Origin: a virus
Length of the DNA: 39,395 nucleotides
IMG/VR virus record: IMGVR_UViG_3300045919_000104
Span: 1 to 39,395 of that record
Direction: 5' to 3' (one strand)
Below are positions 1 through 39,395 of the stretch, piece after piece. Each line of letters opens with the position of its first letter. The stretch's first letter is position 1. The translations under genes were made by a program, and so were the position numbers. Below the pieces are notes generated by a model. It was not told where the DNA came from, did no database searches, and worked only from the letters and a program-made list of their open reading frames with translations.

Positions 1-130
1 GTTTTATTGCACTGCACTGTAAAATCAACACCTTAGGCGATTCTGACAGGGCTAGCCTTTCCTTCTTTATATCCCTCTTGCGTATACGGGTACGCGGTGA
101 GTCTAGGCGAGCGGCAGCATGGCTGCCCTA

Positions 131-145
131 TCTAACACTGTTAGA
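131..145. promoter_or_regulatory. 15-bp palindrome, copy 1
   Basis: The sequence is TCTAACACTGTTAGA, a perfect dyad with a one-base centre. It is one of six exact matches to TCTAACANTGTTAGA in the window. It lies upstream of the weak promoter of the first gene, which suits a protein-binding operator. The protein that would bind is unknown. Confidence 0.65.
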
Positions 146-192
146 CAAGCCCGACTTGTTGCGTATCTGCTACACTGTATAGGCACACAGTA

Positions 193-220
193 TTGCACTG
201 TTTCCTGACTGTGCTATTCT
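193..220 (+). promoter_or_regulatory. Weak sigma70-like promoter for the first gene
   Basis: TTGCAC and TATTCT are separated by 16 bases, about 45 bases before the start codon of the first gene. The match is partial, so this is the best candidate in the leader rather than a firm call. Confidence 0.35.
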
Positions 221-266
221 ACGTACATGGACAGACCTGAAGTTAAACACTTAATAGGGGATCGAA

Positions 267-473
267 ATGGCAGACACTCACATGGTAGTAGATTCGGCCC
301 GAGGACTGGAAATAGTCCGAGCTACGTATCGCAACTACTTGAACGGTAATTTCGCTGTCCAGTACGTAGGCAGCGTGCAGGAATGCAAGCAAGAAAAGGC
401 AAGGCTGAAGCAATTGGAATTCGACACCGAGCAAGAAAACAGCCGCATGTCTGCCTTGTTCCCTGAAGTGTAG
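267..473 (+). CDS. Small hypothetical early protein (68 aa)
   Basis: I do not recognise this protein. It is a charged, soluble 68-residue protein with a helical, Lys/Glu/Gln-rich centre and no membrane segment or signal peptide. The start is set by an AGGGG ribosome site seven to eight bases before ATG 267, the same style used by the next two genes. It is the first gene after the leader and is followed by a 14-bp RNA hairpin. Position and strong translation signals suggest an early host-takeover protein, which is inference only. Confidence 0.65.
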   Translation: MADTHMVVDSARGLEIVRATYRNYLNGNFAVQYVGSVQECKQEKARLKQLEFDTEQENSRMSALFPEV

Positions 474-482
474 TGTTTCACC

Positions 483-514
483 CTTAGACTATCCGTGTAC
501 GCGGGTAGTCTGAG
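483..514 (+). terminator. Long RNA hairpin without a T-tract
   Basis: A 14-bp stem (CTTAGACTATCCGT pairing with its complement, two T-G wobbles) closes on a GTAC loop between the first two genes. No run of T follows, so it is more likely a partial terminator, a processing site or a message stabiliser than a strong intrinsic terminator. Confidence 0.55.
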
Positions 515-556
515 TGGGACACACTGTTCCATTAACCAAACTTATAGGGGGTTGTT

Positions 557-910
557 ATGAATCAGCTTGAGATGATTGCCGTGTTAGTGCAGATGGTCGA
601 CGACACGTTTTTGCCACACCATGCTCGCATTCGTGCAGCAAAGGCTGTGACATCCCTTCTGCGGATAGACAAATTCCGCCAAGGGTATTGCATCCCTAAC
701 AACTTCACGGTTGCCGACATCCGCGCCTTGTGTGCTTCTCTGGCCCGAGATGTGGCGCAGGACGTGCAAAGCATTGACAAGATGTACCTGTCCGAAATTA
801 AGGCGCATCTCGCGCTTCGCGTGGACATGGACAAATGTGACCAATACTGTTTTTTATTGGGCACTGCCGAAACACTCATCAATGACTACAAGGGTGGTCG
901 ACTCATCTAA
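557..910 (+). CDS. Hypothetical early protein (117 aa)
   Basis: The function is not recognised. The protein is soluble, helical and Asp/Cys-containing, with no membrane span. ATG 557 is preceded by AGGGGG, a very strong ribosome site. The stop codon lies inside a copy of the 15-bp palindrome (906-920), and a GC-rich hairpin follows. The next gene repeats this 3' arrangement, so the two probably share an origin or a control mechanism at their ends. Confidence 0.65.
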   Translation: MNQLEMIAVLVQMVDDTFLPHHARIRAAKAVTSLLRIDKFRQGYCIPNNFTVADIRALCASLARDVAQDVQSIDKMYLSEIKAHLALRVDMDKCDQYCFLLGTAETLINDYKGGRLI

Positions 911-920
911 CATTGTTAGA
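906..920. promoter_or_regulatory. 15-bp palindrome, copy 2
   Basis: TCTAACATTGTTAGA. It contains the TAA stop of the gene ending at 910 and sits 31 bases before the -35 box of the next promoter, so a bound protein could affect that promoter. Confidence 0.65.
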
Positions 921-922
921 TA

Positions 923-938
923 GCCCTCGTGAGAGGGC
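923..938 (+). terminator. GC-rich hairpin after the second gene
   Basis: GCCCTC and GAGGGC pair around a GTGA loop. No T-tract follows, so termination would be weak. The same palindrome-plus-hairpin pair occurs at 1867-1899. Confidence 0.5.
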
Positions 939-951
939 GTACCCTAAATAG

Positions 952-980
952 TTGACATAGACAGCTATTTAGAGTATTAT
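952..980 (+). promoter_or_regulatory. Sigma70-type promoter
   Basis: TTGACA and TATTAT are separated by exactly 17 bases. The -35 box is consensus and the -10 box has one mismatch. It would start transcription about 50 bases before the gene at 1038, and suggests early transcription by unmodified host RNA polymerase. Confidence 0.75.
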
Positions 981-1037
981 GTAGTTATTGAAGCAATGGT
1001 GCTTCAAGTACGCGCCTTGTGCGCATGGGGGATTGAA

Positions 1038-1871
1038 ATGACCGAAATTATTGGTGCTGGCGCATTTGCGAAGGCGGATATTAAAGCCGCAGCGATTCAC
1101 ACGCCGGAAGATCTTGAGACGATGGAACAACGGGCCGCAGAAAATCGTCCCACGTTCATCGAACTGGGAAAGGATCACAGCGTTCAAATCGGGACCGATG
1201 ATTTGAAGTATCTTACTGCTGCCGTTCAGGGAACGGAATCCGCCTTCAATCGGTGGGTGAAGGCAGAGCGAATTCTGTCCACATATGAATGGGCGGGGTT
1301 CGGAGCCTGTTTCGAGGACCGGAAGTCTGAAGCGGCAAAGGACGTGCACAAGTTGTTACAGATGCAGTCCGGGCAATGGAAACGTGCGCTCAAGTTTACG
1401 GCACAGGCGCAAGCGGCCGATGCTCAAAGCAAGGACGATGATGCGAGGGATTTCCGTGGACAGGCCGCATACGCCCGGAAACAAGCTTCGACAATCGCGA
1501 GCGTGGTGTTCAGCAGAATGTGCGAATACCATCATGACCGGGTTATGGCGGAGTTGCTGGAATCGGACCCGGATGCGGCTGCCGAGTATGGGGAGAAACA
1601 CGGCAAGCGCGGAACACGGGCCACGAGTACGATCTATTCCAAGATTACGGACCTTATTGTATACGTACAGAAGATGGACCCCGCAAAGGTTCCAGCGGGG
1701 GAAATGAAGCTTGCCACGGATGTTTTCTTTGCATTGAAGAAACTTCTTTTGGCACACAATCCTGCAAGCGTGGTTCCCGATCTCGTTGCATCGCCTGATG
1801 TGTCCCCGAGTGTTGCGGCAGTGCAGAACAAGACACATGCCGCACCGTTGCTTGAACCCGAAACAGTCTAA
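1038..1871 (+). CDS. Hypothetical early protein (277 aa)
   Basis: No family is recognised. The protein is soluble and largely helical, with an Ala/Gln/Lys-rich middle and a proline- and valine-rich C-terminal tail. An in-frame ATG at 996 exists, but ATG 1038 is chosen because GGGGG lies seven bases before it, matching the two preceding genes. It has its own promoter at 952-980. Its stop codon lies inside a palindrome copy, and two stacked hairpins follow, the second a strong terminator. It is therefore a single-gene transcription unit, probably highly expressed early. Confidence 0.7.
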   Translation: MTEIIGAGAFAKADIKAAAIHTPEDLETMEQRAAENRPTFIELGKDHSVQIGTDDLKYLTAAVQGTESAFNRWVKAERILSTYEWAGFGACFEDRKSEAAKDVHKLLQMQSGQWKRALKFTAQAQAADAQSKDDDARDFRGQAAYARKQASTIASVVFSRMCEYHHDRVMAELLESDPDAAAEYGEKHGKRGTRATSTIYSKITDLIVYVQKMDPAKVPAGEMKLATDVFFALKKLLLAHNPASVVPDLVASPDVSPSVAAVQNKTHAAPLLEPETV

Positions 1872-1881
1872 CAGTGTTAGA
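1867..1881. promoter_or_regulatory. 15-bp palindrome, copy 3
   Basis: TCTAACAGTGTTAGA. It overlaps the stop codon of the gene ending at 1871, as copy 2 does for the gene before it. Confidence 0.65.
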
Positions 1882-1883
1882 TA

Positions 1884-1899
1884 GCCCCCGAAAGGGGGC
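1884..1899 (+). terminator. GCCCCC/GGGGGC hairpin
   Basis: A 6-bp GC stem closes on a GAAA tetraloop just before the main terminator. No T-tract follows. It may stabilise the 3' end of the message. Confidence 0.5.
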
Positions 1900-1904
1900 A
1901 CATG

Positions 1905-1938
1905 AACCCGTAGGCCGAAAGGCTTGCGGGTTTTTTTT
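1905..1938 (+). terminator. Strong rho-independent terminator
   Basis: A 12-bp stem beginning AACCCG and ending CGGGTT closes on GAAA and is followed directly by eight T. It ends the transcription unit of the gene at 1038-1871. Confidence 0.9.
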
Positions 1939-1953
1939 CGTCCTTTTTTTTGG

Positions 1954-2038
1954 GTCGGTGACAGTCGGTGAACAGAAAGTCGGTGAACATTTGGTAATAA
2001 ACAATCCAACCAAGGATAAAGAAAATGGTCGGTGAACA
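1954..2038 (+). repeat. Cluster of four GTCGGTGAACA direct repeats
   Basis: Copies start at 1954 (GTCGGTGACA), 1964, 1979 and 2028, all in the same orientation, between the terminator and the next promoter. Further GTCGGTGAAC copies lie at 10064, 13766 and 24055. The first three are packed like iterons. A protein-binding array or an origin element is possible; the role is not known. Confidence 0.65.
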
Positions 2039-2109
2039 AAACAGCCGCGCCCCACACCTATTGGAAATCCATTGGAATCCTAAATAGACAAAACCCTACT
2101 GCTATTTTA

Positions 2110-2138
2110 TTGACATAGGGAGTTACATGTAGTATAAT
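2110..2138 (+). promoter_or_regulatory. Perfect consensus sigma70 promoter
   Basis: TTGACA, 17 bases, TATAAT. Both boxes are exact consensus. It drives the accessory run starting at 2208-2231. A palindrome copy at 2183-2197 lies in the expected early transcribed region, suggesting repressible control. Confidence 0.85.
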
Positions 2139-2182
2139 AGAGTCTTGGGTGGGATGTTGTATATATACAACAGTCCTGTATT

Positions 2183-2197
2183 TCTAACAGTGTTAGA
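2183..2197. promoter_or_regulatory. 15-bp palindrome, copy 4 (candidate operator)
   Basis: TCTAACAGTGTTAGA. It lies about 45 bases downstream of the -10 box, and its last base begins the AAGGA ribosome site of the short leader ORF. A bound protein here could block transcription from the 2110 promoter. Confidence 0.7.
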
Positions 2198-2207
2198 AGG
2201 AATTGAG

Positions 2208-2231
2208 ATGAACCAACCTGAGGAGGAATGA
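2208..2231 (+). CDS. Possible 7-residue leader peptide (MNQPEEE)
   Basis: ATG 2208 has an AGAAGGA ribosome site six bases upstream. The ORF ends in TGA, which shares its last base with ATG 2231. Its Glu codons also form the AGGAGG ribosome site of the next gene. This suggests translational coupling. It is too short to prove by sequence alone. Confidence 0.35.
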   Translation: MNQPEEE

Positions 2232-2404
2232 TGTACACAATTAAAGCTGCTTTTCAAGATGGGCTTGAAGCTTATCATTCTGGATTTGCATATGAAAATG
2301 TACCTGTTTTCTTTTCCCCAGAAAAAAAAGGAGCATGGCAAGCCGGTTGGTTAGATGCGCAGCGCAGAAGCGAGTATGACGAACGAGAAGCTCTAAACAC
2401 TTAA
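2231..2404 (+). CDS. Rmf/CrpP-like small protein (57 aa)
   Basis: It resembles the ribosome modulation factor/CrpP family: an N-terminal helix with a G-x2-A-x3-G pattern, a short N-x-P turn, then AWQAGWLDA, matching the family's W-x2-GW signature. Bacterial Rmf binds ribosomes and favours inactive dimers. CrpP-type relatives have been proposed as small stress or antibiotic-resistance factors. Whether the phage protein acts on ribosomes is inference. ATG 2231 is chosen over 2228 because AGGAGG then has a normal four-base spacing. It is the first full gene after the consensus promoter. Confidence 0.6.
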   Translation: MYTIKAAFQDGLEAYHSGFAYENVPVFFSPEKKGAWQAGWLDAQRRSEYDEREALNT

Positions 2405-2420
2405 ATGAAAGGGATTAGTG

Positions 2421-2570
2421 ATGCGCGAATTCATTGTTATGTGTTCGGTGGTGTTTTGTGTTGCTTATTGGTCACATCTTTGTGATCTGCATGATGCACA
2501 TTGGGTATCAAGGTATGCGGGTTGTGCCTTGTTTGGTATTATCGCTGCTTCTTTTCTTATTATGGAGTAA
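2421..2570 (+). CDS. Small inner-membrane protein (49 aa)
   Basis: This is a hydrophobic 49-residue protein with two likely membrane segments (about 4-17 and 31-47) joined by a short polar loop with His and Asp. An imperfect GGGATTAG-type site precedes ATG 2421. The TAA stop is two bases before the next ATG. No family is recognised. Small two-span phage proteins can be exclusion or membrane-takeover factors, but nothing specific shows it here. Confidence 0.5.
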   Translation: MREFIVMCSVVFCVAYWSHLCDLHDAHWVSRYAGCALFGIIAASFLIME

Positions 2571-2572
2571 TT

Positions 2573-2737
2573 ATGATTACACGTATGGATGTAGAGATTT
2601 TGGATGATTCAACTATTTTTGTGCGTTACAGCAAGGATGGAAAGGCATTCCGTGCCTCGTTTGGTGAATGGTTTCCTTTCATCAATTGGCTTGAAGATCA
2701 TGTTATTGAACAAAAAGAGGAGAATAAAAATGTGTAA
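2573..2737 (+). CDS. Hypothetical protein (54 aa)
   Basis: An acidic soluble protein, not recognised. An in-frame start at 2501 would overlap the membrane protein heavily. ATG 2573 fits better, with GGAG five bases upstream and two bases after the preceding stop. The centre looks like alternating beta strands, and the tail is Lys/Glu-rich. Confidence 0.55.
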   Translation: MITRMDVEILDDSTIFVRYSKDGKAFRASFGEWFPFINWLEDHVIEQKEENKNV

Positions 2738-2909
2738 TCTTGGTGTGCCTCATTTAAATGTAAGGTATGATTATTACGAGGATCTTGCTATCCCTCGTTA
2801 TGTTGCAGTGCAAGAACCAACAACGATGGTCTGCACATGGGCTGAATTGTTGGGTGAGTCGGTGATCGACAATGATGATCACTATCTCGATTCTGGATAC
2901 GCGATCTAA
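2730..2909 (+). CDS. Hypothetical protein (59 aa)
   Basis: Unrecognised and acidic, with several Tyr and Asp. ATG 2730 overlaps the preceding gene by eight bases and has GAGGAG upstream, so the two genes are probably translationally coupled. The longer in-frame reading from 2604 would overlap the preceding gene out of frame and is not favoured. Confidence 0.55.
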   Translation: MCNLGVPHLNVRYDYYEDLAIPRYVAVQEPTTMVCTWAELLGESVIDNDDHYLDSGYAI

Positions 2910-2917
2910 GGACAATC

Positions 2918-3544
2918 ATGATTTACACAACACTGAAGCGGATTCGCAAGCACAGCCCATGCGAAACTGGGTGGAAAAAGTTGTTGTCCAATCTCGGAAA
3001 AACATCGGCGGATGATGAACCGCTGGCGCTTGTCACGATCCTTGATTCAAACGGCCTTGCTGACACTTTGTGGTGCCTGCGATCAGTGCCGGAGCATGGT
3101 GCAATGTGGCGGCTTTACGCTGTTTGGTGCGCGCGACAAGGTCAGCATCTGCTGACCGATGCACGTATTCTGGCAGCGATTGATATAGCCGAAGCGCATG
3201 CGGTTGGGCTAGCGACAGATGAGGAATTGTCTGCTGCGCGTACTGATGCGTTGGCTGCGAGGGATGCTGCGTGGGTTGAGAGTGATGCTGCGTGGGCTGC
3301 GAGTGCTGCGGGCGCTGCGAGTGCTGCCGCGAGGGCTGAGTTGGCTGCGAGGGATGCGAGTGCTGCCGCGAGGGCTGCTGCGAGTGATGCCGCGAGGGCT
3401 GCGAGGTCTGCGTTGGCTGTGGGGGCTGCGTGGTGGGATGAGAGTGCTGATGCGTGGGCTGCGAGGGATGCTGCGAAAAAAGCACAAGAACAACACCTGC
3501 GAGAGATTCTTGAGTCCTCATTGTCTAACACTGTTAGAAACTAG
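2918..3544 (+). CDS. Alanine-rich repeat phage protein (208 aa)
   Basis: This is a common type of phage/prophage protein of unknown role. Residues 1-100 are a conserved N-terminal domain (SPCETGW, GLADTLWCLR, LYAVWCARQ). Residues about 105-190 are a low-complexity A-A-R-D / D-A-A-W repeat tract that should form a long alanine-rich helix. AAGGA precedes ATG 2918. The DNA of the repeat tract is strongly G+C-rich and repetitive, which gives long false ORFs on the opposite strand. The final codons include a copy of the 15-bp palindrome. Such proteins are sometimes annotated as putative immunity proteins, which I cannot confirm. Confidence 0.75.
   Translation: MIYTTLKRIRKHSPCETGWKKLLSNLGKTSADDEPLALVTILDSNGLADTLWCLRSVPEHGAMWRLYAVWCARQGQHLLTDARILAAIDIAEAHAVGLATDEELSAARTDALAARDAAWVESDAAWAASAAGAASAAARAELAARDASAAARAAASDAARAARSALAVGAAWWDESADAWAARDAAKKAQEQHLREILESSLSNTVRN
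3235..3478 (+). repeat. Degenerate GCTGCGAG-type tandem repeat
   Basis: Short irregular units built on GCTGCGAG(G/T) and GATGCTGCG encode the alanine-rich tract. Copy number is likely to vary by slippage or recombination between strains. Confidence 0.6.
3524..3538. promoter_or_regulatory. 15-bp palindrome, copy 5
   Basis: TCTAACACTGTTAGA. It lies within the last codons of the alanine-rich protein, six bases before its end. It is again at a gene end, as at 906 and 1867. Confidence 0.6.
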
Positions 3545-3559
3545 ACCTAGGAGAATGGT

Positions 3560-3745
3560 ATGTTTATATGTATACGTGGTGTATCAAGTATATTGTTTGG
3601 AATGGGTCCGACAAAGGAAATGGCTTTTCAAGACCTGCGTTTCAAAACCGATTTAGATATCCCTCTAAATCAGACTGAGTGTGTGTATCTGAAAGGTGTA
3701 TTTTGTGTTCCCTCCAACTTGGATGATGAAGAGTATCAAACCTAG
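3560..3745 (+). CDS. Hypothetical protein (61 aa)
   Basis: Not recognised. The first 17 residues are mildly hydrophobic and the tail is acidic (LDDEEYQT). TAGGAG lies six bases before ATG 3560, and the same TAGGAG site precedes the next gene. It lies between the alanine-rich protein and an exported-looking protein. Low-information call based on the ribosome site and the ORF fit. Confidence 0.5.
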   Translation: MFICIRGVSSILFGMGPTKEMAFQDLRFKTDLDIPLNQTECVYLKGVFCVPSNLDDEEYQT

Positions 3746-3754
3746 GAGTACACC

Positions 3755-4117
3755 ATGTTATGCGAACTAGTTCTAATCACACATCTCGCAACTATCCACA
3801 CATTTACAGGTTACAATGACCTAACATATGGACAGGGTATCGGGTGTCAGAAAGATTCTCTAACTGTAGCTGTGGGTATGTATCGTAATTCTAAATGGGA
3901 GCCAAGTCATTATGCTACTTTACATTACAGTTTCGGGAGTCTTGGCGTGGTTGGTGGCGTTGTCGATGGTTACAAAGGGCATACCGTACTCCCGTTGGTG
4001 GGGGGATCGTATAGTTACGCAATCACTCCTTCTTGGGCTATCAGTGTGGTGGGTTTTCCTCATTTTGGGGCTAATTCTACGGCTTTCCACTTCACATTAA
4101 TAAGGCGCTTTAGATGA
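3755..4117 (+). CDS. Exported, beta-barrel-like phage protein (120 aa)
   Basis: A hydrophobic N-terminus (about 1-18) resembles a short signal sequence. The rest is rich in Gly, Tyr and alternating hydrophobic/polar residues typical of outer-membrane beta strands (SLTVAVGMYRNS, ATLHYSFGSLGVVGG, FHFTLIRRF). The motif GIGCQKDSLTVAVGMYRNS resembles small secreted phage proteins of unknown role that share a YxVGxYxNS core. TAGGAG precedes ATG 3755. A role at the cell surface, such as superinfection exclusion, is plausible but inferred. Confidence 0.55.
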   Translation: MLCELVLITHLATIHTFTGYNDLTYGQGIGCQKDSLTVAVGMYRNSKWEPSHYATLHYSFGSLGVVGGVVDGYKGHTVLPLVGGSYSYAITPSWAISVVGFPHFGANSTAFHFTLIRRFR

Positions 4118-4158
4118 AAGAACAGACCATTGCATTTTATTTTTCGGGGAGTCATTAA

Positions 4159-4479
4159 ATGAATCTGTTGGTTGCTGCTGTAATTCTTGTTTCAACAGAG
4201 AACTATGTTATTCAAACAACAAACCCTGTTGAGATTGATGTAAAGTTTGAGTCGGTGACGGCTCAGATTGAAAGTATAGGCAAAGAAGGAACTCTTAAAG
4301 GTATTGCTAAAGTGTCTGGATGTGATCATGGAGAGGGTCATATCTTTATTTTGAACACAAAGAACAATCATATTGAAGTTGATTATGATTGGAGTGTACA
4401 TGGTCAGCGCAATGCTGATGATATTGCAATTGGTTTGTGCAAGGAGTATCAGAAGTTTACAATGAAAGGGGACGTGTAA
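4159..4479 (+). CDS. Putative secreted protein (106 aa)
   Basis: The first 13 residues (MNLLVAAVILVST) look like the core of a signal peptide, though without a basic residue. The mature part is beta-rich and acidic, with two Cys (SGCDH near 55, GLCKE near 94) that could form a disulfide in the periplasm. GGGGAG lies upstream of ATG 4159. Its stop overlaps the next ATG (TAATG). Together with the preceding gene it forms an envelope-directed pair. No family is recognised. Confidence 0.5.
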   Translation: MNLLVAAVILVSTENYVIQTTNPVEIDVKFESVTAQIESIGKEGTLKGIAKVSGCDHGEGHIFILNTKNNHIEVDYDWSVHGQRNADDIAIGLCKEYQKFTMKGDV

Positions 4480-4709
4480 TGAGCGCTGCGCATTCAATTA
4501 TAAGTGATAGCAGTCTGCATGCATCTGTTCGTTATGCCGCTGCTCGTGCGGAGATAGAAGCACAAGCAAAGAGTAGGCGTGAGAAGCGTGCAGTTAAGTT
4601 CTATATCATCGAGCAGTTGGGTGGGAAACATAAGAAGGGCATCACTCGTAATGGTGAGCAGTTGTCTGATTTTGTCGTATTCAATGACGGCACAAAAGCA
4701 AAGTTTTAA
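4479..4709 (+). CDS. Basic hypothetical protein (76 aa)
   Basis: Unrecognised. An Ala/Arg/Lys-rich helix (about 17-45) is followed by a short C-terminal domain (ITRNGEQLSDFVVFNDGTKAKF). ATG 4479 shares its A with the preceding stop, and AAAGGGGA lies upstream. An earlier in-frame ATG at 4437 would overlap the secreted protein and is not favoured. Confidence 0.55.
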   Translation: MSAAHSIISDSSLHASVRYAAARAEIEAQAKSRREKRAVKFYIIEQLGGKHKKGITRNGEQLSDFVVFNDGTKAKF

Positions 4710-4724
4710 TTCAAAGGAAACAGA

Positions 4725-4898
4725 ATGAGTCTTCTTATCAAGCGTCGTACTGATGTTGTAGATGTATTCTCAGGCGTTGGTTACAATCATTCCGTGTTCC
4801 GATTGGAACGTGGTGTGCCTAAGTTGGTTAGTGGGGAAGCATTGTCGGACTCCGAATATAAAGAGTTGATTAACACTCTGCGTAATAACAAGGGGTAA
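4725..4898 (+). CDS. Hypothetical protein (57 aa)
   Basis: A small basic soluble protein, not recognised. AAGGA lies about seven bases before ATG 4725. The TAA stop is two bases before the next ATG. Codon use matches its neighbours. Confidence 0.55.
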   Translation: MSLLIKRRTDVVDVFSGVGYNHSVFRLERGVPKLVSGEALSDSEYKELINTLRNNKG

Positions 4899-4900
4899 CC

Positions 4901-5515
4901 ATGTCCTATACGTACAATTTGATCTTCCATCCTGAACAGCGGGGTAAGTTCAAATTTGAGGTAGGTAGCAGCTATAGGCACTGGAGTCCTTGTCTTTCTG
5001 AGCTTAGTTCTAACTTCCGTGATACTGATATTACTTCTGTATCATGGGTAATGGGTATCCGTGGGGGTGAGGATACGTCAGTTGTGGATAAATTTGCTGT
5101 GTTGGTAGGATTTACTATCGAAAACCTAGAAATTCTGGATTATCCCGAATGGCCTGCAAGTTATTATTATGCCTACGATCTTGATATGACTGTGTTCAAG
5201 CGATTCTCACATCCTTCCTGTTCTGTTCAGCAAGCATTGTACATTGGTCAGTTGTATAAATTCTGGTATGGTAATACAGAAGATTGTCCGTGTGATCCTC
5301 CAACAGACCTTTCCATTCAAACGGTCGGTGACTTCGTTGCCTGTCGGTTTGGGCAAAGTGATGGCTCCTTCTTGCATCGTTTGTCTTACAAAGAAGATCT
5401 TTTCTGTAATTGTACGTTCCTTACTGGGTATGAAGAATGTGCTACCCATACGTCTTATGACATGATTGGCACAAAACTCTTGGATAAATATGAAAGTGCA
5501 GTCGAGTCAGTATAA
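4901..5515 (+). CDS. Unknown protein upstream of the amidoligase cassette (204 aa)
   Basis: No family is recognised. It is aromatic- and Cys-rich: DCPCDPP near 127 and FCNCTF near 169 could bind metal. There is no membrane span. AGGGGTA precedes ATG 4901. It overlaps the glutamine amidotransferase gene by 26 bases, so it is co-transcribed and probably coupled with the amide-bond cassette. That makes it a candidate substrate, carrier or regulator of it, by position only. Confidence 0.6.
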   Translation: MSYTYNLIFHPEQRGKFKFEVGSSYRHWSPCLSELSSNFRDTDITSVSWVMGIRGGEDTSVVDKFAVLVGFTIENLEILDYPEWPASYYYAYDLDMTVFKRFSHPSCSVQQALYIGQLYKFWYGNTEDCPCDPPTDLSIQTVGDFVACRFGQSDGSFLHRLSYKEDLFCNCTFLTGYEECATHTSYDMIGTKLLDKYESAVESV

Positions 5516-6104
5516 CGAACGATTCTTCCCTAATGAGGAAGTAATCTATCGTCCCGAGGAGTTTACCGGGGATATGCTAGTTCTATATGGTGGTGAAGAT
5601 ATAGGTACGTGTTTGTATGGGGAGAAGGCTATCTTTACTTCTTCTTATGCACTTTCTTTGAGGGATCAATATGAATGGACTATGCTTGAGAAAGCAGTTG
5701 AACGAAACACCCCAATCCTTGCTATTTGCAGGGGTGCTCAGTTGCTCAATGTTTTTGCTGGTGGCTCTCTTTTTCAACATGTGGATGGTCATGCTGGTAG
5801 GAATCATCCTATCCGTACTTCTACTGGAGACAGTTTCGTTTGTAACTCGCTACATCATCAAATGCTTCGCCTTCCCAAAGAAGGAGCAGAACTCCTAGGT
5901 TGGGCGAATGTTGGCGGTGATCGCAAGACAGACAAGGGATCGATTGTTGTCGATGATCCTGAACCTGAAATTGTATATTACCCAAAGATCAATGCCCTAG
6001 CAGTGCAGTATCATCCTGAGTGGATGAGTGAGCGGTTAGATGCAGTGCAATATGTAAAGAAGCTTGTGAAAGACAAGTTAAACATTAATCCGTGGAGTAA
6101 ATGA
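5490..6104 (+). CDS. Class I glutamine amidotransferase / C26 gamma-glutamyl hydrolase-like
   Basis: The catalytic triad of the family is visible: nucleophile Cys80 in AICRGAQLLNVFAGGSL, and His175 with Glu177 in VQYHPEW. The NSLHHQ motif (119-124) is typical of the peptidase C26/PuuD branch, which hydrolyses gamma-glutamyl amide bonds rather than feeding a synthetase. The length (204 aa) is slightly below PuuD-type enzymes. ATG 5490 gives an N-terminus that begins just before the first strand. It lies directly before two COOH-NH2 ligases, so it may process or recycle a gamma-glutamyl product, or supply ammonia. Family assignment is firm; the substrate is unknown. Confidence 0.85.
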   Translation: MKVQSSQYNERFFPNEEVIYRPEEFTGDMLVLYGGEDIGTCLYGEKAIFTSSYALSLRDQYEWTMLEKAVERNTPILAICRGAQLLNVFAGGSLFQHVDGHAGRNHPIRTSTGDSFVCNSLHHQMLRLPKEGAELLGWANVGGDRKTDKGSIVVDDPEPEIVYYPKINALAVQYHPEWMSERLDAVQYVKKLVKDKLNINPWSK

Positions 6105-6105
6105 C

Positions 6106-6897
6106 ATGAATTTTACGTTGGGTCATGATGTAGAAGTATTTCTTCAGAATGAGCAAGGTGATTTGATTAGCAGTATCGGTAAATTTGGTGGGAATAAGGG
6201 TGCTGGTATTCCTATGAACAAAGCGTACTCTGAGTACAAGATGCTCGAAGATAACGTAGCTCTTGAGTTCAATGTCCCCTCTGCTGAATGTAGGAATCAG
6301 TGGGCTACAAATATCAGTATTTTGAAACTAATTTCTAATAAGATAGTAAAGAGGAAGAAACTTGAGATCAGCCCTCTTTCTTCCGCCATCTTTCCTGATG
6401 ATCAACTAGCTGATGAGAGGGCTTGGGTATTTGGATGTGAGCCTGACTTTAATGCGTGGACAGGGCAGATGAATACTAAGCCTGTCGCACAAGATCCTCG
6501 CCTTCGCTCATGCGGTGGGCATATCCATATTGGTATCGAAGACTTATCTAATGCAGATAAAATGTCTTTGTGTAAATATTTAGATTTTTATGTTGGGATG
6601 TGGTGCGGTCTGCATGATCCAGACTTCCAACGCCGAGAGTTATATGGTAAGGCTGGCGCCATGCGATTCAAACCCTATGGATTAGAGTATCGTACCCCCA
6701 GTAACTGGTGGTATACTCACTCTGCTGAGACACAAATCTATGATCGTGTACATTGTGCTATCATATCTTGGAGTAATGGGGTCGAATTGCCTTACATCAA
6801 CAAGCTTGAACTAGCTTTGAATGAGAAGGATAATAATATGCTGGCATATATTGGACTCCGTGCTCAAGAAAAATTTGGAGTTAGCTTTGTTTCTTAA
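6106..6897 (+). CDS. PhiEco32-like COOH-NH2 ligase (amidoligase type 2)
   Basis: The glutamine-synthetase-fold ligase pattern is clear: GHDVEVFL with Glu10, VALEFNVPSAE (Glu54), SCGGHIHIG (His139, His141) and the basic/acidic strand RFKPYGLEYRTPSNWW (187-202). These supply metal and ATP ligands in the family. Such enzymes join a carboxylate to an amine using ATP. The length (263 aa) is typical. It starts one base after the amidotransferase stop, and a second, more distant ligase follows two genes on. The substrate cannot be read from sequence. Family members in phages have been proposed to act on peptides or the cell wall. Confidence 0.85.
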   Translation: MNFTLGHDVEVFLQNEQGDLISSIGKFGGNKGAGIPMNKAYSEYKMLEDNVALEFNVPSAECRNQWATNISILKLISNKIVKRKKLEISPLSSAIFPDDQLADERAWVFGCEPDFNAWTGQMNTKPVAQDPRLRSCGGHIHIGIEDLSNADKMSLCKYLDFYVGMWCGLHDPDFQRRELYGKAGAMRFKPYGLEYRTPSNWWYTHSAETQIYDRVHCAIISWSNGVELPYINKLELALNEKDNNMLAYIGLRAQEKFGVSFVS

Positions 6898-7435
6898 AGA
6901 GTATGATCTGGCAGCATGGCGGCGTAAGTTCCAAGATAACTACACTGTCATGAGTATAGATGGAAAATTATATAGTTCCTACATTCATATGCTCAATGAG
7001 GGCATCAATGGAATTAGGATAGATGGGGTTACGTTTGATAACAAAGCATTCTGTAATTATGTTGATGAATCCTTTCATCCATGCTATCATCACGTAAAGA
7101 CAGGCTGGTATAACACCTGTGATGGAGTATTGTGGATTCATCGAAAGACAGCAAAGACTTTTAATATTGGTGTAAATGATCATAGTCATTCCATTCTTCG
7201 TATTACAGGAAAATCTAACTTTCCTGATCTAGTTACTGATCCTTGTGTGTCACTTAGTACGGCACTTAACAGGGGGGGCATTCTTTCCCGTCTTGTTTAT
7301 ATCTCACCCGTCGGAGAGATTTATTATCGAAATAAAATTGTGGGTGAAATAGACGGTGACAAGCCGCTAGTAGCTAACAAGTTCTCTTTTATTCAGCAAG
7401 AAGTTCTGGATGCTTTTCGAAAGGCTAAACAATGA
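6887..7435 (+). CDS. Unknown protein between two amidoligases (182 aa)
   Basis: I do not recognise a family. The sequence is rich in His and aromatic residues (SFHPCYHHVKTGWYNTCDGVLW, a possible metal site; NDHSHS near 116) and appears beta-rich. The start is uncertain. TTG 6887 has GGAG six bases upstream and a short 11-base overlap; ATG 6821 is possible but overlaps the ligase by 77 bases without a good ribosome site. Its end overlaps the next ligase by four bases (ATGA). Conserved placement within the cassette would suggest a partner or substrate. Confidence 0.6.
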   Translation: MFLKEYDLAAWRRKFQDNYTVMSIDGKLYSSYIHMLNEGINGIRIDGVTFDNKAFCNYVDESFHPCYHHVKTGWYNTCDGVLWIHRKTAKTFNIGVNDHSHSILRITGKSNFPDLVTDPCVSLSTALNRGGILSRLVYISPVGEIYYRNKIVGEIDGDKPLVANKFSFIQQEVLDAFRKAKQ

Positions 7436-8430
7436 AATTGAAAGAATATCATTCGTACCAACCTTTGGAACACCAAGATGTTATAGAGGAGTATTGTATA
7501 GACTATCTTAAGCAGAGCCCTGATGTAGAAACAAAATTTGGTATCTATTCCAATCCGATTGGGATTGAAATCGAACTTGAGAATTTTTGTGTGGTTAAGT
7601 CCATTCCATATGAACTTTGTATGTGGCAATTCATTGAAGACTCGTCCCTGAAAATTATGGGCAGAGAGTTGGTGTCTTACCCTATGTCTGGCCGCGCGAT
7701 TGACGTAGCATTGGATCAATATAAGGGTATTCTCAATTGTCTGGCAGATAAACCCGATACAGGGCACCGTTGTTCTATCCATGTACACGTTAATGTACGT
7801 GAGTTGACTCAGCCTCAGTTGACAGCATTTGTTGCTTCATATGCCTGTCTTGAGCAGTTGTTTTTTAGTCTTGTGAAGGATCATCGAAAGGGAAATAGTT
7901 ATTGTTATCCTTTGACGGATCTTCACCCCGATAGTGCCTCCATCATGAAGTATGATCCAGCCTTCAAGTATTGTGCTTTCAATACGGATCCTGTACTTCG
8001 ATACGGTACTGTAGAGTTTAGGCATTTTCATGCAACTACAGATATTAAAGAGATTACGCGATGGCTCCAGTTAATTTGTAAGCTATATAAGTTTGTTGCG
8101 AATACACCCCCTTTGGAGATTCGTAAACAGATCATGCGTATGAATAGTCTTTCTACCTATTCTCATTTCGTAGATAATATTTTTCTTCCTCTTGGATTTA
8201 TGTTTGATAATCGACATCTCCAAGAGTTGATGGAAGACGAGGTTGCATGGGCTAAACAGTTTTTGTTGGCAAACAAGCATAAACTAACCGCCCACTTTGT
8301 CGGAGATATTAAGAAAGGAATGCAAATAAAGAAGGCACCGATCAATATGATTTTTAATATCCCGCAGTTTGTAGATGTACCCATGGAAGAAGATCAACAA
8401 CTTGAAGAAGAAGAAGAGGTGGATTCCTGA
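7432..8430 (+). CDS. Second GS-fold amidoligase
   Basis: The motifs of the putative amidoligase family are present: GIEIELE (44-50), EDSSL (69-73), GRELVSYP (77-84), RCSIHVHVN (113-121) and YGTVEFRHFHA (191-201). These form the ATP- and metal-binding sheet of the glutamine-synthetase fold. The C-terminus ends in a run of acidic residues. It differs clearly from the ligase at 6106, so the two are likely to use different substrates or act in sequence. It overlaps both neighbours by a few bases, which points to coupled expression. Confidence 0.85.
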   Translation: MKLKEYHSYQPLEHQDVIEEYCIDYLKQSPDVETKFGIYSNPIGIEIELENFCVVKSIPYELCMWQFIEDSSLKIMGRELVSYPMSGRAIDVALDQYKGILNCLADKPDTGHRCSIHVHVNVRELTQPQLTAFVASYACLEQLFFSLVKDHRKGNSYCYPLTDLHPDSASIMKYDPAFKYCAFNTDPVLRYGTVEFRHFHATTDIKEITRWLQLICKLYKFVANTPPLEIRKQIMRMNSLSTYSHFVDNIFLPLGFMFDNRHLQELMEDEVAWAKQFLLANKHKLTAHFVGDIKKGMQIKKAPINMIFNIPQFVDVPMEEDQQLEEEEEVDS

Positions 8431-9710
8431 TGTGTGGAATTTTTGGCGTAGTAAGTAAGAGTAAGGTTGGTTTTCCTAACGCGAATACCTTTAGAAATCT
8501 AGTTGATAATCTTGCTATCTTCTCTCAAGTACGTGGTAGAGATAGTGTGGGGTTCTTCTATACTGATTTAAAGAATCCTTTAGCTAGAGCGGGATGGTTT
8601 AAGTATCCTGATAATGCTTCAAAGGCTACAGAACACAAAGATTGGGCAGCTTACGTAGCTAAGACCTATGCATCAGGAGCTTGTCTTATTGGACATGTCC
8701 GCGCTGCTACGGTAGGTGAAATTTCTATTGCGAATACCCACCCGCATATAGAGGGGGATGTAACTCTAGTGCATAATGGAACCCTACGAACTGGTTGGTC
8801 AAAGTATTCTGAGCATACATCGTGGAGTGATAGTCGTGCTCTTACCTCAGCTATTAATACGTTAGGTACGAAAGCTTTTGAGGAAATTTCTGGCGCTTAT
8901 GCCTGTGTGTGGCATGATGCAAAGGATGGAAAGCTCCACATTGTCCGTAACGCAGAGCGCCCTCTTTCTATCTGGGAAGATACAGATTATATTGTTATCT
9001 GTAGTGAACCTATTCTTGCGTGGGCTGCGATAGCTCGTGCTGGAATTGATTGGAATAAAGGAAAACTTAGAGAAGTAGACACTCTCAAAGAACTACTATT
9101 TAATCTTAATACCTTTGAGTGGGAGGACACTAAAGAAGTTCCAGTTTTTCTATGGGCGGCGGCCCCTACCTGTACGCACACGACTCACTCCATCCCTACC
9201 AATGCACGAACGACAGCGCGTACTGGGACTAACTCCGAGTTTTACAGGACAGGTGAAGAAATTCTTTTCGAGTTATTTGATGAGGCTAAAATGAAGAATG
9301 GACACTACATGTACACAGGCCAAGTATTATTGGGCCATCCTGAAGCTGAAGTAGTCTTCTTTAAGAAAGAGGCCGATAAACTAAATATGGATAACGTGTT
9401 CTATAGGGGTAGTATTAAGTATTACGAGGGTAATAAACAACTATATCGTATTGATAGTAGTTCAGTGACTGTTTGTAATGAACTAAATGAGGATGTTGAC
9501 CCTACACAAGTAGCAGTTACTACATTAAATGGTGTACAATTAACTCAAGAAGAGTTTGTTAAGTATGCCAAGAAGAAGTGTCTTAACTGTGATAGTAGGA
9601 TTGATCTAGACGAGGCTCCTCTTTCTGTATATAATCACCAACATCAGCAACTTTACTGTCCTGACTGTTCTGATATCTTTTTTAATACTGTGGATTCGAG
9701 GGTACATTGA
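8430..9710 (+). CDS. Class II (Ntn-type) glutamine amidotransferase with C-terminal zinc finger
   Basis: The mature N-terminal nucleophile Cys2 is in MCGIFGVVS. Other glutaminase motifs are GRDSVG (36-41), GHVRAAT (88-94), NTHPH (102-106) and HNGTL (115-119). The protein releases ammonia from glutamine. Beyond about residue 250 there is no asparagine-synthetase or sugar-isomerase domain. Instead there is a unique region ending in a zinc-finger-like CLNC...CPDC pair. The synthetase partner must therefore be separate, and the adjacent ATP-grasp or GS-fold ligases are the obvious candidates. It starts on the last base of the previous stop. Confidence 0.85.
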   Translation: MCGIFGVVSKSKVGFPNANTFRNLVDNLAIFSQVRGRDSVGFFYTDLKNPLARAGWFKYPDNASKATEHKDWAAYVAKTYASGACLIGHVRAATVGEISIANTHPHIEGDVTLVHNGTLRTGWSKYSEHTSWSDSRALTSAINTLGTKAFEEISGAYACVWHDAKDGKLHIVRNAERPLSIWEDTDYIVICSEPILAWAAIARAGIDWNKGKLREVDTLKELLFNLNTFEWEDTKEVPVFLWAAAPTCTHTTHSIPTNARTTARTGTNSEFYRTGEEILFELFDEAKMKNGHYMYTGQVLLGHPEAEVVFFKKEADKLNMDNVFYRGSIKYYEGNKQLYRIDSSSVTVCNELNEDVDPTQVAVTTLNGVQLTQEEFVKYAKKKCLNCDSRIDLDEAPLSVYNHQHQQLYCPDCSDIFFNTVDSRVH

Positions 9711-10459
9711 AAATCTATGCGTATAAAAATACTAGCAAATCAGCTAGGCTTCTAGCTAAGGCTCTTGGATGTAAGCTTATCAAGCATGAAGGTAGTAAGT
9801 TCAAGTGGGGTACGCAACCTGTCATTAATTGGGGTAGTCGAGATGTTGGCCTTGATGGGTATGTTACCAATGGCCCTCTCAGTGTTAATTGTGCTATCGA
9901 TAAACGATGGACTCTGAGAATCCTTACGGATGCTGGTGTGTCTACCCTGCCATATACAACGCATGCACTACACGCTCGTAACTGGCTAGATGAGGGTAAG
10001 ACTGTTGTCTGTCGTACTCTTATTGACTCTCACTCAGGTAAGGGCATTGTAGTTGCAGAGACAGTCGGTGAACTTGTAGACGCACCTCTGTATACTCAAT
10101 ACATCCCCAAGAAGTTCGAGTTCCGCGTACACGTAGCATTTAACAAAGTTATTGACATTCAAGAGAAACTGAAACGAAAGGGAGTTGAACAACATGACAC
10201 AAAAATCAGGAACCATGCTAACGGCTACGTTTATGGACGTGTCGGCCTCTCAGATCGCCACGTGGACCGCCTACCAAAACTCGAAGCTCTTGGACTCGCT
10301 GCAATCTCCGCCCTCGGGCTTGACTTCGGTGCCGTTGACATCATCTGGAACGAAAAGAAAAAAGAAGGCTACGTCTGCGAAGTCAACTCAGCCCCCGGTC
10401 TTGAAGGAAGCACTGTTGGAAAATACGCTGTCGCCTTTACAGCTAATCTCCTACCCTAA
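9707..10459 (+). CDS. RimK-like ATP-grasp ligase
   Basis: ATP-grasp motifs occur in order: an N-terminal Rossmann-like part, the glycine-rich loop HSGKGIVVA, KKFEFRVHV, LDFGAVDIIW, and the metal-binding CEVNSAPGLEGST near the C-terminus. These enzymes form an acyl phosphate and join a carboxylate to an amine, often adding amino acids to peptides. The TTG start at 9707 has GAGGG four bases upstream and overlaps the amidotransferase stop. The last 266 bases are also open in another frame (see the next gene). Confidence 0.85.
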   Translation: MKIYAYKNTSKSARLLAKALGCKLIKHEGSKFKWGTQPVINWGSRDVGLDGYVTNGPLSVNCAIDKRWTLRILTDAGVSTLPYTTHALHARNWLDEGKTVVCRTLIDSHSGKGIVVAETVGELVDAPLYTQYIPKKFEFRVHVAFNKVIDIQEKLKRKGVEQHDTKIRNHANGYVYGRVGLSDRHVDRLPKLEALGLAAISALGLDFGAVDIIWNEKKKEGYVCEVNSAPGLEGSTVGKYAVAFTANLLP

Positions 10460-11105
10460 CCAGAATTACAACGAGGAAGCTCAGTCCTTCCCTCTAAAGA
10501 TGGCTTTTGGTGTGATTAACGTCCTTGAAGGGACATTGACACAACAAACGAGTTACTTTGTATGCCGTGAGTTTATCAATGATGTGTTGTATTATAACAA
10601 CACTGATAAGTCTTATACTATTTATAGTTTTGATGGGAAAGTCGTTAGTCCCGATGTTTTGATGTTTGAAGATAGTGACCTTCTTGAGAACCTCCGTAGT
10701 AACTATTGGCTTCTTACTTCCATTGAGAATAGTTTGTTTATTGGTAGGTCTAGTTGGTTGGATAAGAATACGTTGGTTCTCCCCGGACATTTCTTGCAGC
10801 ATCCATACGTAACGAGTCTTTGGAGTACGTGGATAAAGGTTCTATGTCAAGGTAAGAATTATGTGTCTTTAAAAGAAGCCTTTGATTGTTGTACAGGTAA
10901 TGAGAGACATATCATAAACAGTGACTGGGAACAGCACAAGAAAGAAATCAAGGTGTGTGCTAATCTAGGTCCGTTTAACTACGATCTCTTTAAGGGTTTA
11001 TCGATGTATGTGATCCATTCTACAGGGTTCAGAGCGTTTCTAAATAGTTTTGTACAGAAAAAGTGGAATAAAAAAGTACAAGAAGAACTGGCTAAACTGA
11101 AATGA
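10194..11105 (+). CDS. Unknown protein overlapping the ATP-grasp gene (303 aa, start uncertain)
   Basis: No family is recognised. From ATG 10194, with AAAGGGAG nine bases upstream, the ORF overlaps the ATP-grasp gene by 266 bases in another frame. This gives a Ser/Thr/Lys-rich N-terminal extension of about 88 residues before a globular part of mixed helices and strands. An alternative ATG at 10500 avoids the overlap but has no good ribosome site. The C-terminus overlaps the next gene by four bases. It is the last gene that could belong to the amide-bond cassette. Confidence 0.6.
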   Translation: MTQKSGTMLTATFMDVSASQIATWTAYQNSKLLDSLQSPPSGLTSVPLTSSGTKRKKKATSAKSTQPPVLKEALLENTLSPLQLISYPNQNYNEEAQSFPLKMAFGVINVLEGTLTQQTSYFVCREFINDVLYYNNTDKSYTIYSFDGKVVSPDVLMFEDSDLLENLRSNYWLLTSIENSLFIGRSSWLDKNTLVLPGHFLQHPYVTSLWSTWIKVLCQGKNYVSLKEAFDCCTGNERHIINSDWEQHKKEIKVCANLGPFNYDLFKGLSMYVIHSTGFRAFLNSFVQKKWNKKVQEELAKLK

Positions 11106-11299
11106 AATGTCTAAGTTGTGATAAAATCTTGTCTGACTTTGAAGCTACGCGTAAGTATACGGATACGACAGATTTCGTAGACCTGTGCAATAAGTGCTTC
11201 AGTTTCGTACACGAAGTCATTAATGTTACTGAGAATTACAGTCTATTAACTACAGATGATATCAATGAGCTAGAGGATTATGATTATGACGAAGACTAA
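11102..11299 (+). CDS. Small zinc-ribbon protein (65 aa)
   Basis: CLSC near the start and CNKC at about 30-33 form a four-cysteine zinc-ribbon of the kind common in small phage proteins; the tail is very acidic (ELEDYDYDED). It overlaps the preceding gene by four bases (ATGA). It probably binds protein or nucleic acid; the function is unknown. Confidence 0.65.
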   Translation: MKCLSCDKILSDFEATRKYTDTTDFVDLCNKCFSFVHEVINVTENYSLLTTDDINELEDYDYDED

Positions 11300-11477
11300 T
11301 AAGTTTCTTGATAAGTACCAGAAGTTGTTTGGAAAGTATGCTCTTTCTGAGGGTAGTGGAGGTTGCTCAACCTGTGGGTACGGGGCCGATAGTGTTATGA
11401 GTGAGTGGGATTTCAAGAGTCTTCTTAACGATATTGATGTGTGGATTAAAGAGGAGTTTGGGAATGAAAAAGATTAA
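11280..11477 (+). CDS. Hypothetical protein with CxxC (65 aa)
   Basis: Unrecognised. One CSTC motif (29-32) lies in a Gly-rich loop, and the acidic helical C-terminus ends EEFGNEKD. Two starts, ATG 11280 and ATG 11286, share the upstream GAGG. It overlaps both neighbours slightly. Confidence 0.5.
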   Translation: MIMTKTNKFLDKYQKLFGKYALSEGSGGCSTCGYGADSVMSEWDFKSLLNDIDVWIKEEFGNEKD

Positions 11478-11790
11478 AGTCTCTGAATCCACAGGCCCAG
11501 TGCTCGACTGGCTGGTGGCGAAGTGTGAACTCGGAGATACGGTGCACTATGTGTGGGAACATGCCCGAAACAAGCACCGTTACTCCACGAACTGGGCACA
11601 AGGTGGCCCGGTCATCGAGCGTGAGCGGATCAACACGCTGGACAATGGGGGTGATTTCTCGTGTTACTACAGCCGTGGTGCGGCGGTTGGAATTCGCTAC
11701 ACCGGCCCCACACCCCTGATCGCGGCCATGCGCTGCTGTGTGATAAGCAAGCTGGGCGAGGAAGTCGGAGTCCCCGAGGAACTGACATGA
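11464..11790 (+). CDS. NinX/DUF2591-like phage protein (108 aa)
   Basis: It matches the phage P22 NinX/DUF2591 pattern: MKKIKVSESTGPVLDWLVAKCE at the start, YSTNWAQGGPVIERE in the middle, and GPTPLIAAMRCCVISKLGEEV-type C-terminal residues. NinX is encoded in the nin regions of lambdoid phages and its role is unknown. ATG 11464 is chosen because it begins the conserved domain and GGGA lies upstream. Codon use is markedly more G+C-rich than the genes before it, suggesting separate acquisition. Confidence 0.8.
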   Translation: MKKIKVSESTGPVLDWLVAKCELGDTVHYVWEHARNKHRYSTNWAQGGPVIERERINTLDNGGDFSCYYSRGAAVGIRYTGPTPLIAAMRCCVISKLGEEVGVPEELT

Positions 11791-11975
11791 CACGAACTAA
11801 CTATCAGAAGTTTGCTGAGTTCATATATCTTGCAACAGAGGTACATGAGTTTGATGCTGCGTTATTTATTTCTAATCTCTGTGCCTATTTTGAAGAAGAT
11901 AACCCTAACTTTGATCGAGAGAAGTTCATTGAAGCTTGTACTTATGGGAGGATGAAAGATGTACGAGACCTGTAG
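11787..11975 (+). CDS. Hypothetical protein (62 aa)
   Basis: A small acidic helical protein, not recognised. Its ATG overlaps the NinX-like stop (ATGA), so translation is coupled. It is A+T-rich again, unlike its neighbours. Confidence 0.55.
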   Translation: MTRTNYQKFAEFIYLATEVHEFDAALFISNLCAYFEEDNPNFDREKFIEACTYGRMKDVRDL

Positions 11976-12189
11976 ATGCTGCAAACTCCAACCTGATGCA
12001 TACTGCCGTGACGATGGGCGATGCCAATACGCGATTGACCACGGCGCAGAGGGCATGGCGAATTGCCCAACAGGAAAGTGTGCAATGCAATCCGCCGCTC
12101 CTGCCTTGTCCATGAGCATGTTTGCGACCAGAGAAGATTATGAAGCCGCAAGCAAAGCCGCACACGGCATCAACAAGGGGGAAGTATGA
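11959..12189 (+). CDS. Cys-rich hypothetical protein (76 aa)
   Basis: The N-terminal half carries six Cys (CRCC, YCRD, RCQY, NCPTGKC), likely to bind zinc, and is followed by an Ala/Met-rich segment. GGGAGG lies upstream of ATG 11959. It overlaps both neighbours by a few bases. Similar small Cys-rich proteins occur in many phage accessory regions; function unknown. Confidence 0.6.
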   Translation: MYETCRCCKLQPDAYCRDDGRCQYAIDHGAEGMANCPTGKCAMQSAAPALSMSMFATREDYEAASKAAHGINKGEV

Positions 12190-12761
12190 CTGACCGCGAA
12201 CTGTTGGAACTGGCTGCAAAATCCTTGGGGATTCGTTTTTATCCAGACGGATACGACGAACATTTACCGTTCCCATGTGTTCTTGAAGATGGTTTCCCTA
12301 TTGAGTGGAACCCACTGATAGACGACGGCGACGCACTGCGGCTTGCGGTGAGGCTGAAAATGGAAATTATTCCAGACCCAGAGGGCGACGAATTTGCATC
12401 TACACGCCGCACCATCGTTCGCGCTGCCGCTGAGGTAGGACGTGGAATTATTCAGCAGACAATCGACGGCTTACCCGAGGATAACTACTACAAGACTCGG
12501 GCAGAAGCTAAAAAGATCGGCAAGGGGGGAAGCATGAGCCTGCCAACGCTGCCGCCGCTTAAATACGACGATCACCCGACATTTAATCAAGATGGTATTG
12601 GATGGTCGCAAGAAGAAATTGAGGCAATCAATAAGTACGCCGCCCTCGCGGTTGCTGCTGAACGTGAGCGGTGCGCGAAGATTTGTGAAGATTTAGAAAG
12701 TGATGGTATGTCTTGGCTTGAAGCAGGAACGTGTGCAGCAGCAATCAGGAACCAACCATGA
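12186..12761 (+). CDS. Phage accessory protein, two modules (191 aa)
   Basis: Residues 1-60 (TDRELLELAAKSLGI, WNPLIDDGDALRLAVRLKM) and residues about 130-191 (GWSQEEIEAINKYA, AAERERCAKICED) are both pieces often seen as separate small proteins in phages of Proteobacteria. Here they sit in one ORF, which suggests a fusion. No enzymatic motif is visible. It overlaps its neighbours by four bases on each side. Confidence 0.65.
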   Translation: MTDRELLELAAKSLGIRFYPDGYDEHLPFPCVLEDGFPIEWNPLIDDGDALRLAVRLKMEIIPDPEGDEFASTRRTIVRAAAEVGRGIIQQTIDGLPEDNYYKTRAEAKKIGKGGSMSLPTLPPLKYDDHPTFNQDGIGWSQEEIEAINKYAALAVAAERERCAKICEDLESDGMSWLEAGTCAAAIRNQP

Positions 12762-12940
12762 AGCTAGCTAAACATATCATGCTGTCGCTTTTCATCTGCA
12801 TGTCCGTGTACTTGTGTGCAGCGTTCGTTTCACTCAAGCCAAACCCTGCTGATTGGGATCAAGGCGGAAGGGCATTTTTCGTTGTCCTGTGCCTTGCGTA
12901 CTGCTTACTTGGGAACATGGCAATGAAGGAGGAAACATGA
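12758..12940 (+). CDS. Small membrane protein (60 aa)
   Basis: Two hydrophobic segments (about 7-26 and 39-54) are separated by a polar loop (KPNPADWDQGGR). The short basic N-terminus suggests the N-in orientation. ATG 12758 overlaps the preceding stop. No family is recognised. Confidence 0.55.
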   Translation: MKLAKHIMLSLFICMSVYLCAAFVSLKPNPADWDQGGRAFFVVLCLAYCLLGNMAMKEET

Positions 12941-13452
12941 AGCCTAGCGCGATAGTTTCAGAAGTTGCGGAAGTTAAAATGAAGGAACTATCACGATGGA
13001 AAAGCACGAATGCGCTGAGGATCGAGGCGCTCGAAGGGCTGAAAAATCACTACCATGAACTGGCTGAGAGAGGCGCTGAAGCAATAAAGACTCTGTCGTC
13101 AGAGCGTGAAGCCAATGCGATTCTGACCGCAGAGGTTGACGCACTCCGCGCACGAGTGGCGGAGCTTGAAAAGGAGCGCGATTACTACGCCTCTGAGGAT
13201 GAAAAGCTACTGAACGAAATTGGTCGCCTACTTGATGACGTGAAATACGCCGGAAGCTATGCCGAGGGTGTGCGTGTGCTACTAGCAAAGGTGTCGGAGC
13301 TTGAAAAGGATGCGGCGAGGTACCAGACTGTTAGATCGTGGTTTTTGGAAGTTTCATGGAACAGGTCTTATGACTTTGGGTTTACGTGTCCTGAAGATGT
13401 TGATGCAGAAATCGACGCGATGATAAAGGATGAAAATGGGGAGATTTCTTAA
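12937..13452 (+). CDS. Coiled-coil phage protein (171 aa)
   Basis: Residues about 45-125 have leucine/alanine heptads typical of a coiled coil (AEVDALRARVAELEKERD, EKLLNEIGRLLDD). The C-terminus has an aromatic cluster and an acidic helix. It resembles Ead/Ea22-type accessory proteins in style only. AAGGAGG lies upstream of ATG 12937. It overlaps the primase start by 17 bases. Confidence 0.65.
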   Translation: MKPSAIVSEVAEVKMKELSRWKSTNALRIEALEGLKNHYHELAERGAEAIKTLSSEREANAILTAEVDALRARVAELEKERDYYASEDEKLLNEIGRLLDDVKYAGSYAEGVRVLLAKVSELEKDAARYQTVRSWFLEVSWNRSYDFGFTCPEDVDAEIDAMIKDENGEIS

Positions 13453-14137
13453 ACATGGTCCATGCAATAAGTGCGGCAGCCGCGATAACGTGGCTCATTA
13501 TGACGATGGTGGTTGGTTTTGCTTTGGTTGTGGCTACTCTCTCCGGGGAACTAGAGTCACCTCTAGCCAACTTCCTGCTACCCATAGTCTCGCTCTTCCT
13601 GACGATCTTACAAATAATCTACCTCGTTCCAATCATACTTGGTTGGCTCAGTACCTAACGGAGACAGAAATTGCTGATAACTTTTCTTATTCTCCTTCTT
13701 CCCGCCGTCATATTTATATGGTGCGTGACCTATCCCACACACCTATTTTCTATGAGGCGAGACGAGTCGGTGAACTCTACGGCAAACCGAAAACCCTGAG
13801 CTTTGGTGAAAAACCCTTCCATCTGTTGCGTAAAAACAACAGTGATGATAAAGTAGTTTTGGTTGAAGATATTATCTCAGCAATCAAGATCAATCGTCAG
13901 TTCAATTCGTTTCCCCTGTTTGGTACGCACATACCTATCTCGAAATTAAAACGATTCAAGAGCCTTCCAAACCCCTTAAAAACGATTCTGATCTGGTTGG
14001 ATAGGGATAAATTCAAGGAAGCAATGAAATTAAGCAAGGTTTGTGAGTTGCTTGGATACAACAGTCGTGTGATTTCAACAGAGATAGATCCAAAGGGGTT
14101 GACAGATCAAGAAATCTGTGATAGAATAAATGTATAA
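13436..14137 (+). CDS. T7-type DNA primase
   Basis: This corresponds to the N-terminal part of T7 gp4. It has a zinc finger (Cys10, Cys13, Cys29, Cys32, with WFCFGCGY), then a TOPRIM fold with VVLVEDIISA (Glu144) and the metal-binding WLDRD (Asp189, Asp191). It makes RNA primers on the lagging strand. ATG 13436 has AAAGG six bases upstream; ATG 13430 is adjacent to that site and less likely. Unlike T7, the helicase is a separate gene 143 bases downstream, so primase and helicase must associate as distinct proteins. Confidence 0.85.
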   Translation: MGRFLKHGPCNKCGSRDNVAHYDDGGWFCFGCGYSLRGTRVTSSQLPATHSLALPDDLTNNLPRSNHTWLAQYLTETEIADNFSYSPSSRRHIYMVRDLSHTPIFYEARRVGELYGKPKTLSFGEKPFHLLRKNNSDDKVVLVEDIISAIKINRQFNSFPLFGTHIPISKLKRFKSLPNPLKTILIWLDRDKFKEAMKLSKVCELLGYNSRVISTEIDPKGLTDQEICDRINV

Positions 14138-14280
14138 GCCGAGAAACTATAAGCACAAAAACTAATATTCTATATAATACATAGAGTAGTTAATACTACA
14201 TAAGAAAAACAAAACCTTATAATGATACTCAACCTTACCTGTTTAGCACAGGTATAGGTTTCGTAAAGAAAGGACAATCT
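14138..14280 (+). other. A+T-rich gap between primase and helicase
   Basis: There is no gene. It contains a TATAAT at 14173-14178 without a good -35 box, and a hairpin at 14231-14260 (TACCTGT/ACAGGTA extended by AACCT/AGGTT past a bulge). The AAAGGA ribosome site of the helicase follows. It may be a regulatory leader or an attenuator. Confidence 0.5.
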
Positions 14281-15501
14281 TTGTCTTATGAATTAAACAT
14301 CATTAAATCTTTCTTGAACAAAGAGTGTTACATCAACTACAGGAACTATGTTGATAAAAAGCTCTTGTCTTTGGAAGTATCAAAGATTCTAACAGTGTTA
14401 GATGAACTACAACGTGCTTCAGAAAAAGACATTTCTTTGTCTGATCTTGAACATATAACACTGTCTAAAGAAAATCCATTTGAGACTTACCAAGAGATCT
14501 TCTCAGTGCTTGAGAAACTAGAACAGTCTTTCACTATAGAAAAGCTCCTAGAATCAATTAAAAATCGTAAGCTGTTGGAAGATATCAGTGCTGCTGCATA
14601 CGACGCTTCTAAGGGCTTTAAAGAGGTTACAGACATACTCTCGTTGGTGGATAAGCTTACAAATCCTGTAGATGAAACAGTAGTCGAGTATGTAACAGAT
14701 GATTTGGAGGATATTCTTAGTGATACCGTTAAAACACCGGGTCTTCGTTGGAGGCTCAATATGCTTAACAAGAGTCTTGGATCACTCCGAAAGGGTGACT
14801 TTGGTTTCTTGTTTGCAAGACCCGAGACAGGCAAGACAACGTTTCTTGCGTCAGAAGTATCGTTCATGGCAGAGCAAGCCTTCCAGAAAGGAGCAGGACC
14901 AGTTCTCTGGTTCAATAATGAGGAACGAGGCAAGAAAGTTAAGCTCCGCGTATATCAAGCGGTACTGGGAGCGCGCGTTGAACACCTACTATCCGCCCCA
15001 GAGCGTGCAAAGGCGGCATATGTTGCGAAAGTTGGACAGAGCATTAAACTCTTTGACTCTTCGCTCATCTCTAAATACTTTGTTGAAACGGTATGCGCCA
15101 AAGAAAAGCCGAGCCTCGTTGTGTTTGACCAACTTGACAAGGTTACTGGCTTTAAGGGAGATCGAACAGACTTGGTTCTGGGTGAGATCTATACATGGGC
15201 GAGATCCTTGGCGAAAGAGTATTGCCCCGTCATTGGGGTATCTCAGGCAGATGGTACTGCGGAAGGTATTGACTACCTTGAAATGTCACATGTCGCTAAC
15301 GCCAAGACAGCGAAGCAAGCTGAAGCCGATTGGATATTGGGTATAGGTAAGAAACCTGAAGCTGCGTTTGATCTGGTACGTTACTTCCATATCTGCAAGA
15401 ATAAGCTTTCCGGTGATGGAATTGATATGCAACCTAACCTAAGGCATGGAAGATTTGAAGTTCTGATAAAGGCAGATATTGCACGTTATGCAGACATCTG
15501 A
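14281..15501 (+). CDS. DnaB-like replicative helicase (RecA fold)
   Basis: The C-terminal half is a DnaB/T7 gp4-type helicase: Walker A ARPETGKTT (Lys185), an acidic NNEE after the next strand, Walker B SLVVFDQLDK (Asp283), GVSQADGTA as the glutamine switch, and a C-terminal R-finger region near NKLSGDG. The N-terminal 130 residues are helical, likely for oligomer or primase contact. TTG 14281 is the start: AAAGGA lies seven bases upstream and no in-frame ATG is near. It unwinds duplex DNA ahead of the polymerase. A palindrome copy lies inside the gene at 14388. Confidence 0.85.
   Translation: MSYELNIIKSFLNKECYINYRNYVDKKLLSLEVSKILTVLDELQRASEKDISLSDLEHITLSKENPFETYQEIFSVLEKLEQSFTIEKLLESIKNRKLLEDISAAAYDASKGFKEVTDILSLVDKLTNPVDETVVEYVTDDLEDILSDTVKTPGLRWRLNMLNKSLGSLRKGDFGFLFARPETGKTTFLASEVSFMAEQAFQKGAGPVLWFNNEERGKKVKLRVYQAVLGARVEHLLSAPERAKAAYVAKVGQSIKLFDSSLISKYFVETVCAKEKPSLVVFDQLDKVTGFKGDRTDLVLGEIYTWARSLAKEYCPVIGVSQADGTAEGIDYLEMSHVANAKTAKQAEADWILGIGKKPEAAFDLVRYFHICKNKLSGDGIDMQPNLRHGRFEVLIKADIARYADI
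14388..14402. promoter_or_regulatory. 15-bp palindrome, copy 6
   Basis: TCTAACAGTGTTAGA inside the helicase coding region, about 107 bases after its start. An exact match within a gene is unexpected by chance and may mark an internal binding site. Confidence 0.55.
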
Positions 15502-15688
15502 TAATGAGTATACTACAGCAGTCCTGTTCCTAGAGGATGTAATCAACGGTTGGATACCACATATCCCTCCACAGTCTGATAGATGTATTACAGCTATTCA
15601 ACATGCCTTGGAAGTTCTCGTATCCAACGAACACTTTGATGGTGAAAATAGACAACTGTTTACACACGATAAAAGGTTTAAACAATGA
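15488..15688 (+). CDS. Hypothetical protein (66 aa)
   Basis: Not recognised; small and soluble. ATG 15488 overlaps the helicase end by 14 bases, and the end overlaps the next gene by four bases. It is probably translated by coupling. Confidence 0.5.
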   Translation: MQTSDNEYTTAVLFLEDVINGWIPHIPPQSDRCITAIQHALEVLVSNEHFDGENRQLFTHDKRFKQ

Positions 15689-15918
15689 ACAAGATATGTC
15701 GAACATGTAAGTTTTGGGAAAAACCCCATTCATGGGAAGCAGGTACAGACTTAGAATTACTAGGGGGATATTGTCATAATCCAAAAATTAGAGAAGATAA
15801 TGACGTATCCGAGAATGTATTTGCAATTGATGGATTAGTATATCCCTATCATGAAGGGGCACAGCATTTCTGGACGGGACCTATTTTTGGTTGTGTTCTG
15901 CATGAACTACAGGAGTAA
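15685..15918 (+). CDS. Cys-containing phage protein (77 aa)
   Basis: The pattern CRTCKFW ... GYCHN ... FGCVLHE is a recurring four-cysteine signature of small phage proteins that probably bind zinc. It overlaps the preceding gene (ATGA) and the following nuclease gene. Function is not known. Confidence 0.65.
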   Translation: MNKICRTCKFWEKPHSWEAGTDLELLGGYCHNPKIREDNDVSENVFAIDGLVYPYHEGAQHFWTGPIFGCVLHELQE

Positions 15919-16186
15919 GAAACTTGTCGAAGCTTGTAGAGAACTGCCCTGTATGGCTTGTGGTAAGCAGGATGGGACAGTGGTGGCGGCTCACTCAAAT
16001 CAACAGAAGGACGGAAAAGGAACCGGAATTAAGGCTCACGACTTCCGGGTTGCAGCATTATGTTATGAATGCCACATGGAAATTGATCAGGGAAGCAACC
16101 TATCCTATAGCGATAGAATTGCCAGATGGGAGGACGCACATCGTAATACCATTGGGTGTCTCTTCCTCAAAGGAATCATTAAGTGA
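15902..16186 (+). CDS. HNH-like / Ref-type nuclease (94 aa)
   Basis: It resembles DUF1364/Ref-like HNH proteins: LPCMACGK (first CxxC), VVAAHSNQ (general-base His), GTGIKAHDFRVAALCYECHMEID (second CxxC and catalytic His). Such proteins are small DNA nucleases encoded near phage replication genes. ATG 15902 lacks a strong ribosome site and overlaps the previous gene by 17 bases. A competing frame from 15924 is open but shows no domain. Confidence 0.7.
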   Translation: MNYRSKKLVEACRELPCMACGKQDGTVVAAHSNQQKDGKGTGIKAHDFRVAALCYECHMEIDQGSNLSYSDRIARWEDAHRNTIGCLFLKGIIK

Positions 16187-17337
16187 TACTTACTCTTGAC
16201 TGTGAAACAACGATTAACCAAGGGGTAAATAAAGATGGGTATGATCTCACTAAACTTAATGGCGGTGGCGTACATGACCAGTTTCAATCCATGGTTTGCT
16301 TTTCTTGGTACACCGATGCAGGTAACTCAGGATGTGGTATTAACGATGAAGAATATTTTGAAGATCTTCAGCAACTAATCAATGAAGCAGAACTTATTGT
16401 CGGATTTAACTTCAAGTTTGACTACCAGTGGTTTAAGCGTTATGGAATTAAACTCGATCATAAACGCATTTGGGATTGTCAGACAGCAGAGTTCATCCTC
16501 TCACGGCAGGAACATCGCTTTCCAAGCCTTGACGAATGCTGTGCAAAGTATGGACTCGGAGCCAAGCTTGATGTTGTCAAGTACGATTACTGGCAAAAGG
16601 GGATAGATACAAATAACGTACCTTGGGAGATCCTCTCCGCTTATGCACTAGAGGACACCAGACTTACGTTGGAACTATACAAGAAACAGAAGGAAGTAGT
16701 TGGCTCGAAGGAACGCATAATCTCTCTATGCTGTCAAGACCTTGTAGGTTTAGCAGAAATGGAGTATAATGGTATGCGTTACCAACGAGAGGAGAGTCTA
16801 CGCAAAGCCAAGGAAATAGAAGTACAGCTTGCTGATCTGGATAGAAAAATCAGTAAGTTTCACAGTGTCCCTAATTTTAACCCTAATAGTAACGATCATC
16901 TGTCTGCCCTTCTTTATGGTGGGACGATTACTGATGACGTTCATGTCCCCGTTGGGATTTATAAAACAGGTTGGAAAATCGGAGCAACCCGATACAAGAT
17001 TGAAGTAAATGAGTTTGTCCTGCCAAGGCTTATAAAGCCCTTGAAGGGCACAGAGATGGCTAAGGGTGGGTTGTATAGTACATCAGAGGATACGTTGCTT
17101 AAACTGCCCTCTCATCCCGTCCTAGAGCTAATCCTAGAATCAAGGAAGCTAGCGAAACTTCGTGGAACCTACTATGAAGGGCTTCCTGCTAGACAGGATG
17201 AAATGAATGCGGGTTATGAATACATCTACGGACAGTTCAATCAGTGCGTAGCACAGACAGGTAGGCTATCAAGCAGCAAACCAAACCTTCAGAATATTCC
17301 AGATGACATCCAAAAGTTATTTGTATCACGATACTAG
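16183..17337 (+). CDS. DNA polymerase part I (3'-5' exonuclease and start of polymerase domain)
   Basis: This is a family A (T7-type) DNA polymerase N-terminal portion. The exonuclease site is complete: LTLDCET (Asp6, Glu8), VGFNFKFD (Asp80), YALED (Tyr154, Asp158). The polymerase domain begins and runs through the helix-strand motif TGRLSSSKPNLQNIP (359-373), then IQKLFVSRY and a stop at 17335. The palm motifs A-C are missing here and occur in the next gene. With part II the total (384 + 234 aa) matches a normal polymerase. Either two proteins reassemble or the interruption is removed from RNA. It overlaps the nuclease gene by four bases. Confidence 0.85.
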   Translation: MILTLDCETTINQGVNKDGYDLTKLNGGGVHDQFQSMVCFSWYTDAGNSGCGINDEEYFEDLQQLINEAELIVGFNFKFDYQWFKRYGIKLDHKRIWDCQTAEFILSRQEHRFPSLDECCAKYGLGAKLDVVKYDYWQKGIDTNNVPWEILSAYALEDTRLTLELYKKQKEVVGSKERIISLCCQDLVGLAEMEYNGMRYQREESLRKAKEIEVQLADLDRKISKFHSVPNFNPNSNDHLSALLYGGTITDDVHVPVGIYKTGWKIGATRYKIEVNEFVLPRLIKPLKGTEMAKGGLYSTSEDTLLKLPSHPVLELILESRKLAKLRGTYYEGLPARQDEMNAGYEYIYGQFNQCVAQTGRLSSSKPNLQNIPDDIQKLFVSRY

Positions 17338-17510
17338 AGCTAATGAAGAGGCATCTTATTTTCACGCCTTGACAGACTTCGGTAAGATATGTTATAATAA
17401 TGCTCCTAAAGTAATTGGAGACATTGAAAAATACTTTCCTGAGGTGTATGATCAACTTCTTGACGCTATTATTTGGCACATAGATTCTAAAAAAACAAAA
17501 GGGGTTCTTC
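17338..17510 (+). other. 173-base interruption of the DNA polymerase gene
   Basis: It separates VSRY of part I from the motif A strand of part II, a place where family A polymerases normally need only a few residues. It is A+T-rich, carries a promoter-like TTGACA-18-TATAAT and ends in AAAGGGG before TTG 17511. No conserved group I core was recognised, and it is short for one. It could be an insertion that made two genes, or a small intron. Confidence 0.65.
17369..17398 (+). promoter_or_regulatory. Promoter-like element inside the polymerase interruption
   Basis: Exact TTGACA and TATAAT boxes with an 18-base spacer. It would transcribe part II of the polymerase separately. The match could be chance in A+T-rich DNA, but both hexamers are perfect. 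Confidence 0.5.
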
Positions 17511-18215
17511 TTGCTGGTAGCCGTTGATGCAGCGCAGTTGGAATGGCGCTGTGCAGCATGGCTAAGTAATGACGAAGTGGCTCTCAGGGAGATTAACAGT
17601 GGTGCCGACACTCACAGCCTCAATCAGGAAGCTTTCAATCTTCCTTCAAGACTTATTTCAAAGATTTATCTCTTTCGAACAATTTTCAGGGGAAGTGGTT
17701 ATGCCTTTGCTCATGACCCTAGCTTTAGTCATGTATCTTCATCTCCTGACTTCTGGGATGATATAAATTGTAAATTCTACAATAAGTATTCGGGACTTGA
17801 CAGATGGCATACGAGCCTTGCTCAACTCAGTGCTTCCCGGCAGCCAATTCAAGGTCCAACCGGGAGAGAGTGGCTTATTCTACCTGACGATAAAGGTAAG
17901 CTCAAGTGGAGTACATTCACCAACTATCCCGTTCAAGGAACTGGGGCAGACCTTGTTGCAATTGCACGGGTATCTCTTCGCAACCGCCTGTCTGCCAAAG
18001 GAACAATGGCCCTCCCAGTCTCAACTGTTCACGATAGTATCGTCTGGGATTGTCCCGACAGTGAAGTTCCCGTAGTAGCACAAACTATGGTAGATGTTTT
18101 TAATGATCTACCTTTGAATTTTAATAAGTTGTTTAAACAAAAACTACCCTGTCCCTTCCCCGGTGAAGTCAAGATAGGTAAGAATCTTTCCGAGATGGAG
18201 AAGTATATTGTCTGA
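17511..18215 (+). CDS. DNA polymerase part II (palm and fingers)
   Basis: It contains the catalytic motifs of family A polymerases: motif A VAVDAAQLEWR (Asp6, Glu11), motif B around RLISKIYLFRTIFRGSGYAF (Arg47, Lys51), and motif C VSTVHDSIVWD (His174, Asp175). TTG 17511 has AAAGGGG six bases upstream, so it could be translated alone. The protein would begin right at the motif A strand. Without part I it lacks the thumb and exonuclease. It overlaps the next gene by eight bases. Confidence 0.85.
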   Translation: MLVAVDAAQLEWRCAAWLSNDEVALREINSGADTHSLNQEAFNLPSRLISKIYLFRTIFRGSGYAFAHDPSFSHVSSSPDFWDDINCKFYNKYSGLDRWHTSLAQLSASRQPIQGPTGREWLILPDDKGKLKWSTFTNYPVQGTGADLVAIARVSLRNRLSAKGTMALPVSTVHDSIVWDCPDSEVPVVAQTMVDVFNDLPLNFNKLFKQKLPCPFPGEVKIGKNLSEMEKYIV

Positions 18216-18741
18216 TATGAACATCAGTATTATTGCAGTAGACCGAGAAGTTATTCAGAAGAAGAAGGGGCCGGGTACGTACGAAGTATTGAACGTAACC
18301 TACAAGAACCACACATTTCAAGATAAGGTAGAATCAAAGAAGTTGGTGGACTTTGCAACCGATAAGGATCTTTACAAGACAGTCGGTGATGCAAATAAAG
18401 GTGATACATTTTCAATTGAACGGGAAAAAGATGCTACTGGACAGTATTGGAACTGGGTTGGGATCGCACGACAGGACGGAACGGTTAGTGGAGCGGCTAG
18501 TTCTAGCAAGCCTACTAGCTCGGTTACAACCAAAAGCACTTACCAAACGCCAGAAGAACGCGCTGCTGTACAACTTTACATCATCAGGCAGTCTAGTATT
18601 GCAAGCGCAGTCAACTTGACTAAGGATCATGGTACTCCTACTGCTGATAGTGTGATTGAAATTGCACGAAAGTTTGAAGAATATGTTCTTGGAATCGAGC
18701 AGCCTACCATTGAGAATCTTTCTAACGATATTCCTTACTAA
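18208..18741 (+). CDS. Putative single-stranded DNA-binding protein (177 aa)
   Basis: The N-terminal 95 residues look like an OB-type domain of the kind found next to phage polymerases (beta-rich, ending in REKDATGQYWNWVGI). A Ser/Thr/Gly linker (95-112) and a helical C-terminal domain (TPEERAAVQLYIIRQSSI) follow. The position directly after the polymerase supports a role in coating ssDNA and recruiting replication proteins. TTG 18208 has GGAG seven bases upstream; ATG 18217 is the alternative and lacks a close site. No exact homologue is claimed. Confidence 0.6.
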   Translation: MSDMNISIIAVDREVIQKKKGPGTYEVLNVTYKNHTFQDKVESKKLVDFATDKDLYKTVGDANKGDTFSIEREKDATGQYWNWVGIARQDGTVSGAASSSKPTSSVTTKSTYQTPEERAAVQLYIIRQSSIASAVNLTKDHGTPTADSVIEIARKFEEYVLGIEQPTIENLSNDIPY

Positions 18742-18911
18742 TGTATAACATTTATCGTAATAATCGTTTGGTTACGAAACAGAAGTTCTATGAATACGAA
18801 GTAGCTCGCCGCATGGCACGCTACATCATTCGTAACCAGTTTGAAGGTATTGTATTCCCTGAAAGCAATCCACCTATCTCTGCTTTCGGATTTGAAATTC
18901 GTAAGGGTTAA
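18741..18911 (+). CDS. Hypothetical basic protein (56 aa)
   Basis: Small and Arg/Tyr-rich (EVARRMARYIIRNQ helix), not recognised. ATG 18741 shares its A with the preceding stop. It may contact nucleic acid given its charge. A tRNA-like element follows ten bases later. Confidence 0.5.
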   Translation: MYNIYRNNRLVTKQKFYEYEVARRMARYIIRNQFEGIVFPESNPPISAFGFEIRKG

Positions 18912-18920
18912 TTGAAGTAT

Positions 18921-18990
18921 GCTAAGGAACCCAAATGGTTCGGGTAGGTGACAAGCCAGACTGTAGTTGGTTCGATTCCAACCCTTAGTG
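18921..18990 (+). tRNA. Degenerate tRNA-like element
   Basis: A 7-bp acceptor stem (GCTAAGG with CCTTAGT) and a perfect T arm (GTTGG-TTCGATT-CCAAC) are present, with a D-arm-like hairpin (ACCC/GGGT around AAATGGTTC). No canonical 5-bp anticodon stem with 7-nt loop can be formed. CAGACTGTAG resembles a tRNA-Tyr anticodon arm that lost its 3' half. The length (about 70 nt) is short. It is probably a pseudo-tRNA or a tRNA-like RNA; amino-acid identity cannot be given. Confidence 0.45.
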
Positions 18991-19007
18991 CCCAATAAAG
19001 GATACCT

Positions 19008-19181
19008 ATGAGCAAAGGTTCTAAACAACGTCCTACAGACAAGCTTCAGTTTGATAAGGGATGGGACATTATCTTTGGTTCTACAAAGAAACCTGATGTT
19101 GTTCTTAAAGATCCCTATTTCAAGGAAGAAGATCCCTATGAGGATTATAAACCTCAAGACAGCCCTGTATGCAAAGAATAG
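19008..19181 (+). CDS. Hypothetical protein (57 aa)
   Basis: A small charged protein with a basic N-terminus (MSKGSKQRP) and an acidic, proline-rich tail, not recognised. AAAGGA lies upstream of ATG 19008. It overlaps the exonuclease gene by 13 bases. Confidence 0.55.
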   Translation: MSKGSKQRPTDKLQFDKGWDIIFGSTKKPDVVLKDPYFKEEDPYEDYKPQDSPVCKE

Positions 19182-19900
19182 CCCTCCTTGATGGAGATAT
19201 AATTGGCTACCGTTCCGCCGCTTCCTGCAACCCCACCAAGTCCAAACCCTTCCTCGAACCCTTGGACACTGCTATCCAACGTGCAGACGAACTCTGCTGG
19301 AGAATCCTCACGGATGTTGATTCTTCAGAGTACGAAATGTATCTGGGAGGCTCTGAGAACTTTAGAAAGCAAATTGACCCCGAATACAAGGCTAATCGTA
19401 AAAGTGAAAAACCACAATGGCTTGAGCCAGTACGGGAGTTTCTTATTGAAGAATGGCAAGCTAAGGTCTGTGGAGGTTACGAAACTGATGATGCTTTGTC
19501 AATGCGGGCCACAGAACTTGGACCCGGGAAATTTGTAATATGTAGTATTGACAAAGACTTGAAACAAATACCCGGAGATCACTATAACTTCGTTAAACTT
19601 GAGCATTTCACCATCGATATTTATCAGGCAGCAAAACACTTTTGGGCTTCAATGCTTATCGGAGATACCGCTGACAATATCCGTGGAGTTGACGGACTTG
19701 GACAGGTTAAGGCTTACCGAGCATTGGAAGGACTTGATTCAGAAGAGTTCTATGACAAAGTACGAGAAATCTATAATGATGATGATAGATTTACCAAAAA
19801 CATGGTACTCCTCCATCTTTTATGCAGTCGAGAAGAATGGCACGACGTAAACCATCTATACGGGCTAGAGCCATTAAGCACGGCTACCGCTCAGGACTAG
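19169..19900 (+). CDS. 5'-3' exonuclease (FEN / T7 gp6 type)
   Basis: The flap-nuclease metal site is present in order: LLDGDIIGYR (Asp8, Asp10), YKANR (73-77), YETDDAL (Asp107, Asp108), SIDKDLKQ (Asp128, Asp130), GDTADN (Asp166, Asp169), then the helix-hairpin-helix GVDGLGQVKA. The enzyme removes RNA primers and degrades host DNA to nucleotides in T7-like phages. ATG 19169 has no strong ribosome site and is probably coupled to the gene before it. It overlaps the endonuclease gene by 79 bases. Confidence 0.85.
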   Translation: MQRIALLDGDIIGYRSAASCNPTKSKPFLEPLDTAIQRADELCWRILTDVDSSEYEMYLGGSENFRKQIDPEYKANRKSEKPQWLEPVREFLIEEWQAKVCGGYETDDALSMRATELGPGKFVICSIDKDLKQIPGDHYNFVKLEHFTIDIYQAAKHFWASMLIGDTADNIRGVDGLGQVKAYRALEGLDSEEFYDKVREIYNDDDRFTKNMVLLHLLCSREEWHDVNHLYGLEPLSTATAQD

Positions 19901-20253
19901 AGCACATCCTCTCTGAGTTCCTAGATAACCACAAGATTAAATATGAGTATGAGAAACTCAAGATCAAATATGTAGTGCCTGAGAAAGAGCATACATATAC
20001 ACCGGACTTTGACCTCGGTAAAATGATCGTAGAAACTAAGGGTAGGTTTCTCCCCGATGATCGTAAGAAGATGCTCCTAGTAAAAGAACAGCATCCTGAA
20101 TATGACATCCGCCTCGTATTCTCTAACTCAAAAACAACGCTTACTAAATCCTCCAAGACCACCTATGGTGATTGGGCAGTGAAGAATGGCTTTAAGTATG
20201 CAGACAAGGTAATACCTGATGAATGGATCAAAGAGTGCAAATCAACAAAGTAA
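19822..20253 (+). CDS. T7 endonuclease I-like Holliday junction resolvase
   Basis: It aligns by eye with T7 gp3 along most of its length: RSGLE (Glu27), HTYTPDFDL (Asp62), IVETKGRF (Glu71, Lys73), EQHPEYDIRLVF, and DEWIKE near the end. These are the four catalytic residues of the family. The length is 143 aa against about 149 in T7. It cleaves branched DNA, clearing junctions before packaging and helping degrade host DNA. Two starts are possible, ATG 19822 and ATG 19837. Confidence 0.9.
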   Translation: MQSRRMARRKPSIRARAIKHGYRSGLEHILSEFLDNHKIKYEYEKLKIKYVVPEKEHTYTPDFDLGKMIVETKGRFLPDDRKKMLLVKEQHPEYDIRLVFSNSKTTLTKSSKTTYGDWAVKNGFKYADKVIPDEWIKECKSTK

Positions 20254-20417
20254 TTGAGCTTAATGGAAAGACAGTAGAGTTTACAGGCCGTCTTGAGGGC
20301 CGTGAACTTGATGTAGTTATTGAAGTGGGTCTTAACATCCTTATGAATGCGGGGGCTCTTCCCATTGTCTATGGTGATGATAACACTATCTCCCCAGATC
20401 GTGATGCAATGAATTGA
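20223..20417 (+). CDS. Hypothetical protein (64 aa)
   Basis: Small and beta-rich (VIELNGKTVEFTGRLEGRELDVVIEVGLN), not recognised. ATG 20223 overlaps the endonuclease by 31 bases; GTG 20235 is an alternative. Its stop overlaps the next gene's TTG. Confidence 0.5.
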   Translation: MDQRVQINKVIELNGKTVEFTGRLEGRELDVVIEVGLNILMNAGALPIVYGDDNTISPDRDAMN

Positions 20418-21157
20418 AGATTCTCCTCCTTGATTTGGAGACAGCGCCCAACGAAGTTTATGTGTGGGGACTATGGCAACAAAATGTAGGTATTGACAAT
20501 ATTGTAAAACCGGGCTATACTCTTTGTTGGGCAGCTAAATGGTTAGGTGAGAAAGAGATGCACTTCAACAGCCTGCATCATAGTAACCCCAAGAAAATGA
20601 TTAAGGAAATCTATGACCTCGTGGATCAAGCTGACGCCGTCGTTCATTACAATGGTACGAAGTTCGACATGCCAACTCTTAACAAAGAATTCATTTTACA
20701 TGGTTTCACCCCTCCAGCGCCGTATAAGCAAATTGACCTTCTTCGGACAGCTAGAAGTCAGTTTCGTTTCCCATCGAATAAGTTGGATTATATCGCACAA
20801 GCCCTCGGCCTTGGCAGCAAGGTTAGGCACAAAGGAATGGCGCTATGGACTGAATGTATGGCGGGCGAGGATCAGGCTTGGAAGGAAATGGAAACTTACA
20901 ATCGGCAGGATGTACTACTCCTAGAAAAGTTGTACTACAAACTCCTTCCTTGGATTAAAGGTCATGCTAATCATTCTCTCTACGCTACGTCAGGCGTTTG
21001 CTGCACTAACTGTGGTTCTACTAGCTATCAGCGTAGGGGTTCGTATTACACCCAAGCAGGTGTTTATTCTCGGCTCCGCTGCAACGACTGTGGGACATGG
21101 TTCAAGACTGGTTCCAGCGAAGCCCCGAAACCGGCGGATCGAAGCACTACTCTATGA
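20414..21157 (+). CDS. DnaQ/RNase H-like 3'-5' exonuclease with zinc ribbon
   Basis: The RNase H-fold exonuclease motifs are LLLDLETAP (Asp7, Glu9), VVHYNGTKFDMP, and YNRQDVLLL. The fold resembles the YprB/RNase_H_2 group. The last 60 residues form a separate four-cysteine zinc ribbon (CTNC ... CNDC), likely to hold nucleic acid. The start is TTG 20414, overlapping the previous stop. It probably trims or degrades DNA during replication or host takeover. It is distinct from the polymerase proofreading domain. Confidence 0.75.
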   Translation: MKILLLDLETAPNEVYVWGLWQQNVGIDNIVKPGYTLCWAAKWLGEKEMHFNSLHHSNPKKMIKEIYDLVDQADAVVHYNGTKFDMPTLNKEFILHGFTPPAPYKQIDLLRTARSQFRFPSNKLDYIAQALGLGSKVRHKGMALWTECMAGEDQAWKEMETYNRQDVLLLEKLYYKLLPWIKGHANHSLYATSGVCCTNCGSTSYQRRGSYYTQAGVYSRLRCNDCGTWFKTGSSEAPKPADRSTTL

Positions 21158-21333
21158 TCTATCTTATTAATACACTTGTATTTGCACAAATCGCTTTGAC
21201 TGTGTGGGTACATGACACAGAAGAAGATGAAAAGGGATATCCCGGTACTATTACACACTATTTCTTTTGGTATGGCGCACTTGCAGGAGCAAACGCATGG
21301 ATGTTGATGAGTCGGCTGGCCTTTCAGCTTTGA
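21154..21333 (+). CDS. Small membrane protein (59 aa)
   Basis: Two hydrophobic segments (about 2-17 and 34-55) flank an acidic loop (HDTEEDEKG). ATG 21154 overlaps the exonuclease stop (ATGA). Unrecognised. Confidence 0.55.
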   Translation: MIYLINTLVFAQIALTVWVHDTEEDEKGYPGTITHYFFWYGALAGANAWMLMSRLAFQL

Positions 21334-21335
21334 TC

Positions 21336-21413
21336 ATGTTTATTGAACACGAAGACGCACAATTTGCTTTACAAGATTTGATTGACTTTGAGCAAATGTA
21401 TGAGTTCTATTGA
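21336..21413 (+). CDS. Possible very small protein (25 aa)
   Basis: An acidic 25-residue ORF beginning at ATG 21336, two bases after the preceding stop, and ending 14 bases into the DUF3310 gene. It may serve mainly to couple translation between the flanking genes. Weak support. Confidence 0.3.
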   Translation: MFIEHEDAQFALQDLIDFEQMYEFY

Positions 21414-21687
21414 TGACTGTACCCCCGAGGAGTGGCGTATTGCCAACTCCCAGTGGTGTATTAATTGGGACAAAGGAACTGCTACTAAACAAATAGGTGG
21501 CATACACTACAAAAAATGTAAGATCGAACCTTGGGACTACGCAGTTGCTAATGAACTGGATTTCTTCCAAGGTAGTATTGTCAAGTATGTAACACGTTGG
21601 CGTGACAAGAGCGGCGTAGAAGACTTGAAAAAAGCACTCCATTTCCTTGAGAAGTATATTGATGTTAACTCTAAACGAACTGATTGA
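21400..21687 (+). CDS. DUF3310 (SaV nucleotide-kinase-like) protein (95 aa)
   Basis: It shows the DUF3310 pattern: HYKKCKIEPWDYAVAN, then LDFFQGSIVKYVTRWRDKSGVEDLKKALHFLEKYI-type helix, given here by its key residues KYV-RW-K-G-EDL-KA. The family is common in phages near nucleotide-metabolism genes and is often labelled nucleotide kinase, although a kinase motif is not visible. ATG 21400 begins the domain; a TTG 18 bases earlier is the alternative. Confidence 0.75.
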   Translation: MSSIDDCTPEEWRIANSQWCINWDKGTATKQIGGIHYKKCKIEPWDYAVANELDFFQGSIVKYVTRWRDKSGVEDLKKALHFLEKYIDVNSKRTD

Positions 21688-21832
21688 AAAACTAAATATG
21701 TTTGATGAGACTCAGATTATGGAGATATTGGGTCTCACCACAGAAGATATTACAGATCGTTTTCGTGATGTGATTGAACTTAAAGAAGATGAACTCCGAA
21801 TTCAACTACAAGACTCTGACGACGAAGATTGA
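21662..21832 (+). CDS. Hypothetical acidic protein (56 aa)
   Basis: Helical and strongly acidic, ending DSDDED, with no recognised domain. GAGAAG lies upstream of ATG 21662. It overlaps the DUF3310 gene by 26 bases. Confidence 0.5.
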   Translation: MLTLNELIEKLNMFDETQIMEILGLTTEDITDRFRDVIELKEDELRIQLQDSDDED

Positions 21833-21968
21833 ATTTAAACATTCTTATACAAAGAAACATCGAGTAGAAGAGATTATACAAAAAGAAGCTGAAAAGGAAA
21901 TTAATGAATGCTCTGCAACGTTACGTTCACCTATCAAGGTACGCTCGGTACATTCCCGAGCTAGGTAG
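21789..21968 (+). CDS. Doubtful small ORF before the reductase (59 aa)
   Basis: A basic ORF overlapping the previous gene by 44 bases and the reductase by 65 bases. Its middle (KKHRVEEIIQKEAEKEIN) looks protein-like and it fills the gap, but the C-terminus is read out of frame from reductase coding DNA. Possible, not secure. Confidence 0.3.
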   Translation: MNSEFNYKTLTTKIEFKHSYTKKHRVEEIIQKEAEKEINECSATLRSPIKVRSVHSRAR

Positions 21969-23769
21969 GAGAGAAACGTGGGAAGAAACAGTAAAACGAT
22001 ACTGTGACTTCTGGAAACAAAAATACCCTGAGACCTTTCCGTATGAGGAACTGTATCAGGGTATTGTGAATATGGATATTATGCCATCTATGCGGAGTCT
22101 GATGACTGCTGGCGTAGCACTAGAACGTGACCATATGGCAGGTTATAATTGTACTTATATAGCTATTGATGATGTTAGGGCTTTTGATGAAATTCTTTAC
22201 GTTCTTTGCTGCGGAACCGGGGTTGGATTCTCGGTTGAACGGCAACATATCGCAAAACTCCCTGAAATCGCTGAAGAGTTCCATCCCTCTGACACGACAA
22301 TTATCGTCCGAGACTCAAAGATTGGTTGGGCTACAGGCTTCCGTGAACTCATCAGTCTACTTTATCGCGGGGTTGTGCCAGCGTGGGATGTCTCCAAAGT
22401 ACGGCCAGCAGGAGCTAAACTTAAAACTTTTGGAGGTAGAGCAAGTGGCCCAGAACCTCTTGTCGATCTCTTCCGATTTGCGGTTAACTTGTTTAGAAAC
22501 GCGGCAGGACGAAAGCTTTCCAGTATCGAGTGTCACGACTTGGTATGCAAAGTTGCCGACATTGTTGTTGTGGGTGGTGTGCGCAGGAGTGCTCTCATTA
22601 GTCTTAGCAACCTTACTGATGAGCGTATTCGCGTAGCAAAGTCTGGTAGCTGGTGGGAACACAATGTACAACGAGCTTTGGCTAACAACTCTGTAGCTTA
22701 CACAGAGAAGCCAGATATCGGTATCTTCATGAAAGAATGGCAGAGTCTATATGATAGTAAATCTGGTGAACGAGGAATTTTTAATCGAGTTGCAGCAAAG
22801 CGTAAAGCAGAGTCAAGCGGACGTAGAGATGCTAACTTTGATTTCGGAACAAACCCCTGCGCTGAAATCATTCTCAGATCAGCACAATGCTGCAATCTTT
22901 CAGAATGCGTTGTCCGATCTGAAGACACGTTTGACCAGCTTAAACGAAAAGTTGAACTTGCAGCTATCCTCGGAACTTTTCAATCTACACTTACAAACTT
23001 CCGATACCTCCGAAATGTGTGGAAACGAAATGCCGAAGAAGAGCGCCTTCTTGGCGTAAGTCTTACGGGGATTATGGATCATGAGGATCTTTCACATACA
23101 AGTAAAGATATTGGAAGTACACTAGAGGAACTCAAGCAACATGCAATCAATACAAATGTGGCTTGGGCTGAGAAACTTGGTATTAACCCTTCTACTGCTA
23201 TCACTACTGTTAAACCAAGTGGTACTGTCAGTCAGTTGGTGGATTCTGCTAGTGGCATTCATCCTAGATATAGTAGTTTCTATACGCGAACTGTACGAGC
23301 AGACAATAAAGACCCCCTTAGTTCGTTTCTAATTTCACAGGGAGTACCACATGAAATTGATGTTACCAAGCCTAGTAATTGGGTATTTAGTTTCCCTACT
23401 GCTTCTCCTACTGGTGCTATTTGCAGGAACGATAGGACTGCTCTCGAACAACTTGAACACTATCTTCTCTATTCTTTTTATTGGTGTGAACATAACGTCA
23501 GCGTTACTATTTATGTTCGTGAGCATGAATGGCTGGAAGTGGGCGCTTGGGTATATAAACACTTTGATCAAATCGGGGGAGTGAGCTTCCTTCCCCATAG
23601 TGATCACAGTTATAGACAGGCCCCGTACCAAGAAATTACAGAAGACGAATACAAAAAAGCCCTAGAAGCTTTCCCCACTATTAAATGGGAAGAGTTCCTA
23701 GAGCAGGAGGATAATGTTGAATCTTACAGAGAACTTGCCTGTGTCGCCGGAGTTTGCGAACTACCCTGA
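21904..23769 (+). CDS. nrdJ: Class II (adenosylcobalamin-dependent) ribonucleotide reductase
   Basis: It is a monomeric B12-type reductase, 621 aa. The active site is FGTNPCAEI, with the thiyl-radical Cys319 and Glu321. The redox pair is Cys83 (GYNCTY) with Cys330. The swinging C-terminal pair is Cys613 and Cys618 (ACVAGVCELP). These match the spacing of the Lactobacillus leichmannii enzyme, which is about 739 aa. It makes deoxyribonucleotides using cobalamin from the host, with or without oxygen. AAGGA lies six bases before ATG 21904. The end overlaps a gene on the opposite strand by 46 bases. Confidence 0.9.
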   Translation: MNALQRYVHLSRYARYIPELGRRETWEETVKRYCDFWKQKYPETFPYEELYQGIVNMDIMPSMRSLMTAGVALERDHMAGYNCTYIAIDDVRAFDEILYVLCCGTGVGFSVERQHIAKLPEIAEEFHPSDTTIIVRDSKIGWATGFRELISLLYRGVVPAWDVSKVRPAGAKLKTFGGRASGPEPLVDLFRFAVNLFRNAAGRKLSSIECHDLVCKVADIVVVGGVRRSALISLSNLTDERIRVAKSGSWWEHNVQRALANNSVAYTEKPDIGIFMKEWQSLYDSKSGERGIFNRVAAKRKAESSGRRDANFDFGTNPCAEIILRSAQCCNLSECVVRSEDTFDQLKRKVELAAILGTFQSTLTNFRYLRNVWKRNAEEERLLGVSLTGIMDHEDLSHTSKDIGSTLEELKQHAINTNVAWAEKLGINPSTAITTVKPSGTVSQLVDSASGIHPRYSSFYTRTVRADNKDPLSSFLISQGVPHEIDVTKPSNWVFSFPTASPTGAICRNDRTALEQLEHYLLYSFYWCEHNVSVTIYVREHEWLEVGAWVYKHFDQIGGVSFLPHSDHSYRQAPYQEITEDEYKKALEAFPTIKWEEFLEQEDNVESYRELACVAGVCELP

Positions 23770-24053
23770 TCCATCAGCCACTCAATTAGTGTCGGATTAT
23801 CAACGAGCGTGGCGTAGAGTAGCGTCGCTAAGACTCGAACTTGACGTTCTTTCATCCCAGTGTCTCCTAGATGATCCAGCATATGCATTAATTCATGAAG
23901 TGTGGTGTCTCGATCTTCTGAGTGGTCTAGACCTGCTCGAATCTTCAGTACGCGAGTATCGTAGTCGCATTCTCCGTAGTCCTTCATTGAAGCGTCGTAT
24001 ACTATCCGTACAGGACGACCAAGAACCCACAACTCAGTTGGCTTAACAATCAT
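23724..24053 (-). CDS. HExxH zinc metallopeptidase-like phage protein (109 aa)
   Basis: Residues TTLHELMHMLDH contain His53-Glu54-His57, the zinc-binding site. The remaining pattern (a basic N-terminus with VLGRPVRIVYD, GECDYDTRVLKIR, then MKERQVRVLATLLYATLVDNP) is a widespread small phage family related to ImmA/IrrE-type peptidases. The opposite frame (23714-24046, +) is open but has no domain, so the - strand is chosen. It lies beyond the terminator of the virion block, so it needs read-through or its own promoter. A GTCGGTGAAC element abuts its start. Confidence 0.8.
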   Translation of the reverse strand: MIVKPTELWVLGRPVRIVYDASMKDYGECDYDTRVLKIRAGLDHSEDRDTTLHELMHMLDHLGDTGMKERQVRVLATLLYATLVDNPTLIEWLMDQGSSQTPATQASSL

Positions 24054-24054
24054 A

Positions 24055-24064
24055 GTCGGTGAAC
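24055..24064 (+). repeat. GTCGGTGAAC copy next to the metallopeptidase start
   Basis: An exact copy of the motif clustered at 1954-2038, directly upstream of the - strand start codon. A control role there is possible. Confidence 0.45.
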
Positions 24065-24078
24065 CTTAGTAAAAACAG

Positions 24079-24110
24079 AAGCCCCCTTTCCTCGCGGATT
24101 GGGGGCTTTT
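24079..24110. terminator. Bidirectional terminator between the convergent gene blocks
   Basis: AAGCCCCC and GGGGGCTT pair around a 14-nt loop, with T-rich DNA on the right and A-rich DNA on the left, so it can end transcripts from both strands. Confidence 0.85.
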
Positions 24111-27100
24111 TCATTGGTAATGTTCCTTGTACTTTTCCAAGGCTTCAATAGCTCTTTGTACTTGATAGATATCAGTGATTTTTCCACTACGTATCTTCAA
24201 TTTAAGGAGAGTCTCTGGTTCCAGTTCTCGTGACATTACAATCTTTACGAGTTCCTCTCCTGAGATAGATCCCCCCAACTTATAGATTTCCTTTACTGTG
24301 CCCTTGATATTGTCTTTATCTTGGGTATGCAGATAATGAGGAAGATCATCTCTCTTGAGTGCATCAGCCTTTTCATTTCTCCAGTTAGAAATACGACTCT
24401 CTTGGAAGAGGGTTTCTTTCTTCTTGGCTACGGCTAGAGACTCAAACCCAAGCATTTTTGTATTCTGCTCATCTGGTGTACGATGAATCTCACCCCTAGA
24501 TGGATCATGGGGATTCAAAAACATATTTTCCTTTTGACCTTTAAATGCTGGAAGGACCATGTGTTCTACATTTTGAGCAGTACGTGGAGAAAGAGAATAC
24601 AAAGCTTCCTGTGCTGTCTGCATATCAGGGCGCAAGAAGATTTTCCCTGCTGATGCCCATTCAGCCATTTCAATGCCGATCTGGGGTACGAGAGCAGTAG
24701 CACTAGAACCTACAGATGGCGCCGAAACTCGCGTACCAAAGTCAACTCCAGTAGTAGAAGAAATAACTCCCGTGTTAAGGAAAGCAGGAAGATTTTCTAA
24801 TAGGAATCTTTTTGGAGAGAGGTTATACATCCACGTAGGTACATGGGATGCAGCACCCCAATTAGCTATATCTATCAGAAAAGCATACGTCTTGTCAATG
24901 TCCTCAATGAACGGAAGTCCGGCAGCGCCAGAAAGAGCCATTTGCACTCCGAGGAACTTCATGAGGGGGACAGGGTTTCCTTCCTTTGCTTGTTTAGCTA
25001 CCATATGGAACTGATTAAGATAACTAAACGTAAAAGACTTCAAGGGGCTAACCAAATCCCCTGCAACGCCCATCTTAGAGAAAATCATTGGCTTTTCACC
25101 AGAACGCATATCAGTAAAAGTTACGGCAGTTCTTTCTTCCGCCAGCTTGAACGCTTCAGCCTTGGGTACACCCTTCGCAATAAGAGCGTTAGCAAAGGTT
25201 ACAAAAGTAAAGGTACGTCCAAGGTAATCTCCCATGACCATTGAGATGTTACTGAGTTGTTCAGCACCTTGGATAAGTTCTCCCTTACCTAGAGAGGTTA
25301 CGTCAGACCTAACCGTATTATCGGCAATGTGGTTAGAAATAATGTAATTCATCATTTCTATCTGATGATCTGACATTTTAGGCTTAAGGGGAGAGTTGGC
25401 CCAATTCAACAGAATACTAGGAGCATCTATAGCCGATGCTGCCATAGTCTCCATTTTCATTCCCTTTGTAATCTCATGTCCCATAGGCAAAGCAAAAGCA
25501 GTCTGAGCCAACTGAAGGGCCATAAACGGGATGTTACCCATACCAAAGGTCCAGTGATAAAACATGTTCTTTAGCCCAGAGTTAGCACTGGTGAATACTC
25601 TTTTATCGTAACCCAAAGCTTGTTGAATAGCATTTTCAATATTACGCATGAGTTCACTATTACCAAAGCCTAATTTCTCTTTAGCATAGAGGGTAGCATA
25701 ATTGACATTCTCAGGTTGATTCTTGCGAATATCCGGATGGGTGAGAAGTTCTGTAGCCTTTGAAGCAGCATCTTGTGTATAGTGCCACTCAGTCCCGCTC
25801 TTCAAGTACGCGAGTTGTTGATACAAGAAATCCTTTGCATCCTGTTTAGGATCAATCCAAGGGCGATCACCTTCAAAACCACGAGTACCAGCCCGTTTCT
25901 CAAAATGCTTGTTGAAGTTCTGCATATTCTGAGCACGGTCTTCTTGAAACTTGTCCATGACAGCCTTCATTTCAGCTACAATGGGGTTGTGTTCCCCCAA
26001 AAGCTTCATAATAATGTCATAGGCTTCAAGTTGATTATTACCAAACTTGCCGGCTTTCGTATCCAAAACAGATCTATCAAGGTCTATCTTTGTTTTATAA
26101 GGATCAATAGAAGATTTAAGATGTTCAAGTGCACCATCAGCCGCTTTCTTGCTGTGCTCTGCAATATACCAGACAGGAGCTTCATTCATCCCCTGACCCT
26201 TAAAATATACAGGAATACGGAAAGAACCTGACCAACGAGCAGCAGAATAAGCATCTTCTCCTGTGATAGGTTTCATACCCTGCTTAACACGTTGTTTGTT
26301 GACATTCTCAAGAAGTTTATCAGAGTATTCCCTGAACTTAGTAAGAGCATCTATAACCTTAGGATCAAAGCCAGCTTGGGTGAGTTCTTCTGGCGTGTAT
26401 CTACGCTGGTTGGCACGCTCTCGTTGGAGAATGGCTGCTGCCTCTACATGGAGGTTTTGATGTACCAGTTTATTAAAAGCAACTTCAAGGGGTTGCACAT
26501 AAGTCTTTAGATCGTTTGTAGAACGTTTTTGTGCGTTCTGAAACCAACGTCCAATCCCAGTAAGAAGTTCACTCTTGTATTTCGCAGCAGTAGAAAGAAT
26601 CCCCGACTGCAAAAGAGGATACTTGGGCCCTTCCTTAGCTCCTTCAGCAAGGACACGCTCTGTAACTGCTTGAACCGGTTCGTCTGGAGAAACAAACTCA
26701 TTCCTGAAAACCTCAGCCAACGGCCCACTAATACGTTCTTCAGGAGTAGGCTCTGGGCGTAGTTTTCCTAGCATAGGATCACCGACTCCAGAAACCCGTT
26801 TTACAGCATTTAAGGCTTTCCTAGTAAGTATTTGCTTATCAGACAAATCATGTAGATCGTGATCTGTTAAAGTATAAGCAAAATCATCTATAAGCTGGCG
26901 TTTGGCTGAATATTCTGCTACCGCGTCTCCAGTCAGATCCAAAGCCATTTCAAAAGCTGTTCCTTTGATACCAATACCAGTTGTATCTGTTTTTACAAAA
27001 ATATCTTTTAAGATTGAAAAGGCTTGTTTAAGTGCGTCCTTCATTGTAGGACGAGAGGAAACCTCTAGTTTAAACCCCGTCATAGGAATATCACGGAGGG

Positions 27101-29084
27101 TTCTTTGAAACGTAGGATTGGTTAGTTCAGCTACAAATTCTTTTACGTTAGTAAGACCATAAGCATCCATGCCATTAGAGAGCATGTATTTTGTAACATG
27201 ATCATATAGCTTTTGTAGATTGCGATAGTTAGGAGTATTGTGTGCTTGGGCTGAATAAATCCAATTGACTGTAGCTGCATGAAGAAATTCGTGAGCAATT
27301 GTTAGAGGATCACGAAGAGCATCACCACCAAGAACGATGGAATGCCTTTTGCTAGCATCATATTTATAATGACCTACAGCTAATCCAGTAGAACCATCTC
27401 TTTTTTGATACCTTACCTGCCATTCAGGTACACGATTTCCTGACGAATCTACTTCTTTTGTCATACGGAATTCAGCTTTAATGCTCTGCTGTGTGCTCTT
27501 TAAAATATCCTGCACAAGTCCAAAAATAGCCTTTTCAATGGCAGTCTTGGCGTTCTTTTTGGCATCTTCTAAAAATAAAGCCCAGCGGAATTCACCTGTG
27601 TTATGATCAAAATACTTAGGACGGCCACGAGCATCCATAGCCTGCATAGCCCAATTATTTTTATTACTCTTGGCTATTTCCCAATCATTCAGATGGTCTA
27701 TACTACCTGCTTTGGTCCTGAGAGATGGGTCAACAGAAGTACCACCCTCGCCTTCCCACTGAGCAATCTGTTCTTTAAGAGCGTCAGCATGTTCTTTGAC
27801 ATTAGCAATAATCTCGGCACGCGACTTGTCCATAGGAACGAGAGACAGTTCTTCTCCTCCCTTTTTATTTGGGATAGTAGTCTCTCCTGCTTTGCCTGCT
27901 GGAGGGATATCAGGGTTCTCTAGTTGGCGACCACGAAGGTTATAATCAATAGGAAGACCATTACTTTCTGTATTATAGAAAGGGTCCATCATCTTATACG
28001 CTTGCCGTCCTGTAATATCTTTGTTAGCAAGAGCATCGAGCACTTCGATAGCATGTCCTTCAAGATGATCTGGAATATGCCCATTAGCAAACGCATCCAT
28101 CAAACGATCTGCGATATTCTTACGGGCAGAATGGTCCAAAGGATTAGTATCATTCTGAATGCCCATGTCCTCTCGAAGAGGGAGTTTTTCAGATTCGGGT
28201 ACGTGAACTGTTTCAGGAGGAATTGATTGTGAGTGGGGACGATCTGTTTGAGATTGAAGCCCCGCATCATCAATCAAAGTAGTATCAATTGGTTTTTGAT
28301 CAAGAGTGTCCAGTTTGTTTTTGATAGACTCGTTAGGATCGGAAGTTCCTTCCTTAGAGGGAAATACTTTTCCAACTCCGTGCATACCAGCGGCGAGAAA
28401 GCCTCCCGTAAGTGCTTCAACACCCCGTTTCTCCAGATCCCACGGTTGATACTCCTTAAGAAGTTCTGGGTTAGAAGTAAGCAATGTATGGGCTACATCG
28501 CTGGCTGTACCGATAGCGGGCATAGCAACTACCTGTTTAGCAACAGTAGTACCAAGAGTGGAACCACCCAAGGGAAGTCCCATACCAACAGTATCTACAC
28601 CCTGTTGAATAACTCCATGTCCAATAGCTTCAGGATATGAAACCCCCTGATCCAAAGCATTGTGCATTGTATTGACGGCATTACCACCACCAGATCCAAC
28701 AATGCCTTGAATAAGGCCAGCGGGAGCAGAAAATACTCGATTAAATCCAGTAGTTATCTTGCCTGAAGTTTTTGCCTCTTGTTCTTTAGCAAATTGTTCG
28801 GCAGAATCTAAAGAAGAATCAAAATAACCTCTAAGGTGCTTAGTACCATCTGCATCCATTACTTCCTGATTTGGCATAACAGCATTACCTAAACCATACA
28901 GAAGTCCCGACGTTCCTCTAGCCAAAGAAGCGTTAGCGTTATGCCATGTATCTGAGATAGCCTCTCCCGTAGAAGCTTTATTTAGGGAAGAAAAATCTGA
29001 AGGATTAAATCCAGTAGGAGAACTAAAATCCGATGGATTGAAACCACCAGTTTTTTCTGAAAAATCAGAAGGGTCAAAAGACAT
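24111..29084 (-). CDS. Large internal virion protein with metallopeptidase motif (1657 aa)
   Basis: Large size, low Cys and a place in the late operon fit a podovirus internal (ejection) protein such as T7 gp16. The N-terminus has three FNPSDFS-type repeats (1-35). Residues about 150-250 are hydrophobic and glycine-rich. A zinc-peptidase motif, TIAHEFLHAAT, has His598, Glu599 and His602, with a candidate third ligand Glu649 in NVKEFVAELTNPTFQ, as in the polyvalent phage proteins. The C-terminal third has hydrophobic helices. It probably enters the host envelope with the genome. Catalytic activity is inferred, not shown. Confidence 0.75.
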   Translation of the reverse strand: MSFDPSDFSEKTGGFNPSDFSSPTGFNPSDFSSLNKASTGEAISDTWHNANASLARGTSGLLYGLGNAVMPNQEVMDADGTKHLRGYFDSSLDSAEQFAKEQEAKTSGKITTGFNRVFSAPAGLIQGIVGSGGGNAVNTMHNALDQGVSYPEAIGHGVIQQGVDTVGMGLPLGGSTLGTTVAKQVVAMPAIGTASDVAHTLLTSNPELLKEYQPWDLEKRGVEALTGGFLAAGMHGVGKVFPSKEGTSDPNESIKNKLDTLDQKPIDTTLIDDAGLQSQTDRPHSQSIPPETVHVPESEKLPLREDMGIQNDTNPLDHSARKNIADRLMDAFANGHIPDHLEGHAIEVLDALANKDITGRQAYKMMDPFYNTESNGLPIDYNLRGRQLENPDIPPAGKAGETTIPNKKGGEELSLVPMDKSRAEIIANVKEHADALKEQIAQWEGEGGTSVDPSLRTKAGSIDHLNDWEIAKSNKNNWAMQAMDARGRPKYFDHNTGEFRWALFLEDAKKNAKTAIEKAIFGLVQDILKSTQQSIKAEFRMTKEVDSSGNRVPEWQVRYQKRDGSTGLAVGHYKYDASKRHSIVLGGDALRDPLTIAHEFLHAATVNWIYSAQAHNTPNYRNLQKLYDHVTKYMLSNGMDAYGLTNVKEFVAELTNPTFQRTLRDIPMTGFKLEVSSRPTMKDALKQAFSILKDIFVKTDTTGIGIKGTAFEMALDLTGDAVAEYSAKRQLIDDFAYTLTDHDLHDLSDKQILTRKALNAVKRVSGVGDPMLGKLRPEPTPEERISGPLAEVFRNEFVSPDEPVQAVTERVLAEGAKEGPKYPLLQSGILSTAAKYKSELLTGIGRWFQNAQKRSTNDLKTYVQPLEVAFNKLVHQNLHVEAAAILQRERANQRRYTPEELTQAGFDPKVIDALTKFREYSDKLLENVNKQRVKQGMKPITGEDAYSAARWSGSFRIPVYFKGQGMNEAPVWYIAEHSKKAADGALEHLKSSIDPYKTKIDLDRSVLDTKAGKFGNNQLEAYDIIMKLLGEHNPIVAEMKAVMDKFQEDRAQNMQNFNKHFEKRAGTRGFEGDRPWIDPKQDAKDFLYQQLAYLKSGTEWHYTQDAASKATELLTHPDIRKNQPENVNYATLYAKEKLGFGNSELMRNIENAIQQALGYDKRVFTSANSGLKNMFYHWTFGMGNIPFMALQLAQTAFALPMGHEITKGMKMETMAASAIDAPSILLNWANSPLKPKMSDHQIEMMNYIISNHIADNTVRSDVTSLGKGELIQGAEQLSNISMVMGDYLGRTFTFVTFANALIAKGVPKAEAFKLAEERTAVTFTDMRSGEKPMIFSKMGVAGDLVSPLKSFTFSYLNQFHMVAKQAKEGNPVPLMKFLGVQMALSGAAGLPFIEDIDKTYAFLIDIANWGAASHVPTWMYNLSPKRFLLENLPAFLNTGVISSTTGVDFGTRVSAPSVGSSATALVPQIGIEMAEWASAGKIFLRPDMQTAQEALYSLSPRTAQNVEHMVLPAFKGQKENMFLNPHDPSRGEIHRTPDEQNTKMLGFESLAVAKKKETLFQESRISNWRNEKADALKRDDLPHYLHTQDKDNIKGTVKEIYKLGGSISGEELVKIVMSRELEPETLLKLKIRSGKITDIYQVQRAIEALEKYKEHYQ

Positions 29085-30247
29085 TATTTAACACCAAAAT
29101 GATCTTTAATTGCGGCGGCTTCTGGTTTAGATGGATTTTCATTAGCCCATTTTATTGCAGCAGCGCGATCGTTTTCTGTATAGGAATCAATTTTTTTCTG
29201 TTGTTCAGATGTAAGTGTCACTTGCCCCGGCTTATTCATTGGTTGTTGATTGCTAGGGGCTACAGTAGGATTGTTTTGTACTTGCGAAGGTGCTGCTGGT
29301 TTGGCAGGAGCAGCTTGAGATCTATCCACCGGCAGAGGTGACGCCGCACGTGCTGGAGGCTTCGCTGACGGAATCGCTCCTTCAGTAGCACCAGAAATGT
29401 CCACGATACCTTGAGCACGGGTATTATTAGCATCCGCATTAGTTGAAGCAAGACCTTCCCAATAAGTCTTTTTACCCACCAAGGTAAAGTAAGCTGAGGT
29501 CCCCGGAGTTTCCTTACTAGCAAGACCATCATATGCTTTTGCCAGAGCAGCAGGGTTATTTGCAATAGCCAGTTGAGCTTCAGGAGTGAGTTTCAAATCA
29601 GCAATAGCCATCTTCATTGCATTTGTTTGTGCAATACCTTCAAGATGTGTTCTATTGTTCATTCCTGTAGTTGTAATAGCCTTACGTTCTCCAATGAGAG
29701 CAGCACCAAGCTTTTCTCCAGACATCATATAGGTTTTAGCAGACTCATTCAAATAATCACTAAACTTCATGTCCGGGTGTTTGGTACGCCACGTATCTAC
29801 AATAGCTTGAGAGAACTTAGGAGGAAGACCACTTTGTGTTTGTTGATCATCTAACCATATTTCAGGAGAAAGACCATCAATAGAGCCTCCTATACGAAGG
29901 CGTTCAGCAATTCTTTTATAGTCTGCATCTTTACGAGCTTTCAAATAATCTTCATGCTTCAATGGAAACTGACTATTCTCATTCTTAGTAGCCTGTGCAC
30001 TAGCCTCCATCGAACTAGCTTGTCCTAAAAGTTGTGCATTAACTGCACCTTGATGAGCAATCTTATCCGGCATTGATCCCTGAGTGATTTGATTGTCAAG
30101 TTGCTGCTTAATAAGTTCTTGTAGTTTTATTGCTTGATCTTGATCAAACTGCTGACCACCTTGAGCAACTTGTTGATTAAAGATACCAGTAGACAGTCCT
30201 GTGGGGCCATACAATGAGATGGCATCTTGAAGAGAAGGCATAGGCAT
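29084..30247 (-). CDS. Putative internal virion protein (387 aa)
   Basis: Gln/Ala-rich and soluble, with a helical N-terminal half and a Pro/Ala/Gln linker (about 290-340) before a short C-terminal domain (WANENPSKPEAAAIKDHFG). No enzyme motif is visible. GGGGG lies upstream of ATG 30247, and its stop overlaps the start of the 1657-aa gene. The position makes an ejection or internal-core protein likely. Confidence 0.6.
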   Translation of the reverse strand: MPMPSLQDAISLYGPTGLSTGIFNQQVAQGGQQFDQDQAIKLQELIKQQLDNQITQGSMPDKIAHQGAVNAQLLGQASSMEASAQATKNENSQFPLKHEDYLKARKDADYKRIAERLRIGGSIDGLSPEIWLDDQQTQSGLPPKFSQAIVDTWRTKHPDMKFSDYLNESAKTYMMSGEKLGAALIGERKAITTTGMNNRTHLEGIAQTNAMKMAIADLKLTPEAQLAIANNPAALAKAYDGLASKETPGTSAYFTLVGKKTYWEGLASTNADANNTRAQGIVDISGATEGAIPSAKPPARAASPLPVDRSQAAPAKPAAPSQVQNNPTVAPSNQQPMNKPGQVTLTSEQQKKIDSYTENDRAAAIKWANENPSKPEAAAIKDHFGVK

Positions 30248-31203
30248 TATTGACCCCCGCCATTAGAAAAAGATCCGTAGATACTCTTACCAATATTCAA
30301 AATGTCGCCTAGAGTATTGCCATTTCCACTAGATGTACTAGATCCTAGACCACCTACAATAGAAGTAAGGGGATCAGTTTTGCGCAAGCTATCTACAGTA
30401 TTACCAGCATACGATAGCGGAGAATAGGATGTCTGGATAGCAGAATTCAAACCACTGCGATAGTTATTAAGTCCAAGCATCATAGCGTCTTGAAGCTGTT
30501 TTGAACGGCTAAGAGGATTAGCATTAAGTCCTCCTTGGGCGGCCAGACGATCGTACTTATTAGAAACCACATCAGCCAGTGCTTTACCTTCAGCACCATT
30601 AAGCCATGACGAAGGATCTGAATAAGATTTAGCGAGGAGATTACGATTAGCCTGCAAGTTGGGGTCCCGCATTTGATCCATCAAAGATTTATAATCATTG
30701 TATGCACCATTATTAGTTTTATAACTAGCTAACATGTTTAGAATATTTTCAAGACCAGAAGGAGCAGTAGTACCGCCGGGACCGGGCTGCCCTTTAGATG
30801 CTAGATTTTTAAGAGCCTTGATTATCCCATCTAGTCCACCACCACCACTACCAGAAGGGGCTCCCCCAGAAGTATCTCCACTGCCATTAGCAGGAGAATA
30901 AGAACCACCACCAGTAGTGTCTACAGGTGCTCCACCATAATCAACTAGATTAGGATCTTGAGTAATGCTTGGAGAGGTAGATGAGTATGCACCTCCTCCA
31001 GTAGGATCGTATCCTTGGATATCTTTAAATAGCTTATCTACATAAGAGGTAGAATCAAAATTTGAATTATTAAAATTAATTCCCCCATACGGGTCTTCCC
31101 CCAAACCATAGTCAGGGTTATTAAATTTATCTAGGTTAGGATTAGGAGTAAGGTACTCATCGAGATTAGGAACAGTGACCTCGCCACCAGTATCATCAGC
31201 CAT
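30247..31203 (-). CDS. Putative virion protein, Gly/Ser/Asn-rich (318 aa)
   Basis: Low-complexity Gly/Ser/Thr/Asn stretches (about 25-140) are followed by helical segments. The function is not recognised. ATG 31203 is favoured; an in-frame GTG at 31212 would add three residues. It overlaps the gene upstream and directly abuts the next, consistent with the late operon. Confidence 0.55.
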   Translation of the reverse strand: MADDTGGEVTVPNLDEYLTPNPNLDKFNNPDYGLGEDPYGGINFNNSNFDSTSYVDKLFKDIQGYDPTGGGAYSSTSPSITQDPNLVDYGGAPVDTTGGGSYSPANGSGDTSGGAPSGSGGGGLDGIIKALKNLASKGQPGPGGTTAPSGLENILNMLASYKTNNGAYNDYKSLMDQMRDPNLQANRNLLAKSYSDPSSWLNGAEGKALADVVSNKYDRLAAQGGLNANPLSRSKQLQDAMMLGLNNYRSGLNSAIQTSYSPLSYAGNTVDSLRKTDPLTSIVGGLGSSTSSGNGNTLGDILNIGKSIYGSFSNGGGQ

Positions 31204-32296
31204 TACCGCCACCCATTACCTGTTGTAGTTTCTTCATCATTTGTTGTACCTGAGGAGGAACCGGCTGTCCCGGCATACTCTGAAGCTTTTGTTGAATTTG
31301 TGCGTATATCTGCCGTGCTTGTTGTGGAGAGGGGCCCGTAGGTGCTGCGGATCTATTGGGCTGACTGTTTCCACCATCCATCATCTTTTGAACCGTCCCA
31401 GCAAGTCCTAGACCCCTTTGGACATCCCCATAGCCTGCCATACCTGCGGCACCACCAAGAGCACCAAGTACATTACCACGCTGGAGATTATTAGCTACTC
31501 CTGAACCCTGCGACAATTGTTTCATCAAGCCTGCAAGATCCTTATTTCCTGTCATACCTGAAACACCACTTGCGGCTCCAGCTAGCCCACCCAACCCACC
31601 AAGCACATCTCCATTTTGGAAACTTTTTACAGCACCTAGACCTTGGTTAGCAGTATTCATTCCATTAGCAACCGTACTAAAAGTTGATCCTAAATTCCCT
31701 AATTGTCCTACAAGGGGAAGTGCGCTTGACAATGCTCCAAGGTAGTTTTTGTTTACGCCAGCATTCAAAGCATTTAACCCCAAAGCAAAGGGTTGCATAC
31801 CCGGAATTGCCATAGCAGCAAGAGAAGCAATAGGTGCTACATCTTTCAGGGTATTTTTAAGGAAACCACCCGATCCTGTATCCCAATACTGATTTTTCTG
31901 GGTTTGAGGAACATAGTAATCTCCTTGTTTGACATAGGTGGTATCAAGCCGATTTTTTCCATCTGTTTTTACCCCCAACGTAAATGTACCATCTGGATTC
32001 ATATGAGATTGATAATTGTCTCTATGCCCAGCCATATTATTATACGAGAACTGTCCGTACTGATCTCCACCAGCAAACTGCCCATTTACAATATCTGCTG
32101 CTCGGATTTTAGGAAGATATCCTGTATTTTTCGCACCAGTATCCGTATATGCCCATTTATCAGCATATGGATTGTATGTTGTATCAGTAACAGGATTCAC
32201 AGCAGCCGGGCGGGTTGCTGACATAATATGCCTCATAGGATCTACTGAGGGAGTCATTATACCTGCTAAACCATTGCCCTGAGGGGTATTAACCAT
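31196..32296 (-). CDS. Putative virion protein, glycine-rich (366 aa)
   Basis: The N-terminal 130 residues are Asn/Thr/Tyr-rich. Residues about 150-285 are Gly/Ala/Leu-rich, with repeated LGGLAGAASGV-like stretches that could enter membranes. The C-terminal part is Gln-rich. This resembles short ejection proteins of podoviruses in composition only. Its ATG overlaps the preceding stop (TAATG). Confidence 0.55.
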   Translation of the reverse strand: MVNTPQGNGLAGIMTPSVDPMRHIMSATRPAAVNPVTDTTYNPYADKWAYTDTGAKNTGYLPKIRAADIVNGQFAGGDQYGQFSYNNMAGHRDNYQSHMNPDGTFTLGVKTDGKNRLDTTYVKQGDYYVPQTQKNQYWDTGSGGFLKNTLKDVAPIASLAAMAIPGMQPFALGLNALNAGVNKNYLGALSSALPLVGQLGNLGSTFSTVANGMNTANQGLGAVKSFQNGDVLGGLGGLAGAASGVSGMTGNKDLAGLMKQLSQGSGVANNLQRGNVLGALGGAAGMAGYGDVQRGLGLAGTVQKMMDGGNSQPNRSAAPTGPSPQQARQIYAQIQQKLQSMPGQPVPPQVQQMMKKLQQVMGGGNG

Positions 32297-32724
32297 TATT
32301 GTACCAAGTAGAGACCACTAACTGTGTAAATGGATCTTCCAGCTAATCCTGTAGGAAAAAGAATATAATCTTGTGTTGTACTTTGAGTAGCCCTTCCAAT
32401 AGATCCAAATGCTTCTGTAAAGGGAGAGAGTTGTCTACCCTCTGTTTGATTGGTTTTTATGGAGGATGTTCGTTTAATACTTAAGGGCAAAGAAGCTGTC
32501 CAATTAGCTCCAAGCTGTATATTCTGACCAATACTAGAGTAAATATCAAACGATACCATACAAAATGTTCCAACACGCTGCCAATAACCAATAACATTTA
32601 CAGTAGCAAGGGTACCTGTTGAAACGGTCATTCCAGTAATCACTGGCGTATATGTTCCTGAACTAAAAAAGGAATTCAACTGATTTTTCAGGTATAGCGG
32701 ATCATCTTGCCAAAGAAGCTTCAT
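32296..32724 (-). CDS. Putative small tail/virion protein (142 aa)
   Basis: A mostly beta protein; residues 20-60 (YTPVITGMTVSTGTLATVNVIGYWQRVGT) resemble small beta-sandwich decoration or fibre domains. It lies directly after the gp10-like gene with a TAATG overlap. A virion role is likely from position; identity is unknown. Confidence 0.5.
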   Translation of the reverse strand: MKLLWQDDPLYLKNQLNSFFSSGTYTPVITGMTVSTGTLATVNVIGYWQRVGTFCMVSFDIYSSIGQNIQLGANWTASLPLSIKRTSSIKTNQTEGRQLSPFTEAFGSIGRATQSTTQDYILFPTGLAGRSIYTVSGLYLVQ

Positions 32725-34346
32725 TAATATTGTCCAATGTTATAGGCAATCTCAAGTCCATCTAACCGCCAGTTAGTGTATGCACCTGTAATTGTAATTT
32801 TAAAAGAATGTTTACGTGCACTACCAAAATTCCTAAATCGTGTGGGATAACTGTCCACTGGGGTTAATGTCGTAGTGTTTGTAAAATTCAACATATTATC
32901 AGCCGTGTTATATGCAACAGCAATTGTTGGGATACTACCAGACTGAGCATTAAAATCACCAATGACATCTAGCCATTTGATGTGTTTTGGATTTTGTGAA
33001 TCATGGTCAAGAAGATCAGTGAAATAATAAGAAGTTCTTGTTACTGGGTTATATCCATTTTCTAACGATAACAACGCAGAAGAAGCAAAGTAAATAATTA
33101 CCCATCGCGTTCCATCATTATATATAGCAGAAGCAGAGGTCAATAACCCCCCAGAAGAAGATGATGAAGTAGTAGGGCCATAACCAACTAAAGTATTTAA
33201 TGTAGAAAGCTCACAAAAAACATAGTCTTCATCAGGAACAATAAAATATGTTCCTGTGCTTACGGCAATATCTGACTTAAATAGAATTCCCGCAGTTCCA
33301 TTAAAAGACACTGGGTATAACGTAGAAGCACTTCCAATCTTTGATTGGATTAAAGCTTGTAACCAAGTACCCCCTACTTTAGAAACTTGCATATTATCTA
33401 TGCAGTATAAACCAACCGCCTTTGTTTTATATTCTATTCCAATGAAATAAATTTTTTCCCCGATAGAGCAAAAATGAGATAGCTCTCCTGACGGCCCCCA
33501 AATAATACTGGTATTAAAGGTATTATAATAATTATAGAGTCCTACATGAGAAGCATAAGATTCTTGTCGCTGCAAAGGAGAACCTAATTCTGTTGCTGCA
33601 TCGTAAAAAAATTCAATGGATTCATTACCAAAAGCAACTAAATAATTCTTTATTTTTCCTAATGAAATAAGTCCATCTGAGAACTGTTCTGCATCAATAT
33701 AACTTGTAGCGGGCCAAGAAGTAATATCACCTAAAGCACAATTAAAAATTCGTTGGCTAGAAGTATAAACAGATCCACCCGTTACTTTACCAATTACAAA
33801 CACATACCCATCAATAACGACAGGTGCCCCGAACGCAACAAAAGGAAGGACCACGCTGTTAACTGTATTCCATTCATTTGTTGAATAATAAAGGGTTGAA
33901 ACTGTAGGCCCACTATCAGGAGTAGAAATAAAAAATCGGGTAACTGTCGTACCAAAGACAAGAGTATCACTATATATAGGATATGTATCAGTAATAGCTC
34001 CAGTTAAGGAAGTTGTAGTTCCTTGGGGGCCAGTCCAAAATTGATTACCAAAAACCTTAGCAAGCCCTGTATTACCTTGTACATTTCCTCTATAGGGGGC
34101 AGTAGTAAAATAATAATAATAATTAGAAAGTATTACATTTGGATAACACTCTGGAGGAATTGGCTGAACAGATATTTTTGGATTGCCATTAAATTGTTTA
34201 GTAGTTGTTGGAAAACAATTAAAATATCTGGGTGAATTGTTTGGATAACTATATTGACCCAAAGATGCGGTAGGGTATGGTGATGCTTGAATTGGTATAC
34301 GTTTAATCTGATGCGTATTAAAGTCTGGAGTTTTCGTGTATGCCAT
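32724..34346 (-). CDS. P22 gp10-like packaged-DNA stabilisation protein (540 aa)
   Basis: It resembles the podovirus tail-hub/DNA-plug family: Tyr/Pro-rich N-terminus, repeated beta strands, and VAFGNESIEFFYDAATELGSPLQRQ-type residues near 220-245, given here only by key motif FGNESIEFFYD. In P22, gp10 closes the tail after packaging. The neighbour upstream looks like gp4, as expected for that assembly. It shares TAATG overlaps at both ends. Confidence 0.6.
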   Translation of the reverse strand: MAYTKTPDFNTHQIKRIPIQASPYPTASLGQYSYPNNSPRYFNCFPTTTKQFNGNPKISVQPIPPECYPNVILSNYYYYFTTAPYRGNVQGNTGLAKVFGNQFWTGPQGTTTSLTGAITDTYPIYSDTLVFGTTVTRFFISTPDSGPTVSTLYYSTNEWNTVNSVVLPFVAFGAPVVIDGYVFVIGKVTGGSVYTSSQRIFNCALGDITSWPATSYIDAEQFSDGLISLGKIKNYLVAFGNESIEFFYDAATELGSPLQRQESYASHVGLYNYYNTFNTSIIWGPSGELSHFCSIGEKIYFIGIEYKTKAVGLYCIDNMQVSKVGGTWLQALIQSKIGSASTLYPVSFNGTAGILFKSDIAVSTGTYFIVPDEDYVFCELSTLNTLVGYGPTTSSSSSGGLLTSASAIYNDGTRWVIIYFASSALLSLENGYNPVTRTSYYFTDLLDHDSQNPKHIKWLDVIGDFNAQSGSIPTIAVAYNTADNMLNFTNTTTLTPVDSYPTRFRNFGSARKHSFKITITGAYTNWRLDGLEIAYNIGQY

Positions 34347-35089
34347 TAGCGCCTCCAGCGGCGATCTGGTTGAAAGAATACTGAGGTGTCCTCGCCACCA
34401 AAACCTAGTGCAGTTTGTTTAAGTTGTTCTGCCTCAAGTCTGAGGGTCTGACGATCATTGGGAGCAAGACCATACTCAGGAGCAAGAGCAACAGCAAGCT
34501 GATAAACAACAGCTTCATGCCAGTAAGAAGGAAAATCAATATCATCGTTTACTCCTGTCATATCTGTGTAAGGCACTTGTACTCGAAGGCTTAATTGCCC
34601 ATAGGTTTGCCAATAAGTGTCGGGAGCGGCAAACACATAAATAGAAGAAGTAATCCTACCGGGGATAAACGCCAGTTGAGTAGGTGTTGCAAGCGAGAGT
34701 TTCTGAGGGTAGAGTTTATATTGATTATATGGAATGAGCGAAACTTCTACTTCAGTATTAGTGTTAGTGTCTTTTCTGGTTACGCGCTCTATTTTAAGCG
34801 GTTGGCCCAAAGCAGAAGTAACCACGGAGCCGCTATCAGTAGGCCCAATAGTAGTAGTACCAGTAGTAAGAGTAGAACAATCCACAATAACATCAGTCAT
34901 CTTCCAGAGAGGCATTCCCTCAGCCATAAGGGATTTGATACGCGAGTTAAGCACAAACCGTGCATTCACATAACGAGTATCTGTTGTATTTAAAGTCTCC
35001 CAGTCACCCAATTGCCCCAATTTACGCAGAGCAGATTGGATAACAGAAGATTCATTTGCAGCAAATGTAGTAGTTGTTCCGAGGCTCAT
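34346..35089 (-). CDS. P22 gp4-like tail accessory factor (247 aa)
   Basis: The length, the N-terminal helix (SVIQSALRKLGQLG), the WKMTDVIVDC-type strand and the C-terminal helix with LAPEYGLAPNDRQTLRLEAEQ match the small accessory factor that links the portal to the gp10-type hub. No enzyme motif. It is directly followed by the gp10-like gene. The assignment rests on pattern and neighbourhood. Confidence 0.6.
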   Translation of the reverse strand: MSLGTTTTFAANESSVIQSALRKLGQLGDWETLNTTDTRYVNARFVLNSRIKSLMAEGMPLWKMTDVIVDCSTLTTGTTTIGPTDSGSVVTSALGQPLKIERVTRKDTNTNTEVEVSLIPYNQYKLYPQKLSLATPTQLAFIPGRITSSIYVFAAPDTYWQTYGQLSLRVQVPYTDMTGVNDDIDFPSYWHEAVVYQLAVALAPEYGLAPNDRQTLRLEAEQLKQTALGFGGEDTSVFFQPDRRWRR

Positions 35090-35091
35090 AA

Positions 35092-35222
35092 TTAGAAGTT
35101 ATAACGTATTTCAGCTTTATAGCTGACACCTTTATAGAAGGCAGGCCACTGATCGCCCCTAGTTTGTGTTTGTCTTGCTGTCACCATGTGATCATGTACT
35201 GCTCTTCTTCGTTGGTGAAATT
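35092..35222 (-). pseudogene. Possible gene remnant with a structural-protein-like C-terminus
   Basis: Between two clear genes, one frame ends in RGDQWPAFYKGVSYKAEIRYNF-type residues (key: QWPAFY, YKAEIRYNF) that look like the end of a real protein but lack a proper start. A 14-residue ORF in another frame begins at 35225 with a GAGG site. This may be a truncated or frameshifted gene at the edge of the acquired G+C-rich segment. Confidence 0.3.
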
Positions 35223-35710
35223 CATGTCTGTCCTCGATTGAGTCGAATTGATATTGCCGGAACAGCCCATAACGGTGTGCTGTACAAGCCCTTTCGATAC
35301 ACCTTCCAACCAACCATGCCGCGTAGTGGGCCAAACGTCCAATCCTTGCGCCAAGGTACGTCTGAATACGATTTTGCTTCACGACCAAACTTCCACGCCA
35401 ACCCAAACATGCGGTTGCGCCACATCCACAACACCGAGCACACGCGCCATCCGTACTTTTGATACCAGCCCAGAACCTGCGGCTCGTACATGCCGCCCGG
35501 CAAGCGGTCGTCGGGCGCGTCGTACCACTCGAAGTACGGGGGTAGTGTCACCCGTCTTACCTTGATGGCCCTCGGGTCGTCCGCCCAGCCGCCCACGGAC
35601 ACGTACCCCTCCTCGTAAGCAAACAGGATGGCGAAGGGTGCCACGACGAACGCGCTCCAGCCGAAGATTTCAAGGAACAGTGCCGTGAAGATGTCAAGTA
35701 GTTTGCTCAT
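35222..35710 (-). CDS. Phage membrane-anchored protein of the tail region (162 aa)
   Basis: The N-terminal 35 residues are hydrophobic (IFTALFLEIFGWSAFVVAPFAILFAY). The rest is Trp/Tyr/Arg-rich with RNRMFGLAWKFG, a motif I associate with a common phage family of unknown role. ATG 35710 has AAGG five bases upstream and is favoured over 35755. G+C content is clearly higher than in the flanking late genes. A lysis-associated or membrane role is possible. Confidence 0.6.
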   Translation of the reverse strand: MSKLLDIFTALFLEIFGWSAFVVAPFAILFAYEEGYVSVGGWADDPRAIKVRRVTLPPYFEWYDAPDDRLPGGMYEPQVLGWYQKYGWRVCSVLWMWRNRMFGLAWKFGREAKSYSDVPWRKDWTFGPLRGMVGWKVYRKGLYSTPLWAVPAISIRLNRGQT

Positions 35711-35751
35711 GGTTGCCTTATGTGTAGGAGAAATGCCGACTTGAATATCCA

Positions 35752-36201
35752 TCAAACCCCTGATGCGTTAAGTTGTGTTCCGGTAGCAGTGGCAACAATC
35801 GTTGTCCCTGCCGCATCAGTCGCCACTTCCGTCGTATAAGTTGCAGTCTGCGTCTTGGTGGGATTCGCAATAACGCTAACAGTCTGATTGCTTCCGAGAT
35901 TCACCCATGCGGTAGTTGCAGTGGATGAACCACCAGTGCCACCTGATGCCGTCCGAGTGAATCTCACCCAGTAATTGGCTCCAGCTAGTGAATTTGTAGG
36001 CGTTCCCCAATTCCCAGAGGCTTGTACGCCTGATACCGTCGAATTGACTGTAAAAGTGCCGTCCGAGTTAATCACAAGCGAAACAGTGTCAGTCAGGCCG
36101 CTATTCGTATCACTCCACGCAAGACCGTTGATGCCGGTTAGTGAGACAGATGTAAACAAGCTGCTGCCGCTCCCAACAAAAGCACACAGAATGCCGCTCA
36201 T
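35752..36201 (-). CDS. Tail-fibre-associated beta protein (149 aa)
   Basis: The N-terminus is hydrophobic and Cys-containing (SGILCAFVGSG), like a weak signal or lipoprotein start. The rest is Thr/Ser/Asn-rich beta strands of the fibronectin/Ig-like kind found in phage tail proteins (SGNWGTPTNSLAGANYWVRFTRT). Its ATG overlaps the tail-fibre stop (ATGA). It could be a fibre chaperone or an adhesin tip. Confidence 0.55.
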   Translation of the reverse strand: MSGILCAFVGSGSSLFTSVSLTGINGLAWSDTNSGLTDTVSLVINSDGTFTVNSTVSGVQASGNWGTPTNSLAGANYWVRFTRTASGGTGGSSTATTAWVNLGSNQTVSVIANPTKTQTATYTTEVATDAAGTTIVATATGTQLNASGV

Positions 36202-37505
36202 GACACACCCGCGCCAGACACGACGCACTCCGTGCCGCTTATGAAATACACCGACGCCATACCACGCGCTGCAAGTGCTCGGTTTCCTGTCGTCACACTT
36301 CCCGCTAAACGCATCGTGGTGATACCCGCAGTAATCGTGACAGTTCCTGCTGAGTTGTTGTAGATCGTCACCACATCACCCGCAACGAAGATCGAGTTCG
36401 GGATGGCGATGTTGCTTCCGGTGGACACGATGCACTTTCCAACATCAGTAGTCGCGGCAGTGGTATTGGCAGACTGCGGGACATTGCGGTAGCCGATAGA
36501 CAAGCCGCCAACGGTTGAAGTCGCATCAAGAGCAGTCGTTCCGGTAATGCTTGCGCCACCACCTGCCACCGTGAGACCGACACCACTACTCGGCGCATTG
36601 ATGGTGACTGCACCGACAGAGCTGATGGATAGCCTGACGGCCGCTGCGGTGTTTGTGCAAATATCAAGGCTGCCCGACGATCCGGCTTGCAGGCGCGCTG
36701 TCTCACCGAAGCCAGTCGTATTAAAAAACATGTACGAGGGTTGGCTTGCCGCAGACTGCATGCTGAATGCCGCGTAGCCTGTTCCGGTATTTTGGGAAGT
36801 AACGAGCGCAGACGCTTGGTTTCCGGTGAAAGTAGCGGTAGCGCCGGCCGCCGTGCATGCAGTGGTAATGGCTCCGTTGTCAGCGAGGAAGTACAGCACA
36901 ACACTGCCTGCATTGTTGACGATTTGGTAGTTGCCCGCGTTGTCCACCCGGAACTGCTTGTTGAGCCCATTCGAGGTAAGCGTCACCTGCGCATACCCTG
37001 CCGCGTTTGTGTTGGTAATGCTCAGGCCGGTGAATTGCGAAGCAATGTTGGACGATGTAACTATCGAACCGCCCAAAGTTCCGGCGTTGACCGTCAGCGC
37101 GGTGCCACTACTCGGCGCATTGATTGTGACGTTGCCCGCGGTGCCCACGGACACACGCGACGTGGAACTGGTGTAGATACTAAATGGCAAAAAGGTACCT
37201 GTACCAACCCTAGTCGAGGATACAAAAGTTTCAGTAGCGTTAGACCGCAAGGACAGGTAACTTGCATTGTTAATGTCAGTACCGTTCACCACATGAACAG
37301 CATTGTCTGTGCCCGTAGTAGTGAAGTAAGTAGTGGGAAAACCACTCAAGCCCTTGACCGTTAGTGTAGTACCGCTAACTGGCGCTGCAAATGTTGCATT
37401 GCCAGTAAATGTAGGGCTTGCAATAGGTGCAAGACTAGTGAGATTAGCATCCATCTCAGCAAACGTAAGGGGACTCCCTTTACCGGACCTAGTTGTAATA
37501 GTCAT
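36198..37505 (-). CDS. Tail fibre / receptor-binding protein (435 aa)
   Basis: It starts with the typical fibre N-terminus SGKGSPLTFAEMDANL, which fixes the fibre to the virion. Repeated VTINAPSSG(T/V)-LTV units (about 125 and 305, and a weaker one near 45) build a beta-helix shaft. The C-terminal 100 residues (GDVVTIYNNSAGTVTITAG) are a common fibre-tip domain. The gene is richer in G+C than its late neighbours from about 35222 to 37440, suggesting exchange of host-range genes. Confidence 0.75.
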   Translation of the reverse strand: MTITTRSGKGSPLTFAEMDANLTSLAPIASPTFTGNATFAAPVSGTTLTVKGLSGFPTTYFTTTGTDNAVHVVNGTDINNASYLSLRSNATETFVSSTRVGTGTFLPFSIYTSSTSRVSVGTAGNVTINAPSSGTALTVNAGTLGGSIVTSSNIASQFTGLSITNTNAAGYAQVTLTSNGLNKQFRVDNAGNYQIVNNAGSVVLYFLADNGAITTACTAAGATATFTGNQASALVTSQNTGTGYAAFSMQSAASQPSYMFFNTTGFGETARLQAGSSGSLDICTNTAAAVRLSISSVGAVTINAPSSGVGLTVAGGGASITGTTALDATSTVGGLSIGYRNVPQSANTTAATTDVGKCIVSTGSNIAIPNSIFVAGDVVTIYNNSAGTVTITAGITTMRLAGSVTTGNRALAARGMASVYFISGTECVVSGAGVS

Positions 37506-37813
37506 GATTCACTCATATAAGAAGTCCCGCCCTGTTGTTGTACATACACATCATCCCAATAAAGAAATGGGTATGAAACCGATACATAGATAGGATCAGT
37601 ATCAGGTCTAGGATCAGGAACGTTTTGTCCTGTCTCAGCAGGTACACGGATAAGTTCTTGAGGATGCCTAGGTTCCCAGTCTTTCCTACAGACTAGCAAC
37701 CCATCCCACCTTTTACGCATGTCTTCAGCTTTATGCTTTTGTCCACAGACATCACATATACTGTTCCAACTACCATGCTTAAAGAAGTTAGCTCCTACCG
37801 TTCTCTTGGTCAC
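37502..37813 (-). CDS. Small phage protein with zinc-finger-like motif (103 aa)
   Basis: ICDVCGQKHKAEDMRKRWDGLLVCRKDWEPRHP has CxxC and a later Cys, and belongs to a small phage family often encoded next to fibres. The tail is Pro/Asp-rich. It overlaps the fibre start by four bases. Function unknown. Confidence 0.6.
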   Translation of the reverse strand: MTKRTVGANFFKHGSWNSICDVCGQKHKAEDMRKRWDGLLVCRKDWEPRHPQELIRVPAETGQNVPDPRPDTDPIYVSVSYPFLYWDDVYVQQQGGTSYMSES

Positions 37814-38039
37814 GTTTAAAGTCCTTTAGATCGCGTTTTAATTCTTCAAACATTGAGCGGAGTTCTATCTTGAATTCCTTAAAATCATCCCTATGAAGAT
37901 AGTTAAGTTTTACGTCGTTTACGGCTTGTTGGGTTTCATGAATATCTGATTTCATATCTACAATGGTCTGCCTAATAAAAAAGAAAATAATTGAAAAAAG
38001 TCCTGAAACAGCAGCAAATATCATTTCTGTCAAACTCAT
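37788..38039 (-). CDS. Single-span coiled-coil protein, possible i-spanin (83 aa)
   Basis: One N-terminal membrane span (about 6-24) is followed by a charged coiled coil (residues 30-78). This is the layout of inner-membrane spanins or XhlA-type holin helpers. It lies directly after the holin-type gene. No outer-membrane spanin partner was found, so the lysis role is tentative. Confidence 0.5.
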   Translation of the reverse strand: MSLTEMIFAAVSGLFSIIFFFIRQTIVDMKSDIHETQQAVNDVKLNYLHRDDFKEFKIELRSMFEELKRDLKDFKRDQENGRS

Positions 38040-38458
38040 GCCACGCCCTTTACTTTTTCAAAGGTACGAAGTCCACCAAGACCCAACATACCAAGCAGTA
38101 ATTGCCATAGGTTATCGTCAAGACCCGGCATGACTGGAACAGTATGTCCAGATGCCAAAAGTCCCCAAGAAAGTAGGGGACGTACAATGTATTGGTAGGT
38201 AAGAGCAAAACTGCATACCCACCCAATTGAGGGTCTCCAACCTGAAACAAACAAGTTACTACTTTTTGCTTCTTCTGTATTAACTGTTACTTGAGATTTT
38301 GCAAGCTCAAACACCTGATCCATCTGCTTAAATTCACCTTGCTGCTGGAGCTTAAACAACTCCAATTTTGCAGCATCTGCTTTAGCAGGATCAGGCCAGA
38401 GTTTATCAATGATCTTTGATCCAAAGTCAAAGACACTTCCCAGCCCTGTAAGATCCAT
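38036..38458 (-). CDS. Holin-type membrane protein (140 aa)
   Basis: A helical N-terminal half (FKLQQQGEFKQMDQVFELAKSQ) is followed by the motif SGWRPSIGWVCSFALTYQYIVRPLL and two further hydrophobic stretches. This is the pattern of the three-span holin family (GTA holin type). Holins make lesions in the inner membrane to release lysis enzymes. It overlaps the next gene by four bases. No endolysin is visible nearby. Confidence 0.75.
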   Translation of the reverse strand: MDLTGLGSVFDFGSKIIDKLWPDPAKADAAKLELFKLQQQGEFKQMDQVFELAKSQVTVNTEEAKSSNLFVSGWRPSIGWVCSFALTYQYIVRPLLSWGLLASGHTVPVMPGLDDNLWQLLLGMLGLGGLRTFEKVKGVA

Positions 38459-38460
38459 AA

Positions 38461-38757
38461 TTACCTACCCCCGCCATAGATGTCGGCTGTAGCTCCCGTA
38501 CCCGTTACCACCGCAACGATACCAATCTCAGCAAATACAGCAACATTATATGCAGCCCAGTTATTAAGAGCAGCCCCAGTACACTGCACATCAGCAAGAA
38601 TTTTACCAGAAGCAGTACCAGTATTATTGTCATAGAGCACACAACGTCCTGCATTTACACCATCCGTATTAAGGATAACAGCATTGATTGATTGTCGTCC
38701 ATTATAAATTTGTGTAGTGCCGACGGTAGCCCTACCAATTGGAATTGCTGAACTCAC
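38461..38757 (-). CDS. Small virion-type beta protein (98 aa)
   Basis: Gly/Ala/Thr-rich beta strands with no membrane segment; it resembles small structural proteins found between fibre and holin genes. It ends two bases before the holin start. Identity unknown. Confidence 0.5.
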   Translation of the reverse strand: MSSAIPIGRATVGTTQIYNGRQSINAVILNTDGVNAGRCVLYDNNTGTASGKILADVQCTGAALNNWAAYNVAVFAEIGIVAVVTGTGATADIYGGGR

Positions 38758-38811
38758 TATTTATCCTTTTAGTAATTAGTATTGTTGTTCGAATCGTTGT
38801 CTAGCCACGGT

Positions 38812-39395
38812 TCACCAACAAGGAATATATCGGGTAGTTCCGCTATCCACGATGGGAATCCACTTAGTCGGGTTTCCGGCTACCGGAGCATTGGTGAGTG
38901 TTCCAACAGCGGCGGCGGCACCGTTGTTCATAACTACAGTGGATTCGATCATTTTGGTCGCAAGGCCCTGTTTAATTCCCCCGTCAGCTTGCAATAGCGC
39001 TCTTGTGTACAAATTAAATGACGCAAAATCCATGTATCCGCCCGCCTTCAGCGTCCATGTAAACTGACCAGTCGTATTGTTATAAGAATACGATCCTGTT
39101 TTAGCCTCATCAAAAAATAATGTTTGCGATGTTGTATTTCCTTTAATAATAGAGTTATTAGGTATCACTAAAGCATTAGAACCATCTCCAGAAATTACGA
39201 GAGTCGTGCTACCTGTTGCGCTTGCTATCGTAATAGCCGTCGGAGATAGTGACGTATAAGTTCCGCCGGTAGCGTTGTATGCCTTGATTGTGGCAGTGCC
39301 TGCGCCATTATCTAGCGTTAGATTTCCACCGCCAGTAATGTCACCTTGTGATCTAAACTTTCCTACAGACAACGCCTGCCCGATGAAACTATACA
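38812..39395 (-). CDS. Tail fibre protein, 5'-partial at the window edge
   Basis: The frame stays open to the right edge, so the N-terminus lies outside the window; an internal TTG at 39372 is not a convincing start. Visible residues form beta repeats (GDITGGGNLTLDNGAGTATIKAYNA) and end with GNPTKWIPIVDSGTTRYIPCW-like residues typical of fibre C-termini. It is probably a second fibre or appendage protein. Confidence 0.65.
   Translation of the reverse strand, partial: YSFIGQALSVGKFRSQGDITGGGNLTLDNGAGTATIKAYNATGGTYTSLSPTAITIASATGSTTLVISGDGSNALVIPNNSIIKGNTTSQTLFFDEAKTGSYSYNNTTGQFTWTLKAGGYMDFASFNLYTRALLQADGGIKQGLATKMIESTVVMNNGAAAAVGTLTNAPVAGNPTKWIPIVDSGTTRYIPCW

Follow-up and report, generated by a model that had tools for sequence, protein, structure and literature searches.

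The window analysed here, a stretch of 39,395 nucleotides (39.4 kb) deposited as IMG/VR virus record IMGVR_UViG_3300045919_000104, comes from an uncultured podovirus with a genome layout similar to that of the Zobellviridae-type phage MEP401. Its first 24 kb hold early and replication genes on the forward strand, and the remainder carries mostly reverse-strand structural genes. A run of six conserved genes at positions 5490-10459 forms a cassette. Five of its products had been described in a preliminary description as amide-chemistry enzymes in one overlapping forward run, and profile libraries confirmed all five, three of them also by comparison with solved structures.

The cassette opens with a class I glutamine amidotransferase-like hydrolase of the C26 family (5490-6104, forward strand), a PuuD/SpuA-like protein that matched PF07722 (E=1e-22) and phrog_7218 (1.6e-30) in profile searches and whose closest solved structures are the SpuA-type amidotransferase Lin1909 and PuuD. 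The previously proposed catalytic triad, Cys80-His175-Glu177, is exact when counted from the ATG at 5490 and invariant across 25 homologues, in whose alignment it appears as 88/183/185, counted from a TTG at 5466. The two different GS-fold ligases were also borne out. GS2 (6106-6897, forward), a type 2 COOH-NH2 ligase, matches PF14395 (E=2e-10, which exceeds the cut-off) and phrog_3815 (1.1e-58), and GS1 (7432-8430, forward), an Amidoligase_2 protein, matches PF12224 (E=4e-12, again exceeding the cut-off) and phrog_7469 (2.6e-30). In alignments of 31 homologues, D8/E10, H139/H141 and E194/R196 of GS2 and E46/E48/E50, H117/H119 and E195/R197 of GS1 are invariant, and the window copies of both ligases retain the paired acidic and HxH residues.

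Next comes GAT-II (8430-9710, forward), a class II (Ntn) glutamine amidotransferase recognised by PF13522 (E=4e-14) and phrog_4736 (4.4e-41). It keeps Cys2 beside Met1, the GH.R.AT.G motif, R91, Asn116-Gly117 and Asp134. Its best solved relative, GlmS (4amv, 3.7e-21), is matched over the glutaminase half only, in agreement with the earlier reading of a Cys2 enzyme devoid of a synthetase domain; instead of such a domain, GAT-II carries a tail of about 200 residues ending in a CxxC...CxxC zinc ribbon. The last gene (9707-10459, forward) encodes a RimK-like ATP-grasp ligase, an assignment made from phrog_2599 (5.4e-70) and from solved structures, among which RimK scores best (1.7e-13); the Pfam RimK match is weak (4e-4) and just under the cut-off. 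Residues K66, R103, E138, R140, K154, D211 and N227 are invariant in an alignment of 28 homologues. An R2K (CDC123-like) identity was rejected for this enzyme, as its Pfam matches are only to RimK and Ins134_P3_kin and RimK is best among structures. Loss of catalytic residues was thus looked for in alignments of 25-31 homologues and refuted, the residues being invariant or nearly so.

The set had earlier been drawn as five genes spanning 4901-11105, a view that needs revision at both ends as well as in gene number. The outer open reading frames, 4901-5515 and 10460-11105, were rejected as members, homologues of each being absent from all of the first 42 loci fetched. Downstream of the cassette, PHROGs and Pfam identify a primase (13430-14137), a DnaB-like helicase (14281-15501), a split family A DNA polymerase, exonucleases, endonuclease I and ribonucleotide reductase. 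The cassette therefore lies upstream of primase/helicase and polymerase in the window, and a conserved replication protein family is found downstream of it in 135 of 150 loci. The polymerase occupies two open reading frames (16183-18215, with a gap at 17338-17510); the split is probably natural. The enzyme is likewise split in MEP401 (gp13/gp15), and the annotation 'DNA polymerase part I' in UFV-P2 parallels it.

The primase is preceded by a small protein (11102-11299) that combines a zinc ribbon with an acidic tail. Its family occurs in 57 of 150 cassette loci and in MEP401-type phages, although a consensus-like query matched only four phage records, and its C-terminus is not conserved. By annotation and HMM search it is also present in ct2os315, a phage carrying no cassette gene, and for this reason the protein is assigned as a companion of the primase, not of the cassette. 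A role as amino-group carrier or as a target of the ATP-grasp ligase was considered for it and rejected, since it precedes the primase even in a phage lacking the cassette and has an unconserved tail. Unlike the carriers of LysW/LysX systems, which bear a conserved C-terminal glutamate motif and are linked to a RimK-like ligase, it shows no such motif and also occurs without that ligase.

In the reverse-strand structural arm (24111-39395), head-closure and holin genes accompany one for a 1657-residue protein. The open reading frames scanned there included no recognisable terminase, portal, major capsid protein or endolysin, and the record may therefore be incomplete. End repeats are absent, and it is possibly a fragment. 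A second assembly of the same phage is available (IMGVR_UViG_3300046018_000026), identical to window positions 8288-20456 over 12,169 bases (100% identity). A megablast search of the cassette region against phages returned zero matches.

A conserved protein between the two ligases

The sixth member, component X, was overlooked in the preliminary description. It is a conserved protein of about 182 residues encoded between GS2 and GS1 (6887-7435, forward; the start is placed by inference at a TTG at 6887 in an open reading frame that opens at 6821). In the first loci examined, 36 of the open reading frames filling the gap between the two ligases belong to one sequence family, whose HMM matches the window at E=1.3e-25. 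Among 72 GS1-anchored loci whose flanks extend 6.5 kb or more to either side, a profile search found the family in 71, making X a core member of the cassette. It corresponds to phrog_11055 and phrog_4877, both without assigned function. The window copy is an outlier, with 8-19% identity to the family, whereas the neighbouring cassette proteins are typical; where the family has the motif RxPxRQWxRG, the window has RKTAKTFNIG, in which the first Arg and the Gly are kept and the Pro is lost.

Structure prediction for the window protein itself, from 24 sequences, was too weak for use (pLDDT 70). An AF2 model of a family member from another locus, built from 74 sequences, reached pLDDT 94 and consists mainly of beta strands with short helices. 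Foldseek comparison of this model with viral models returned only proteins of unassigned function (best E 4.8e-9), including one from Salinivibrio phage CW02, itself a cassette carrier; against the PDB nothing was significant, Tudor/SH3-like folds being best at E >= 0.06. X is thus predicted to be a small beta-rich protein with no recognised relatives outside its own family. As no active site is recognisable, it probably assists GS1 and GS2 without catalysing a reaction itself, as a scaffold or binding protein.

Cassette proteins have been detected by mass spectrometry in a preparation of the phiEco32-like phage SU10, among them an early protein with an expected mass of 23.3 kDa (PMC4281155). 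This mass fits SU10_087 (23.28 kDa), the X homologue by position, better than the printed SU10_086 (42.2 kDa), and the detected protein is therefore probably X.

Co-retention and descent of the cassette

In the IMG/VR sample of 72 distinct GS1-anchored loci, GS2, GAT-II and the ATP-grasp ligase are each present in every locus and C26 in 69, counts to be read with the caveat that cassette queries were used to find the loci, which were then ranked by how closely they resemble the window, so that complete copies are over-sampled. Locus sets anchored on the ATP-grasp ligase and on C26 agree. A tblastn search of 50,697 sequenced phage records likewise found near-equal numbers for GS1 (285), GS2 (309), the ATP-grasp ligase (310) and GAT-II (314), with similar genus counts. 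The genes are therefore not scattered among related phages. The window's order, C26-GS2-X-GS1-GAT-II-ATP-grasp, is shared by 34 of the 72 loci and the order C26-GAT-II-GS2-X-GS1-ATP-grasp by 12; the GS2-X-GS1 core is almost never broken. In loci L035, L207, L209, L213 and others, the ATP-grasp gene lies upstream of GAT-II or is present twice. No domain fusion joins the members, in that no open reading frame matched two of the families. A reduced form comprising only GS1 and GAT-II is found in marine OM43-type (MEP401-type) phages.

Across 126 loci, the pairwise divergences of C26, GS2, X, GS1 and GAT-II are mutually correlated (r 0.67-0.79). That these genes make up a single system, as proposed, has strong support from this correlation together with near-universal co-retention and conserved order. 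All members except the ATP-grasp ligase correlate about equally with the neighbouring primase-family replication protein (r 0.68-0.77), from which it follows that the cassette is old and inherited along with the phage backbone; its co-retention thus partly reflects common descent. The ATP-grasp ligase is the least congruent with the other members (r 0.43-0.53), which suggests exchange or duplication. In cellular genomes, GS2 gave 12 matches in 84,980, all on MAG contigs of 4.8-49.5 kb; since nine of the 12 contigs carry most of the cassette, they are probably phage contigs binned with their hosts.

A gamma-glutamyl-cleaving enzyme, either C26 or GGCT, is part of the cassette, and in the window this part is taken by C26. 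GGCT was not found in the window and is likewise missing from 52 of the 72 GS1-anchored loci, which makes it an optional companion; it accompanies the cassette in the other 20 and is common among LUZ24-like phages. In the reduced cassette of the MEP401-type locus L229 (707-3700), a GGCT gene lies directly 3' of GAT-II. Many isolates carry one of the two enzymes and few carry both, a pattern based on a few clades. Mutual exclusion was rejected as proof that the two enzymes are equivalent: it is suggestive in isolates and not clear in IMG/VR, where 60 loci have C26 only, 19 have both, three have GGCT only and three have neither.

Candidate chemistry and target

It is quite probable that the window carries a new copy of the phiEco32-/LUZ24-/PA11-like cassette and that this cassette performs a general amide and gamma-glutamyl chemistry, whatever its target. 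The amide or gamma-linked chemistry proposed earlier is well supported by what the enzymes are and by their intact active-site residues; it would use glutamine as nitrogen source, form amide bonds at the expense of ATP and cleave gamma-glutamyl bonds. Confidence in it is high, and in the wall target discussed below it is lower. Enzymes of the C26 and GGCT families attack gamma-glutamyl amides. That C26 is closest to PuuD-type hydrolases and that GGCT is the other frequent companion point to gamma-glutamyl chemistry.

We infer a reaction order from the enzyme families. GAT-II would split glutamine, supplying ammonia or a glutamyl group that, given its full glutamine site and absent synthetase domain, must be passed to another enzyme; GS1 is the indicated partner, since the smallest natural set consists of GS1 and GAT-II, adjacent in MEP401-type phages. 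GS1 and GS2 would each use ATP to convert a carboxylate into an acyl phosphate, which then reacts with ammonia or an amine. The RimK-like ligase would add an amino acid, probably glutamate, onto a carboxylate, and C26, or GGCT in other phages, would cut gamma-glutamyl amides, trimming or recycling an intermediate. The most likely effect of the product is a change in some host component early in infection.

The first choice of target, held tentatively, is the published one, a host peptidoglycan stem-peptide precursor. Hosts of the named cassette isolates are mostly Gram-negative, which fits a gamma-D-glutamyl-diaminopimelate wall target, although the fit is confounded by phage descent. No Mur-ligase, UDP-MurNAc-binding, export or other wall-specific domain was seen to indicate peptidoglycan. 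Possible as the second choice, with a lower probability, is that the cassette makes a free gamma-glutamyl metabolite, amine conjugate or peptide active inside infected cells, with C26 or GGCT removing a gamma-glutamyl protecting group. Such protecting groups are used in the Puu pathway (PuuA/PuuD) and in butirosin synthesis (BtrJ/BtrG), and the reading draws on the similarity of C26 to PuuD/SpuA-type enzymes, on the recurrence of GGCT in LUZ24-like phages and beside GAT-II in the reduced cassette, and on the isolates that have one cutter and seldom both. The Puu and butirosin parallels would apply by analogy, however, the isolate pattern comes from few clades, and the two cutters are not clearly exclusive in IMG/VR loci. 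Somewhat more doubtful is a dedicated phage pathway to an undescribed gamma-glutamyl or isopeptide product, in which X would be a phage-only scaffold or substrate binder organising GS2 and GS1, and C26 and GGCT would be interchangeable deprotectors.

Tagging of a host or phage protein, whose acidic C-terminus would receive glutamates from the RimK-like enzyme, ranks third and is unlikely. The closest solved relatives of the ATP-grasp ligase are indeed RimK S6 glutamate ligases, and an acidic-tailed candidate, the zinc-ribbon protein, lies just downstream; that protein nevertheless has the cassette-independent occurrence and unconserved C-terminus described above, and simple glutamylation needs neither two GS-fold ligases nor a gamma-glutamyl cutter. 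Amidotransferases participate in some base modifications and the cassette usually adjoins primase/polymerase genes, from which a role in modifying phage DNA bases, raised in the preliminary description, might be argued. This is very improbable, as HaeIII digests DNA of the cassette-bearing LUZ24-like phage tf, which also yields ordinary Sanger reads (PMC3517423), and no base-modification gene was recognised among the window open reading frames scanned. Similar genes have been interpreted in one study as nitrogen-metabolism helpers (PMC10945688); that the cassette consists of unrelated auxiliary metabolic neighbours of this kind is least credible of all in view of the near-total co-retention and the fixed GS2-X-GS1 core.

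Relation to known cassettes

Although the cassette's first description implied novelty, hundreds of phages are already known to carry it, and the addition made here is X as a core component. It has been named the 'Peptidoglycan Modification Cassette' (PMC5498523) and the 'peptidoglycan modification module' (PMC11945000); the former paper credits Iyer et al. (2009) and Hardies et al. (2013), and the peptidoglycan-modification idea is cited for phiEco32 (PMC10580990). The open literature searched yielded no biochemical result or direct functional test for any member. About 310 of the 50,697 phage records carry core genes, among them phages that infect P. aeruginosa, E. coli, Salmonella and Vibrio. 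With a constant core (C26 or GGCT, GS2, X, GS1, GAT-II and ATP-grasp) and a natural minimum of GS1 and GAT-II, the function is directly testable in laboratory phages.

The cassette is seen across LUZ24-, phiEco32-, PA11-, CW02- and phiM6-type phages, and its genes occur in near-identical order in UFV-P2, QDWS535, ctOsX528, CVT22, Ty, 7-11, Bas87, CW02 and phiM6. Like the window, the RIO-1/PSA-HP1-, LUZ24- and phiEco32-like podoviruses combine GS2, GS1, GAT-II, a RimK-like ATP-grasp ligase and a gamma-glutamyl cutter as early genes beside the primase, with an X-sized open reading frame in the matching place; the window differs from them in having C26 and no GGCT and in its outlying X. The OM43 phages MEP401 and MEP402 have a genome plan similar to the window's, with adjacent GS1 and GAT-II genes that precede those for the zinc-ribbon protein and the primase, whereas GS2, X, the ATP-grasp ligase and C26 were not found in MEP401. 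The Zobellviridae CVT22, Ty and CW02 have all six components including C26, as does the window, but place GAT-II upstream of GS2 instead of between GS1 and the ATP-grasp gene. The environmental podovirus ctOsX528 (MW202697), with proteins strongly diverged from those of the window (25-44% identity where measured), has the same order, C26-GS2-X-GS1-GAT-II-ATP-grasp, followed by the same downstream zinc-ribbon protein.
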